Origin: Muribaculaceae bacterium
Lineage (GTDB): Bacteria; Bacteroidota; Bacteroidia; Bacteroidales; Muribaculaceae
Reading direction: 5' to 3'
Assembly (NCBI GenBank): GCA_029060625.1
Contig: JAIDTO010000174.1
Coordinates: 1 to 52,488, forward strand
DNA length: 52,488 nucleotides
Part shown: one piece after another, positions 1 through 52,488 of the stretch
Numbering within the stretch: position 1 is the first letter of the stretch
Layout: each line of letters begins with the position of its first letter
Made by a program: the position numbers and the translations under genes
Notes under the pieces: generated by a model
Told to the model about the DNA's origin: nothing
Database searches by the model: none
Seen by the model: only the letters and a program-made list of their open reading frames with translations

Positions 1-28
1 ATTATACATAATAGATACTATGAAAAAA

Positions 29-57
29 GGACGCACGAGCCGTGCGTCCCTACAAGG
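29..57 (+). repeat. Dispersed palindromic element, copy 1
   Basis: Perfect 9-bp arms GGACGCACG/CGTGCGTCC around AGC (29-49), then the conserved one-sided tail CTACAAGG (50-57). Here the tail runs on into AGGAGG, which looks like a strong ribosome binding site eight bases before an ATG at 69. That ATG opens only a ten-codon frame ending at 101. The copy lies upstream of the PatB gene. It is one of ten copies in the window. Confidence 0.9.
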
Positions 58-112
58 AGGATAAAAGGATGCTTTTGGTGGGTGTATTTATAAGAGAATA
101 AAACTAAAAAAT

Positions 113-1288
113 ATGGCATATAATTTTGACGAGATAATCGAGAGGCATGGAAGCGGGGCGATAAAGACTGATCTGCTTGAGGAGCGGTTCGGTCGCCCGG
201 ATCTTATTGCCGCATGGGTGGCTGATATGGATTTTGCTACTCCTCCTTTCATTATGGATGCCCTTAAGAAAAGGCTGGAGCATCCGATATTAGGATATAC
301 GGCAGAGCCGGCAGACTATAGGCCCTCCATCATAGATTGGGAGAAGAAGCTCCACGGCTGGGAGATCAAGCCTGAGTGGATAAGCTACATCCCCGGAATA
401 GTGAAGGGAATAGGTATGGTGATCAATGTCTTCACAAAGCCGGGTGATGATGTTGTGATAATGCCCCCGGTGTATCATCCTTTCCGCATCACTGCTGAGG
501 AAAATGGCAGGAATGTGGTGAATGTGCCTCTGATCGAGGATGTCGACCACCGTTATCACATGGATTATGAGGCCCTTGAGATCCTTGATACCAAAGGGGG
601 CGTGCTGTTGCTTTCAAATCCCCACAATCCCGGAGGCCGGATGTGGAGCGAGGATGAGCTTCGTAGACTTGCCGAAATTTGCAAAAAGAAAGGGCTTCTT
701 GTGGTCTCTGATGAGATTCATGCAGATATGGCATTATGGGGAAAACATCATGTTCCGTTTGCCACCGTCAGTGAAGACGCTGCTTCAAACAGCATTACCT
801 TCTGCGCCCCTTCGAAGACTTTCAATATTCCCGGGATTGTAAGCTCATTCTCAGTGGTGCCTGATGATCAGGTACGGGAAAGATTCTACAGCTGGCTTGC
901 CGCCAATGAGTTTGGTGACGCACCTATATTCTCGCATATAGCCGCAATTGCAGCTTATCGTAATGGAGAGGAGTGGAGAAAGGAGATGCTTGACTATGTG
1001 GAAGAGAATATTCGCTTCGTAGAGGAATATTGCGAGAAGAACATCCCGGGAGTCAAGGCTTTGCGTCCGGATGCCTCTTATTTGGTATGGCTTGACTGCC
1101 GGGGACTCGGATTGAGCCATGATGAACTGATAGATCTTTTCGTCAACAAGGCTCGGGTCGCTCTTAATGACGGGGCGATGTTCGGCAAAGAGGGTTCCGG
1201 ACTGATGAGGCTCAACGTGGGGGCGCCACGGGCTATATTAGAGGAGATACTTGGGAGGATTGCTTCGGCTATAAATGAGGGGAAATGA
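113..1288 (+). CDS. PatB/MalY-family pyridoxal-phosphate aminotransferase (cystathionine beta-lyase type)
   Basis: Fold-type I PLP enzyme of 391 residues, the usual length of the MalY/PatB family, which splits C-S bonds of cystathionine or cysteine to give homocysteine or sulfide, pyruvate and ammonia. The start shows the family signature VADMDFATPP. A conserved SNPHNPGG segment follows in the middle, and K235 in APSKTFNIPG is the expected Schiff-base lysine. The end (GLMRLNVGAPR) carries the substrate-carboxylate arginine region. There is no signal peptide, so it should be cytosolic. The ATG at 113 fits the family N-terminus; no convincing Shine-Dalgarno precedes it, as usual in this phylum. 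A related gene lies at 10767-11933. The substrate (cystathionine, cysteine or another beta-thio compound) cannot be settled from sequence. Confidence 0.9.
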   Translation: MAYNFDEIIERHGSGAIKTDLLEERFGRPDLIAAWVADMDFATPPFIMDALKKRLEHPILGYTAEPADYRPSIIDWEKKLHGWEIKPEWISYIPGIVKGIGMVINVFTKPGDDVVIMPPVYHPFRITAEENGRNVVNVPLIEDVDHRYHMDYEALEILDTKGGVLLLSNPHNPGGRMWSEDELRRLAEICKKKGLLVVSDEIHADMALWGKHHVPFATVSEDAASNSITFCAPSKTFNIPGIVSSFSVVPDDQVRERFYSWLAANEFGDAPIFSHIAAIAAYRNGEEWRKEMLDYVEENIRFVEEYCEKNIPGVKALRPDASYLVWLDCRGLGLSHDELIDLFVNKARVALNDGAMFGKEGSGLMRLNVGAPRAILEEILGRIASAINEGK

Positions 1289-1335
1289 GCGGAGCCCCAG
1301 GCCCCGCCACCTAACCGAAAATACCTACAAATAAA

Positions 1336-1363
1336 AAGGGGGAGGCTGGGAAACCTCCCCCTT
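1336..1363 (-). terminator. Intrinsic terminator between convergent genes
   Basis: Ten-pair stem AAGGGGGAGG (1336-1345) with CCTCCCCCTT (1354-1363) and an eight-base loop. Read on the minus strand it is followed by TTTATTTG, so it best serves the GH3 gene, but it could also stop the PatB transcript. The loop and upper stem resemble the hairpin at 18801-18820. Confidence 0.7.
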
Positions 1364-1384
1364 CCATATTCCGCCAATAAGAAA

Positions 1385-1413
1385 GGACGCACGAGCCGTG
1401 CGTCCCTACAAGG
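1385..1413 (+). repeat. Dispersed palindromic element, copy 2
   Basis: Perfect core at 1385-1405 plus tail CTACAAGG to 1413. It sits between the terminator and the stop codon of the GH3 gene, in a junction between two convergent genes. Confidence 0.9.
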
Positions 1414-1430
1414 TCAAATGAGTTTTGCTA

Positions 1431-3773
1431 TCAGATGTTGGGGGTATCCCATACTTTGGTGTCAGTGCAGGTGGCTTTCACCTTCTGGTTGCCGAGAGTG
1501 AATTCGAATTCGCCTTTTTCAATTGTCCACTTGCCGTCCTTGTTTACGAATGCGAGGTCAGATGCAGGGATGGTGAATTCAACAGTCTTGCTCTCACCGG
1601 GCTTGAGTGTCACCTTGTCGAAGCCACGAACCTTCAGCACGTCGGGAGTGATAGTGGCCACGAGGTCGCTGCTGTAGAAAATCACAGCTTCCTTGCCTTC
1701 CACGTTGCCGGTGTTCTTCACGTTGACAGAAACCTTTAGGTCGTCGGTCGGAGTGAACTCGGTCTTGTCGATTGAGATGCCGGAGTATTCATAGGTGGTG
1801 TAGCTCATGCCGTATCCGAATGGCCACTGCACGTCGATGTCAGCACTGTAGTTGTAGGCACCCTCCATTGTGGGCACAGTCTCGCATGGCTTGTGGTCGT
1901 AGGTAGCGAGAGCGTTGATCCACTTAGGATAAGTGAATGGGAGTTTACCGCTGAAGTTGCGCTTGCCGGAGATGAGTTCTGCAAGGGCATCGCCACCATA
2001 GTTGCCGGGAAGCATCACGTCGATCACGGCGCTTGCAAGAGGCTCGATCTCGCGGATGATGCGCGGACGCCCTTCGTTGAGTACGAGCACGATCGGCTTG
2101 CCGGTAGCAGCGAGAGCCTTAACGAGAGCTGTCTGGTTGGCTGAGAGATGAAGGTCGTTGGTATTGCCCGGAGTCTCGCAGTAGGAGTTCTCGCCTACGC
2201 AAGCTACGATGACGTCAACACTGCGGGCAGCTGCGACTGCAGCCTGGATGCGGACGTTGATCTCAGATTCCCATACCTCAGGATTATAGTCCATACCTTG
2301 CTCAAGCTTCACATTGGCATCGCCATAGATGAGGCGCATTGCCTCGTAGATGGTGTTATACTGGTCATGGAATTTCGGGTCATCACTTCCTTGCCATTTG
2401 TAGCTCCATCCGCCATTGAGCGAACGCATTGAGTTAGCGTTAGGTCCTGTGACAAGTATTTTCTTGCCCTGTGCGATTGGGAGAATGCCGCCTTCGTTCT
2501 TGAGAAGGACTTCGCTCTCAGCAGCAAGCTCAAGGGCCTTGAGGGCGTGAGCCTCGCTGCCGAAGTCAGGATAATCTGCCGGGTTCATTGTCGGGGTCTC
2601 GAAGAGTCCGAGGCGGAGTTTCAGGCGTACGATACGTTCTGCTGCGTCGTCGATACGTGCTTGGGATACCTTGCCCTCATCTACGAGTTCCTTGAGGAGA
2701 GTGCAGAATTCCATATCGTAAGGGGTCATCGACATATCGATACCGGCGTTGATAGCCATCATGATGGCTTCCTTATAGTCGGCTGCAACCTTATCGCGCT
2801 TCCAGATATTGTGGATGTCTGCCCAGTCTGTCACGATCATACCGTCCCAGTTGAGCTGTTCCTTGAGCCATACGGTGAGCATCTCGTGGTTGGCGTGGAA
2901 GGGGATACCGTTGACGATGCCTGAGTTGACCATAATTGAGAGAGCACCGGCACGGATTGCCATCTTATAAGGCTGGAAGTATTTCTCGCGGAGGTCGATG
3001 GGGCTGATGGATGCCGGGGTGCGGTCCTTGCCAGAGGTAGGCACACCGTAAGCCATATAGTGCTTGAGGCATGCTGCCACATTGTTGAGTCCTACGTGGT
3101 TTGGATCATCGCCCTGATAACCTTTGACCATCTCCACTGCCATAGCTCCATTGATGTACGGGTCTTCACCGAAGCTTTCCCACATGCGGCTCCATACCGG
3201 ATTGCGGCCGAGGTCCATGACTGGATTGTAGACCCAAGGAATTGAAGCAGCGCGAGATTCATATGCGCATATTGCAGCTCCTTCACGCACGAGGTCGCGG
3301 TTGAACGAAGCCGCCATATTGATCTCCTGGGGGAAGAGTGTGCCTCCGGTGGTGTAGGTAGTGCCATGGTTCTGGTCAACGCCGTAGATGTCAGGCACAC
3401 CGATATATTTCATCGATTCCTCTTGGATAGTGCCGATCACATAGTGCCAGGTCTCTAAGTCCTGGGCCTCACCGAGCGGAGTATTTAGGATTGAGCCGAC
3501 ACGGTATTTCTCGAATGCCTCCTGCATTTTTGCAGCATCGAGGGTGAATTTACCATTTTCCATGGTAGCCTTGTAGTCGGTGAGCTGTCCGATCTCGATT
3601 TCACACATCTGTCCGATTTTGTCTTCGAGCGTCATCTTGCCTACGATTTCCTTCACTCTCTTTTCGATGTCGTTGTCAGAGGGAATGGCAGCCTCTCCCG
3701 ATCCGGAGCCGCCGTTCTGTCCGCATGCTGTCAGAATGAGTCCCGACAGCAGGGTGATGGTTAGTTTTTTCAT
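1431..3773 (-). CDS. Glycoside hydrolase family 3 beta-glucosidase-like lipoprotein
   Basis: 780-residue GH3 enzyme, normal length for the BglX-type three-domain form: N-terminal TIM barrel, alpha/beta sandwich, C-terminal fibronectin-III-like domain (about 680-770). The family cleaves terminal beta-glucose or xylose from oligosaccharides by a retaining mechanism. Visible motifs: KHYMAYG and GKDRTPASI for substrate binding, and D316 in GMIVTDWADI as the expected nucleophile. A lipobox LTAC puts the mature N-terminus at C17. The next residues (GQNGGSGSG) lack the acidic surface-export signal, so the enzyme probably faces the periplasm. A minus-strand TAAATTTG box lies at 3806-3813. The gene stands alone, convergent with the upstream PatB gene. 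The exact sugar specificity is not readable from sequence. Confidence 0.93.
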   Translation of the reverse strand: MKKLTITLLSGLILTACGQNGGSGSGEAAIPSDNDIEKRVKEIVGKMTLEDKIGQMCEIEIGQLTDYKATMENGKFTLDAAKMQEAFEKYRVGSILNTPLGEAQDLETWHYVIGTIQEESMKYIGVPDIYGVDQNHGTTYTTGGTLFPQEINMAASFNRDLVREGAAICAYESRAASIPWVYNPVMDLGRNPVWSRMWESFGEDPYINGAMAVEMVKGYQGDDPNHVGLNNVAACLKHYMAYGVPTSGKDRTPASISPIDLREKYFQPYKMAIRAGALSIMVNSGIVNGIPFHANHEMLTVWLKEQLNWDGMIVTDWADIHNIWKRDKVAADYKEAIMMAINAGIDMSMTPYDMEFCTLLKELVDEGKVSQARIDDAAERIVRLKLRLGLFETPTMNPADYPDFGSEAHALKALELAAESEVLLKNEGGILPIAQGKKILVTGPNANSMRSLNGGWSYKWQGSDDPKFHDQYNTIYEAMRLIYGDANVKLEQGMDYNPEVWESEINVRIQAAVAAARSVDVIVACVGENSYCETPGNTNDLHLSANQTALVKALAATGKPIVLVLNEGRPRIIREIEPLASAVIDVMLPGNYGGDALAELISGKRNFSGKLPFTYPKWINALATYDHKPCETVPTMEGAYNYSADIDVQWPFGYGMSYTTYEYSGISIDKTEFTPTDDLKVSVNVKNTGNVEGKEAVIFYSSDLVATITPDVLKVRGFDKVTLKPGESKTVEFTIPASDLAFVNKDGKWTIEKGEFEFTLGNQKVKATCTDTKVWDTPNI

Positions 3774-3805
3774 TGGTATATGTTTTTTGTTGAAGAATCT
3801 AAACG

Positions 3806-3813
3806 CAAATTTA
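3806..3813 (-). promoter_or_regulatory. Bacteroidales -7 box for the GH3 gene
   Basis: Minus-strand TAAATTTG matches TAnnTTTG and sits 32 bases before the GH3 start codon. A clear TTTG at the -33 position is not seen. Confidence 0.5.
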
Positions 3814-3959
3814 TAAAAAAAATCGCTAATATCACACGAAATTTGATAATAAGTAAAAACAAAGATAATAAAGTATATGTGAATGTGTGGATTATGTGTC
3901 GTTCTAAGTAAAATTATGCAGGTCGATGCAGGTTAGGATAATTGAGATGCTTTTGGGAG

Positions 3960-3988
3960 GGACGCACGAGCCGTGCGTCTCTACAAGG
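3960..3988 (+). repeat. Dispersed palindromic element, copy 3
   Basis: Core 3960-3980 with one change (last C to T), then tail CTACAAGG and a run-on AGGATGAAAATTAATTTG. A similar ATGAAAATTAATT string follows copy 4 at 30193, which suggests the element once extended further. The extended tail contributes the -33 TTTG of the metallopeptidase promoter. Confidence 0.85.
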
Positions 3989-4002
3989 AGGATGAAAATT
4001 AA

Positions 4003-4034
4003 TTTGTATAATATTAAATTTTATTGTAAATTTG
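4003..4034 (+). promoter_or_regulatory. Housekeeping promoter of the zinc metallopeptidase gene
   Basis: TTTG (4003-4006), 20-base spacer, TAAATTTG (4027-4034). This is a full match to the Bacteroides -33/-7 consensus, 36 bases before the start codon. Confidence 0.75.
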
Positions 4035-4070
4035 CACTCATCCAAAGACAAACGATTTTAAACTATAAAA

Positions 4071-4952
4071 ATGAGACTTGACGGAAGACGACAGAGCGGC
4101 AACATTCAGGATCGCCGTGGCATGTCTGGAAAGGCGATTGGTATCGGTGGCGGTATCATCGGAGTGATAATTGCAGCGGTGATTACGCTTATGTCCGGCG
4201 GTGGTGTCGGAGATGTGGCGCAGTCGGTATTCAATGCCATGCAGCAGAGTGAAGGAACGCAGACTCAGCAAGCAGTTCAGCTTGATGCTGAAGACCAGAG
4301 GCTCTATGATCTTTCGTCGAAGGTGCTTGCCGGCACAGAGGATGTGTGGACCAAGGTATTCCGTGAGCAGGGATGGGGAGAATATAAGGCACCACAGATG
4401 GTGATATACAGTGGCTCCATCCAGACAGGATGCGGACAGGGTACCGCCCAGACAGGTCCGTTCTATTGCTCCGCTGATGAGACAGTCTACATTGACCTTG
4501 ACTTCTTCAAGACTATGCAGAGTCAGATTGGAGCATCAGGTGACTTCTGTTTTGCATATGTGATAGCCCACGAGGTTGGCCATCATGTGCAGAATCTTCT
4601 TGGCACCCTGAATAAGGCACATTCAGCAATGGCTCGTCTGCCGGAAAAGGAGGCCAACAAGATAAGCGTGTGTCTTGAACTTCAGGCAGACTATTATGCA
4701 GGAGTTTGGGGGCATACCGACAATGAGATGTTTGGTTCCATTGAGCCGGGCGACATAGAGAACGCAATCAATGCTGCGTCGAAAATCGGCGATGACTATC
4801 TTCAGAAGAAAGCATATGGATATGAGATGCCGGAATCGTTCAATCATGGACGTAGCGAATGGCGTGTCCACTGGCTCTCAAAGGGTCTTAAGACGGGCGA
4901 TGCCTCGATTTCTGCGGCAGATACATTCTCCGGATCATATCCACCGAAATGA
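4071..4952 (+). CDS. ypfJ: YpfJ-family neutral zinc metallopeptidase
   Basis: 293-residue membrane-anchored protein of the YpfJ/KPN_02809 putative neutral zinc metallopeptidase family. The N-terminus has the family opening RLDGRRQSGNIQDRRG, followed by one hydrophobic Gly/Ile-rich segment at about 24-45. That makes it a single-pass inner-membrane protein whose catalytic part likely faces the periplasm. The zinc site is H167-E168-x-x-H171 in AHEVGHH, with the downstream glutamate E203 in LELQADYYAG as probable third ligand. The final segment (FNHGRSEWRVHWLSKGL) is also typical of the family. Physiological substrates are unknown. Its own housekeeping-type promoter lies directly upstream, and it converges on the serpin operon, sharing a terminator. 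Confidence 0.92.
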   Translation: MRLDGRRQSGNIQDRRGMSGKAIGIGGGIIGVIIAAVITLMSGGGVGDVAQSVFNAMQQSEGTQTQQAVQLDAEDQRLYDLSSKVLAGTEDVWTKVFREQGWGEYKAPQMVIYSGSIQTGCGQGTAQTGPFYCSADETVYIDLDFFKTMQSQIGASGDFCFAYVIAHEVGHHVQNLLGTLNKAHSAMARLPEKEANKISVCLELQADYYAGVWGHTDNEMFGSIEPGDIENAINAASKIGDDYLQKKAYGYEMPESFNHGRSEWRVHWLSKGLKTGDASISAADTFSGSYPPK

Positions 4953-4954
4953 AA

Positions 4955-4981
4955 GAAGGGAGGTCAAAGCGACCTCCCTTC
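4955..4981. terminator. Bidirectional terminator hairpin
   Basis: Perfect 11-bp stem GAAGGGAGGTC (4955-4965) / GACCTCCCTTC (4971-4981) with a five-base loop. It fills the gap between the metallopeptidase stop and the convergent serpin stop at 4987. There is only a short T-rich flank on either side. Confidence 0.75.
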
Positions 4982-4986
4982 TTCCG

Positions 4987-6270
4987 TTAAAAATCGGTGA
5001 TGGCTCCCATGAAGAGCACTGTCCCCGACTGTGTGTCGCGAATCATATATGCGAACGGACTGTCTATTTTGATTTCTGTTGGTCTGTATTCAGCACCGGA
5101 GTCTGCAAACATACCTCCCAAGCTTGCGGCTCCACCTTCTGTGCCTTCTTCATCTACGATTATCCTTACGGCGTGCTGAAACAGTACAAGGAGCAGCGGC
5201 ATATCAGACACTTTGTCAAGCCCTTGACTGCAGGTCTTTTTGATTCCCATTTCTATAAGGCTTCCTAAAATGTTCTCGTTGATTGCGGTCTCGAATTTCG
5301 GCATATGCAGTATAAACGCCTGCAGATGCATGGCATTCTCATAGTTTGCTATCGCTTCGTCGTCAATTGTCTCCAGAAACTTACGGAATCCCTTTTCTGT
5401 GCCGGCGAGTGGCTGAAGTATTGTCATGCTGTAGCGATCTCCCTTATATGGCAGACGCAGACATCGCACTCCATCCGCCTCGGCATAGTCAAATAGGTTC
5501 TCAAAAGTCTTCATGAACGGGGTCTTGGTCTTTGAACCGTCAATGTTGTGGAAGTCCATATCTTTTGTAAGTTCCTTTACGAAGCCCGTTTCCCATGCTC
5601 CCTTGAAATAAGTGGTATTGAGGAAAGCAAGGTCGACTCCCAACGGGTTTTCGAGAAACGGATAGATCATTCCGCAAGTCTGGTCGTAGATAAATTTATT
5701 TATGGCCTCCATTCCATGCTCGTCGCCGAGCCATGTCGGAAATATCATGCCTCCGAATATACCTTTGATATCCGTCGCGAAATCCTGAAATATATTTACT
5801 TTGGGATGGTGCCATATTGAGTTGGTGAATCCACACTGGGTAGCTCCGTCAAACTGAGAGGTCTCTCTCAAAAGGGCGTTGGCGTAGACGTTCAGGTCGT
5901 GGAGGGCATCAGCACCGTTGCTATAGCCAAGCATGTTTAGAATCTCGTCGCGACATTCGCCGTCGTCTCCGTTTGCCATCATAGCAAAGGTGCAGAAGAC
6001 GCTGGCAGGCGACACGCAGATGTTTCCCGGTTTAGTCTTATATACGGTGCGGAAGAGATCAGTAGCGAAGCCATTGGCTCTTCCAACGTTATCCTGTGCT
6101 ACTTCCTGCAGTGTCCTTGCATCAGTGAAGTTGTATGTGGGTCGCTGTAATTCTCCCGGTTCCACAGGACAGATCACCGGCTCCGGATTCTTAGGATCAT
6201 CTGCATTGTCTGTGCATCCCCCTGCAAGGAGAGAGACTGCCGCGGCAGCCATGTAAATGTATTTCTTCAT
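4987..6270 (-). CDS. Serpin-family protease inhibitor lipoprotein (downstream serpin)
   Basis: 427-residue serpin, full length for the fold. Serpins trap serine or cysteine proteases by a suicide mechanism in which the cleaved reactive loop inserts into a beta-sheet. The shutter/breach helices (SPASVFCTFAMMANG), NTTYFKGAWE and the C-terminal strand SPFAYMIRDTQSGTVLFMGAI are clear. The hinge EEGTEGGAAS (small residues at P12-P9, G376 as P15) is of the inhibitory type. The loop tip continues LGGMFADSGAEYRP; P1 cannot be assigned with certainty. Lipobox LAGGC gives lipidation at C19, followed by TDNADD, an acidic stretch like the Bacteroides surface-export signal, so cell-surface display is likely. 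Last gene of a four-gene minus-strand unit, 39 bases after the anti-sigma-like gene. Confidence 0.93.
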   Translation of the reverse strand: MKKYIYMAAAAVSLLAGGCTDNADDPKNPEPVICPVEPGELQRPTYNFTDARTLQEVAQDNVGRANGFATDLFRTVYKTKPGNICVSPASVFCTFAMMANGDDGECRDEILNMLGYSNGADALHDLNVYANALLRETSQFDGATQCGFTNSIWHHPKVNIFQDFATDIKGIFGGMIFPTWLGDEHGMEAINKFIYDQTCGMIYPFLENPLGVDLAFLNTTYFKGAWETGFVKELTKDMDFHNIDGSKTKTPFMKTFENLFDYAEADGVRCLRLPYKGDRYSMTILQPLAGTEKGFRKFLETIDDEAIANYENAMHLQAFILHMPKFETAINENILGSLIEMGIKKTCSQGLDKVSDMPLLLVLFQHAVRIIVDEEGTEGGAASLGGMFADSGAEYRPTEIKIDSPFAYMIRDTQSGTVLFMGAITDF

Positions 6271-6309
6271 TGTCTTAGATATTCTTTAATATTATTTTTA
6301 TTTGGTTTC

Positions 6310-7614
6310 TTATTTGCCTGGATTGAGCATCAATCTCACTCCCACGTTCAGGTTGAAGTTCCATGGACGATCCTTGTAGATGGTGGATAGATTAGTGGCG
6401 TCGTTGAAGTAGTAGCTGACTCCGGGCTCTGCGAATATGCCGATATTGGGCAGAGGCTTCAACTGTAGTCCGGGAGCGGCATTGACCGACCATTGCATAG
6501 GTTTCTCTTTCTGAGAAGAATATTGCTCAAGTGATAGGCCATCAGCTGCGGATTTAGTCTGGAACCGATTGCTTACACATTTCTCCCCCATTCCTCCGGC
6601 AGACAGGTAGATGTCGACCGCTTTCCACGACCATATTGAGAATTTGATGTTCAGAGGAATTCCTATGTAATGCATCTGTCGTTCTCCTGAAGATGCTTTA
6701 TTGCCTTGGCTTACAGTGAAGTCGGAAGATAACGACGTATACATGACTCCCGTCTCAAGTCCGATGTGGTCAGTCAGGCTGTACTGGAAAGTAATACCTG
6801 CCCTTATTGGTATATGATGGTGAGTTTCTGTGTTTATGGGTATGTTGTCCGGATCTTCAAAAAATGGTGGGTTATTCGTAGACCCAAAGTTAGGATCTCC
6901 GACTGAATTACTGCCGGGATCAGAATTGACGAAATCATCGTCATAATTAGGATAATTGTTGCCCCATAGCGGACCGTTGCCAATGTTTGTGCCAGGTGTC
7001 TGCCCCATACTTCCGGTTGCCTGTCCTATCCCGGAAGCGTAGGCTGCTACTGCGTACCTGCCATTCTGATTTCTATGGCTTCTCCGTTTAGGAGCTATAC
7101 CGGCATAAAGAGGCATCCCTTTCCCGGTGTCGGCTCTCTTATAATTCCTTATCTCGGGGGCATCTTCTATATCCTTAAGTTCCTGCGAGATTGTGTCGGT
7201 GTATGAAGCGATATTTTCATCCTCGGATATAGATGATATGGGTGCTTCCTCTTGGTTCCTTATGTTTGAAGGGGCGGCTATCCTTGGGGCTACAGTTGCG
7301 GTTGTAGCCGGAGCCTGTTCGGTCGTTGTCGGAAGTGATTGCATAGGTTCGCCTCCGGTGTTTTCAGGGAGTGAAGAGTAAGCTGCTGCTCTTGTATCGC
7401 TGACTTCGAGAGATTCCCCACGGCTGATCCACAAGAGAAAACTTCCTCCTATCGAAAGCAAAGCAAGTAGCGCCGCGGCTACCGCCACCTTCCTTCGCCA
7501 AGAGCTTTTGGGCGCGGGAGTTTCAACCCCAAGGCTTTCCCAGAGTCCTTCAGGCGCATCCATCTCAAAGTCTGAAAGGCCTTCGCGTAGATCTTCGATC
7601 CATTTCTCGTTCAT
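6310..7614 (-). CDS. Putative dual-membrane-spanning anti-sigma factor (N-terminal cytoplasmic/TM part, C-terminal outer-membrane barrel)
   Basis: 434 residues with an unusual architecture. An acidic cytoplasmic segment (1-40, including APEGLWESLG) is followed by a positively charged edge and one transmembrane helix (about 42-64). Then comes a long Ser/Thr/Pro/Asn-rich periplasmic stretch (65-265) and a C-terminal region from about 268 that reads as beta-strands of an OMP_b-brl porin-type barrel (RAGITFQYSLTDHIGLETGVMY; NVGVRLMLNPGK at the end). The start codon overlaps the stop of the ECF sigma gene by four bases (ATGA). This layout matches the Dma class of Bacteroides, in which one protein joins inner membrane, periplasm and outer membrane and restrains its partner sigma factor; in B. 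thetaiotaomicron that class is linked to vesicle formation. The anti-sigma role here is inferred from architecture and position. Confidence 0.75.
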   Translation of the reverse strand: MNEKWIEDLREGLSDFEMDAPEGLWESLGVETPAPKSSWRRKVAVAAALLALLSIGGSFLLWISRGESLEVSDTRAAAYSSLPENTGGEPMQSLPTTTEQAPATTATVAPRIAAPSNIRNQEEAPISSISEDENIASYTDTISQELKDIEDAPEIRNYKRADTGKGMPLYAGIAPKRRSHRNQNGRYAVAAYASGIGQATGSMGQTPGTNIGNGPLWGNNYPNYDDDFVNSDPGSNSVGDPNFGSTNNPPFFEDPDNIPINTETHHHIPIRAGITFQYSLTDHIGLETGVMYTSLSSDFTVSQGNKASSGERQMHYIGIPLNIKFSIWSWKAVDIYLSAGGMGEKCVSNRFQTKSAADGLSLEQYSSQKEKPMQWSVNAAPGLQLKPLPNIGIFAEPGVSYYFNDATNLSTIYKDRPWNFNLNVGVRLMLNPGK

Positions 7615-8177
7615 ATGTCGGGGTTGTTAGATTGATAATTCTTAATTCTTGCTGCCAATAGTGCTTTTGCCCTATGGAACTGGGAGGCTGAGGATGCTTC
7701 CTTGATGTTGAGGATGGAGGCTATTTCCTTGTGAGACTTCTCTTCGAATACGTATAGGTTGAAAACTGTTCGGTAGCCCGGTGGAAGTTCCCTGATCAAT
7801 TTATGTAGAGTTTCCATTGATAGACCTTCGAGTTGAGGAGGTTCATCGTCTTCGGGTTCTTCTGCCTCAAAAGAAAGATCCAAAATTTCAGAACGGTAGG
7901 CATGGCGGATAAACTGCAGTGATTCGTTGATTACAATCCTTGTAAGCCAGGCCTTAAGCGATCCTGGACCTCTATATTCAAAAGAGGTCATTGACGCGAA
8001 GATGCGAATGAAACTGTCGTGGAGCACATCTTTTACGTCCTCAGGAACAGACAGATAGCGGGTACATACGCCGGTAAGGTAGCCGGCATATGTACAGTAC
8101 AAGGTTTTCTTGGCTAAGGGATCATCCTTTCGCATCAACCTTGCGATTCCCTCTTCTCTGTCTTTGTGGTCAGTCAA
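7611..8177 (-). CDS. ECF-type RNA polymerase sigma factor
   Basis: 188-residue sigma-70 family ECF factor. Region 2 runs from about residue 10 to 85, with DVLHDSFIRIFASMTSF and WLTRIVINESLQFIRH matching helices 2.2-2.4. An acidic linker follows (SFEAEEPEDDEPPQ), then region 4 with LPPGYRTVFNLYVFEEKSHKEIASILNI and the helix-turn-helix KEASSASQFHRAKALL. The start appears to be TTG at 8177: no in-frame ATG precedes it, and the first ATG, codon 15, would remove the beginning of region 2. It lies 13 bases after the upstream serpin and overlaps the anti-sigma-like gene by four bases. Such factors usually activate their own operon when the anti-sigma partner is inactivated. Confidence 0.93.
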   Translation of the reverse strand: MTDHKDREEGIARLMRKDDPLAKKTLYCTYAGYLTGVCTRYLSVPEDVKDVLHDSFIRIFASMTSFEYRGPGSLKAWLTRIVINESLQFIRHAYRSEILDLSFEAEEPEDDEPPQLEGLSMETLHKLIRELPPGYRTVFNLYVFEEKSHKEIASILNIKEASSASQFHRAKALLAARIKNYQSNNPDI

Positions 8178-8190
8178 TTTTTCTACGATA

Positions 8191-9447
8191 TCATAATGAC
8201 GTCACAGTGCCGATAAAAAGAATTGCGTCGGAGATAGTGTCGCGAATTATATAGACGAATGGACGGTCGAAAACCATTGATATCGGCTCGAAGCCAGGTC
8301 CAGCTGCATTGTCCATCCCAGCGAGACTTGCAGCGGCTCCCTCTGTGCCTTCTTCATCCACTATAATCTTTACAGCGTGGCGGAATTGAGTGAGAAATAG
8401 AGTTTCGTCAGTGGCTTGGTGGATACCACGGGTACATACCTTGTCGAAGCCAATTTGCTTCAGATAGTCGATCATAGAAATGTTGATTTCAGTCTCGAAC
8501 TTCGGCATTTTAAGTATTATTTCCTGATGGGATACTGAAGATTCAATATCCTTAAGTGTTTTTGTGTCCAGGGAGTTAAGCATATTGTCGAAACCCTTTT
8601 CATCTTTGGGCTGTAGCAGTGTCATGGTGTATCTGTCGCCGGAGTAAGGCAGACATACCCCTCTTATGCCATCTGTTTCGCAGTAGATGAGGTCATCGTT
8701 TAGATTCATGAATGAGGCCTCTGACTTTGAACCATCAATATTGCTGAAAATGCCCTTGCGTGTAAGGTTCTTGTTAAATTCATTCTTCCATTTGCCCTTG
8801 AAATATGTGGTATTCAGAAATGCAAGTCTAACGTCCAAGGGGTTTGATAGGAATTCCGGGATCATTCCATTGGTATAATGGCTTACGAATTCATTTAGTT
8901 TAGATTTTCCTGATTCGTCTCCAAGATAAATCGGGAATAATGATCCTCCGAAAATCAATCGTATGTCTGATGCAAATTTAGGAAGCAGTTTTAGATCAGG
9001 ATGATACCATATTGAGTTAGTGAAGCCGCATTGTGTGTCTCCGTTGAGCATGGGGACTTCTGTCATCAGGGCATTGCAGTATATATCGAGTTCGTGAAGC
9101 CCTCCGGGATCATTGCTATAACCCAATATATCCAATATTTCGTCACGGCTTTCCCCATCGTCGCCATTTGCCATCATTGCGAATGTGGAGAATACGCTTA
9201 TGGGCGACACGCAGACATTCCCTTTTTCCCCTTCATATACTGCCTTGAAGAGTGATGAGGCGAATCCATTTGATTTGTCAATGTTGGCAGAGGCTATCTT
9301 CGCAAGTGGCTGGGCATCTTTCCAAGGTTCATCTCCAAATCCGGGGCAGATTACGAATTTGTTGTTATCCTGGCTGTCGTCTATGTCGGAGCATGCTCCG
9401 GAAAGAAGACCCAGGCATGCTATTCCTGCAAATATCAGTTTTTTCAT
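8191..9447 (-). CDS. Serpin-family protease inhibitor lipoprotein (upstream serpin)
   Basis: 418-residue serpin, paralogous along its length to the one at 4987-6270 (shared SPISVFSTFAMMANG, NTTYFKGKW and KIIVDEEGTEG blocks). The hinge EEGTEGAAAS (G367 as P15) has the small side chains needed for loop insertion, so an inhibitory serpin is expected. The tip LAGMDNAAGPGFEP differs from its partner while the distance to the strand FDRPFVYIIRD is identical, implying a different target protease. Lipidation is expected at C19 (LSGAC), followed by SDIDD, a good surface-export signal. It is the first gene of the serpin-sigma-antisigma-serpin unit. No TAnnTTTG promoter is visible upstream; an ECF-like site lies at 9520-9547. 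Confidence 0.93.
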   Translation of the reverse strand: MKKLIFAGIACLGLLSGACSDIDDSQDNNKFVICPGFGDEPWKDAQPLAKIASANIDKSNGFASSLFKAVYEGEKGNVCVSPISVFSTFAMMANGDDGESRDEILDILGYSNDPGGLHELDIYCNALMTEVPMLNGDTQCGFTNSIWYHPDLKLLPKFASDIRLIFGGSLFPIYLGDESGKSKLNEFVSHYTNGMIPEFLSNPLDVRLAFLNTTYFKGKWKNEFNKNLTRKGIFSNIDGSKSEASFMNLNDDLIYCETDGIRGVCLPYSGDRYTMTLLQPKDEKGFDNMLNSLDTKTLKDIESSVSHQEIILKMPKFETEINISMIDYLKQIGFDKVCTRGIHQATDETLFLTQFRHAVKIIVDEEGTEGAAASLAGMDNAAGPGFEPISMVFDRPFVYIIRDTISDAILFIGTVTSL

Positions 9448-9448
9448 A

Positions 9449-9500
9449 ATTGAATAGGTTCTTATAAATTTAACAATATTCGATCGAACGTCTATTCAAT
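9449..9500 (-). promoter_or_regulatory. Inverted repeat in the leader of the serpin operon
   Basis: Nine-base arms ATTGAATAG (9449-9457) and CTATTCAAT (9492-9500), 34 bases apart, lie directly before the upstream serpin start. This could be an operator or a leader-RNA stem. No family was recognised. Confidence 0.35.
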
Positions 9501-9519
9501 AAATAAGGAATTATGAAAA

Positions 9520-9547
9520 CCTTGCACGCAGAAGTGAAAAAAGTTGC
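9520..9547 (-). promoter_or_regulatory. Candidate ECF-type promoter of the serpin operon
   Basis: On the minus strand GCAACTTTTTT is followed six bases later by TGCGTGCAAGG. An AAC motif with a T-run, then a CGT-containing element, is the general shape of ECF-dependent promoters. It lies about 73 bases before the serpin start, where no housekeeping -7 box is present. The match is by eye only. Confidence 0.4.
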
Positions 9548-9558
9548 CTATATGCTCA

Positions 9559-10770
9559 TTACTTTAGGATGGGGAAGAGGCGGAGGTAGGTGAGGCAACG
9601 CCAAATCCATTCGAGGGGGCCGAAGCGGAAGAATCGGAGCCAGAGGGCACTGATGCATATTTGGAATGCGAAGACGCATAGTACTGTGAGTTCCACATAA
9701 ATAAGGCCGGTGTTGGCTCCGAATCCAAAACCGGTGCCGTAGTAAATGAGCATTCCGATCAGCGACTGCCCTATATAATTGGTCAGTGCCATGCGGCCGG
9801 GATAGGCGAGAATTTTCCAAAATGACGCATTCCGGTGGCGCAGATAAAGAAGGCATAGGGCTCCGATATATCCGAAAGCTGTAAGATAGACACTAAGGAA
9901 ATATATCAGGCTGTGTGCACCGAGCCCGAACGGATGTCGCGAGATGGAGTGCCATGCGTATAGACATGATAGAGGCAATCCAAGGCAGAGTCCCCAAACG
10001 GCAACTTTGCGAAGAAGTTTTTTCCTTGTCTCGAGATCGGCATAAAGTCGGTCGCGACCTATATAGAGCCCTATCATAAAGAGTCCCAATACCTTAAACC
10101 AGCGATGACCGTCCACAAATTCCTGTATTCTGACAATCGCACCCTGAATCAGGAAGTCGAAGACCTTGCCATAGCTGTCTGCATCGCGCAGCCAATATGC
10201 GAAGTTTTCTTCAGTAATTCCGACTTTGGCACATTCCTGCCATTGCCAATCGACAATAGGTGATGATAGGGATATTCCATTTGCTTCCAGTATGAAATCA
10301 AGTATTACCGGTAGGAAAAGAAGCACACCGGCTGTCAGAAGCAATGCTCTGTCTGAAACTTTCAGGAAGAGTGGCAGGATCATCCCCATCAAGGCATACA
10401 GCATCAGTATATCGCCACTCCATATATACATGAGGTGTAGAAACCCAATTATCAGCAGTATAAACATGCGTCGGTAGAAGATGGCAAAAGCGTTGCCTCC
10501 TCTCTTGGATACATTGGAGATTATGATTGAGAATCCGATTCCGAAAAGGAGGGAGAAGATGGTATAGAACTTTCCATCGATAAATATGCTAAGGAAATAT
10601 TTCGTGATCAGGTCCCACCCGGAGGTTGGCATCATTGATGATGCTTCCGTAGGGAGAAAAGAGTATAGCGAGAATTCCGGAAAATTGGCCATGCAGATGC
10701 CGAGGAGCGCGAAGCCGCGGAGAGCATCGAGGATTACGTGCCGCTTCGATACCGGTACTATGTTGTTCAT
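9559..10770 (-). CDS. DUF418-domain polytopic membrane protein (YeiB-like)
   Basis: 403 residues, strongly hydrophobic with roughly nine to ten predicted membrane helices. The opening RHVILDALRGFALLGICMANF is the signature of the YeiB/DUF418 family. The C-terminal DUF418 domain contains GRMALTNYIGQSLIGMLIYYGTGFG. Such proteins sit in the inner membrane; their biochemical role is not established, although transport or acyl transfer has been suggested because the N-terminus resembles heparan-acetyltransferase-like proteins. The ATG overlaps the stop of the PatB-like gene by four bases, so the two are co-transcribed and translationally coupled. This suggests a role linked to a product of that C-S lyase, but that is inference. 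Confidence 0.88.
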   Translation of the reverse strand: MNNIVPVSKRHVILDALRGFALLGICMANFPEFSLYSFLPTEASSMMPTSGWDLITKYFLSIFIDGKFYTIFSLLFGIGFSIIISNVSKRGGNAFAIFYRRMFILLIIGFLHLMYIWSGDILMLYALMGMILPLFLKVSDRALLLTAGVLLFLPVILDFILEANGISLSSPIVDWQWQECAKVGITEENFAYWLRDADSYGKVFDFLIQGAIVRIQEFVDGHRWFKVLGLFMIGLYIGRDRLYADLETRKKLLRKVAVWGLCLGLPLSCLYAWHSISRHPFGLGAHSLIYFLSVYLTAFGYIGALCLLYLRHRNASFWKILAYPGRMALTNYIGQSLIGMLIYYGTGFGFGANTGLIYVELTVLCVFAFQICISALWLRFFRFGPLEWIWRCLTYLRLFPILK

Positions 10771-11933
10771 ATCTTCTGAGTAAAGCGGAGAAATCGTTCA
10801 AGGCCGTCAGCGAGGACAGAGCGAGGGCAGGCTATGTTCCAACGCATATAACCTTCGCCATCGACTGAGCCATACATAGTGCCAGAATTGAGCCAAAGGC
10901 TGACATCTTCAATCAAATTTTCCTCGAGAGCTTCTGATTTAAGACCGAGGCGGGTACAGTCCATCCATACGAGATAAGTGGCTTCAAGTCTGGCTATCGG
11001 GAAATCCGGAAGATGCTTCTCGCAGAAATCTTTCATATAATCATAGTTCCCTTTTATATAGTCGAGAAGTTGAGACAGCCATTCCTCACCCTCATTATAG
11101 GCAGCAATGGTTGCGATCACTCCAAATGGATTGACATCACATACTTCATTGATGTTGATGGCTTTGTCAATTCTTGCGCGTGTATCCTCGTCCGGTACGA
11201 TGATATTGGCAATCTGCAGGCCGGCGATATTGAAGGCCTTGCTTGGCGATACGCAGACCACGGCCCTGCATCCAGCCTCTTCCGCTACTTTGGCGAATGG
11301 TGTGTAGTGGAGGCCGTCAAATACGAACTCACAGTGTATCTCGTCGGAGATCACAGTGACCCCATTACGTGCGCATATTTCCGCTATGCGTTTCAGATCC
11401 TCGCTGCTCCATACCCTACCGGCAGGATTGTGAGGATTACATAGGAGCATCATTGTGGTGTTTGGGTCGGCAGTGTCCTTCTCCAGGCGGTCGAAGTCAA
11501 TGTCGTAGGTGTCGCCTGCTCGCAGCAGCGGGCTTTCGAGGATCACGCAGCCGTTGTTTCGGATAGATGAGAAGAAACAGTTGTAGACCGGAGTCTGAAC
11601 CAATACGTTCTCCCCCGGGCTGGTTAGAGCCTTGATGATTGCCGATATTGCAGGCACTACCCCTGACGTGTAGATCATCATATTGCGGTCGATGGTCCAT
11701 CCATGGCGGCGGCTGAACCATGATATGACTGCCTCGTAGTATTCTTCCGGGACTCTGGTATATCCGAAGATGCCGTTGTCTACTCTCTTATGAAGTGCCT
11801 CTATGATGGCAGGGGCTGTCTTGAAGTCCATGTCGGCTACCCACATCGGAAGGACACCTTCAGGAGCACTGTCCCATTTATAGGAAAGCGTGCCCCTCCT
11901 CGGGGTCACGCTGTCGAAATCATATTTCATCAT
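10767..11933 (-). CDS. PatB/MalY-family PLP aminotransferase, second paralogue
   Basis: 388-residue fold-type I PLP enzyme, alignable end to end with the gene at 113-1288 (VADMDFKTAPAIIEAL, CNPHNPAGRVWSSEDL, SPSKAFNIAG with K232 as the Schiff-base lysine, GYMRWNIACPRS). The predicted reaction is beta-elimination from cystathionine or another cysteine S-conjugate. The start may be either of two adjacent ATGs (11933 or 11930). It is followed with overlap by the DUF418 membrane protein and preceded, 51 bases away, by the DUF3737 gene on the same strand, so the three may form an operon. Because another copy lies 10 kb away, the two may have different substrates. Confidence 0.9.
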   Translation of the reverse strand: MMKYDFDSVTPRRGTLSYKWDSAPEGVLPMWVADMDFKTAPAIIEALHKRVDNGIFGYTRVPEEYYEAVISWFSRRHGWTIDRNMMIYTSGVVPAISAIIKALTSPGENVLVQTPVYNCFFSSIRNNGCVILESPLLRAGDTYDIDFDRLEKDTADPNTTMMLLCNPHNPAGRVWSSEDLKRIAEICARNGVTVISDEIHCEFVFDGLHYTPFAKVAEEAGCRAVVCVSPSKAFNIAGLQIANIIVPDEDTRARIDKAININEVCDVNPFGVIATIAAYNEGEEWLSQLLDYIKGNYDYMKDFCEKHLPDFPIARLEATYLVWMDCTRLGLKSEALEENLIEDVSLWLNSGTMYGSVDGEGYMRWNIACPRSVLADGLERFLRFTQKI

Positions 11934-11954
11934 TTTTTCGAAGAGTTTATTCTT

Positions 11955-11982
11955 AAGACTAAAGACTAAAGACTGAAGACTC
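11955..11982. repeat. Short tandem repeat, heptamer AAGACTN x4
   Basis: Four direct heptamers (AAGACTA, AAGACTA, AAGACTG, AAGACTC) fill the gap between the DUF3737 stop and the PatB start. The motif resembles the nonamer array at 52371. Confidence 0.7.
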
Positions 11983-11984
11983 TC

Positions 11985-12851
11985 TCAATCAAAGATTATT
12001 TCACCGCCGTTCCGAAGGCTGATTTTGCAGTTGGCTGGAGCCTTTATGTTCTTGTCAAGTGTCACTGTACCAATCTCATCCGCGATAATCTCTCCTGAAG
12101 TAGGATTCTTGATATTTGTAATTTTGCCCGAAATTAAGGCCTTGAGATTTGAATATTCGAAAGCTCGGTCGCAGTCCTGTCCAAATGTACAGTTCTCAAG
12201 CGTCAGATCATCGGCATAGCAGAGTGGTTGCTCACCGGTGATGTGGCAATTGACGAGGCGCAGATTCTTGGAGTGCCAACCGAGATATTCACCGTGGAGT
12301 TCAGAGTCGTAGATGGTGACGTTCTCCACCTCCCAGAATGCATCCTTGGTCGTGATCTTAGCGTTGCGGATCACTACGTTCTTAACATATTGGAACACGT
12401 ACTTGCTGTCAGACTCCAGACCATCGACTTCGATGTTTTCGCTGAACATGAATGGATATGTGCCGTCATGGAGCTTGAGATTCTTTATCTTGATGTCTTT
12501 GCAGCGCCAGAATACTTCGTCGGCATCGTTCATTACTACGTTCTCGATATCGATGTCATACATCTCGCGAAACATTTTTGGAGCATCAATCACTGTGTCT
12601 TTCATCTTTAGATGATCGCTATACCAGAGTGCGGAGCGTCCACCTACGGCAAAATAGCAATGATCGATGAGAAAACGGTGTACATGCCAGAAGGGGTAAT
12701 TCCCCTCAAACACACAGTTGATGGCTTCTATATCACTGCATTCCTTAATTGCAGACTCTCCGGCACGGATCACGACATTTTCCAATCGCACGTTATGAGT
12801 CTCGAAAAGAGGACGTTCTCCTCCGAATTCCTTATCTTTTATAATTTCCAT
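11985..12851 (-). CDS. DUF3737-family right-handed beta-helix protein
   Basis: 288 residues with short repeating rungs of about 20 residues (LENVVIRAG, AINCVFEG, IDHCYFAV, MKDTVIDA, IENVVMND, IKNLKLHD, IRNAKITT, IYDSELHG, LVNCHITG, LENCTFGQ). This is the pattern of a right-handed parallel beta-helix and matches DUF3737 over its usual length. There is no signal peptide, so it should stay in the cytoplasm. No catalytic residues are known for the family. It precedes the PatB/DUF418 pair on the same strand. Function unknown. Confidence 0.85.
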   Translation of the reverse strand: MEIIKDKEFGGERPLFETHNVRLENVVIRAGESAIKECSDIEAINCVFEGNYPFWHVHRFLIDHCYFAVGGRSALWYSDHLKMKDTVIDAPKMFREMYDIDIENVVMNDADEVFWRCKDIKIKNLKLHDGTYPFMFSENIEVDGLESDSKYVFQYVKNVVIRNAKITTKDAFWEVENVTIYDSELHGEYLGWHSKNLRLVNCHITGEQPLCYADDLTLENCTFGQDCDRAFEYSNLKALISGKITNIKNPTSGEIIADEIGTVTLDKNIKAPANCKISLRNGGEIIFD

Positions 12852-12860
12852 AGACTGGTC

Positions 12861-12890
12861 TTGAGGTTTAGAAGGTTTAAGAGGTTTAAA
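12861..12890. repeat. Imperfect AGGTTTA tandem repeat
   Basis: Three imperfect units of about ten bases (GAGGTTTAGA, AGGTTTAAGA, GGTTTAAAG) lie between the DUF3737 start and the pectate lyase terminator. Confidence 0.5.
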
Positions 12891-12917
12891 GAGGCGGCTC
12901 AGTGTCAGAGCCGCCTC
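12891..12917 (-). terminator. Terminator of the pectate lyase operon
   Basis: Ten-pair perfect stem GAGGCGGCTC / GAGCCGCCTC with a seven-base loop, followed on the minus strand by TTTAAACC. The same stem sequence recurs in the terminators at 27366 and 28566. Confidence 0.75.
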
Positions 12918-13002
12918 TTTATTAACAATAAATTCAAATCAGATGTTTCGAATCTTAGATTTTGGTAGGAATATACTAAATATGGGTATAAGTATGCTGA
13001 AT

Positions 13003-14835
13003 TTATTTAAATATTTTCTTGCCATTACTTATGATTATTCCGGTTGCGTCTTCACCTACTTCTACACCTTGAAGATTGAATATACGGGTGTCAGTAGAGC
13101 CATTATTGATGATCTGGTCCACGCTGTTGCTGCCGAATTCCTGCTTTCCTTCAAGGAGGACACCCCCTTCGTTTCCACCTTCTACAATATGAGCCACGAG
13201 ACTGTTGAGATAGTTCTCAAGGTTGGTGTATCCATTTTCAGCGGTAGCCGGGCCATCCTCCGGATCGTTGGGATTCAGTCCGTTGGCTGCCTCCCATTCG
13301 TCTGGCATACCGTCTCCGTCGGTGTCGACCTTGGCCTCCAAGGAGTTGAGTTGTGGGAATCCGTTCGATCCATCAGCATAGGTTATATCATCTTGGCTAT
13401 TTATAAGGCCCTTGCCGATACCACTGACTATGCAACTTGCCACGCCGTCGCGGGTGTCGGCCACCATCATCTCATCATATTCGTCGCGGCTGAGCGACGC
13501 ACCGGCATATTTTAGCACACGATCAAAGGCATCCTCCGCAGTGTGGGTAGTAACTGCCGCGAACTCCATAGGAACAAAAGCGTGCATTTCTTCTTCAGTA
13601 CCATTATGGTAGTCAACCTTTTGACCCTTATCGATCTGATTGAAGAGTCCGATGGTCCAGTTGTCGGCAGAGACATCTGCATATTTGGAGTTGACATTGC
13701 CTTCGATATAGTAGCTTCCCCATTTATGAAGGGTCTTGCCCCAGTCGTTTGTGGAAACTTTCACTTCCTGTCCGTCGACATAGATACAGAGTTTTTCAAT
13801 GTCGATTTCATACTTGTTGTCATCGCCTTCGAAAGTCAGGTAACCCTTATCTTCTTTGTCTACAGTTAATTTACAGGTGGTGAGGTCCGTTCCTTTCACC
13901 TTATTATAGTTTTTGGCGGTAGCCTTCAACTGGTCAGCCTTTATGCAGTAGTCGAAGGTGCGGATGCCGGGTTTAGCCATACGCTTCTGTTTCCCCTCGT
14001 TGATAGCAGCTGTAGCGGGTCCCGGCTTGTAGTAGTTATTGACTATGTTAACGGTCATGGCTTCCCCTCCATAGCATCCTTCGCCGGCATAATTATAGAT
14101 CACGTTGTTACGCAGGTCCATGCGCTCATCGAGTTGGGTGCCCGGACGTGGACCGAGTCGAGGAGTGCGCGAGCCGTGGTGGGCAAGGAGGTTATGGTGG
14201 TAGGAAGCCCCGGCACCACCCCAGTTGCCGCCGTAGCCGTGTGTGCCCTTACTGTGGCCTGAGTTAACAAGGCTCTGAGTGACCATACACCACTGCACAC
14301 TGATGTTTTTTGACCCGTATACCGATAAGCATTCATCGATACTCCAGCTTACGGAGCAGTGGTCGATCATTATCTTTTGTCCGTCCATTCCTCCGAGTCC
14401 GTCACCCTCGTGAGCTTTGTTGTTGATTTTCAATGCCTCGTTTCCGAGACGGAAACGCATAAAGCGTATGATTACATTGGGAGCGCTGATCACGAAGGGA
14501 TAATCGGCGATGCATATGCCGTCGCCGGGGGCTGTCTGTCCGGCGATAGTCACGTTGCCCTGTTTAAGTTTAAGTTCTGACTTGAGCCTGATTGTGCCGC
14601 TTACATCAAAGACTATAGTGCGTGCCCCACTCTGGCTGCATGCCCAGCGGAAAGAGCCCTCACCACTGTCTTCGAGGTTTGTCACGTGGTAGACTTTGCC
14701 ACCGCGGCCTCCGGTAGTGATTGCACCGAAGCCCTCTGCTCCCGGGAAGGAGGGGAGAATGGCATCTTCAGCGAAAGTCGGGATGCTGACAGCAGCTACC
14801 ATAGCCGCTGTCAGAAATATTTTCCTAATCTTCAT
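13003..14835 (-). CDS. Secreted pectate lyase, PL1 family (second lyase of the operon)
   Basis: 610 residues with a signal peptide (cleavage after TFA, about residue 22). The PL1 pectate-lyase beta-helix opens with PSFPGAEGFGAITTGGRGG and VTNLEDSGEGSFRWA. It continues with the calcium/active-site rungs IMIDHCSVSWSIDECLSVY and SGHSKGTHGYGGNWGG, and RTPRLGPRPG, which carries the likely catalytic arginine. The reaction is calcium-dependent beta-elimination of polygalacturonate. The last 30 residues (RIFNLQGVEVG...GIIISNGKKIFK) form a tail shared with other secreted proteins here. The start overlaps the preceding lyase stop by four bases. An insertion at about 300-390 has no recognised counterpart. 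Confidence 0.9.
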   Translation of the reverse strand: MKIRKIFLTAAMVAAVSIPTFAEDAILPSFPGAEGFGAITTGGRGGKVYHVTNLEDSGEGSFRWACSQSGARTIVFDVSGTIRLKSELKLKQGNVTIAGQTAPGDGICIADYPFVISAPNVIIRFMRFRLGNEALKINNKAHEGDGLGGMDGQKIMIDHCSVSWSIDECLSVYGSKNISVQWCMVTQSLVNSGHSKGTHGYGGNWGGAGASYHHNLLAHHGSRTPRLGPRPGTQLDERMDLRNNVIYNYAGEGCYGGEAMTVNIVNNYYKPGPATAAINEGKQKRMAKPGIRTFDYCIKADQLKATAKNYNKVKGTDLTTCKLTVDKEDKGYLTFEGDDNKYEIDIEKLCIYVDGQEVKVSTNDWGKTLHKWGSYYIEGNVNSKYADVSADNWTIGLFNQIDKGQKVDYHNGTEEEMHAFVPMEFAAVTTHTAEDAFDRVLKYAGASLSRDEYDEMMVADTRDGVASCIVSGIGKGLINSQDDITYADGSNGFPQLNSLEAKVDTDGDGMPDEWEAANGLNPNDPEDGPATAENGYTNLENYLNSLVAHIVEGGNEGGVLLEGKQEFGSNSVDQIINNGSTDTRIFNLQGVEVGEDATGIIISNGKKIFK

Positions 14836-16628
14836 TTCTTAAGTACTTTATCTGTTTCGGAGGATCCGTTGGCAAATACGATACGGCGGATGCTGATTCC
14901 CTGAGCCGGTCCGGCAAGACGCACACCATTGAGATCATAGTATTCCACTGCTACCACATCACCCTTGGAATTTTCGATGCTTTCAACGCCGCTCGTATGT
15001 GCACATTCCGGGTAATATTCATCCACTGCTGAGAGGGCATCGGCGTTTCCAGCCTTCATGATGTCTTCCACAAGCTGGTTGAGATATACTTCCACATTTG
15101 TATACACACCCTTTGCATCAACTGAATAGAGGTTAGCGTCTTCTGCATCGTCAGGATTGAGACCGTTGGCAAGCTCCCATTCATCGGGCATGCCGTCCAT
15201 ATCAGTGTCGAATCCTTCAGGACGCACGTTGGTTGGAAGAACCGGGAAACTTGCAGTGTTGGGATTTTCCTCGCCGTTCGGGTCGTTGATGAAGTCGAGA
15301 ATGCCTTCAGTATTGGATGTGGGGTATACCTTACCGTTCTTATCTATGTAGGCTTCCTTTCCGTGGTAGGTCACTGTTCCTGTACGAGCCTCTTCCATAT
15401 ATCGGGCATCGACTGCATCGCGATAGAGTGATGCACCGCAATAGTTGAGCACCTTGTCATAGACAGTCTGTGCGCTTTGTGTTGTCACGATGCCGGCATC
15501 GATCGGCTCGTCGAGCTTTACACGGAGGTAGCTATATCCGTCGATTTCTGTGTAGTCAGCGTTCTCTCCGAATTTGTGTTTGGTATCAGGCATATATTTT
15601 TCGCCGTCTACTGTCTTGAGTCCGCTGTCGTATTTCACACCTTTCCAGTCGTAGTTTTCAGGTTCGGATGCGGCAGTCACATAGTTGCCGTCGATGTAGT
15701 AGCGTGAGCAAAGGTTGCGCAAAGCCTCATTGGTTGAGTTGCCATCGTTGCCGACTGACACTTGGGTGACGTTGGTCTTGTTTTTTGTGCCGGGACCGGC
15801 CTGGTAGTAGTTGTTGACAATGTTGATATAGCCGCCGCCGGGTCCTCCGTAGCTGCCGTTGCCATTACCCCAGTTATAGAGCACGTTGTTGCGGAAGTCG
15901 ACGCGTTCGGCATCTACTGTGTTCTCATACTTTTCCTTGTCCCAACCGTCCCACTCGTATCGGGCACCATTGAATCGAGGTGCTCGGTTCTGGATATGTG
16001 TCAGATAGTTGTGGTGGAATGATGCTTCCTTTCCTCCCCAGATGCCGCCGTAGCTGTGCGCGCCCTTGGAGTGTCCGGGATTGGCGAGCCCTTCACCAAT
16101 AGTACACCATTGCATGGTGAAATTACGGTTGTCGTAGAATGAAGCAACCTCATCGATACTCCATGAGAAAGAGCAGTGGTCGATGATAATGTTCTTACGG
16201 CGACGTCCCCATGTGGCATCTGCTCCATCATTGACGTCTTTCACTTGCGAGCGACGGCTGCGTATGAAGCGTACGATTACATTGTCGCACTGGCCAAAAT
16301 AGAGGGTGTAGTAGCGAAGAGTGATGCCACCCTCGGGTGCAGTCTGTCCGGCGATCGTAGTATTTGAGGTGACATTTAACTGGCTCTTGAGGTCAATATA
16401 GCCGCTGACGTCAAATACGATTGTCTTAGGTCCACTTTGGGATAGAGCCCAACGTAGAGATCCTTCGCCACTGTCTTCGAGGTTAGTCACATGTACTATC
16501 TTGCCTCCTCTGCCACCGGTTACGAAACGTCCGTGTCCTTCAGCCCCGGGGAATGCCGGAACCGCTTCATCTGCGAAGAGAGGCATGCAGAGCGCGAGAG
16601 CTCCTGCCATGAGTAAAGTCTTCTTCAT
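14832..16628 (-). CDS. Secreted pectate lyase, PL1 family (first lyase of the operon)
   Basis: 598 residues, signal peptide cleaved after LFA (about residue 19). The PL1 beta-helix has the same landmarks as its neighbour: PAFPGAEGHGRFVTGGRGG, NLEDSGEGSLRWALSQSG, NIIIDHCSFSWSIDEVASFY, PGHSKGAHSYGGIWGG and RAPRFNGARYEWDG. Predicted to cleave de-esterified homogalacturonan outside the cytoplasm. A TDMDGMPDEWELANGLNPDDAED segment near 500 looks like a calcium-binding thrombospondin-type-3-like repeat. The C-terminus ends in a YYDLNGVRL...GISIRRIVF variant of the shared tail. It starts 33 bases after the CHASE2-partner gene, so the lyases appear to be co-transcribed with that sensor pair. Confidence 0.9.
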   Translation of the reverse strand: MKKTLLMAGALALCMPLFADEAVPAFPGAEGHGRFVTGGRGGKIVHVTNLEDSGEGSLRWALSQSGPKTIVFDVSGYIDLKSQLNVTSNTTIAGQTAPEGGITLRYYTLYFGQCDNVIVRFIRSRRSQVKDVNDGADATWGRRRKNIIIDHCSFSWSIDEVASFYDNRNFTMQWCTIGEGLANPGHSKGAHSYGGIWGGKEASFHHNYLTHIQNRAPRFNGARYEWDGWDKEKYENTVDAERVDFRNNVLYNWGNGNGSYGGPGGGYINIVNNYYQAGPGTKNKTNVTQVSVGNDGNSTNEALRNLCSRYYIDGNYVTAASEPENYDWKGVKYDSGLKTVDGEKYMPDTKHKFGENADYTEIDGYSYLRVKLDEPIDAGIVTTQSAQTVYDKVLNYCGASLYRDAVDARYMEEARTGTVTYHGKEAYIDKNGKVYPTSNTEGILDFINDPNGEENPNTASFPVLPTNVRPEGFDTDMDGMPDEWELANGLNPDDAEDANLYSVDAKGVYTNVEVYLNQLVEDIMKAGNADALSAVDEYYPECAHTSGVESIENSKGDVVAVEYYDLNGVRLAGPAQGISIRRIVFANGSSETDKVLKK

Positions 16629-16661
16629 GATGTTTAGTGATTACGTTGATTATTATTGGTT

Positions 16662-17519
16662 TTAGTTATTTAGTGTCAAGATTGTCATATAATAGTTGTC
16701 TTTCGGCACATAGTCATCGTTCAATAGATGCTTTACATCTTTGAGCGAGAAATTATGGTCAGACGCAATTGCAACATATTTTCCTGTGTCATTATCGGGA
16801 ATATATATGTATTCTTCCACTGCGGTGTCGCTTTTCGGGGATGCTATTGGATTGCGACGGAAAAAGAGTCGCAAGCCTTTCTTTTCATCTTTCTCCACTA
16901 TATTAAAATAAAGTGGCTGAGCCGTGGAATTGTGAAGCACAAAGTTGAATGCACCGTCAGGGGTGTCGCCTTCTTGTTCAATCTGTCGGCAAGCCAGCGA
17001 TATAAAGCTTTGATGAGCGGAGTCTGGCTCAGTCGGATCTTTCAAAAGATATGATAGATAGCTCATACCGTCGGGAATGTTTATAAGAGTAGGCACTACG
17101 GCATCAGTCTCGTGGATTGCCATTCCCATGGCATCATAGCCACTCTTCTTCTGTCCTGCATTGTCGGCTACGGCAGCGATCACCTTGCGGTTGATGTTGC
17201 GGGTGATATTGGAAGCTTGGGATTCCGCTTTTTTCATGAGAGACTTTACGGTCATCTTCCCCGTTTGGGTAGAAGAGTAGATCCGGTGTTTGTCGGAATC
17301 AAGGATATCCACGCTTCCCCCTGCGGGAATTATCAGCACATCATCGGCCGATACTGTGGCACGTCGTTCAGCCTTTGCCGTCTTGGTCTTGCTTTTGACA
17401 GATACATCCCCCTTCACTTTATATATCTGAAGGGCTGCTATTGCCTTTGGGGCGAGCAAAACGCTACATGCTGTCAGTAGAGCCATTGCAAGCAAATGTT
17501 TTATTCTTGGAGTCCTCAT
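16662..17519 (-). CDS. Secreted FecR-like/DUF4384-like partner of the CHASE2 protein
   Basis: 285 residues with a signal peptide (to about residue 29, APKAIAA). The mature start LQIYKVKGDVSVKSKTKTAK...VLIIPAGGSVDILD reads like a FecR-type small beta domain. The C-terminal part (FVLHNSTAQPLYFNIVEKDEKKG...YIYIPDNDTGKYVAIAS) resembles DUF4384-like domains that follow such sensors. The gene overlaps the CHASE2 gene by four bases, a pairing (CHASE2 next to a FecR-like protein) seen in many bacteria. A periplasmic ligand-sensing role is inferred. The family assignment is tentative. Confidence 0.6.
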   Translation of the reverse strand: MRTPRIKHLLAMALLTACSVLLAPKAIAALQIYKVKGDVSVKSKTKTAKAERRATVSADDVLIIPAGGSVDILDSDKHRIYSSTQTGKMTVKSLMKKAESQASNITRNINRKVIAAVADNAGQKKSGYDAMGMAIHETDAVVPTLINIPDGMSYLSYLLKDPTEPDSAHQSFISLACRQIEQEGDTPDGAFNFVLHNSTAQPLYFNIVEKDEKKGLRLFFRRNPIASPKSDTAVEEYIYIPDNDTGKYVAIASDHNFSLKDVKHLLNDDYVPKDNYYMTILTLNN

Positions 17520-18682
17520 ATTCTGTCGTTATTAGATCTTTTGAATAATTTTACGATACGGTCGCAAAAGCCACCTTTTGTAAATAATCCGATATATACA
17601 TCGCACCCAGCTACCCCTAAGGATGTTGACAAAATAGCGAATGCGAAGTTTAAGTCGATACCATAATATATATATGCCATCGTGCCTCCCATTATCATTG
17701 CGTATAGCATGGCCATCTGGACAACTCTTACTACAAGCGGGCCTGCAGGGCTGTCCCACAGTCGCATGTTGAGCAATACAATGAGGAAGCAAGTGACAGC
17801 AGCCACTGCATAGGATTCGAATGGTGTCAACTCCCTTATGAAGTCGCCGGAGAGCAAGGTTGACGTGGTGTGGGCATGAATCAACAGACCCGGCATAAAG
17901 TTGTCGAGGGGTGTGACGTGAAGGTCACCGGCATTCTGCATTTTGCCTACCAACACAATCTTACCCTTGATAAGATCCGGATAATCTACAATCTCCTCAG
18001 GATCTATAATGTCAAATTTGCGTGAAGCAAACTTAATGAACTCATCATGTTCTGGTCTTTCAGCCAATTTTGCAGCCGCCTCAGGACGAGCCAGCCTGAT
18101 TAGAGCTGATGGAAGAGAGGGGACTATTCCTTCTTCTGTCTTGAAACTTCTTGAGAATTCCCTGACAGTGGTCCGTTCGCCGGCATCTCCTTGGATATTG
18201 ACGGCGGCGAAGCCCCCTTTAGGATTCACGAGATCGTCATAATAAGAAAGGTGTTGCGTATGCACTCCATCATCGTCGCTTGATACTCGGACCGGCATTA
18301 CGAGATTCTCGCATCCGGTAAGGGATTCCGCAAGGGGGTCATCATCGGGATCAGATGGGGGTGCAAAGGCTATGTCGAGTCCAACAGCACCAGGCTCACA
18401 AAAGTCTATATCATCGATTACCCGTGCCATTTCACGACGCGTATATCCGTCTACGGGGACAATGACGATGTCTTCATCAAGCGTGGAGACGGCGCGGTCA
18501 TCAGCCACGATTGTATAGAAATCGCTGAACCGAAAGTCTGAAGCCTTCTCCATAGGGGAGAAGAATGAGACTGACATAAGGTCGTAGACCAAGACATGCG
18601 AGAAAAGCAGGGTCATGACCGTTATCACCGCCGATTTGATCGGCAGTGGAAGCTTTGTCATGATTTCCGATAGGCTCTTCAT
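17516..18682 (-). CDS. CHASE2-domain membrane sensor protein
   Basis: 388 residues: an N-terminal membrane helix (about 16-36), a large extracytoplasmic CHASE2 domain (about 40-285), then three closely spaced helices (about 291-372). CHASE2 landmarks include DEDIVIVPVDGYTRREMARVIDDI, GAVGLDIAFA and LIKGKIVLVGKMQNAGDLHVTPLDNFMPGLLIHAHTTS (given here only as a landmark span, residues about 238-274). No kinase, cyclase or other output domain follows the last helix, so a signal would have to pass through a partner, probably the overlapping secreted protein. It is the first gene of a minus-strand unit that continues into two pectate lyases and is divergent from the SusC gene. Confidence 0.87.
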   Translation of the reverse strand: MKSLSEIMTKLPLPIKSAVITVMTLLFSHVLVYDLMSVSFFSPMEKASDFRFSDFYTIVADDRAVSTLDEDIVIVPVDGYTRREMARVIDDIDFCEPGAVGLDIAFAPPSDPDDDPLAESLTGCENLVMPVRVSSDDDGVHTQHLSYYDDLVNPKGGFAAVNIQGDAGERTTVREFSRSFKTEEGIVPSLPSALIRLARPEAAAKLAERPEHDEFIKFASRKFDIIDPEEIVDYPDLIKGKIVLVGKMQNAGDLHVTPLDNFMPGLLIHAHTTSTLLSGDFIRELTPFESYAVAAVTCFLIVLLNMRLWDSPAGPLVVRVVQMAMLYAMIMGGTMAYIYYGIDLNFAFAILSTSLGVAGCDVYIGLFTKGGFCDRIVKLFKRSNNDRI

Positions 18683-18800
18683 CTCGTTTCGTTGGTCAGG
18701 TTAGTCGGAAAAATTCAAATATGTAAAGATAGTAAATTTCTTTCGAATAGCAGTGGACTGGACGCTCTTTTTAACAAAATATAACTCTTACCTTATGGAA

Positions 18801-18820
18801 CGGAGGCTTCCCAGCCTCCG
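18801..18820. repeat. Hairpin CGGAGGCT/AGCCTCCG
   Basis: Eight-pair stem with loop TCCC. Its centre, GGAGGCTTCCCAGCCTCC, nearly equals the minus-strand centre of the hairpin at 1336-1363, so it may be a second small palindrome family. Confidence 0.5.
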
Positions 18821-18936
18821 CTTATTGTCTGGCAGAAGTACCGATACTCCATACTGCGAAGCCGATACTGTGCAGAACGACGAAACTCCAAGTAATATGT
18901 TAAATTTAAAAATTTTTAAAAAAAGTAGGATTATTT

Positions 18937-18968
18937 TTTGGAAATATTGTGAAGATTCCTTAATTTTG
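18937..18968 (+). promoter_or_regulatory. Promoter of the first SusC/SusD locus
   Basis: TTTG (18937-18940), 20-base spacer, TAATTTTG (18961-18968): a full Bacteroides consensus match, 127 bases before the chosen SusC start. This leaves a long 5' leader. Confidence 0.75.
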
Positions 18969-19095
18969 CGTGCTAAACCTATTAAAATAAGTTTAAAATT
19001 AGTAATTAACCTATAAAAAATCGTAACTTCACGAGCGTTCCGGCTTGGAATCAAAAGGAGTGAAATTATTGAAAATAAACATCATAAAATGTATT

Positions 19096-22000
19096 ATGAC
19101 CAAAATTAAACTAACATCGAAACGAGAAAAGGGCGGGTCCTTCCTGTGGAAGACGTTCCTGACCTTGATCGCCATCTTGATGGCGGTTCCCGCGTTCGCT
19201 CAGAATGTCGACGTGTCCGGTACGGTACTCGACGACCAAGGCGAACCCCTCATCGGCGTTACCGTTATGGTTGAAGGAACCTCTAACGGCACGGCAACCG
19301 ATTTTGACGGCAATTATTCATTAAAGAATGTTCCTTCTAAGGGCAAGCTCGTCTTCTCTTACATCGGCTACTCACAGCAGGTTGTAGACGTAAAGGGTCG
19401 CACCCAGATCAACATCACGATGAGCGAGGACTCCAAAGCCCTTGACGAACTTGTGGTAGTTGGTTACGGTCAGATCAAGAAGGCTGACCTTACCGGTTCT
19501 GTATCAGTCGTTGATGCAGGTCAGATCACAGCAAAGGGATCTGCTTCAGTCCTTGAGGCAATGCAGGGAGCGGTGCCCGGTGTAAGCATTACAAAAGCTA
19601 CCGGTCGTACGAATGGCGCTATCGACATCGAAATTCGTGGTAAATCATCAATTAATTCTGATGTGAAGCCTTTGTATGTTGTTGATGGTGTGCAAACAAG
19701 CGATATTTCTTTCCTTAACCCACAGGATATCGAACGTGTGGACATTCTTAAAGATGCCTCATCTACTGCAATTTATGGTTCTCGTGCAACCGCAGGTGTT
19801 GTCTTGATTACCACAAAGAGCGGTGCCAATGTGGAAAAAGGCACCAAAGCTACAATATCTTATGATGGCTACTACGGTATAAGCCATGCTACTCGTATGC
19901 CCCAGTTTATGGACGGAACACAATGGTATCGCTATCGTTTCCAGAAGTTTACCCAGCCTACCGGTGGCGTTACAGCATGGGAGCCTCAGACCACGTTTGG
20001 CTCACTCCCCGCAGATATGGGTATTGGTCAAGCCCTTATTCAGCAGGTGGCAAGTGATCTGACTTCTCCTTATATATTGAAGGAAATGATTGCTAATGAC
20101 GCGACTTCTTATTGGCCAGGGCTTGTGACCCAGGATGGTCATCAGCAGAATCATTATGTTTCTGTTTCCGGTGCCGGTGATAAAATCAATTATCATTTTG
20201 GCCTTGGCTACGAGAATGTGGAGGGTCTTTACAAGGGTGATAGTAAAGGCACATACTCTTTCAAGGGAAGTGTGGACGCAAAGATTAATAAGGTGATCAG
20301 TGCAGGTTTCAATTTCAACTTAGCTCAGATCAATAATAATTATGCTGACAGTGACGCAATCGCACAGGCTTATCGTGTGAATCCGTTTATGATACCATAC
20401 GATGAAGATGGCAATACAGTTCACTTCCCTGGCAACAAAGCTACTCTTGGTTCGGATGTCCATCAGTTCTCTGACTTCATCAATCCTCTTGATAGAATGA
20501 AGAACTCCACTGAAAAGAGAAAGACCTACCGAATGCTTGGAAATATCTATGCTCAATTCAATATCATCCAAGGCTTAAGTTTCAAGACTACAATCTCACC
20601 GACATATACTTCTTATCGTAATGGTGAGTATGTAGGTTTTACAAATCCATCAACCGGTAAGACTTGGGTTGACAATGATGTGCGTAATGCCACTGTGAAA
20701 AACCAGACGAGCTATGGTTGGACATGGGATAATGTTTTGAGCTATGTCCGTTCTTTCGGTGATCACTCAATTAATGCGATGGCTCTTTATTCTGCAGAGA
20801 AGGGAAATACAGAGACCTATGAGGAAACCGCACAGAATCCTATTGAGTCTACCAAGTGGTGGAATCTCGGTACAGGTACAAAGGGTGAGGCCACAGTTAG
20901 CTCCGGTTTCAGCGAGAGCACTATGGAATCTGTGGCAGTGCGTGCCAATTATTCATGGAAAAGCCGTTATATGGTTACTGCTACTGTGCGTTGGGACGGT
21001 TCTTCCAGATTTGCTGAAGGATATCGTTGGGGATGTTTCCCCTCTGTGGCAGTTGGATGGAATATAGCAGAAGAGTCTTTCCTTCAGAAATGGTGGCTCA
21101 ATAATTTGAAGCTTCGTGCAAGTTATGGTGTGACCGGTAACAATGCAGGTATCGGAAACTATGCGACGATAGTAGGGGTGAATTCTTCAAACTTCTATCC
21201 ATTCGGCAATAAATATTATGATGGATTTTATCCTTCAGGTCTTGTTGATAAGGAGATTCAGTGGGAGAAGTCTCATGAGTTTAACATCGGCCTTGATTAT
21301 GGATTCTTGAACAACCGTATCGTTGGTAGCATCGAATGGTATACAAAGACATCAAAAGAACTTCTTTATGATATGCCTCTGCCGATGGAGACTGGATATG
21401 ACAAAATCTACACAAACGTAGGATCTGTAAGAAACACCGGTGTGGAATTCAGTATTACGACTACGAATATCGATACACGTGACTGGACTTGGACAACTTC
21501 GTTGAACCTTTCACACAATGATAACAAGGTGCTTGTCATTAATGGAATCTCTGATCAGATTATCGGTGGCAACTCAGGCAGCTGTCTTTTCGTTGGTCAA
21601 CCTGTGAACAATGCATATGCTTACGCATGGGATGGTATAATTTCAGATCGTAATATGACAGTTCCAAACCATCAGATTGCGATTGATAAAGGCTTTACTC
21701 CTGGTGCTACGGTTCGTGAATGTGACTATTATTACGCATGCTATGGTCAGGCAGAAGGTCAACCCATTATTCGTGACGTAAATGGTGATGGTAAGTGGAA
21801 CGATGAAGACCGTGTGGTTTTCAATAGCAATCCGAAGATTACAGGTGCAATCACATCTAATCTTTCATATCGTCTTCCCAAGAAAGGTGGTTCTCTTGAC
21901 TTAGGTATCTCTGTCTATACAAAGATGGGTTTCAAGGTTGTTTCTCCGTTTATGGCAGGCGACTGGTTTGACTGGCACGACCGTGGTCGTGGTAAGGTCA

Positions 22001-22434
22001 TGATGGATAACTATATTCCAGCCGGTATGCTTCTTGACTGCGAGGGTGTAAATCCTGATGGTACTCTTATCAACCCGGTTTACCAGACGCAGACCCATTA
22101 TGGATCATGGCCGCTCGTAAATGCAGGTGGTAACGATGGCCTTGGCCCGGCTGCTTCATACTTTGGTTATAATAATAATGACAATAAGTTTAATGCTAAG
22201 CAGGTAACTGACGGTTCGTTCTGGAAAGTACAGCACATTTCCCTTGGTTATAATTTCTCTCGTGAAATTACAGAGAAATTTGGTTGTAGCAAGCTGAGAC
22301 TTTATGTAAATATCACCAACCCGTTCGTATGGTCAAAGTATAAGGGCTTTGATCCGGAATGGGCGACAGCTGCCAATAAGAATGATGGTCCGAGCACAAT
22401 CACATATGAGTTTGGTGCCAATATTACATTCTAA
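19096..22434 (+). CDS. SusC/RagA-family TonB-dependent outer-membrane transporter (locus 1)
   Basis: About 1112 residues from the ATG at 19096, chosen because MTKIKLTSKREKGG leads straight into the signal peptide ending VPAFAQ. A TTG 17 codons upstream is open but adds nothing family-like. The mature protein begins with a carboxypeptidase-regulatory-like domain (VSGTVLDDQGEPLIGVTVMV) and a TonB-box region LDELVVVGYG. The plug domain (about 110-230, PLYVVDGV and DPSSTAIYGSRA-like block KDASSTAIYGSRATAGV) and a 22-strand barrel follow. It imports oligosaccharides across the outer membrane with the SusD lid protein encoded 18 bases downstream. The locus context (pectate lyases, GH140) suggests pectic substrates. 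Confidence 0.93.
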   Translation: MTKIKLTSKREKGGSFLWKTFLTLIAILMAVPAFAQNVDVSGTVLDDQGEPLIGVTVMVEGTSNGTATDFDGNYSLKNVPSKGKLVFSYIGYSQQVVDVKGRTQINITMSEDSKALDELVVVGYGQIKKADLTGSVSVVDAGQITAKGSASVLEAMQGAVPGVSITKATGRTNGAIDIEIRGKSSINSDVKPLYVVDGVQTSDISFLNPQDIERVDILKDASSTAIYGSRATAGVVLITTKSGANVEKGTKATISYDGYYGISHATRMPQFMDGTQWYRYRFQKFTQPTGGVTAWEPQTTFGSLPADMGIGQALIQQVASDLTSPYILKEMIANDATSYWPGLVTQDGHQQNHYVSVSGAGDKINYHFGLGYENVEGLYKGDSKGTYSFKGSVDAKINKVISAGFNFNLAQINNNYADSDAIAQAYRVNPFMIPYDEDGNTVHFPGNKATLGSDVHQFSDFINPLDRMKNSTEKRKTYRMLGNIYAQFNIIQGLSFKTTISPTYTSYRNGEYVGFTNPSTGKTWVDNDVRNATVKNQTSYGWTWDNVLSYVRSFGDHSINAMALYSAEKGNTETYEETAQNPIESTKWWNLGTGTKGEATVSSGFSESTMESVAVRANYSWKSRYMVTATVRWDGSSRFAEGYRWGCFPSVAVGWNIAEESFLQKWWLNNLKLRASYGVTGNNAGIGNYATIVGVNSSNFYPFGNKYYDGFYPSGLVDKEIQWEKSHEFNIGLDYGFLNNRIVGSIEWYTKTSKELLYDMPLPMETGYDKIYTNVGSVRNTGVEFSITTTNIDTRDWTWTTSLNLSHNDNKVLVINGISDQIIGGNSGSCLFVGQPVNNAYAYAWDGIISDRNMTVPNHQIAIDKGFTPGATVRECDYYYACYGQAEGQPIIRDVNGDGKWNDEDRVVFNSNPKITGAITSNLSYRLPKKGGSLDLGISVYTKMGFKVVSPFMAGDWFDWHDRGRGKVMMDNYIPAGMLLDCEGVNPDGTLINPVYQTQTHYGSWPLVNAGGNDGLGPAASYFGYNNNDNKFNAKQVTDGSFWKVQHISLGYNFSREITEKFGCSKLRLYVNITNPFVWSKYKGFDPEWATAANKNDGPSTITYEFGANITF

Positions 22435-22452
22435 TATATAAGGATATAAATT

Positions 22453-24300
22453 ATGAAAAATATAAAATATTATCTTTTTGGACTGGGCACTGCACTCCTT
22501 ATGACAGGATGCTCTGATTTCCTCGACTCAAGAAACTTGTCGAGTTCAGAGAATGCTGATGATTATTTCTTTGCTCATCCTGACCAGATACGCCCTGTGG
22601 TATATAATGCCGTTAGGTATATTGCCACACATATTGATATGCTTGATCAAGCAGGAGACCTGTATATCAATCCTCGTAGTGCAGACGACGGCACATTCTC
22701 GATGTTTACGGTAACTCCAGAAAATGGTACTGTAAAAGACTATTATCAAAAAGTGATGTATATGATCAATAAGGCGAACTGTATGATCTATTATGCAGGA
22801 AATGATGCTGAGTTAGCTGCTGAAGGTCGCTTCATCCGTCTTTTTGGTTACTATTATCTGACCCAGCAGTTTGGTGCTGTGCCTTATGTTACGGAATATA
22901 TCCAGACTGCTGTAAATGACTTCCCGAGAACACCTCTTGACGAGTGCTACGCCAATATGCTTGCTGAATGTGAGGATCTATATAATAATTCTCCGCTTCC
23001 TGATCAGAGCCACACGGGCTATGCAAGCAAACAAGCAGTGGCTGCCATGGCAGCCAAAATCGCTCTTGCAGCAGGATGGGATCTTGACACTTCTCTTGGA
23101 AATGCCACAGCAGGAAGTTACACTGTAAATGACACGAAATATTTCAAGCAGGCTGCCTCATGGGCCGAGAAAGCTATTATGGGCATTCAGCTCACGATGT
23201 CTTTCTCTGAGAAGTGGGCTTGGAACAATGAAGGAAATGCTGAGGAAATCTTCTCTGCGCAGTATGATAAGGATGGTTACCCTGGTGATAAGGCTACCAA
23301 TGGTCATTCGTTGATGAACAACTATATGGCTTATTATAGCAACTGTATCCAAACAGGTCAGAAGGGCACAGGTGGTGGTGGTACAAACTGCTGCTCTCAA
23401 AAGGCTGCTTCTTTGTTTGAAAAGGGTGATACCCGTTTTGAAGGAACATTCATGACATTCTTCTACAATTCTCCTATTAATCCGGAGACAAAGAACGCTG
23501 AATGGGGCAAACAGGGCTATATGGCTTGGTATAACTGTACTCCGGAAGAGCAGAAGGCACTTCCGATCGCTATGAGGATCTATCCTCCAGCAACAACAGT
23601 AGCAGAGGCCGAAGCTGACATCAAGCAGATGATTGAAGATGGTAGAATACTCAAGAAGTTTGCTACTAATACTTATGGTGTCAATGAGCCTTTTGCCGCT
23701 ATCATAACAGGTCAGGATGTCACAAAATGGGAGTTTAATACCAGTGGAACAATGCCTTCAAAGAAAGTGGTTGCTTACACTGAATTCATTCGTACATCTG
23801 CTAATAATGGTACATGTGTGACAAAATATGATGATCCAACAGCTGCTAATGTAACAGGAAGTCAGGATTATCGCGACATACCACTTCTCCATGTCAGCGA
23901 AATGTATCTTACAGCCGCAGAAGCATATCTGCTCGCAGGGGATGAAGCCAGCGCTTTACGCTACATCAACGCCGTACGCAAGCGTGCAGGTGCTACTGAG
24001 CTTGGATCATTCGGTGCATATGAGGCTCCTTACGTAACAAGTACTAATTTCACATTTATGCCTATCGACCTCGTGCTTGATGAGCGTGCGCGTGAATGTT
24101 ATGCCGAAAGGACTCGTTACTTCGACCTTCGTCGTACAAAGCAGTTGGTAAGATACAATCTTGAATTCAGCCGCTTTATGAAGACTGTTGCAGATATGAG
24201 CAATGCCGCAGGTGAGATCAAGTGGTATCGTCCAATTCCACAGGCAGAGATTGACAGTAATAAGGGTATTTCAACAGCAGATCAGAACCCCGGATATTAA
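22453..24300 (+). CDS. SusD/RagB-family nutrient-binding lipoprotein (locus 1)
   Basis: 615-residue surface lipoprotein, lipobox MTGC with C20 followed by SDFLDS, a usual SusD start. The helical TPR-like core (about 90-230, including FIRLFGYYYLTQQFGAVPYVTEY) and the C-terminal block LLHVSEMYLTAAEAYLLAGDEASALRYINAVR followed by DLVLDERARECYAERTRYFDLRR are classic SusD. It forms the lid over the SusC channel and captures glycan. It lies 18 bases after the SusC stop and 15 before a small lipoprotein gene. Confidence 0.93.
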   Translation: MKNIKYYLFGLGTALLMTGCSDFLDSRNLSSSENADDYFFAHPDQIRPVVYNAVRYIATHIDMLDQAGDLYINPRSADDGTFSMFTVTPENGTVKDYYQKVMYMINKANCMIYYAGNDAELAAEGRFIRLFGYYYLTQQFGAVPYVTEYIQTAVNDFPRTPLDECYANMLAECEDLYNNSPLPDQSHTGYASKQAVAAMAAKIALAAGWDLDTSLGNATAGSYTVNDTKYFKQAASWAEKAIMGIQLTMSFSEKWAWNNEGNAEEIFSAQYDKDGYPGDKATNGHSLMNNYMAYYSNCIQTGQKGTGGGGTNCCSQKAASLFEKGDTRFEGTFMTFFYNSPINPETKNAEWGKQGYMAWYNCTPEEQKALPIAMRIYPPATTVAEAEADIKQMIEDGRILKKFATNTYGVNEPFAAIITGQDVTKWEFNTSGTMPSKKVVAYTEFIRTSANNGTCVTKYDDPTAANVTGSQDYRDIPLLHVSEMYLTAAEAYLLAGDEASALRYINAVRKRAGATELGSFGAYEAPYVTSTNFTFMPIDLVLDERARECYAERTRYFDLRRTKQLVRYNLEFSRFMKTVADMSNAAGEIKWYRPIPQAEIDSNKGISTADQNPGY

Positions 24301-24315
24301 TCTTCTCAAAACTAA

Positions 24316-24807
24316 ATGAAAATGAAATCCATATATAATTTATTTTGCATCTGTCTGGTCGTATTGTTTGGCCTTTCAGCTTGCACAGGGAAGAATGAGG
24401 AAATCCCTCCTACAGGTGGCTTAGACAATGCAGAGCAACTTGTACAAGGAACTTATGTTGGAACATGGTCTAAAACGAATCAGACAACAGGAGAAGTTGA
24501 AACTTCAGCCGGCACGATAATCTTTTCGTGGAATGAGGATCTTGGAAATAATGTGTCAGCAATCACTATCAATTCTGAGACTGCTGGTTTCCTTAATATT
24601 GATACTGATTCTTCAGCGTGCAATATATCGAAGCTTAGCTCTGGAATCCTCTCTTACTGGAATGTGTATTCACTTAATCCATTTGGAACAGAGTTTACTG
24701 GAAAAGTTACACCAGAGGGTGCTTGCTCGATGGACTATACTAAGATTGTTGTAATCAAGCGTAAGGAAACTGAGTTTAAATATACATTCTCTGGCACTAA
24801 GCAATAA
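24316..24807 (+). CDS. Small lipoprotein of the first polysaccharide locus, unknown fold
   Basis: 163 residues. Lipobox LSAC gives lipidation at C23, followed by TGKNEE. The rest is short beta-strand-like segments (QLVQGTYVGTWSKTN, AGTIIFSWNE, VVIKRKETEFKYTFSG), suggestive of a small lipocalin-like or other beta-barrel/sandwich domain. I do not recognise the family. It lies 15 bases after SusD in the position where surface glycan-binding proteins of such loci usually sit, so a glycan-binding role is plausible. ATG at 24316; a second ATG two codons later could also serve. Confidence 0.75.
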   Translation: MKMKSIYNLFCICLVVLFGLSACTGKNEEIPPTGGLDNAEQLVQGTYVGTWSKTNQTTGEVETSAGTIIFSWNEDLGNNVSAITINSETAGFLNIDTDSSACNISKLSSGILSYWNVYSLNPFGTEFTGKVTPEGACSMDYTKIVVIKRKETEFKYTFSGTKQ

Positions 24808-24816
24808 ATCAAAATA

Positions 24817-24845
24817 GTGATGGCAGAATTCAATTCTGCCATCAC
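24817..24845 (+). terminator. Terminator-like perfect inverted repeat after the small lipoprotein
   Basis: Fourteen-base arms GTGATGGCAGAATT and AATTCTGCCATCAC around a single base. There is no T-run after it, so it may be a processing or attenuating stem rather than a full stop. Confidence 0.55.
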
Positions 24846-24881
24846 CTAAACAAATATTCATCAACTAAAATCAATCTAACA

Positions 24882-25922
24882 ATGAAGAAATCATTACTTC
24901 TACTCTCAGTAGCAGCGCTTGCCGGTATGGCAAATGCTCAGGTAATCACAGGTCTTGCAACGAGCGAGGAGCTTGAGGCAGTCGGCCTTTCCGGTACAAA
25001 GACCGACATCGAGCCTGTCACCATTCTCGACAACGAAGCCGGCACATTCGGTTTGGCTTATGCTGACTCTTGGGGTACCACTACAACTTATAAAACCTAT
25101 AGGAATATCACTGTAGATGGTGAGTCCATTGTGCTTGGTAGCGGTGCAGTGGGTAATTCTAACCCAACTTTTGTAAGCTACGAGGCTGGCGTGATGAGTG
25201 CAGGTGCAGTCTTTAAATTTGAAGCAAAGAAGGAAGGCTACATGACAGTCTTCACAAAGATTAATCCTAACAAGCAGTATGTCGTATTCGAAGGCAAGAC
25301 TGAAGGACTTCCCTATTATCTTGGATGGTCAAATGGCACTCAGAAGATTTTCTATCATCTTCCCTCTGATGAAGATGGTCTGATGGACTTCAATGCACCT
25401 GATGCCGATAAATATTTCGTTGCCGCTACTAAACAGGTTGTCAATGAAGCTGGACTCAAGGGATGGGTAAATAAGAATGACGCAAATGATGTTGTTTATG
25501 CCGATACAAAGCCCAGCGATGACTACACTCCTCTTAATGAAATTATTCCCGGTGCTACTAAGCCCGCTATGCCTTGGAATGTAGAAGGTTTTGAGTCTGC
25601 TCCTGGTGAATCAACAGGTTTCTTGACATTTGAGGTTCTTGAAGGCAACACTTACTACTTCTCAGCTCTTGGCTCAAAGGCAGCTTGCGGTGGTTTCATC
25701 TATACTCCTTCACTTCCTACAATCGTTTATGAGGCAGTATTGGCTGAAGATGGAAGCGTTGCAAATCCTGAAGTCGTATTCGATATGGCATCAGGTGTAG
25801 AATCAGTAAATGTCGAAAACAATAATGCTGATGCTCCTATCTACAATCTCATGGGTGTACGCGTTAACGCTGATGCTAAGGGTATCCTCATCCAGAACGG
25901 CAAGAAGTTCATCCGCAAGTAA
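24882..25922 (+). CDS. Secreted protein with conserved C-terminal tail (paralogue A)
   Basis: 346 residues with signal peptide MKKSLLLLSVAALAGMANA. The central part is beta-rich (GVMSAGAVFKFEAKKEGYMTVFTKINPNKQ; GNTYYFSALGSKAACGGFIY) and resembles the extracellular binding modules of Bacteroidales secreted proteins, but no family was recognised. The last about 30 residues, IYNLMGVRVNADAKG followed by ILIQNGKKFIRK, recur in the next gene, in a gene remnant at 28421 and in weaker form in the pectate lyases. This tail looks like a sorting or anchoring signal similar in style to the T9SS type A domain. The gene lies between two hairpins in the SusC/D locus. Confidence 0.8.
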   Translation: MKKSLLLLSVAALAGMANAQVITGLATSEELEAVGLSGTKTDIEPVTILDNEAGTFGLAYADSWGTTTTYKTYRNITVDGESIVLGSGAVGNSNPTFVSYEAGVMSAGAVFKFEAKKEGYMTVFTKINPNKQYVVFEGKTEGLPYYLGWSNGTQKIFYHLPSDEDGLMDFNAPDADKYFVAATKQVVNEAGLKGWVNKNDANDVVYADTKPSDDYTPLNEIIPGATKPAMPWNVEGFESAPGESTGFLTFEVLEGNTYYFSALGSKAACGGFIYTPSLPTIVYEAVLAEDGSVANPEVVFDMASGVESVNVENNNADAPIYNLMGVRVNADAKGILIQNGKKFIRK

Positions 25923-25963
25923 ATCCCAACGATTATCTTACAATCGTAATACCTAATAAAGTC

Positions 25964-25993
25964 GAAAGGTGGCTTCTTCTAAAGCCACCTTTC
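25964..25993 (+). terminator. Intrinsic terminator
   Basis: Twelve-pair perfect stem GAAAGGTGGCTT / AAGCCACCTTTC with a six-base loop, followed by TTAATATTTTT. Confidence 0.8.
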
Positions 25994-26066
25994 TTAATAT
26001 TTTTGCTATACATTTTTGTATGCTAAATATTCTATTCTTGTAACTTAATGACTAACAAATAACCCT

Positions 26067-27293
26067 ATGAAGAAGATTTTTACTTTAATAGCAGTTGCCG
26101 CAATGGCATTCAGCGTATCAGCTGAAACACTCTTTCTTTCGAATCCTGGAAAATTGAAGAAAAATGTCCTTTCAGGTAAAGAATTAGGTGAGAGTGTACC
26201 TGATGGATTCTCTCTTCAGTGCATGAATGAAGAAAAGAATCTTGAATCGGGTTCGACCATGACCATTAATGATGAGAAGTATATTCCAATCAAATTTTCT
26301 AATGGTGCTCAGAACACATTGAAACTTCCTGAAGGATGTAAGGCTACTAAACTGACAATCTATACGACAATTAATAAGGATGCTGCAACTGATCGTCCAT
26401 GCTATTGGGCTGAAGTAGCCGGTGTGACATACACTGCCGATGACAATAAAGGTATAATCGAATCATTTAAAGATTTTGCGAATCCAAACGTTCAGTCATT
26501 TGACATTCCGGAACTTAATGAAATCACCTTTAAAAATACAGGTGAACAACCTTTTGCTGTTCTTGAGGTGACTTTCGATGGAGTTATTTCAGATGAGAAT
26601 CCAGGAGAAGATGAGGATCCTGGAACAGGTGAAAATGGAGCTGTAGTAACAATGGATGCCTACTATAAATCAACCGGTGAGACAATCAGCGCTGGATCTG
26701 TATTAGAAGATAATGATGCTCTTTCTATCAAAACAGTATATGCTTCTAAGGGAGAACAGAAAGCTGCCACTATAGGCGGAGTTGATTTCGATGGATACTT
26801 CCAGCTACGTGTAGCTGCCGATCCCTCTGCTGAAGATCTTACTGGTGAAGAACAGGCAGATTCTACTCCCCTTGTAGTAGAAGTCAAAAAGGCACTTACT
26901 CTTGCATTTTATGACCGTCGTCAGAAAGGAAATAGTGTAGAACCTAATGAAAATGGTTATAATTCAGGTGACAACAAGGGCATTTTAGCTATCAACCAGG
27001 CAGATCTTAAGAAGGTGAACGGTGAAATTGTGTTTGATCGCTATGATGGGGACCCCGACTCATATGGATTCTGCGTAGAGTCCTTCAAACTTGAGCCCGG
27101 AACATATACTATTTACCGTAAGGGATCTACTATGAGAATTTATGGTATAGGCTGGACCGTTGATGGCAGTTCATCTGTTTCAACAATTGAGGCTGTAGAA
27201 GACGCTCCTATCTACAACATGATGGGTGTACGCGTTAATGCTGACGCTAAGGGTATCGTTATCCAGAACGGCAAGAAGTTCATCCGCAAGTAA
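26067..27293 (+). CDS. Secreted protein with conserved C-terminal tail (paralogue B)
   Basis: 408 residues with signal peptide MKKIFTLIAVAAMAFSVSA. Two beta-rich segments are separated by an acidic linker (about 173-192, SDENPGEDEDPGTGENG). The first (about 20-170) contains TLKLPEGCKATKLTIYTTINKD and the second contains ESFKLEPGTYTIYRKGSTMRIYGIGW, which reads as a carbohydrate-binding-type or surface-layer-type sandwich. The family was not recognised. The final 33 bases are identical to those of the preceding gene, giving the same QNGKKFIRK end. Its 3' end and terminator are duplicated at 28421-28597. The gene is more AT-rich than the flanking enzymes. Confidence 0.8.
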   Translation: MKKIFTLIAVAAMAFSVSAETLFLSNPGKLKKNVLSGKELGESVPDGFSLQCMNEEKNLESGSTMTINDEKYIPIKFSNGAQNTLKLPEGCKATKLTIYTTINKDAATDRPCYWAEVAGVTYTADDNKGIIESFKDFANPNVQSFDIPELNEITFKNTGEQPFAVLEVTFDGVISDENPGEDEDPGTGENGAVVTMDAYYKSTGETISAGSVLEDNDALSIKTVYASKGEQKAATIGGVDFDGYFQLRVAADPSAEDLTGEEQADSTPLVVEVKKALTLAFYDRRQKGNSVEPNENGYNSGDNKGILAINQADLKKVNGEIVFDRYDGDPDSYGFCVESFKLEPGTYTIYRKGSTMRIYGIGWTVDGSSSVSTIEAVEDAPIYNMMGVRVNADAKGIVIQNGKKFIRK

Positions 27294-27394
27294 TTTGATC
27301 AATGCACATTTGGCTACGCCCAAGCTTAAGCAAGTCATAATTGCATTGATATAGCAATAAAGAAGAGGCGGCTCCAATTTCGGAGTCGCCTTTT
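27234..27394 (+). repeat. Direct repeat, left copy (gene 3' end plus terminator)
   Basis: Last 20 codons of the secreted-protein gene, about 70 bases of downstream sequence and a terminator. It matches 28421-28597 with scattered changes and one small insertion in the right copy. The two copies bracket the RhuM gene. Confidence 0.8.
27366..27394 (+). terminator. Intrinsic terminator
   Basis: Stem AGGCGGCTCC / GGAGTCGCCT (one G-T pair) with a six-base loop, followed by TTT. Confidence 0.75.
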
Positions 27395-27446
27395 CTGCAT
27401 TTCGTCAGCATATTATTGGCTAATATAAGAATGTTGTACGATTTCC

Positions 27447-28319
27447 CTATGGGATATTATTATCGATACGTGAAAGCAACTCATCTGCACTCATCTCTTC
27501 CAAACGAGAGAAGGCGAATAGCTTTTTGCCCAAATCCTTCAATGAAGCCCCAATGTGATAAATTGTATCATCGATGATAAGGAATCTATCGTGAGCTTTT
27601 CCAAAAATTCTTAACTCTATTGATGCGTATTGGGAATTATGTCGCTTTATATCCGTCTTTATGTTCTTATTCTTATCGGAGGTATATACGACAGCAGAGA
27701 CTCCATCAGACCGTTTGTCAAGCTGCCTGAGGACTGTATAGTCAGCATAATTGTCAATTAAAACTATCCGTTTCCTTGCTTTCTGAATAAGGTCGCAAAC
27801 TAAGGCATAAGCGTCGAATATCTGTCCGTCGAAGAATACTCCTTCGATAGGTGGAGTTGATGTCCTGACAAGGAAATCTACTTTAGTTGTTAAGTCGTCG
27901 AGCCTTTTGTCATGTTCTAAAAGTTTTTGGTCTACTCTTCTATCTGAAAGGAGCAGACGATGATTAATAGTATAACCTCTTAGAAGGTAATCTTTCAATA
28001 CTTTGTTTGCCCATTGTCGGAATTGCGTTCCTCTTTTAGACTTTACACGATAACCAACAGAGATGATTACATCCAAACTATAAATTTGTGTTGGCTTATA
28101 CTTTGAAAGAGTATTATGCAAAATTTGCATATTACTTTCTTTATCCAGTTCTCCTTCTTTAAATACATTTGATATATGACGAGCAATTACCGACTGGTCT
28201 TTATCAAATAACTCAGCCATTTGTCCTTGACTTAGCCATACAGTTTCATCCTCCATTCTAACCTCCAGTTTAACAGTTGAATCAGGATGATATATTATGA
28301 TTTCATTTTCTGTTTCCAT
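27447..28319 (-). CDS. RhuM-family virulence/DNA-binding protein
   Basis: 290 residues matching the RhuM (virulence RhuM) family. The N-terminal half has the conserved start DSTVKLEVRMEDETVWLSQGQMAELF, a helix-turn-helix-like region (DKDQSVIARHISNVFKEGEL), and SLDVIISVGYRVKSKRGTQFRQWAN. A heptad-rich stretch follows (about 118-140). The C-terminal half (RKRIVLIDNYADYTVLRQL, KAHDRFLIIDDTIYHIGASLKDLGKK) resembles a phospholipase-D-like module with one HxxFxxxD-type motif. Such genes are common in accessory and restriction-modification islands; the molecular function is unsettled. It lies opposite to its neighbours and between duplicated copies of a gene 3' end, which points to acquisition by integration. 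Cytosolic, no signal peptide. Confidence 0.88.
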   Translation of the reverse strand: METENEIIIYHPDSTVKLEVRMEDETVWLSQGQMAELFDKDQSVIARHISNVFKEGELDKESNMQILHNTLSKYKPTQIYSLDVIISVGYRVKSKRGTQFRQWANKVLKDYLLRGYTINHRLLLSDRRVDQKLLEHDKRLDDLTTKVDFLVRTSTPPIEGVFFDGQIFDAYALVCDLIQKARKRIVLIDNYADYTVLRQLDKRSDGVSAVVYTSDKNKNIKTDIKRHNSQYASIELRIFGKAHDRFLIIDDTIYHIGASLKDLGKKLFAFSRLEEMSADELLSRIDNNIP

Positions 28320-28420
28320 ATCGCAAAATTAATAAAAATCTATCAATAATTATGAGGATTCTTTTATTATTTCTTTTTTTGTTTAATGCTCTTATATAGA
28401 GTGATCAGGAAATCATCTCT

Positions 28421-28480
28421 GTTAACTTTGACGCCAAAGGTATCCTCATTCAGAACGGCAAGAAGTTCATCCGCAAGTAA
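28421..28480 (+). pseudogene. Remnant: last 20 codons of a tail-bearing secreted protein
   Basis: Reads VNFDAKGILIQNGKKFIRK and a TAA stop in one frame, nearly the same as the end of the genes at 24882 and 26067. Nothing upstream continues the homology. The downstream sequence also copies the region after 27293. Either a third paralogue was lost or the 3' end was duplicated during insertion of the RhuM segment. Confidence 0.8.
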
Positions 28481-28565
28481 TTTGATCAATGCACATTTGG
28501 CTACGCATAATTAGCTACGCTCAAGCTTAAGCAATTTATAATTGCATTGAGACAGCAATAAGAAG

Positions 28566-28597
28566 AGGCGGCTCCAATTTTCGGAGTCGCCCTTTTT
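28566..28597 (+). terminator. Duplicated terminator after the gene remnant
   Basis: Stem GGCGGCTCC / GGAGTCGCC, then CTTTTT. It is the copy of the terminator at 27366. Confidence 0.65.
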
Positions 28598-28620
28598 CAT
28601 GATGTAGGGATTAAGATTGA

Positions 28621-28652
28621 TTTGGATGTTTGCGCTATATTTCGTAATTTTG
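28621..28652 (+). promoter_or_regulatory. Promoter of the GH140-like gene
   Basis: TTTG (28621-28624), 20-base spacer, TAATTTTG (28645-28652): a full consensus match, 43 bases before the start codon. Confidence 0.75.
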
Positions 28653-28695
28653 CAGATGACGGGCCGAAGGCTGCCTATAAAATGATGATTATATT

Positions 28696-30150
28696 ATGAA
28701 ATCGAAATTATTATCAATAATCTTACTCCTCTTTCTTTCACTACCGCTCCGGGGGGCTGAGAAGCCGTGGAGCCATGGGAGGCTTCAGGTAGCTGACAAT
28801 GGGCTATATCTACAGCATGAGGATGGGATGCCGTTTTTCTGGCTGGGTGACACGGGGTGGCTGTTGCCGCAGCGCCTTGACCGCGATGAGGCTCAGCACT
28901 ATCTCGAGCAGTCGGCTCGCGAAGGATTCAATGTGGTGCAGATACAAGTGATCAACGGTGTGCCCTCATTCAACCGTTACGGCAAGATGTCGCATCCCGA
29001 TGGGTGGAACCTAAGCGGGGCATCAAAACAGGGAGAATACGGCTACTGGGAGCATCTGGACCACATTGTAGACACTGCAGAACGCAATGGCATCTACATA
29101 GGCATGGTGTGCATATGGGGAGGACTTGTGAAAGGAGGACTGATGGATGAGAAGCAGGCTGAGGAATATGGAAAATTCCTTGCCGACCGATATAAGGATA
29201 AGAAAAACATCATCTGGATAATAGGAGGCGACATACAGGGAGATGTGAAAACTGAGGTGTGGGATACGCTTGCAAGCACTATCAAGGCGAATGATCCGGA
29301 ACACCTGATGACTTTCCATCCACGTGGACGCACTACCTCGGCTCGATGGTTTGCAGACCGAGACTGGCTGGACTTCCATATGTTTCAGAGTGGACATCGA
29401 CGTTACAATCAGAGGATGGGAAACAAGGATTATCCCATTCCGGATGGGACTGAGGAAGACTCATGGATGTATGTCGACTCTGTGCGCAAGCACACACCCA
29501 TAAAACCGGTGCTTGATGGCGAACCAAGCTACGAGAATATCCCGCAGGGTCTGCATGGTGCTGATGAGCCCGTATGGACGGATAAGGATGTGCGCCGTTA
29601 TGCATATTGGTCGGTGTTTGCAGGTTCGTGCGGCCATACGTATGGGCACAACAATATAATGCAATTCATACGCCCCGGTCTCCCCGGAGCATATTTCGCT
29701 GACGGAATAGAGAAGCCATGGTATGTGGCCATCAATGATCCCGGTCGGCTACAGATGAAATATCTAAAGCGACTTATGCTGTCGTTCCCTTACTTTGACA
29801 GGGTCGCAGACCAGGAAATCGTCTTAGACAACGGGGAGAAGTATGACCGTATAATTGCCACCAGAGGCAAAGACTATCTGTTGGCATACAACCATACAGG
29901 GCGTCCGATGAAGCTTGACTTGAGCCGCATCTCGGGCAGGGAGAAGGATATCTGGACAATGGATCCTACGGACGGAAGCTTGAAGTATATAGGCAAGACA
30001 GATGAGAGACATTATAAGCTTATCCCGACTCCGGGCAAAGACCTTGTAGTGATAGCTGTTGACTCGGATAGAAGATACCTTACTCCAGACATGAAGGAAA
30101 TCCCGGAAACAGGAATCCCGCTATCGGATGCCAAAGACCTTACCGAATAA
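28696..30150 (+). CDS. Apiosidase-like glycoside hydrolase (GH140/DUF4038 family)
   Basis: 484 residues with signal peptide (MKSKLLSIILLLFLSLPLRGA). The N-terminal (beta/alpha)8-type apiosidase-like domain (about 25-370) opens with LQVADNGLYLQHEDGMPFFWLGDTGW. A C-terminal beta domain (about 375-465, DNGEKYDRIIATRGKDYLLAYNHTGRPMKLDLS as a landmark region) matches the collagen-binding-like domain usually attached. The family's characterised member cleaves the apiose-galacturonate bond in RG-II side chains. D179 in IIGGDIQGD and E276 in VLDGEPSYEN are the probable catalytic acids. It has its own promoter and fits the pectin theme of the lyases and SusC/D locus upstream. Confidence 0.87.
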   Translation: MKSKLLSIILLLFLSLPLRGAEKPWSHGRLQVADNGLYLQHEDGMPFFWLGDTGWLLPQRLDRDEAQHYLEQSAREGFNVVQIQVINGVPSFNRYGKMSHPDGWNLSGASKQGEYGYWEHLDHIVDTAERNGIYIGMVCIWGGLVKGGLMDEKQAEEYGKFLADRYKDKKNIIWIIGGDIQGDVKTEVWDTLASTIKANDPEHLMTFHPRGRTTSARWFADRDWLDFHMFQSGHRRYNQRMGNKDYPIPDGTEEDSWMYVDSVRKHTPIKPVLDGEPSYENIPQGLHGADEPVWTDKDVRRYAYWSVFAGSCGHTYGHNNIMQFIRPGLPGAYFADGIEKPWYVAINDPGRLQMKYLKRLMLSFPYFDRVADQEIVLDNGEKYDRIIATRGKDYLLAYNHTGRPMKLDLSRISGREKDIWTMDPTDGSLKYIGKTDERHYKLIPTPGKDLVVIAVDSDRRYLTPDMKEIPETGIPLSDAKDLTE

Positions 30151-30152
30151 AA

Positions 30153-30180
30153 GCGGTAGGGACGCACGGCTCGTGCGTCC
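30153..30180 (-). repeat. Dispersed palindromic element, copy 4 (inverted)
   Basis: Core 30160-30180 with loop GCT, i.e. the reverse orientation, preceded by GGTAG (reverse of the CTACC tail). It is followed by ATGAAAATTAATTG, similar to the sequence after copy 3. Confidence 0.88.
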
Positions 30181-30219
30181 GCATTATACGAAATGAAAAT
30201 TAATTGTACATTGTTAAAC

Positions 30220-30245
30220 GGACGCACGAGCCGTGCGTCCCTACC
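30220..30245 (+). repeat. Dispersed palindromic element, copy 5
   Basis: Perfect core 30220-30240 and tail CTACC, in the opposite orientation to copy 4 and only 39 bases away. It ends 14 bases before the tyrA start codon. The frame through it (RPYQYNWI) joins tyrA in frame via a GTG, but the family N-terminus begins at the ATG. Confidence 0.88.
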
Positions 30246-30259
30246 AATATAATTGGATA

Positions 30260-31033
30260 ATGAAAATATTGATTCTTGGAGCCGGAAAGATGGGCTCATT
30301 CTTTTGCGATTTACTTAGTTTTGAACATGAAGTGGCTATCTATGATCCGGATCCGGAGCACTTGAAGTTCACTTTCAATGTGCAGCGTTTTATGAGGCCG
30401 GAGGAGGCAGCCGGTTTCGAGCCTGATCTGGTGATAAATGCCGCTACGGTGAAATATACGATAGAAGCTTTTGAAAAGATATTGCCATACATTCCTAAGA
30501 CTGCTATTCTGAGCGATATCGCAAGCGTGAAGACCGGTCTGCCGGAGTTTTATGCTGAGAAGGGATACAGGTTTGTGTCTACACACCCTATGTTTGGCCC
30601 TACCTTTGCTTCGCTCAGCAATCTTGCAAATGAGAATGCCATCATTATCAAGGAGGGGGATGAAGAGGGACGCGAGTTCTTCCGTTCGCTCTATAAGAAG
30701 CTTCGGCTTCACATCGAAGACTATACTTTTGCAGAGCATGATGAGACCATAGCCTATTCTCTATCTATACCATTCACCTCTACTCTTGTATTTGGAAGCG
30801 TGATGAAGCATCAGGATGCCCCGGGCACCACGTTCAAGCGCCATATGGCTATTGCCCATGGACTGATGGGTGAAGATGACTTCCTTCTGACCGAAATCCT
30901 ATTCAATCCACACACTTCCGGTCAGTTAGACCGTATTCAAGAGAATCTTACGGAACTGAAGGGGATAATCGAACGGCGTGACTCAGCTGCTATGAAGGTG
31001 TTTCTTGATAGGGTGAGGGAAAATCTGAAATAA
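30260..31033 (+). CDS. tyrA: Prephenate dehydrogenase
   Basis: 257 residues from the ATG at 30260, which yields the family start MKILILGAGKMGSFF with the Rossmann GxGxMG NAD site at residues 7-12. Other family landmarks are ISDIASVKTGLP-like SDIASVKTGLPEFY, VSTHPMFGPTFASLSNL, AEHDETIAYSLSIPFTS and FKRHMAIAHGL. It oxidatively decarboxylates prephenate to 4-hydroxyphenylpyruvate in tyrosine synthesis, in the cytosol. No ACT or chorismate-mutase domain is attached, so it is the short Bacteroidales form. An upstream GTG would add nine residues encoded by the palindromic element and is rejected. It is not in an aromatic operon here. No clear promoter is seen between the two palindrome copies. Confidence 0.93.
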   Translation: MKILILGAGKMGSFFCDLLSFEHEVAIYDPDPEHLKFTFNVQRFMRPEEAAGFEPDLVINAATVKYTIEAFEKILPYIPKTAILSDIASVKTGLPEFYAEKGYRFVSTHPMFGPTFASLSNLANENAIIIKEGDEEGREFFRSLYKKLRLHIEDYTFAEHDETIAYSLSIPFTSTLVFGSVMKHQDAPGTTFKRHMAIAHGLMGEDDFLLTEILFNPHTSGQLDRIQENLTELKGIIERRDSAAMKVFLDRVRENLK

Positions 31034-31052
31034 CAGTCGATTTACGGCTGTC

Positions 31053-31081
31053 GGACGCACGAGCCGTGCGTCCCTACAAGA
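31053..31081 (+). repeat. Dispersed palindromic element, copy 6 (supplies the GH92 stop codon)
   Basis: Perfect core 31053-31073 and tail CTACAAG. The CTA at 31074-31076 is the TAG stop of the GH92 gene on the minus strand, so the last codons of that gene lie in the element tail. It fills the convergent tyrA/GH92 junction. Confidence 0.9.
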
Positions 31082-33845
31082 GGGTCCAGTTGATTTCAAG
31101 GGGATTGTCGGTCATAGAGAGAATCAGAGGGAGTTCGGGATTGTCGAGGATGGTCATTCTTGCTCCTTCTTCCTGATCTTCTACCTTGATGGCTTTACCC
31201 AAAGGGGAGTCAGAATCCTCGATCTTGCGCCATAGCACCCCATTATATACAAATTCGCTTTTCTTTCTCAAAGTGTCGAGGGCGGAACGGGAGATGATGC
31301 CAAAGGTCTCATTTGATGGGAGAGTTATGTGGTTGCCGTCTTCGGGCATCATGTAGCTTTGGGCGGTGCCGTTCTTTACTGCTTCTGGAGTCATAGTGTA
31401 AGTGCCGGTCCAGAGTTTGAGATTGCGGACGATGCTCCAATGCAGGGTGATACCGCCGTCCGGAGTAGTATCATACACGAATTTGAAGCGGCGGGTTTGG
31501 CCGTGGAGTTTGTAGGCGATATTTAGGGTGTCGGGGTGGACGCACGAGCCGTGCGTCCCTACAAGAAGATTGTGCGGTTTGTCAGCGGAGGGGAGGACGC
31601 ACGGGCCGTACGTCCCTACAAGGTCTGATTTGGCTTTCATCACCAGTTTTAATTCCCCTCCTGCAGCGAGGTCAGAATGCTTTAGAAAGAATGAGTCGTA
31701 TGGCTTGCCGTTCAGATAAATCTCAGATATGTATCGATTCTCAGGTGAGAGTCCTTCAGCAGAGATTGTGAATGTTTTCCCATCCTGAAGATGGAACGTT
31801 GTAGATTTCAACATAGGAGAGTGTATGAGATAATAGTCATGCCCGGCATTGGGGTATATGCCCGCCATATTGAAGATAAGCCAGGATGACATCGCTCCCG
31901 AATCGTCATTGCCCGGCAGCCCGGCAGGAGAATCACTGTAATTCTTCTCAATTATTCCAAGAATATTATCACTTGACTTGTCAGGTTGCCCTATCCAATG
32001 ATATAGGCAAGGGGAGAGAAACGATGGCTCGTTGTTGACATTGAAGTAGTCTTTTTCAAAGAATGTGTCGAGCCGCTTCTCAAACGCTTCCGGACCACCA
32101 CACATTTCGATCAGTCCCGGCACGTCGTGCGGTATGCTCAGCGAGTATTCCCATGAGGATGCCTCATAGAAGAACATATCCCACCACGGTGTGTACCAGG
32201 GACCTTCGAAAGTCAACGGAGTGTACTTGAATTGAGGATGTTGATATTTTGAATGACCAAACTGTAAAGAATCAAGCCAATTTCCTTCAGCATCCCTTGG
32301 CATAATGAATCCTCGCGCTCCATCGTGCTCATAGTCCGGACGCCATAAGTTTTTCCATGACTCAGATTGCTTCATGTATCTGTCGGCTATATCTTGCTTA
32401 CCAAGACGCTTTGCCACTTGAGATATTGCGAAGTCGCATAGTGAGTATTCAACAGTGCGGTTTCCGGCACGCGCTATCCCGTGAGGGATATAGCCGAGAG
32501 CGAGGTACTCCCGCAGACCGCCTCGTCCCTCAGCCTCCTCGTTTCCTCCAGGGGGCACTGTAGCATCGTGGATCATCTGAGTGAGCGCTGCCTCATAGTC
32601 TATTCCCGGAATCCCCTTCACGCATGCATCAGCTATCACCACATCGGCATTAGAGCCACCTTGAGTGCGGCCATTGGCATTGCCACTGCGTGCGTCGGGC
32701 ATGAAACCGTCGCGCTTGCCGATGTTAACAAGAGAATTGACCATATCGGCGAGGCGTTGGGGCTCTATGATGGCAAAAAGGGGCATAGATGTTCGGTAGG
32801 TGTCCCAGAGGGCGTAGAAATCATCATAGTATGGCACAGGATCGGTCCAAAGCGGATTCTCACCAGTCCGGTCAGATGGCATGAGCATCGTGTGGTAGAG
32901 AGCCGTGTAGAGCATTCTCTTCAGGTTGTCGGGAGTATCGGGATGCAGCTCGATCTTTTGCATCGCCCTTTCCCATTTACCGAGAGATTCATTCCTGATG
33001 TCGTCGAAAGTCTTCCCTTCCGACTCCATTTCATAGTTGTGCTTTGCCTTGAGTGAACTTATAAATGAAATTCCTATGCGGAAGTTGACTGTATCTGTCT
33101 TTTCAGGGAAAGTCACGAGGGCTCCCGTCTTCTCTCCTGAGTCAAATTGATCAGTGGATGTGGTGATGGAGTCTCCTTTCCATGTGGCTGTCTTCGAGAA
33201 CGGGACATCAGACTTTGCATAGAAATATACGGCATATGCCCTGCCATTGTTCCATCCCCCGCGTATGCGGCTGTAGCCGGCGATCTCAGTGTCGGATAGT
33301 ATCCGGATCTCGGAGCCTACAAATTGCTGTGCCTCCCTGGCATCCGGGACAGGCGACTCGCCAAGGAAGAAGCCGGCATCAACTTTCAGGCACTTTTCTC
33401 CTTTATCGGGATATGTGAATCGGTAGGCGGATGTCCGGTCGGAAGCGGTAATCTCTGTCTTTATGCCGGAACCGGCATATGCAGTGGAGTAATATGCGGG
33501 GAGAATGGTCTCAGACTCCCGCATGGCGAAGATCTCAGTGCCGTCGAGGGGACCCACGAATGGTTGGAGTAGGATATTGCCGTATTTGGGTCCTCCTCCG
33601 GTGCCACTGACGTGGACTTGGGCAAAACCATCAACTCGCTCTGGCATCGGGAGCCATCCGCTGTTGGGAGAGGGGGTGCAATCGGGAGATGGGCGTACCA
33701 TTCCGAAAGGAGTGCAAGGCCCGATGAAGACCCTGCCGAGTCCTTCCGAGCCAATGCGGGGATCTATATAGTCGGTCAGTCTTGCAGCCGATGTATGAAA
33801 GCAAATAAGCAGGGAGGTGATCAATATAGGTAATGAAATCTTCAT
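31074..33845 (-). CDS. Glycoside hydrolase family 92 alpha-mannosidase-like protein
   Basis: About 923 residues from the ATG at 33845 (signal peptide MKISLPILITSLLICFHTSA; a second ATG four codons earlier at 33857 is possible). GH92 landmarks: YIDPRIGSEGLGRVFIGPCTPFGMVRPSPD at the start (landmark region), HVSGTGGGPKYGNILLQP, DTYRTSMPLFAIIEP, and the C-terminal GNDDSGAMSSWLIFNMAGIYP. Calcium-dependent inverting exo-alpha-mannosidases of this family trim host N-glycans or fungal mannans. Beyond the GH92 core is an extra C-terminal stretch of about 150 residues. Two palindromic elements are read in frame in the linker (LVGTYGPCV and LVGTHGSCV), and a third provides the stop. Expected extracytoplasmic. 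Confidence 0.9.
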   Translation of the reverse strand: MKISLPILITSLLICFHTSAARLTDYIDPRIGSEGLGRVFIGPCTPFGMVRPSPDCTPSPNSGWLPMPERVDGFAQVHVSGTGGGPKYGNILLQPFVGPLDGTEIFAMRESETILPAYYSTAYAGSGIKTEITASDRTSAYRFTYPDKGEKCLKVDAGFFLGESPVPDAREAQQFVGSEIRILSDTEIAGYSRIRGGWNNGRAYAVYFYAKSDVPFSKTATWKGDSITTSTDQFDSGEKTGALVTFPEKTDTVNFRIGISFISSLKAKHNYEMESEGKTFDDIRNESLGKWERAMQKIELHPDTPDNLKRMLYTALYHTMLMPSDRTGENPLWTDPVPYYDDFYALWDTYRTSMPLFAIIEPQRLADMVNSLVNIGKRDGFMPDARSGNANGRTQGGSNADVVIADACVKGIPGIDYEAALTQMIHDATVPPGGNEEAEGRGGLREYLALGYIPHGIARAGNRTVEYSLCDFAISQVAKRLGKQDIADRYMKQSESWKNLWRPDYEHDGARGFIMPRDAEGNWLDSLQFGHSKYQHPQFKYTPLTFEGPWYTPWWDMFFYEASSWEYSLSIPHDVPGLIEMCGGPEAFEKRLDTFFEKDYFNVNNEPSFLSPCLYHWIGQPDKSSDNILGIIEKNYSDSPAGLPGNDDSGAMSSWLIFNMAGIYPNAGHDYYLIHSPMLKSTTFHLQDGKTFTISAEGLSPENRYISEIYLNGKPYDSFFLKHSDLAAGGELKLVMKAKSDLVGTYGPCVLPSADKPHNLLVGTHGSCVHPDTLNIAYKLHGQTRRFKFVYDTTPDGGITLHWSIVRNLKLWTGTYTMTPEAVKNGTAQSYMMPEDGNHITLPSNETFGIISRSALDTLRKKSEFVYNGVLWRKIEDSDSPLGKAIKVEDQEEGARMTILDNPELPLILSMTDNPLEINWTLL
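31538..31566 (+). repeat. Dispersed palindromic element, copy 7 (inside GH92 gene)
   Basis: Perfect core 31538-31558 plus tail CTACAAG. On the coding strand it is read LVGTHGSCV within the GH92 C-terminal linker. Confidence 0.9.
31595..31623 (+). repeat. Dispersed palindromic element, copy 8 (inside GH92 gene)
   Basis: Core 31595-31615 with two differences (loop GGC, and A in the right arm), tail CTACAAGG. On the coding strand the arm change leaves a G-U pair. Read LVGTYGPCV. It starts 57 bases, i.e. 19 codons, from copy 7. Confidence 0.88.
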
Positions 33846-33906
33846 GATGCAGGCCATATTTTGATTAAGACTTCCGACAGAGTCCGAAGCCCAATGTTGA
33901 TAAGTG

Positions 33907-33914
33907 CAAAGTTA
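33907..33914 (-). promoter_or_regulatory. -7 box of the GH92 gene
   Basis: Minus-strand TAACTTTG, about 60 bases before the GH92 start. The expected -33 position reads TTTC rather than TTTG. Confidence 0.5.
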
Positions 33915-33948
33915 ACATAATATTCTTGATTGGTGAAAGAATAATTAT

Positions 33949-33956
33949 TAAATTTG
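33949..33956 (+). promoter_or_regulatory. -7 box of coaE
   Basis: TAAATTTG 23 bases before the coaE start, with CTTG at the -33 position (33925-33928). Confidence 0.55.
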
Positions 33957-33979
33957 CAGAAAGAATCTACGAAGTGACT

Positions 33980-34552
33980 ATGATGATCGGAATTTGTGGG
34001 GGTATAGGGAGTGGAAAGTCGGTGGCGAGTCGGATTTTGCGTCTTCGAGGAGAGGCCGTGTATGATTGCGATTTGGAGGCTAAACGGATTATGGATGGTT
34101 CGGAAGAAGTGCTTTCTGCCCTCAATGTCCGCTATGGGGATGCGGTATGTCCGAAAGATGGTCCTATCTGCCGGCCGGAGCTTGCTAAACGTGTGTTCGG
34201 CAGCGATGAAGAGAGGCTATGGCTCAATTCACTTGTGCATAGGCTTGTGCGTGAGGATGTGGCAAGCTGGCGCGATGAAAAGCTTTCAGAGGGGCACCGC
34301 AGATGCTTCGTGGAGTCAGCGATACTCGCTTCTTCCGGATTGGCGCAGATGTGCGACGAGATTTGGCTTGTGACTGCATCTGAGGAAGTGCGGATAGAGC
34401 GCATAAAGATGCGTGACTCTATCGACGAAGAGGCTATATATAAGAGAATGCTAAGCCAGAAAGAGGAGGAGAGACTTATCGCGACTTTAGGTATCCCTGT
34501 CAATACCATTGACAATTCCGGAGATGTATCCATACTTGACCAGATAGATTAG
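33980..34552 (+). CDS. coaE: Dephospho-CoA kinase
   Basis: 190 residues from the ATG at 33980 (a second ATG follows at once). The P-loop GGIGSGKS occupies residues 7-14 and YDCDLEAKRIM is the typical coenzyme-binding aspartate region. SEGHRRCFVESAILASSG and EIWLVTASEEVRIERIKMRD follow the CoaE pattern, as does the final NTIDNSGD. It catalyses the last step of coenzyme A synthesis, ATP-dependent 3'-phosphorylation of dephospho-CoA, in the cytosol. An open frame continues 18 codons upstream but covers the promoter box and lacks family residues. A terminator follows directly. Confidence 0.93.
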   Translation: MMIGICGGIGSGKSVASRILRLRGEAVYDCDLEAKRIMDGSEEVLSALNVRYGDAVCPKDGPICRPELAKRVFGSDEERLWLNSLVHRLVREDVASWRDEKLSEGHRRCFVESAILASSGLAQMCDEIWLVTASEEVRIERIKMRDSIDEEAIYKRMLSQKEEERLIATLGIPVNTIDNSGDVSILDQID

Positions 34553-34593
34553 AATTTCTCGGGCGTTATATAGTCTTCAATCACCGGGATGAG

Positions 34594-34616
34594 GCAGCCC
34601 AATGGCTGCTTTTTTT
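34594..34616 (+). terminator. Intrinsic terminator of coaE
   Basis: Six-pair stem GCAGCC / GGCTGC, four-base loop, then seven T residues. Confidence 0.85.
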
Positions 34617-34647
34617 ATGGATATTGTAGTTTTTTGAGGGAATGATG

Positions 34648-34655
34648 CGTCTTAA
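34648..34655 (+). promoter_or_regulatory. Candidate ECF-type -10 element before the small sigma gene
   Basis: CGTCTTAA 25 bases before the sigma start, preceded by TTTTTTG at 34630. There is no TAnnTTTG in the gap. The shape resembles ECF-dependent promoters. By eye only. Confidence 0.3.
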
Positions 34656-34679
34656 TGTCAGAAACGAAAACATAAAACA

Positions 34680-35150
34680 ATGGAAAAGAATCAGACCTTG
34701 GACTTCGAGCGCCTCGTGATGGAGCATAAGAGCACCATCTATTCGGTCTGCTATATGTTTACCGAGACAAAACCGGAGGCTGACGATCTATTCCAGGAGG
34801 TGCTTATAAGCCTATGGCAAGGAAAAGACTCATTTCGCGGCGATTCAAGCCTCCGCTCGTGGGTCTATCGCGTGAGCATGAACACTTGCATCTCATATAA
34901 AAGAAAGAAACGGGTTAAGACTATACCACTTGAATTCTCTGCCGATTCCATAGCCACTGATTCACCCGGCAACAAGCAGGCACGTATGCTCCACGAGCGA
35001 ATATCGCGTCTTGAGCCATTTGACCGCGCCATTGTGTTGCTATGGCTTGAGGATATGTCGTATGACGAGATTGCTGCCATTGTAGGCATCACAGCAAAAG
35101 CCGTTGGTGTGCGCCTCGTGAGAATCAAGGAAAAACTGAAATCCCTATAA
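34680..35150 (+). CDS. ECF-type RNA polymerase sigma factor (small)
   Basis: 156-residue sigma-70 family ECF factor. Region 2: YSVCYMFTETKPEADDLFQEVLISLWQGKDSF, with SLRSWVYRVSMNTCISYKRK as helices 2.3-2.4 (landmark spans). Region 4: LEPFDRAIVLLWLEDMSYDEIAAIVGITAKAVGVRLVRIKEKL with the DNA-recognition helix at the end. No extra domain. It is followed, 130 bases on, by a four-helix membrane protein that may be its partner. The gap contains a hairpin and a heptamer repeat array. Confidence 0.92.
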   Translation: MEKNQTLDFERLVMEHKSTIYSVCYMFTETKPEADDLFQEVLISLWQGKDSFRGDSSLRSWVYRVSMNTCISYKRKKRVKTIPLEFSADSIATDSPGNKQARMLHERISRLEPFDRAIVLLWLEDMSYDEIAAIVGITAKAVGVRLVRIKEKLKSL

Positions 35151-35151
35151 T

Positions 35152-35175
35152 TCAATTTTCGCTGGCGAAAATTGA
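35152..35175 (+). terminator. Hairpin directly after the small sigma gene
   Basis: Eleven-pair stem TCAATTTTCGC / GCGAAAATTGA with a two-base loop, starting two bases after the stop codon. There is no T-run behind it, so attenuation or RNA stabilisation is as likely as termination. Confidence 0.5.
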
Positions 35176-35238
35176 GGGTTAAGGGTTGAGGGTAAAGGGT
35201 TAAGGGTAAAGGGTAAAGGGTAAAGGGTTAAGGGTTGA
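35176..35238 (+). repeat. Heptamer tandem repeat GGGTWRA x9
   Basis: Nine uninterrupted seven-base units: GGGTTAA, GGGTTGA, GGGTAAA, GGGTTAA, GGGTAAA x3, GGGTTAA, GGGTTGA. It is non-coding and lies between the sigma gene and the membrane-protein gene. Confidence 0.92.
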
Positions 35239-35280
35239 GGGGTATGAATAATTAAAAATTCTTGAATATTCTTGTACATA

Positions 35281-35862
35281 ATGGACGAACTTGATATATT
35301 AAAAGAAGAAATGGCGGCGCTTAAGCGTAGCCTTGACAAAGAACAGATCGTAAACGACAGACTTTTGCGTACCGTGATGCGGCAGAAGGCCTCATGGCTA
35401 AATAAATTTGTGATATCGGAATTCATCATGCTTCCCATCCTCTATCTGATGTTTGTGGGCATATGTGCATTTTTTCATGTCTCTCAGTGGTATGCATTCT
35501 CGCTGCTTGTCCTCTCCCTGATTGACGTGCTGGTAGACATACGCACATTCCGTATTTCGCCGAAAGTGTTCAGTACTTGTACTATGCTTGAGGTGCGCCG
35601 CTTGCTCGTAAGGCAGAAGAAGGAGCGCTTCATCCATGTCTGCATAGCCCTTCCCCTTGCGATAGCTTGGCTTATACTCATGCTCTGCGCCATAGCGAAT
35701 GCAACCGATCCTCTGGCTTCAGACCATATGCTCAACTACTCCGGAGTCGTCGGCGGCATTATCGGAGGAATCATCGGCGGCATAGTGGTAATGATGATCT
35801 ACCGTAAGGCCCAGAAGACAAACGATTTCATCATCAACGATATCCCCGAAGAGAATGCATAA
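35281..35862 (+). CDS. Four-helix membrane protein, possible sigma partner
   Basis: 193 residues from the ATG at 35281. An N-terminal charged helical segment of about 40 residues (MDELDILKEEMAALKRSLDK) looks coiled-coil-like and cytoplasmic. Helices follow at about 43-65, 70-90, 118-142 and 155-178, the last Gly/Ile-rich (VVGGIIGGIIGGIVVMMIY). The C-terminus is acidic. The family was not recognised. Its place after an ECF sigma gene, with a cytoplasmic head and membrane part, fits an anti-sigma or sensor role, but that is inference only. Its stop codon lies inside the left arm of the inverted repeat at 35854. Confidence 0.75.
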   Translation: MDELDILKEEMAALKRSLDKEQIVNDRLLRTVMRQKASWLNKFVISEFIMLPILYLMFVGICAFFHVSQWYAFSLLVLSLIDVLVDIRTFRISPKVFSTCTMLEVRRLLVRQKKERFIHVCIALPLAIAWLILMLCAIANATDPLASDHMLNYSGVVGGIIGGIIGGIVVMMIYRKAQKTNDFIINDIPEENA

Positions 35863-35968
35863 TTCACAATGCACAATGCATAATCCCTGCGGGCTCAATT
35901 CCGCATCATGAATTCTGCATTATGGATCGAGATTGCGTAGCCCAATTATGCATTGTGAATTATGCATT
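35854..35968. repeat. 20-bp perfect inverted repeat in a convergent junction
   Basis: Arms at 35854-35873 (AATGCATAATTCACAATGCA) and 35949-35968 are exact reverse complements, separated by 75 bases that hold further partial copies (GCATAAT, TGAATTCTGCATTATG). The left arm includes the stop codon of the membrane-protein gene. It could be a terminator-like stem or the ends of a very small mobile element. Confidence 0.85.
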
Positions 35969-35979
35969 ATGAATTGATA

Positions 35980-37383
35980 TCATAGCCCTTTCTTCAGCCA
36001 TGCTCCCGAGATGAGGCGCCAGAGGAATATGGCTCCGCGGAAGCAAAGCTCGATGCACATTGCGAGCCAGACGCCGGCAAGCCCCATCGTTGGGGCAAGC
36101 CACGCTGCGAGAGGTACCCTGACGAGCCAGATGCTACTGAAGTTCATTACTGCAGGCAGCACTGTGTCGCCTACGCCTATCATCACCCCATATGCTACGA
36201 TGGAGGCGGCAAACATCGGTTCTGCAAAGGCCTCGATGCGGAGTGCCTCTGCTCCAAGGTCGATGATATCCTTCACAGGACTCATAAGAGCCATCACATC
36301 GGCTGCGAATATATACATGACGATTCCCATTATACTCATTGTCAGCATGCCCATGCCCGTGGTGATATAACCGAAGCGCTTGGCAAGGTCTTTGCGTTTC
36401 GCTCCATAGCTTTGCCCGACGAGGGTGGTGGCTGCCTCCGAAATACCATAGCCGGGCATATAGCAGAGGCTCTCTGCCGTCACTGCAAATGCGTTGGCAG
36501 CTATCGCCATCACACCTAATGGCGCCACTATCACTGTCACGGCTATCTGTGCCCCGCAGATCACTACGTGTTCGAGTGTCATAGGGGCTGATACTTTCAA
36601 AGCCTTGCGAAGTACCTCCCATTCCGGACGGAAACTTCCTTTCTCCTTCACTTTTGCAATGGCAAGACCATCCTGACGGAAGCAAAGGAAATACATCATG
36701 AGCCCGGCTGTGATTATCTCGGCTGCCGCTGTGCCAAGAGCAGCTCCCAACACACCGAGCCCGGCCCCCGGCATTGTAAGTGAAACGCCTGCTATGTCAA
36801 TGCTTCTGGTCGGGAATATAAGCAGAAAATTGAAGATTACGTCGAGCACGCACATCATGACATTGAGGCATCCGGGCACTTTCATGTTGCCGCTGCATCG
36901 CAGCATCCCGCCCCCAAGATAGTTCATTGTGAAGAGAGGCAGGGCAAGTACGAACACCAGGAAGTAGAAGGAGGCATCGGGGCATATGCTTTCCTTGCCC
37001 CCGAGCCAGTGGGGGAGAGGCCAAGCTATGGCAGCGCCTACAGCGGCCACCACCAGACTGAAGAGGAAACAGGCGATGATGCTCTGGCGCAATATGCGGC
37101 GTCCCCTGGCATGGTCGGAAGCACCTATGCTATGGGCTACCTGTACGGAAAACCCCATTGTCACAGCCGAACATATACCCCAGAATAGCCATAGGGATGT
37201 AGACACAAGTCCGACGGCAGCCGATGGGTCAGCTCCGAGATGACCAACCATTGCTGCGTCGATATATTGCATCATCATGCTCGAGAGCTGCGCCATCATC
37301 GCCGGCCACGAAAGCTGTACGGTCAGCTTAAGTTGCTGCCCAAAACTCAGACGTTCTCCCGATCGAATCTTATCTATCAGCAT
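35980..37383 (-). CDS. MATE-family multidrug/Na+ antiporter
   Basis: 467 residues with about twelve predicted membrane helices in two six-helix halves. Family landmarks: an N-terminal LTVQLSWPAMMAQLSSMMMQYIDAAMVGHLG stretch (landmark span), APMTLEHVVICGAQIAVTVIVAPLG at the start of the second half, and GISEAATTLVGQSYGAKR. MATE carriers in the inner membrane export cationic drugs or metabolites in exchange for Na+ or H+. The gene stands alone on the minus strand with a full consensus promoter. Confidence 0.93.
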   Translation of the reverse strand: MLIDKIRSGERLSFGQQLKLTVQLSWPAMMAQLSSMMMQYIDAAMVGHLGADPSAAVGLVSTSLWLFWGICSAVTMGFSVQVAHSIGASDHARGRRILRQSIIACFLFSLVVAAVGAAIAWPLPHWLGGKESICPDASFYFLVFVLALPLFTMNYLGGGMLRCSGNMKVPGCLNVMMCVLDVIFNFLLIFPTRSIDIAGVSLTMPGAGLGVLGAALGTAAAEIITAGLMMYFLCFRQDGLAIAKVKEKGSFRPEWEVLRKALKVSAPMTLEHVVICGAQIAVTVIVAPLGVMAIAANAFAVTAESLCYMPGYGISEAATTLVGQSYGAKRKDLAKRFGYITTGMGMLTMSIMGIVMYIFAADVMALMSPVKDIIDLGAEALRIEAFAEPMFAASIVAYGVMIGVGDTVLPAVMNFSSIWLVRVPLAAWLAPTMGLAGVWLAMCIELCFRGAIFLWRLISGAWLKKGL

Positions 37384-37413
37384 TTCCTGTTTGCTATTAA
37401 GCTAATTAATATG

Positions 37414-37445
37414 CAAAATTACACAAAAATCCCTATTTGTGCAAA
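37414..37445 (-). promoter_or_regulatory. Promoter of the MATE gene
   Basis: Minus strand TTTG (37445-37442), 20-base spacer, TAATTTTG (37421-37414), 31 bases before the start codon. Confidence 0.75.
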
Positions 37446-37520
37446 TGTTAAGAAAGGTTAAAATTAAGATTTTGGGGAAATTTTTATAGAAAATAGTATC
37501 ATTTATGTTAAAATTTGTAT

Positions 37521-37528
37521 TAATTTTG
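37521..37528 (+). promoter_or_regulatory. -7 box of the second SusC/SusD locus
   Basis: TAATTTTG 99 bases before the SusC start. No TTTG at the usual -33 distance, which fits a promoter needing an activator. Confidence 0.5.
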
Positions 37529-37626
37529 AAGGTTGGCAGGGGAAAAGAGTGAAAACTCATTGACCTACCATGATTAACCTGAATCTGAGATCAATTAAAT
37601 AAATGTAGTACCCAAAAACAACCTGC

Positions 37627-40600
37627 ATGAAAAACGTTTGTTTTACACTCAGCAGGAAAGTGCTGATGGCGATAGCTATGCTATTGACCTTTACGCTTCC
37701 AGCTCTTGCCCAAAAGATCACCGTCCACGGCTACGTGGATGATGCGACGGGCGAACCACTAATTGGTGCCACCGTTATGGAAAAAGGCACCTCAAACGGC
37801 ACTGCGACAGACTTTGACGGTAATTTCATTCTCAACGTCGCTCCGGATGCCACTCTCGTTATCAGCTACATCGGCTATGACACCCAGGAAGTCCCTGTCA
37901 ACGGCAAAACGGACATCCGCGTGACTCTTCAGGACAACGCGACGATGCTTGCCGAGACAGTCGTGATCGGTTACGGCTCCGTGAAGAAATCGGATGCAAC
38001 GGGATCTGTCGCTCTTGTGACTCCTGATGAAATCGATGCCGGCATCTCAACTTCAGCCCAGGATCTTCTCGTCGGTGCAAGCCCCGGTGTTGTAGTCACA
38101 ACCAACGGCGGTAGCCCTGAGGGTGGTGCCACAATCCGTATCCGTGGTGGTGCTTCACTTAATGCATCTAACGACCCTCTTATCGTGCTTGACGGTGTGC
38201 CTTTGAGCAATGACGGAGTAAACGGTATGGCCAACCCATTGGCAATGATTTCTCCCGATAATATCGAGAGCATGACAATTCTTAAGGATGCTTCCGCTAC
38301 AGCCATCTATGGTAGCCGTGCATCAAATGGTGTCATCATTATCACTACCAAGAAGGGTAAAGGTGGCGCTCGTCCGCAGGTGAACTTCTCTGCCAACATG
38401 ACAGTGAACACTGCCCGCAAGACATGGAATGTACTTGACGGTGATGAATATCGTGAGCTCATCCGCAATTATTGGGGTGTAGGCTCAAACGCAGACCTTG
38501 CTCTCGGCACAGCCAATACCGACTGGCAGAAAGAGATCCTCCGCACAGCTATTTCTCATGAGTACAATCTTTCTGTAGGCGGCAAAGCCGGATTCCTCCC
38601 TTACCGTGTTTCTGCGTCATTTACCGACAACAACGGTATCCTTAAGGATTCAGAGATGAAACGTGTGACAGCAGGCTTCAATCTAACTCCCGAATTTTTT
38701 GGAGGCCTTCTTAAAGTGAATGCGAATGTAAAGGGTTATTATCTGCGCAACCGCTTCACAGACGAGGGATGTACCAACAACGCAATCCAGGCTGATCCTA
38801 CAGCCCCGGTCTACACGAATGTGGCTTCCGGCAATCCCGATTTCCCTTATTTCTACAATGGATATTCAACAAATGTCAACGGCAACGACTTCAATTCGCA
38901 AGGTATCCTGAACCCGTTGGCTATGGCAACAGACAGGGACAATACAGCTGATATATACCGCAGTAACGGTAATCTTCAGATTGACTATGCCCTCCATTTC
39001 CTCCCGGATCTTCACCTGAACCTGAACCTGGGTTATGACGTGAGCCGTTCGCACAACAACATATACACCGAGCAGAACTCACCTACAGCCTGGAACAACA
39101 CCTATAAGAACGGTGCTGCATATTACTATAATGCCTATGAGCTGCGCCGCAACACCCTTCTTGATTTCTACATGAACTATAAGAAGGACTTCGATGCTAT
39201 CAGCTCGACCCTTGACGTGATGGCGGGTTATTCTTATCAGAGATTTGACTCACACGGCCACAACAACGGCAATGTCATCACCTCACTTGGCTTCCTTCTT
39301 CCCTCGGCTTCGAATGGCGTGCTTACTCTCGACCAGTCGAGCTCTGACAAGATTGGCACAAGCTACACTCCGTATTACGAATGGAAGAGCGGTAACCTAA
39401 TCCTCTGCTCATTCTTCGGACGTCTGAACTACACATTCAAGGACACATATCTCCTTACCTTCACTCTCCGCGACGACGGCACTTCACGATTCTCAAAGAA
39501 CAATCGCTGGGGTCTCTTCCCCTCTGTGGCCCTCGGATGGAAGATCAACAACATGCCTTTCTTCGAGAGCGCAAGCAACACGATGAACGAGTTCAAGCTC
39601 CGTCTCGGATGGGGCCAGACCGGTCAGCAGTCGGTAGGCGGATACTTCGACTACATGGCTACTTATGTTCAGTCACAACAGGGTTCATACTATCCCAACA
39701 TGTACACAGGACAGTATCTCAACAATGGCAATGTGACCGGCTACACACTATATCCCGCAGGTTACAACCCCAACCTGAAGTGGGAGACCACAACCACATG
39801 GAACGTCGGCTTGGATATGGGATGGCTCAACAACCGCGTGACATTGGCTCTCGACTGGTATCTGCGTGATTCAAAAGACCTTCTTGCAACTGTAACCGTA
39901 GCTCCCGGTGCTGCCACTACCAACGAGCTAACCCAGAACGTTGGATCGCTCCGCAACATCGGTATCGAGGGAACCATCGGCGTGAAGCCTATCTATACTG
40001 ACAACTTCGTATGGAACACAAGCCTCAATGTAGCTTGGAACAAGAATGAGATCACCAAGCTCAACGCATCGAGCGATCCCGGCTATTATGTTCCACTTGG
40101 AGGTATGGGAGCAACCGGCAACACTTGTCAGGCTCACAAGGTGGGACTTCCCGCTTACACATTCTTGCTTTACGAGCAGATCTATGATCAGGAAGGCAAG
40201 CCTATCGAGGGTGCCTACGTAGACCAGAACGGCGACGGACAGATCAACTCAGAAGACCTCGTGTTCAAGCACTCCAGAGATCCGAAGGTGACCCTGGCAT
40301 GGAACAACAATTTCAGCTTCGGCAACTGGGACCTTGGATTCCAGCTCCGTGCCTCTATCGGCAATTATGTCTACAACAACGTTCTTGCACAGCGCAGCTA
40401 CCTGAACGGAACATACTCCAACAGCTCACTGAGAAACGTGGTAGCCAACGATGGAGTATACTTCGTGGGTCAGCAGTACTATTCAGACTACTATCTTGAG
40501 AATGCCGGTTATGTGCGTTGCGACAACATCACCCTTGGATATACCTGGAACAACCTTTTGAACGACAATCTCCGTCTCCGTCTATACGGTGCAGTACAGA

Positions 40601-40716
40601 ACCCATTTGTCATCACAAAATATAAAGGTATCGATCCTGAGGTGTTCAGCGGTATTGACAGCTCTACATACCCACGTCCTGTAAGCTTCACAGTCGGCCT
40701 TATCGCCAATTTCTAA
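37627..40716 (+). CDS. SusC/RagA-family TonB-dependent outer-membrane transporter (locus 2)
   Basis: 1029 residues with a signal peptide ending LPALAQ. A carboxypeptidase-regulatory-like domain (VHGYVDDATGEPLIGATVME) follows, then the TonB box region ETVVIGYGSVKKSD, a plug domain with PLIVLDGVPLSNDG and LKDASATAIYGSRASNGV, and a large beta-barrel ending in SFTVGLIANF. It forms the outer-membrane import channel with the SusD encoded 20 bases downstream. The neighbouring GH53 and GH13 enzymes suggest galactan and/or alpha-glucan fragments as cargo. The first about 90 mature residues are close to those of the other SusC in this window. Confidence 0.93.
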   Translation: MKNVCFTLSRKVLMAIAMLLTFTLPALAQKITVHGYVDDATGEPLIGATVMEKGTSNGTATDFDGNFILNVAPDATLVISYIGYDTQEVPVNGKTDIRVTLQDNATMLAETVVIGYGSVKKSDATGSVALVTPDEIDAGISTSAQDLLVGASPGVVVTTNGGSPEGGATIRIRGGASLNASNDPLIVLDGVPLSNDGVNGMANPLAMISPDNIESMTILKDASATAIYGSRASNGVIIITTKKGKGGARPQVNFSANMTVNTARKTWNVLDGDEYRELIRNYWGVGSNADLALGTANTDWQKEILRTAISHEYNLSVGGKAGFLPYRVSASFTDNNGILKDSEMKRVTAGFNLTPEFFGGLLKVNANVKGYYLRNRFTDEGCTNNAIQADPTAPVYTNVASGNPDFPYFYNGYSTNVNGNDFNSQGILNPLAMATDRDNTADIYRSNGNLQIDYALHFLPDLHLNLNLGYDVSRSHNNIYTEQNSPTAWNNTYKNGAAYYYNAYELRRNTLLDFYMNYKKDFDAISSTLDVMAGYSYQRFDSHGHNNGNVITSLGFLLPSASNGVLTLDQSSSDKIGTSYTPYYEWKSGNLILCSFFGRLNYTFKDTYLLTFTLRDDGTSRFSKNNRWGLFPSVALGWKINNMPFFESASNTMNEFKLRLGWGQTGQQSVGGYFDYMATYVQSQQGSYYPNMYTGQYLNNGNVTGYTLYPAGYNPNLKWETTTTWNVGLDMGWLNNRVTLALDWYLRDSKDLLATVTVAPGAATTNELTQNVGSLRNIGIEGTIGVKPIYTDNFVWNTSLNVAWNKNEITKLNASSDPGYYVPLGGMGATGNTCQAHKVGLPAYTFLLYEQIYDQEGKPIEGAYVDQNGDGQINSEDLVFKHSRDPKVTLAWNNNFSFGNWDLGFQLRASIGNYVYNNVLAQRSYLNGTYSNSSLRNVVANDGVYFVGQQYYSDYYLENAGYVRCDNITLGYTWNNLLNDNLRLRLYGAVQNPFVITKYKGIDPEVFSGIDSSTYPRPVSFTVGLIANF

Positions 40717-40735
40717 TCTTAAGGAACAAAAAAAT

Positions 40736-42466
40736 ATGAAATCAGCATATATAAAAATTCTATCAGGAGTTGCTTTGGCCTCAACTCTGGGTCTTGGTTC
40801 CTGTATCAACGACCTTGATCAGCTTCCACAAGACCCCAGCGTGGTGCAGACTCCTACCTTTGCGTCAAATCCAAAGGAATATATAGGCGAGGTGATGGCA
40901 AAGTGCTATTCTTCACTCGCTGTGTCCGGCCAGTATGGCCCGAACGGAGATTCTGACATCAAGGGCCTTGACGGCGGTACTTCCCAATATACCCGCGGAC
41001 TTTTCATGCTCAACGAGTTCCCCACCGATGAGTGTATGTGGGTGTATCAGGATGCCGGCGTGGCAGACCTTGTTCAGGCAAACTGGGGCTCAGACAACGT
41101 GGTGGTATATGGTATCTACTCCCGCTTCTACACCCAGATAGCTATTTGCAATGATTTCCTTCGTCTTGTGAAGGATCCGGCATCGCAGGGTATTCCAGTA
41201 GATGCTGAGCTACAGAAAGAAATCGATCAGTTTAAGCTTGAGGCACGTGCACTCCGTGGCATGTCGTATTATAATATAATCGACCTCTGGGGCCGCGCCG
41301 TGATAGCATGGGACGATATGGCATACGGTGAAATTCCCCCACAGGCAGAAAGCCGTGAGGCACTTTACAACAAGGTGGTGGAAGACCTCGAGGATGTCCT
41401 GTCTGCATGGCCTGACAACCAGCAGGTAGTTTACGGCAGAATCGGCAAGGATGCAGTAGAGGCACTTCTCTGCCGCTATTACCTCAACGCCGAGGTGTGG
41501 ACAGGCAAGGCAGCCTATGACAAGTGCTGGACACATGCGCAGAACATCATCAACCGTCACAAAGGTGGTGGTTTCCAGGAATCAGGTCTTGCCAAAAATT
41601 ATCTTTCTCTTTTCTGCAGAAACAACCATATGTTCATGCCCGGCGGCAGCCTTTCAGACCAGAACGAAATTCTCTGGGGTATTCCTTATGAGAACACTTA
41701 TACAGAACCGTGGGGTGGCACTACCTTCCTTGTATATGCCCCGATCAAGAACGCATCGGAAAATGCTCTTGATGCCGGTTTCTGTGATGTCACCTATTAT
41801 GGAGTATCCGATGGCTGGGGATGTATGCATGCCCGCCAGCAGTTCTCTGAAAAGTTTAACTTCGTGAATGGTTATAGCAGTGACAACCGTACTTATCTAT
41901 GGCTTACTGAAAATGCCGGATATAAGCTTGAAAACACCAAGTATGATGATTATACAGACGGCTATATCCCCATGAAATTTACCAATGTTATGTGTGAGGC
42001 AGACGGTACCATGCCTTTATGGGAAGACGCGAAGACACATCTTCATCGCGCAGGCGTGCAGCCTGTAGAGACTGAGCCTAACCATCCGAGCAATGACCTT
42101 CCGCTTATCCGCCTTGCTGACGTGTATATGATGGCTGCAGAGTGTACGCTTCATGGTGCAGGCGACAAGAATACAGGCGTTGAATACGTCAACCTTATCC
42201 GCGCACGTGCCGGCGTGGCTCCCTGGGGTAGCGTAGAGCTGACAGCAGAGAATATCCTTGACGAGCGTGCAAGGGAGTTCTACTGGGAGATGACCCGTCG
42301 TACGGACCTTATCCGCTTCGGCAAATTCACATCAGGCTACAACTGGAATTGGAAGAACAATATCTACACCGGTACTCCTATTGCCGACTACCGTGTGCTC
42401 TATCCACTTCCCGCCAACGTGACAGCCGTATATGGCTCATCGATGATCCAGAACCCTGGTTATTGA
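40736..42466 (+). CDS. SusD/RagB-family nutrient-binding lipoprotein (locus 2)
   Basis: 576-residue surface lipoprotein. Lipobox GLGSC gives C23, followed by INDLDQLPQDP. SusD landmarks: LEARALRGMSYYNIIDLWGRA in the TPR-like core, and near the end LPLIRLADVYMMAAECTLHG, YVNLIRARAGV and ILDERAREFYWEMTRRTDLIRFGKF. It binds glycan at the cell surface and caps the SusC channel. It is 20 bases downstream of SusC and 38 bases upstream of the SusE-like gene, so all are probably one transcript. Confidence 0.93.
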   Translation: MKSAYIKILSGVALASTLGLGSCINDLDQLPQDPSVVQTPTFASNPKEYIGEVMAKCYSSLAVSGQYGPNGDSDIKGLDGGTSQYTRGLFMLNEFPTDECMWVYQDAGVADLVQANWGSDNVVVYGIYSRFYTQIAICNDFLRLVKDPASQGIPVDAELQKEIDQFKLEARALRGMSYYNIIDLWGRAVIAWDDMAYGEIPPQAESREALYNKVVEDLEDVLSAWPDNQQVVYGRIGKDAVEALLCRYYLNAEVWTGKAAYDKCWTHAQNIINRHKGGGFQESGLAKNYLSLFCRNNHMFMPGGSLSDQNEILWGIPYENTYTEPWGGTTFLVYAPIKNASENALDAGFCDVTYYGVSDGWGCMHARQQFSEKFNFVNGYSSDNRTYLWLTENAGYKLENTKYDDYTDGYIPMKFTNVMCEADGTMPLWEDAKTHLHRAGVQPVETEPNHPSNDLPLIRLADVYMMAAECTLHGAGDKNTGVEYVNLIRARAGVAPWGSVELTAENILDERAREFYWEMTRRTDLIRFGKFTSGYNWNWKNNIYTGTPIADYRVLYPLPANVTAVYGSSMIQNPGY

Positions 42467-42504
42467 TCGCTGATGTATCATTAATTTAATTCAGGAAACC
42501 CAAC

Positions 42505-43794
42505 ATGAAAAAAATATCAATTTTTGCAACACTCCTTATGTTGCTTGGCCTTGGGATGAGCAGCTGTAAGGAAGATACTCAGCCCAGACTGTCAGCCCCG
42601 ACAGAATTCGTGCTCAACACACCCCCTGCGGCTGACCAGCTCTATATCTTCAGAGCCAATGACAAGAACCAGAGTCTTTATGACATAGAGTTTACAGTAT
42701 CCCAGCCTAACTATGGACTCGGATGTGTGCCCGACTATCAGGTGCAGGTTGCCAAGAGCAAGGCAGACTTTGACGCTTGGGATACCCTCATCAGCGAGAA
42801 CGGCAATGAGGATCCGAAAAATCCTTTCCTTGGCAACGACGGCAATCCATTGGTGTCAACACTCGAGACAATCTTCACTACAGCCAAGATGACTGTGACA
42901 GGAGATGTGTTCTCCGGTGGCGTCAACAGTGTTTATGGCCTGACTGCTGAGAATTACAACGGTGAGGCAGTGCCTGTGGCAGTGCGTGTGCATGCTTGGC
43001 TCCCCAATGCCAACTACAGCTCGATTTTCTCAAATATTATTGAACTTCCACAGGTGTCAAGCTACATTCCTATCGCCGGACCGGGTGAGATCTATCTTAT
43101 TGGTCAGCCACAGGGATGGAATATCTCTGAATCCAAAATGGTAGCTGTAGAGACAGAGATCGGCTCTAAGGTTTATCACGGTGTGTTTGACATTCCTGCA
43201 GGTCAGTTCCAGTTCCGTTTCTATAGCCAGCTTGGCGATTGGAATTCATGGTCGATCGGTGCGCAGGATGAAGATAACCCTGTAGACATTACATTCACTG
43301 ACGGCAAGTATTCCGGTCCTATATTCGTAAGCGCCGGCGGCGGTGACGAGAAGGGTAAAGGCGCATGGCAGGACAGCAGCTGGGAAGGTGGAAAAGTCGA
43401 GGTTGTCATCAACATGAATGACATGACTATTGACATGACCATGTTTGAAGGCCGCAAGGTATATGTCATTGGAGCTTGCAATGATTGGCAGATCAACAGC
43501 GATAAACTGGCGTTGAAGGAAACCGAAGACGACAGCAATATTTACACCGGTACGATCAACGTGGAAGCAGGTAAGTTCATATTCCGTTTCTACACCGCTC
43601 TCGGCGATTGGGATGCAAACTCAATTGGATCCGGAGTGGAGGATTCACCACTGGCCATTAGCATGGCTGGAGGAAGCTATACCGGCGCGTGTGTCGACGG
43701 CAAGGGCAGCTGGCAAGATGACAGCTGGGCCGGAGGCGACGTCAATATTACGCTTGACCTAAACGACTATCAGGTTACATTCGAGAAAAAGTAA
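42505..43794 (+). CDS. SusE-like surface glycan-binding lipoprotein
   Basis: 429 residues. Lipobox MSSC gives C21, followed by KEDTQPR, an acidic export-type start. The N-terminal SusE-type Ig domain (about 25-185, LSAPTEFVLNTPPAADQLYIFRANDK as a landmark) is followed by two repeated starch/glycan-binding modules. The repeats are clear: YLIGQPQGWNISESKMVAVE...FQFRFYSQLGDWNSWSIG and YVIGACNDWQINSDKLALKE...FIFRFYTALGDWDANSIG. Each module ends with GSWQDDSWAGG-like or GAWQDSSWEGG. It should hold polysaccharide on the cell surface for the enzymes of the locus. Which glycan it binds cannot be read directly. Confidence 0.87.
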   Translation: MKKISIFATLLMLLGLGMSSCKEDTQPRLSAPTEFVLNTPPAADQLYIFRANDKNQSLYDIEFTVSQPNYGLGCVPDYQVQVAKSKADFDAWDTLISENGNEDPKNPFLGNDGNPLVSTLETIFTTAKMTVTGDVFSGGVNSVYGLTAENYNGEAVPVAVRVHAWLPNANYSSIFSNIIELPQVSSYIPIAGPGEIYLIGQPQGWNISESKMVAVETEIGSKVYHGVFDIPAGQFQFRFYSQLGDWNSWSIGAQDEDNPVDITFTDGKYSGPIFVSAGGGDEKGKGAWQDSSWEGGKVEVVINMNDMTIDMTMFEGRKVYVIGACNDWQINSDKLALKETEDDSNIYTGTINVEAGKFIFRFYTALGDWDANSIGSGVEDSPLAISMAGGSYTGACVDGKGSWQDDSWAGGDVNITLDLNDYQVTFEKK

Positions 43795-43875
43795 TAACCG
43801 CATCATGGGAGAGGGGTGACTTCCCACTCCGGACAGTCACCTTTCTTCTGATGCAGCTCAAAAGAAACAAACCTT

Positions 43876-45249
43876 ATGAAAAAACTAAATATTTTTCTGA
43901 TGGCAGCCATCACTCTTGGCTTTGCTTCATGCGAGGATACGAGTGATCTTGGCATTGCACAGGTCAATCCGCAGTTGCCTTCAATTGAAATCGATGGCTT
44001 CTCAATAAGCGGTGTTCCAAGCAGTGTGAATTTGGATGCCACCGTCAACCAGACAATACCCGTAGCTACAGTGGCTTCAGAACCGGGCAATCTGCCGGAA
44101 GGAAGTTCCATTAAGCTTGCAATGCAGGTGTCAAATGACGCAGATTTCGTAAACGCCACAACCTTTGACGTGGTCAATGGCGCGGTAAGCTCAGATGAAT
44201 GGGAAGACTACATCCTGAAGAGTGGAAGCAAGTCGCCCGCAGCTGTGACCAATTATGTCCGCTTTGCTGCTTATCTCGCTAATGGCGGACAGCTGACACG
44301 TCTTGGAGGCGAAAATACCTGGTATGGCGCAACTACCGTGACAGTGACTCCCGTAGACCTCCGTCTTGATGTGGAGAGCTCCTATTATCTGGTGACAGCT
44401 TCCGGAAAGGTTGCACTGGAACATTCAGATGCTCATGTCTACGACGATCCTGTCTTCACACTTTCGTTAGAGCTTTCAGATGATCAGGTGCCTTACTATT
44501 GGCAGATAGCTCCGGGCTCAAACGAGAATAAGTTATATGGAGTATCAGAAACCGGCGATGCAACAGCTCTTGAGGGTAGCCTTGTATTAGGCGCACAGAA
44601 GGGTGAGCTGGCAGAAGCCGGTAAGTATACTCTTAAGGCCAATATGCTCGACAAGACCTATAAGTTTGAGAAAATGGTGGCTCCGGACACTGAATATCTG
44701 TGGACTCCGGGTCCTGCAACGGGTTGGGGACATGCTGACAACATGCTTCTTGTAAACAAGAATGATGGTACGTTCGGCGGATATGTATATATCAACGAGA
44801 AGTTCAAGCTTTGCGCACAGCCTGGTTGGGATCCGCTTAACTGGGGTCTTGACGGTGGCGTGATGACTCCTGGGGGCACTGATATCGCAGTGGATCCGAG
44901 CGGTCTCTATTACGTTGTCGCAAACTTCAACGACATGACCGTAGGCCTTACCGAAATCACCCGTATTGGTGTGTTAGGTAATTTCAACAACTGGGCTAAT
45001 GATGAAGGTGGTGCTGATGTTGCCCTTACTCCGAATTCAACATACAATGTATGGAGCGGCGATGTAGATTTCACGGCTGCTGGAGGGTGGAAGTTCCGTA
45101 TGAACAATGGATGGGATCTTAACCTTGGCGGCACTATGGATAACCTTACACAAGGAGGCGCAGACCTGTCGATAGAAGAGCCGGGTGTATATACCGTAAC
45201 TCTCGATCTCAGCAAGCTTCCTTACAGCTGCACAGTCGTAAAGAAATAA
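43876..45249 (+). CDS. SusF/SusE-like surface glycan-binding lipoprotein
   Basis: 457 residues. Lipobox GFASC gives C19, followed by EDTSD, a good surface-export signal. The N-terminal Ig-like region (about 30-155) is followed by about three beta-sandwich binding modules. Visible aromatic-rich repeats are APDTEYLWTPGPATGWGHADNML...KLCAQPGWDPLNWG and IGVLGNFNNWANDEGGADVAL...WKFRMNNGWDLNLGG. The layout follows SusF, which binds alpha-glucan without cleaving it. It is the last gene before a strong terminator, so the SusC-D-E-F genes probably form one transcript separate from the enzymes that follow. Confidence 0.85.
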   Translation: MKKLNIFLMAAITLGFASCEDTSDLGIAQVNPQLPSIEIDGFSISGVPSSVNLDATVNQTIPVATVASEPGNLPEGSSIKLAMQVSNDADFVNATTFDVVNGAVSSDEWEDYILKSGSKSPAAVTNYVRFAAYLANGGQLTRLGGENTWYGATTVTVTPVDLRLDVESSYYLVTASGKVALEHSDAHVYDDPVFTLSLELSDDQVPYYWQIAPGSNENKLYGVSETGDATALEGSLVLGAQKGELAEAGKYTLKANMLDKTYKFEKMVAPDTEYLWTPGPATGWGHADNMLLVNKNDGTFGGYVYINEKFKLCAQPGWDPLNWGLDGGVMTPGGTDIAVDPSGLYYVVANFNDMTVGLTEITRIGVLGNFNNWANDEGGADVALTPNSTYNVWSGDVDFTAAGGWKFRMNNGWDLNLGGTMDNLTQGGADLSIEEPGVYTVTLDLSKLPYSCTVVKK

Positions 45250-45271
45250 TCCCCACATTCCCAATATCCAG

Positions 45272-45304
45272 AATGCCCGCCCCGGTCTCTCCGGAGCGGG
45301 CATT
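45272..45304 (+). terminator. Terminator of the SusC-D-E-F unit
   Basis: Nine-pair outer stem AATGCCCGC / GCGGGCATT with an inner CCGG/CCGG pairing, followed by ATTATTC. Confidence 0.75.
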
Positions 45305-45331
45305 ATTATTCACAATTTGAGAAGAAAAACA

Positions 45332-45363
45332 TTTGCAGATATAGGCGATTTTCGTTAAATTTG
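45332..45363 (+). promoter_or_regulatory. Promoter of the GH53 gene
   Basis: TTTG (45332-45335), 20-base spacer, TAAATTTG (45356-45363), 24 bases before the first ATG. Confidence 0.75.
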
Positions 45364-45386
45364 CACAATATTGATTATACCACCTT

Positions 45387-46397
45387 ATGATGAAACTTAA
45401 ATCAATCGTATCAATAACGTTGCTTTTGTCGGCTCTTGCAGGGTATTCGGCATCTCCAGAAGCGGGATATGCTAAAGGCGCCGACGTAGGCTGGCTATCA
45501 CAGTTGGAGGCTGAGGGCCACAAATTCTTTACGCCGGATGAAGAGCATAAGGAGATGGAATGCATGCAGCTTCTCCGCGATTATTGCGGAATCAACTCCA
45601 TACGCCTTCGTGTATGGGTGAATCCTAAAAATGGATGGAATTCAATACCCGATGTGATGGCGAAAGCAAAACGTGCTTCTGATCTTGGTCTGCGCACAAT
45701 GATAGATTTCCATTTCTCCGACCATTGGGCAGACCCAGGACAGCAGGAGATGCCGGAGGCATGGAAAGGACTGACGTTTGAAGATCAGAAGAAGGCCTTG
45801 GCAAACCACGTCACTGAAACCCTCACAGCTCTTAAAAATATAGGGGTGACTCCCGAATGGGTGCAGATAGGCAACGAGACGACTCCCGGCATGATGCTGC
45901 CTGTAGGCTCGCTCGATAACCCGGAGCAGCTCACCGCCCTTAATAATGCGGGATATGATGCCGTGAAGGCTGTATTGCCTGACGCGAAGGTCATCGTGCA
46001 TCTTGACAATGGTTATGACCGCGAACGCTTTGACCGTATGTTCGGGATGTTTGAGAAGCAAGGTGGCAAGTATGATATGATCGGTATGTCGATCTATCCC
46101 TATTGGGCTGCCCAGAACGGATATACCGGTGGATGGGAAGGTGTGACAGCTGATGCCATCGCCAACATCGACTATCTGAAGCAACGCTACGGTCGACCCG
46201 TAATGATATGTGAGATCGGCATGCCATATGATCAAGGGGAGCTATGCGCTGAGTTTGTGAAAAAACTTATGCAGGCTGATTCGGAGGGCATATTCTATTG
46301 GGAACCGGAAGCCCCGGAAGGCTACAACGGTGGCTACAATTTAGGCTGTTTTGAAAAAGGCACTCCTACCGAGGCCCTTACTCCATTCAAAGATTAA
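45387..46397 (+). CDS. Arabinogalactan endo-beta-1,4-galactanase (GH53)
   Basis: 336 residues with a signal peptide cleaved near GYSA (about residue 21). GH53 TIM-barrel landmarks: YAKGADVGWLSQLEAEG, NSIRLRVWVNP, MIDFHFSDHWADPGQQ, WVQIGNETTPGMMLPVG and MICEIGMPYDQG. The retaining acid/base is E164 in IGNETT and the nucleophile is E276 in CEIGMP. It cuts beta-1,4-galactan side chains of pectin type I arabinogalactan. There is no lipobox, so it is periplasmic or secreted. Two adjacent ATGs are possible starts. It has its own promoter after the SusF terminator and is followed at once by the GH13 gene. Confidence 0.93.
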   Translation: MMKLKSIVSITLLLSALAGYSASPEAGYAKGADVGWLSQLEAEGHKFFTPDEEHKEMECMQLLRDYCGINSIRLRVWVNPKNGWNSIPDVMAKAKRASDLGLRTMIDFHFSDHWADPGQQEMPEAWKGLTFEDQKKALANHVTETLTALKNIGVTPEWVQIGNETTPGMMLPVGSLDNPEQLTALNNAGYDAVKAVLPDAKVIVHLDNGYDRERFDRMFGMFEKQGGKYDMIGMSIYPYWAAQNGYTGGWEGVTADAIANIDYLKQRYGRPVMICEIGMPYDQGELCAEFVKKLMQADSEGIFYWEPEAPEGYNGGYNLGCFEKGTPTEALTPFKD

Positions 46398-46431
46398 ATT
46401 TTTTGATATGATAAATTTTAAATCTAACGAT

Positions 46432-49197
46432 ATGATGAAAACTTACTTGATGTCGCTGCTGATGATGGCTGTGACTGTGCTGGGCCTTAGTGCCCAGGTC
46501 ACTTCAGATCCTTCTCCTCTGCAGGAGGATTCGAAGGATGTGAAGATTCTTTTCCATGCCGACCAAGGCAACAAAGGGCTCATGGGACTGCCTGCGACAG
46601 CTAAGGTCTATGCTCACACCGGTGCATGCCTCAGCAACGGCAATGACTGGGTGAATGCCCCTACATGGGGAAACAATGCCGATAAATATCAGCTTACTTA
46701 TGTAAGCGAAAACCTTTGGCAACTTTATATCGGCGATATACGCGAATATTATGGTATCACAGATCCTTCGGTGAATGTGACCCGCTTGGCATTCGTGTTC
46801 CGTACGGGCGATAATTCGAAAGAAGGTAAGGGTGATGGCAATTCCGATATCTTTATCAATGTGCTTGACGGAGGCCTGCAGGTGGCGATTGAATCCGGAT
46901 TAAACGGATCGATTGTGACTCCTTCTACCGCAGCGGTCACTTTTAAGGTTGGGACCACTAAAGCTGCTGACATCACGCTGTCAGTAAACGATAAGGAAAT
47001 TGGCTCAGTGAAGGGCTCTACCCTTCTGACGGTGGACTATACTTTCCCCGGAGCAGGCAACTATGAGGTGAAGGCGACTGCCACTGCCGATGGCGAGACT
47101 GTGACTGATGTGAAAAACTATGCTTATATAGAGGAGTCAAAAGCGGAGAATTATCCCGGCGGAATTCCGAAGATGGGACCTGTCAAGAATGCTGATGGAA
47201 GTGTCACTTTCTGCTTGGGAGCTCCCGGAAAGAGCAGCGTGATGCTTATCGGCGCATGGAATGACTATACTGCCGACAACAAATATATGATGAAATATCA
47301 GGATGTAGATGGCTTGCGTTATTTCTGGCTTACGGTAGATGGCCTTGACAACGCAAAGCAATACGGATATTATTTCCTTGTAGATGGTACTATCAAGGTT
47401 AGCGATCCTTATGCGCGTCTTGTGCTCGACCCCTGGTACGACAAGTATTTGACCACTGATGTATATCCGGATCTTCCCGCTTATCCTTTCGATAAGATCG
47501 AAGGGGTGCCTTTGGCAGTGTATCAGGGAAATATAAATGATTATGACTGGCAGGTGAAAGATTTCAAGGGTGTTGCTCCTTCCGACCTCATCATTTATGA
47601 GTTGCTTTTCCGCGACTTTACCGGAACTGAGGGTAAGGCAAATGGAAACGGTACTGTCCGTATGGCAATGGAGAAGATACCTTACCTGAAGACACTCGGT
47701 GTCAACGCCATTGAGCTTCTCCCGATTATGGAGTTTAACGGCAACATATCCTGGGGTTATAATCCCAACTTCTATTTCGCACCTGACAAGGCATATGGCA
47801 CTCCGGACGACTATAAGGAATTTATTGATATCTGCCATCAGAACGGTATGGCGGTGATTCTGGATATGGTGTTTAACCAAAGCGATGGCCTGCATCCATG
47901 GTATCAGATGTACATGCCATCTGAGAATCCTTTCTACAACGTAAATGCCCCGCATGCCTATAGCGTCCTTAACGACTGGAACCAGGGTTTCCCGATGGTG
48001 CAGGAGCAATGGAAGGATGTACTCGAGTATTGGATGACCGAATATAAATTTGATGGTTTCCGGTTTGACCTTGTAAAGGGTCTTGGCAATAATGACTCTT
48101 ATGCAAATTCCGGTGATGAAGCCACAAATGCTTTCAATCAGTCGCGTATAGACCGCATGCGTGAGCTTCAGAAGGTGGTCGAGACAGTGAATCCCAACGG
48201 ATATTTCATCAATGAGAACCTTGCTACAGCCCAAGAGGAGAATGCTATGGCAGAGACCGGTCAGCTTAACTGGGCAAATATAAATGATGCGGGTTGCCAG
48301 TTTGCCATGGGATACCAGAGCGGGAGCAATCTCAACCGTTTTTATGCTCCGAAAGACGGCAACCGTCTGTGGGGCTCAACGGTATCCTATCTTGAGAGCC
48401 ATGATGAGCAGCGCCTTGCCTACAGGCAGAATCAGAATGGAGTGACAGGAGTGAAAGGGGATATAGTCAATTCCATGCACCGCTTAGGATCTGCTGCAGC
48501 ACAGATGATTCTTGCTCCGGGTGCCCATATGATATGGCAATTCTCAGAACTTGGCAACTATGACAACACAAAGAACAGCAATGGAGGAAATAACACGGAT
48601 CCCAAGACCGTGCGTTGGAATCTGCTTGATAATGCAAATAGAAAGGGATTGTATGACAACTATTCTGAGCTGATAGCAATACGTAACGGAAACACTGATT
48701 TATTTGCAGAAACAGCATCTTTCGAAAATAACTGTGCTCAGGCGAATTGGGCTGATGGTCGCACGATGGTGTCTAAGGCCGGTGATAAGGAGTTGATCAC
48801 TGTGATCAACCCAAATATCGACAAGGAGATTACTGTCACCGTAAACTTCAGCAAGAAAGACGATGCAGCCTATCAGATATTGTCAAAGTCATATGACTCG
48901 AATCCTTCGTTCAGCGCTTCAGTCAGCACTGTGACTGTGCCCGCCAACTGCTATGTCTCTATCGGCAGCATGGAAGTGACTGAAGTGGAGGGAGTCTGGA
49001 GCGATACAGATGCTTCTTCATTGAGAGTGCATAGGGAAGGCAACAGTATTGTGATTGACTATACGGCTACACCAGTGGAAATATATACGATGGATGGCGG
49101 CAAAGTGGCATCCATTCAAAATGCCGGAAGCATAGAAGTAGCATCCGGTGTCTACGTAGTGACCAACGGGAAAGAGACCGTGAAGATAGTTATTTGA
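46432..49197 (+). CDS. Multidomain GH13 alpha-amylase-family protein with starch-binding modules
   Basis: 921 residues from the ATG at 46432, which opens the signal peptide MMKTYLMSLLMMAVTVLGLSAQ; an ATG at 46408 is possible. Domain order: an N-terminal beta module (about 30-145, VKILFHADQGNKGLMG), an Ig-like linker, and an early-set domain (about 240-335, FCLGAPGKSSVMLIGAWNDY). The GH13 barrel follows (about 365-750), then a beta domain and a tail like a sorting signal (VEIYTMDGGKVASI...GVYVVTNGKE). Catalytic residues: D546 in GFRFDLVKG, E595 in FINENLA and D658 in ESHDEQR. Region I reads LDMVFNQ with Q483 where histidine is usual. It acts on alpha-glucan outside the cytoplasm. Which subfamily is uncertain. 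Confidence 0.88.
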   Translation: MMKTYLMSLLMMAVTVLGLSAQVTSDPSPLQEDSKDVKILFHADQGNKGLMGLPATAKVYAHTGACLSNGNDWVNAPTWGNNADKYQLTYVSENLWQLYIGDIREYYGITDPSVNVTRLAFVFRTGDNSKEGKGDGNSDIFINVLDGGLQVAIESGLNGSIVTPSTAAVTFKVGTTKAADITLSVNDKEIGSVKGSTLLTVDYTFPGAGNYEVKATATADGETVTDVKNYAYIEESKAENYPGGIPKMGPVKNADGSVTFCLGAPGKSSVMLIGAWNDYTADNKYMMKYQDVDGLRYFWLTVDGLDNAKQYGYYFLVDGTIKVSDPYARLVLDPWYDKYLTTDVYPDLPAYPFDKIEGVPLAVYQGNINDYDWQVKDFKGVAPSDLIIYELLFRDFTGTEGKANGNGTVRMAMEKIPYLKTLGVNAIELLPIMEFNGNISWGYNPNFYFAPDKAYGTPDDYKEFIDICHQNGMAVILDMVFNQSDGLHPWYQMYMPSENPFYNVNAPHAYSVLNDWNQGFPMVQEQWKDVLEYWMTEYKFDGFRFDLVKGLGNNDSYANSGDEATNAFNQSRIDRMRELQKVVETVNPNGYFINENLATAQEENAMAETGQLNWANINDAGCQFAMGYQSGSNLNRFYAPKDGNRLWGSTVSYLESHDEQRLAYRQNQNGVTGVKGDIVNSMHRLGSAAAQMILAPGAHMIWQFSELGNYDNTKNSNGGNNTDPKTVRWNLLDNANRKGLYDNYSELIAIRNGNTDLFAETASFENNCAQANWADGRTMVSKAGDKELITVINPNIDKEITVTVNFSKKDDAAYQILSKSYDSNPSFSASVSTVTVPANCYVSIGSMEVTEVEGVWSDTDASSLRVHREGNSIVIDYTATPVEIYTMDGGKVASIQNAGSIEVASGVYVVTNGKETVKIVI

Positions 49198-49235
49198 TAT
49201 AATAATTGGAGGAATTAGTCGCCTTAGGATTGGGA

Positions 49236-49264
49236 GGACGCACGAGCCGTGCGTCCCTACAAGG
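49236..49264 (+). repeat. Dispersed palindromic element, copy 9
   Basis: Perfect core 49236-49256 and tail CTACAAGG, in the convergent gap between the GH13 and miaB genes, upstream of the shared terminator. Confidence 0.9.
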
Positions 49265-49290
49265 ATAGGTCTTGGTTGTCTTTGAAAAAA

Positions 49291-49327
49291 TGGAAAGCCC
49301 GCGATATTGCAGGCTTTCCATTTTTTT
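49291..49327. terminator. Bidirectional terminator between GH13 and miaB genes
   Basis: Nine-pair stem TGGAAAGCC / GGCTTTCCA with a twelve-base loop, six A before and seven T after, so it should work for both strands. Confidence 0.85.
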
Positions 49328-49363
49328 CTAACTTATGAGGGGCGCAGATGTGGAGATGTCGGG

Positions 49364-50764
49364 TTATTCGATGACTTCGCCACGGAGCGTAGCGGAGGAG
49401 GCGTCAGTGACGCGCACTCGGAGGAAGTCGCCGGGCTTGCTGTTGTCCCGTGGGAACACTACCACCTTATTCTGGGATGTGCGACCGAATAGCTCGTCGG
49501 CACTGCGCTTGGAGACTCCTTCTACGAGCACTTCAAACTCCTTCCCAACATCGCGGCGGTTTGATTCGAGGCTCAATTCGTTCTGTAGGGCAATCATGCG
49601 GTTCAGACGCTCCACTTTCACGTCTTCGGGGATATTATCCGGGAGATGCTTCGATGCAAATGTCCCGGGACGTTCGGAGTATTTAAACATAAAGGCACTG
49701 TCAAAGGCCGCTTCCTGCATGAGTGAGAGAGTCTGCTGGAAGTCTTCTTCAGACTCATTGTGGAAGCCTGTGAACATATCGGTGGAGATACCTGCCTCCG
49801 GCAATATTCGGCGTATCGCTGCAATGCGGTCGAGATACCATTCGCGGGTGTATTTGCGGTTCATGTCCTTAAGCACGCTGTTGCTTCCGCTCTGCACCGG
49901 GAGATGGATATGGCGTGCAATGTTGGGATGCGCTGCCATCACTTCAAGGGTCTCGTCGCTCATGTCTTTGGGATGTGAAGTGGTGAAGCGGATGCGCATA
50001 TCAGGGGCTGCTTCTGCCACCATAGCCAACAGGGCAGGAAAATCTACCTTGGTAGGGACGCACGGCTCGTGCGTCCGAATGTCGTCGGTTGCAACCTCAA
50101 AGGAGTAGGAATTTACGTTCTGTCCGAGCAAGGTCACTTCCTTGAAGCCACGCTCGCGGAGGTCGGCAAGTTCGCGAAGGATACTCTCAGGCTCTCGTGA
50201 GCGTTCACGTCCGCGGGTATAAGGCACTATGCAGTATGAGCAGAAATTGTTGCAGCCACGCATAATGGATATGAACCCGCTTACGCCGGCACTTCCGATG
50301 CGGCGAGGGAGCACATCGCGGTAGGTCTCGGTAAGGCTCAGGTCTATGTCGATTGCCTTTTCCCCTGCTTCGGCAGAGGCGAAGAGCTCGGGGAGCTGCA
50401 GGTAGCTGTCGGGGCCTGCCACCACATCAACTCCATAATCCTCTATAAGGGTTTTCTTGAGGCGTTCCGCCATGCATCCGATCACAGCGATGATGATTTT
50501 CTTCCCGGTCTTGCGTCGGTAGGCCTTCCAGTGGCTTATGCGCTGATAGATCTTTTGCTCAGCATTCTCCCGGATGGAGCAAGTGTTGAATATGATAGCG
50601 GATGCATCCGAATCCTCCTCCGTGAGCTCATATCCTGCCATGCCCAAAACCGACGCCACGACCTCGGAATCTGCCACGTTCATCTGGCATCCATAGGTCT
50701 CTATGCGCACTTTTCGTGATAAAGTGCAATTTTTATCGTCTACAAGTCGAAAAACAGGGTTCAT
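49364..50764 (-). CDS. miaB: tRNA-2-methylthio-N6-dimethylallyladenosine synthase
   Basis: 466 residues. The N-terminal MTTase domain begins RIETYGCQMNVADSEVVASVL, with cluster cysteines at C26, in NTCSIRENAEQ and near VIGCMAE. The radical SAM domain has C171-x3-C175-x2-C178 in MRGCNNFCSYCIVPYTRGRERSR, and further family blocks are LLGQNVNSY, RFTTSHPKDM and HLPVQSGSN. The C-terminal TRAM domain ends the protein. It thiomethylates A37 of tRNAs reading UNN codons. Oddity: the palindromic element is read in frame at about residues 230-237 (RTHEPCVP), between VNSYSFE and FPALLAMVAEA, adding about ten residues including an extra cysteine. The frame stays open and all visible motifs are intact, so the enzyme is probably active. 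Confidence 0.94.
   Translation of the reverse strand: MNPVFRLVDDKNCTLSRKVRIETYGCQMNVADSEVVASVLGMAGYELTEEDSDASAIIFNTCSIRENAEQKIYQRISHWKAYRRKTGKKIIIAVIGCMAERLKKTLIEDYGVDVVAGPDSYLQLPELFASAEAGEKAIDIDLSLTETYRDVLPRRIGSAGVSGFISIMRGCNNFCSYCIVPYTRGRERSREPESILRELADLRERGFKEVTLLGQNVNSYSFEVATDDIRTHEPCVPTKVDFPALLAMVAEAAPDMRIRFTTSHPKDMSDETLEVMAAHPNIARHIHLPVQSGSNSVLKDMNRKYTREWYLDRIAAIRRILPEAGISTDMFTGFHNESEEDFQQTLSLMQEAAFDSAFMFKYSERPGTFASKHLPDNIPEDVKVERLNRMIALQNELSLESNRRDVGKEFEVLVEGVSKRSADELFGRTSQNKVVVFPRDNSKPGDFLRVRVTDASSATLRGEVIE
50048..50076 (-). repeat. Dispersed palindromic element, copy 10 (in frame inside miaB)
   Basis: Core 50056-50076 in reverse orientation with the tail as CCTTGGTAG upstream (50048-50055 or so). 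Read on the miaB coding strand as RTHEPCVPTK. Both arms are perfect. Confidence 0.92.
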
Positions 50765-50768
50765 ACTA

Positions 50769-50799
50769 TTTGATATTTGAAAGATATTTCCTAAATTTG
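50769..50799 (+). promoter_or_regulatory. Promoter of the CoA-transferase gene
   Basis: TTTG (50769-50772), 19-base spacer, TAAATTTG (50792-50799), 53 bases before the start codon. Confidence 0.75.
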
Positions 50800-50821
50800 T
50801 ACCAAAATATTAAATCGTCTA

Positions 50822-50853
50822 CAAAATTACACAATAAATCTATTTGTTACAAA
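50822..50853 (-). promoter_or_regulatory. Promoter of miaB
   Basis: Minus strand TTTG (50853-50850), 20-base spacer, TAATTTTG (50829-50822). Its -33 element touches the first base of the CoA-transferase start codon, so the two divergent transcription units cross over by about 60 bases. Confidence 0.7.
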
Positions 50854-52355
50854 TGAGCATCCCTTTTATTTCGGCCGAAGAGGCTGCTTCCTACATCAAA
50901 AACGGTGATAATGTGGGTTTATCGGGCTTCACAGCGTCCGGTACGCCAAAAGTTGTAACAGTTGCCTTGGCCAAGCGTGCCAAGGAACTCCATGAAAAAG
51001 GACTCCCCTTCAAGATCAATCTTTTCACAGGCGCATCGACCAACGACCATGTGGATGGAGAGCTCTCACGCGCAGATGCAATTGCCATCCGCACCCCCTA
51101 TCAAGGTCACAGCGACTCTCGCAAGGCAATCAACGCGCAGGCGATCAACTATTTTGACGGCCACCTGAGCATGATGGCGCAGGATCTCCGCTACGGATTT
51201 TTCGGCGACATTGATGTGGCAATCATAGAGGTGACTGAGATGAGCCCCAATGGTGATGTCATTCTCGGTGCCGGTCTCGGCATGACTCCGACACTCGCGC
51301 AGATGGCTAAGAAGATCATCTTGGAATACTCAAGCTATTATAAGACTTCCTTCCGTGGCTTCCACGACAACTACGTGCCCCTCGATCCTCCTCATCGTCG
51401 TGAGATACCCATCTATAAACCATCTGACCGCATCGGTTCCACCGTGCTCCATCTTGATCCGAAGAAGATCATCGGTGTCGTTCCTTCCAATGCATCCGAG
51501 GGTGTAAAGCCGTTCACTCCATCTGATGAAGTGACACATATGATCGGTGAAAATGTCTGCAACTTCCTCGTGCAGCAGCTCCGCTCAGGAATGCTCCCCA
51601 AGGAGTTCCTTCCCATCCAGTCAGGTGTGGGCAACGTAGCAAATTCGGTGCTTTACGGTCTTGGAGAGAATCCTGAGATTCCGCCATTCGAGATGTATAC
51701 CGAGGTGATCCAGGATGCCGTGATGTCACTTATGGAGCAGGGTCACTGTAAGTTTGCTTCCACATGTGCCATGACATTCTCTGACGATGCCATGCTCCAC
51801 TTCATGGAGAATATCGACTTCTTCCGCGACAAGATCCTTCTCCGTTCAGGTGAGATATCCAATAGCCCGGAAGTCGTGCGTCGACTTGGTGTCATCACCA
51901 TGAACACTGCTCTGGAGGCAGACATCTACGGCAACGTGAACTCTACCCACGTGCTCGGCACGAAGATGATGAACGGTATCGGAGGTTCGGGCGACTTCAC
52001 CCGCAACGGTTACCTCTCAATCTTCTCCTGCCCCTCAATCCAGAAGGGAGGCAAGATCTCGGCTATCGTGCCTATGTGCTCACACATCGACCACTCCGAG
52101 CATTCTGTCAATGTCCTCATCACTGAGCAGGGTGTGGCTGACCTCCGTGGCAAGGACCCGCGCCAGCGTGCCACTACCATCATCGAAAATTGCGTACACC
52201 CGATGTATAAGGAAATCATGTGGGACTACCTGAAGCTCGCCAACAAGGGAGCCAAGGCTCACACACCGCATCATCTGCACGCAGCATTCGCCCTGCATGA
52301 GACATTCATCGACTGCGGCGACATGTCGAAGGTTGACTTCGCCAAGTACTATTGA
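50853..52355 (+). CDS. Succinyl-CoA:acetate CoA-transferase / acetyl-CoA hydrolase family protein
   Basis: 500 residues from the ATG at 50853; a TTG three codons earlier is open but less likely. Family landmarks: ISAEEAASYIKNGDNVGLSGFTASGTPK, FTGASTNDHVDGELSRA, RTPYQGHSD, NGDVILGAGLGMTPT, PIQSGVGNVANSVLYGL, YTEVIQD, where the glutamate is probably the catalytic thioester-forming residue, and GSGDFTRNGYLSIFSCPS. Length and motifs match the Ach1/AarC-like class that moves CoA between succinate and acetate (or propionate), used by Bacteroidales in fermentative acetate and propionate production. Cytosolic. Monocistronic, divergent from miaB. A nonamer repeat array follows the stop. Confidence 0.93.
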   Translation: MSIPFISAEEAASYIKNGDNVGLSGFTASGTPKVVTVALAKRAKELHEKGLPFKINLFTGASTNDHVDGELSRADAIAIRTPYQGHSDSRKAINAQAINYFDGHLSMMAQDLRYGFFGDIDVAIIEVTEMSPNGDVILGAGLGMTPTLAQMAKKIILEYSSYYKTSFRGFHDNYVPLDPPHRREIPIYKPSDRIGSTVLHLDPKKIIGVVPSNASEGVKPFTPSDEVTHMIGENVCNFLVQQLRSGMLPKEFLPIQSGVGNVANSVLYGLGENPEIPPFEMYTEVIQDAVMSLMEQGHCKFASTCAMTFSDDAMLHFMENIDFFRDKILLRSGEISNSPEVVRRLGVITMNTALEADIYGNVNSTHVLGTKMMNGIGGSGDFTRNGYLSIFSCPSIQKGGKISAIVPMCSHIDHSEHSVNVLITEQGVADLRGKDPRQRATTIIENCVHPMYKEIMWDYLKLANKGAKAHTPHHLHAAFALHETFIDCGDMSKVDFAKYY

Positions 52356-52370
52356 TTCTTAGTAAGGGAC

Positions 52371-52441
52371 TTAAGGTCTTTAAAGTCTTTAAGGTCTTTA
52401 AAGTCTTTAAGGTCCTTAAGGTGTTTAAAGTCCTTAAGGTC
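52371..52441 (+). repeat. Nonamer tandem repeat TTAARGTCY x8
   Basis: Eight units of nine bases, with TTAAGGTCT and TTAAAGTCT alternating in the first four, then slightly diverged units. It begins 15 bases after the CoA-transferase stop. Non-coding. Confidence 0.9.
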
Positions 52442-52488
52442 AGAAATATTAATGTTGATAAATTAAGTGGCAAGACCCTCAGTGGGCT

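Follow-up and report, generated by a model that had tools for sequence, protein, structure and literature searches.

A probable serpin-bearing variant of the Dma/ECF21 envelope-stress cassette in a Muribaculaceae bacterium

Genes and features of the locus

The window, a stretch of 52,488 nucleotides from a Muribaculaceae gut bacterium, carries on its minus strand four genes encoding, in this order, a serpin (serpin1, 8191..9447, 418 aa), an ECF sigma factor (7611..8177, 188 aa, with a TTG start), a Dma-type dual-membrane anti-sigma factor (6310..7614, 434 aa, its gene overlapping that of the sigma factor by 4 bases) and a second serpin (serpin2, 4987..6270, 427 aa). The intergenic distances are 13, -4 and 39 bases. 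A set of four minus-strand genes with these positions and spacing had been described in the original prediction and is confirmed by the coordinates and by Pfam, and the operon-like order serpin-sigma-Dma-serpin is likewise borne out. These two serpins are the only ones seen in the source genome (79% complete).

Inhibitory serpins are suicide inhibitors that trap proteases. In serpin1 and serpin2 the PF00079 domain (E 8.8e-73 and 1.5e-66, respectively) covers residues 59-417 and 66-426, that is, its full length, and both proteins have small residues at the hinge positions P15-P8, the combination by which inhibitory serpins are recognized. The hinge and reactive-centre loop of serpin1 (residues 365-397; 8257..8355, minus strand), located by alignment to PDB 6ee5, include the hinge EEGTEGAAAS, and those of serpin2 (residues 374-406; 5053..5151, minus strand) the hinge EEGTEGGAAS, in agreement with the inhibitory-type hinges predicted earlier for two full-length serpins. 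The P1 residue was not assignable by alignment to conserpin-AATRCL (PDB 6ee5), given a 4-residue insertion relative to this template. The AlphaFold model of serpin1 was unusable (pLDDT 34.5); the two AlphaFold jobs, on this protein and on the Dma protein, rested on 3 and 4 sequences, not necessarily in this order.

Both serpins are probable lipoproteins, with the lipobox-like motifs SGAC followed by SDIDDS in serpin1 and AGGC followed by TDNADD in serpin2. Of the acidic post-cysteine signals proposed for them, the acidic stretch is present (CSDIDDS and CTDNADD) but the strict CS(D/E)2 motif is not. At least one acidic residue within six places after the lipobox cysteine was found in 19/19 cassette serpins of the genus, and the same scan detected a lipobox in only 8 of the 16 serpins of loci with a divergent cassette. 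Acidity after this cysteine has been reported to favour surface display (PMC6222051).

In the sigma factor, regions 2 and 4 (PF04542 and PF08281) are both above the Pfam cut-off; TIGR02937, a superfamily model, also passes its cut-off and Sig70_bacteroi1 does not; membership in ECF21 is putative. The neighbouring protein has the sequence features of the Dma family: a head, one helix, a long tether, a barrel and a gene next to that of an ECF sigma factor. The inner-membrane helix spans approximately residues 42-64 (7423..7491, minus strand), with a hydropathy maximum of 2.37 at residue 43 (a value taken from row L105, which is the same gene), and the C-terminal outer-membrane barrel approximately residues 261-430 (6325..6834, minus strand), of which residues 261-402 match PF13568 (OMP_b-brl_2) with 42.1 bits vs a cut-off of 27. 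In a 21-row Dma alignment the N-terminal head and the barrel, the latter up to the C-terminus, are conserved and the linker is variable. Pfam, hydropathy and alignment thus uphold the anti-sigma architecture claimed for this protein, which rests on sequence only because the AlphaFold model was unusable (pLDDT 28). A comparison of the Dma profile with solved structures gave no believable match (three matches, best E 0.1, to ion channels).

Conservation of the cassette and its promoter motifs

Conservation of the gene order in relatives had been proposed as a check of the prediction, and it holds. Orthologs of the sigma factor with 46-96% identity (23-row alignment) define 23 sigma-Dma cassettes in the genus. 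A serpin directly adjoins 17 of these, and for 1 more the adjacency spans a contig break. In 5/23 the upstream slot held by the serpin in the others is occupied by a NigD lipoprotein, and NigD scores above the cut-off in 5/111 genomes of the genus, which correspond exactly to these five cassettes, a sixth match being below the cut-off. No NigD was found in the source genome (79% complete), where a serpin holds the slot instead. The upstream serpin can also be lost while the promoter stays, and the majority of the serpins of the genus sit outside sigma-Dma cassettes. Distances between sigma factors agree with those between serpins (Mantel r 0.83, 0/2000 permutations, n = 17). In addition, another ECF sigma gene was observed near a serpin in L096 (genus) and L179 (order), where a Dma gene was not found; these loci were not counted.

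Across the order Bacteroidales serpins were detected in 130/295 genomes. Among the best-scoring serpin regions a sigma-Dma cassette lies within 2 kb in 18/84, representing 12 families other than that of the window, compared with approximately 1.5 expected at most; the 84 regions derive from the best 86 rows of a score-sorted serpin list (to G633:C261) and are a non-random draw, and the expected counts assume a mean genome of 3.6 Mb with 2.7 (estimate) or 11 (maximum of scored candidates) sigma genes per genome. Two of the 18 regions have one gene between serpin and sigma factor, and L190 and L215 show weak Dma similarity only, without a Pfam barrel. The gene maps rest on simple ORF calling and on profiles built in-house, so genes can be missed (e.g., L221). 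Single-chain proteins composed of sigma domain, helix, linker and barrel adjoin serpins in L088-L090, L255 and L256. Although labelled fusDma3 in the serpin tree, L015 and L020 have separate sigma and Dma genes.

In the sigma tree the window protein nests among NigD-linked Bacteroidales sigma factors. A single origin of the serpin-cassette pairing was considered and is not favoured, as the serpin label has to change 4 times on this tree, with 3 of the changes forced by starred branches. In the serpin tree serpin2 falls in the same cassette clade as serpin1, and different cassettes have serpins from different clades. Altogether, this evidence suggests that serpins were recruited to sigma-Dma cassettes repeatedly. 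Both trees were built by a quick method, with SH-aLRT values as their only measure of support; the sigma tree comprises 66 chosen rows with L218 and L133 as long branches, the N-terminus of L072 trimmed, and L109, L119, L125, L134, L221 and L252-L254 left out (L119 and L125 are the loci of L135 and L136).

A motif upstream of serpin1, TGCAAGGTTTTCATAATTCCTTATTTA (9500..9526, minus strand), is the likely ECF promoter of the operon. Its TGCAAG core occurs within 300 bp before the first gene in 23/23 cassettes of the genus, with both types of cargo, compared with 1.7 expected from shuffles, and precedes NigD in 4/4 same-strand loci outside the genus; the window and the NigD cassettes of near relatives therefore share a promoter class. 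The pattern is found at 2 places in the source genome. The second match precedes a 496-residue frame resembling, by eye, a GH3 glycosidase. Elsewhere in the family, in a second genus, the motif is present before the sigma gene and again before the serpin in 3/3 sigma-Dma-serpin loci. In 13/14 divergent serpin/cassette pairs an inverted GCAAC was detected on both strands (0.40 expected), and in one genome with a divergent serpin pair a NigD gene is preceded, at a distance of 32 bases, by a GCAACC motif. The divergent NigD loci found in other families have a different motif, ATACTGCATC...GTTAAA. Exceptions are L135, without the motif, L137, without the pair, and the fused-Dma loci L255 and L256, without the motif before the serpin. 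The motifs were derived from the same sequences in which they were later counted and close relatives are non-independent; in the controls, ORFs with fewer than 150 bases upstream were excluded and serpins were compared with ORFs of more than 200 residues only. Based on these counts, the view that a shared promoter motif ties the serpins to the sigma factor is supported.

Known systems and rival explanations

The closest parallels are two regulatory systems reported in other Bacteroidales. In Bacteroides thetaiotaomicron, Dma1-Das1-NigD1 combines an ECF sigma factor (Das1, ECF21) with an anti-sigma factor having, as in the window, a cytoplasmic head, one helix, a long tether and a C-terminal barrel; NigD1 is induced on deletion of dma1, and the increased vesicle output of the dma1 mutant is reported to depend on it (PMC13088901). 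In Phocaeicola vulgatus and Bacteroides fragilis, EcfO-Reo, likewise a sigma factor paired with a five-compartment anti-sigma factor, controls three nigD genes, one of which (M0N98_03762) is apparently a neighbour of the sigma gene, judging from locus-tag numbers (PMC13114119, PMC9308784). The NigDs are described there as surface lipoproteins, and the one tested as protein was detected on the cells as well as in the supernatant and was absent in broth until deletion of Reo or cell stress; antibacterial toxins and the mouse gut have been reported as inducers, with outer-membrane stress as the signal proposed by the authors (PMC13114119, PMC9308784).

Since NigD is the reported cargo of EcfO-Reo and Dma1, the serpin occupies the NigD slot in the window. 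The difference from both systems lies in this cargo, a serpin pair here and NigD there. The word "serpin" is absent from the main text of PMC13114119 and PMC9308784, and our literature searches found no paper linking serpins to Dma and no regulator of bacterial serpins. Fused sigma-barrel proteins like those beside serpins in the five loci named above were rejected as a new type, as Dma3 has already been reported to carry an N-terminal sigma domain (PMC13088901); in the window the two genes are separate. Miropin of Tannerella forsythia (PDB 5ncs, E 1.2e-36) resembles the window serpins in being a full-length serpin with an inhibitory-type hinge; plasmin inhibition is reported for miropin (PMC8233489).

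Based on the available evidence, the locus is probably a variant of the Dma/ECF21 envelope-stress cassette, of the EcfO-Reo type, that carries serpins. In the resting state, the anti-sigma head would keep the sigma factor at the inner membrane with the barrel sitting in the outer membrane; a disturbance of the outer membrane or of the barrel would release the sigma factor, which would then start transcription of the operon that encodes it at the TGCAAG-type promoter upstream of serpin1. Both serpins would be made as lipoproteins, probably displayed on the surface and trapping proteases as suicide inhibitors, in place of the NigD of sister cassettes.

The original prediction as a whole is partly supported. 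It did not include the serpin in the NigD slot, the recurrence of the pairing in many Bacteroidales families or the loss of the upstream serpin with the promoter retained, and its protease signal, the cleavage of Dma by the target protease and the delivery of the serpins to vesicles are hypothetical steps. Its protease-sensing circuit corresponds to a protease alarm in which a protease would cut the surface loops or linker of Dma, freeing the sigma factor, and the serpins would block that same protease. The long linker and barrel would be cleavable and a serpin cargo would give a direct feedback loop. The distal reactive-centre loops, with a mean identity between cassette serpins of 30% vs 45% in the core, vary as expected if target proteases differ. 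However, the nearest studied pair, EcfO-Reo, answers toxins and probably general envelope stress (PMC13114119, PMC9308784), and the same cassette type carries NigD without a serpin in five loci of the genus, making this trigger unlikely. It is quite doubtful that a periplasmic serpin acts on the cell's own Dma-degrading or Dma-trimming protease and so resets the switch: serpin and sigma factor co-diverge and have a common promoter, as would a built-in regulator, but the acidic residue after the lipobox cysteine in every cassette serpin of the genus favours surface display (PMC6222051), NigD stands in for the serpin in sister cassettes and one serpin copy can be lost. An equally low probability is given to a non-inhibitory role of the serpin, either structural or in promoting vesicle formation, to which NigD1 offers a precedent (PMC13088901) through the shared slot and promoter class; NigD and serpin belong to different Pfam families, and the hinge (78% mean identity) is better conserved than core and distal loop, as would be expected if these serpins are inhibitors. 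Although many genomes of the order have serpins and ECF sigma genes are numerous, chance adjacency is rejected on the conservation counts, and with the shared promoters these counts make independently regulated chance neighbours highly improbable.

Significance for Bacteroidales

With a serpin in place of NigD and a promoter of the same class, the cassette has a cargo with readable and testable biochemistry. It may be speculated, although this would be a rather long shot, that Dma/ECF21 constitutes an order-wide surface-shield programme with exchangeable cargo in which NigD and serpin serve one purpose despite their unrelated folds. If so, NigD itself would act at the surface to inhibit enzymes or toxins that attack the cell, and the serpins would show this common response to attacks on the outer membrane in readable form.

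The pairing is seen in 13 families of the order, including that of the window, and therefore testing need not use the uncultured source genome. The sigma-Dma cassette is proposed as a regulator for bacterial serpins and as part of a stress response that would arm the surface with inhibitors, and the gene arrangements described here suggest that related bacteria of many families may respond to a disturbance of the outer membrane by deploying protease inhibitors.

Operon anatomy and serpin features

The operon lies on the minus strand, where two serpin genes, serpin1 (9447-8191) and serpin2 (6270-4987), flank a cassette formed by the genes for an ECF-type sigma factor (8177-7611) and a 434-residue barrel protein of the dual-membrane anti-sigma (Dma) type (7614-6310). 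The intergenic gaps of 13, -4 and 39 bases match exactly the four-gene layout of the original prediction, and its claim of two full-length serpins, an ECF sigma factor and a C-terminal outer-membrane barrel was borne out by Pfam. In a 21-row alignment the Dma protein begins with a short head, followed by a hydrophobic stretch around residue 43; between this stretch and the conserved barrel runs a linker that is long and variable. Serpin1 and serpin2 were the only serpins detected in the window's own genome, an assembly 79% complete in which the window is one entire contig. Class I/II aminotransferase genes (113-1288 and 10767-11933) bracket a segment containing GH3, metallopeptidase and the serpin operon; further along, two SusC/SusD-type gene pairs (19045-24300 and 37627-42466) enclose a GH92 gene (31074-33857).

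In 19 of 19 genus cassette serpins, the scan detected a lipobox-like motif followed within six positions by one or more acidic residues; at divergent-cassette loci it picked up a lipobox in only 8 of the 16 serpins. Among the genus cassette serpins mean identity was 78% in the hinge, 45% in the core, 30% in the distal loop and 26% in the N-terminus, and in 19 of 23 close (non-independent) pairs the distal loop showed lower similarity than the core. Inhibitors whose targets differ would be expected to combine a conserved hinge with a divergent distal loop in this way. Because the serpin1 loop carries a 4-residue insertion relative to the best solved relative, the P1 residue could not be placed.

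Serpin and NigD cassettes in the genus

A sigma-factor query against 111 genomes from the genus retrieved 23 close orthologs (aligned identity 46-96%), and the neighbourhood of each one was mapped. The search also gave 44 more distant matches, 37 of them within open frames of 513-617 residues; these frames include C44 and C294 of the window's own genome. The conserved synteny proposed as a check was recovered: a serpin directly adjoins 17 of the 23 cassettes, on both sides in the window, downstream only in L066 and upstream only in 15, as far as contigs reach, and in an 18th (G290) the Dma gene is interrupted by an assembly break, with the Dma fragment on a separate contig followed by a serpin. 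The remaining five cassettes (L074, L075, L079, L081, and L084) have an upstream gene of 243-261 residues, in each case with the Pfam domains NigD_N and NigD_C, separated from sigma by one small gene in L075. Above the cut-off, NigD occurs in 5 of the 111 genomes, at these same five loci (a sixth match fell below it); thus each genus cassette is seen with NigD or with a serpin, never both. Three of the five NigD-cassette genomes encode serpins elsewhere, and the majority of genus serpins lie outside sigma-Dma cassettes.

NigD is a lipoprotein reported as cargo of related systems. According to one report, three nigD genes of P. vulgatus are EcfO-dependent and belong to the top-expressed genes in the gut of monocolonised mice; the NigD studied as protein appeared in broth only upon Reo deletion or stress and was located on cells and outside cells (PMC13114119). 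Two other reports describe the toxin BcpT as an inducer of the EcfO-Reo pair (PMC9308784) and, in B. thetaiotaomicron, an effect of Dma1 on vesicles via NigD1 (PMC13088901). The word "serpin" is absent from the main text of all three.

TGCAAG occurs upstream of the first gene in 23 of 23 genus cassettes (1.7 predicted by shuffles), with a second spaced element, GATTTA- or GTTTTA-like, in 22 (0.2 predicted), the motif having been derived before counting from the same 23 sequences, eight of them close relatives. It precedes serpin1 at 9500-9526, and the pattern occurs at two places only in the window's own genome. The same motif stands ahead of NigD and ahead of serpins, and a TGCAAG-type motif also precedes NigD in four of four same-strand loci outside the genus.

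Serpins come and go in these cassettes, as observed in two relatives: L033 keeps serpin1-sigma-Dma without serpin2, and L034/L066 keeps sigma-Dma-serpin2, serpin1 being gone. In L066, upstream of 9167 (the L034 contig region), sigma is still preceded by the promoter motif of serpin1 and by its opening codons with the lipobox, as if serpin1 had been lost by internal deletion. At L033:2613-3896 an opposite-strand gene, ATPase-like by eye, lies between a DUF418 gene and serpin1.

Cassettes and motifs across family and order

In the family search, five of the 30 top-scoring serpin loci (L012, L015, L020, L023, and L032) carry a Dma gene immediately upstream of the serpin, either as a stand-alone gene or fused to sigma. 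Two named relatives suggest that this family is Muribaculaceae. The order sample comprised 84 regions around the best-scoring serpins from 295 Bacteroidales genomes and is biased to high-scoring serpins, some of the surveyed genomes being incomplete assemblies; 18 regions have a sigma-Dma cassette no more than 2 kb from the serpin (16 directly adjacent, two with one intervening gene), compared with about 1.5 expected by chance even allowing 11 candidate sigma genes per genome. These 18 span 12 families besides the window's. Three show the window's order serpin-sigma-Dma on a single strand (L135, L190, and L215, the Dma proteins of the latter two being recognised weakly), 14 are divergent, and L218 is same-strand with one gene between serpin and cassette. 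Single-chain sigma-helix-linker-barrel proteins (Dma3 type) adjoin serpins at L088:8195-9883, L089:7442-9277, L090:11207-12979, L255:2485-4179 and L256:5954-7684.

Loci L252-L254, from a second genus in this family, are arranged sigma-Dma-serpin. All three, two of them near-identical, have the TGCAAG-type motif ahead of sigma and once more in the short Dma-serpin gap; before the serpin of the fused-Dma loci L255 and L256 it was looked for and not found. Inverted GCAAC elements, one toward each gene, occupy the gap of 13 of 14 divergent pairs (0.40 expected), and the fuller form GCAAC-N13-20-CAT occurs in 22 of 28 directions (0.61 expected), the motif having been read off the same gaps. A search for GCAACCTTT-N9-14-CATCT in six divergent-pair genomes gave 15 matches across five of them, one lying 32 bases upstream of a NigD gene, and none with the reversed control. 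The motif was found at 12 of 67 serpins without a nearby cassette vs 5 of 186 other ORFs above 200 residues (Fisher p 1e-4), an enrichment suggesting that some of these serpins may be controlled at a distance. Counting against this picture, besides the weakly recognised Dma proteins of L190 and L215, are L135, which lacks the motif, and L137, which lacks the inverted pair. In the genome of L138, GCAACCTTT motifs lie ahead of two lipoprotein-like genes (L249 and L251), one FKBP-type isomerase-like by eye, which are possible further regulon members. Divergent NigD/sigma gaps of other families (L112, L113, L115, L117, and L122) display a different repeat, ATACTGCATC...GTTAAA-like, in five of seven loci by eye.

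Descent and a proposed switch

On a sigma tree built quickly from 66 rows, four changes of the serpin label are required, three forced by strongly supported branches, and the window's group is nested among NigD-bearing sigmas. The serpin tree, built from 96 rows, unites the genus cassette serpins in a single clade with support 99, in which serpin1 and serpin2 each group with their counterparts from relatives; the serpins of L135, the Dma3-type loci and the second genus are placed outside it. Sigma and serpin distances within the genus are concordant (Mantel r 0.83, n=17). The simplest account is that Dma cassettes recruited serpins repeatedly, with joint descent thereafter.

A strict protease alarm is possible but unsupported. 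Based on the anatomy, common promoter motif, cargo exchange and recurrence established at the sequence level, the interpretation with the best support is a switch responding to envelope stress with surface serpins as its payload, in which Dma would bind the sigma factor, disturbance of the outer membrane would lead to release, sigma would use the cassette promoter, and the serpins would be displayed at the surface, where they may trap proteases.
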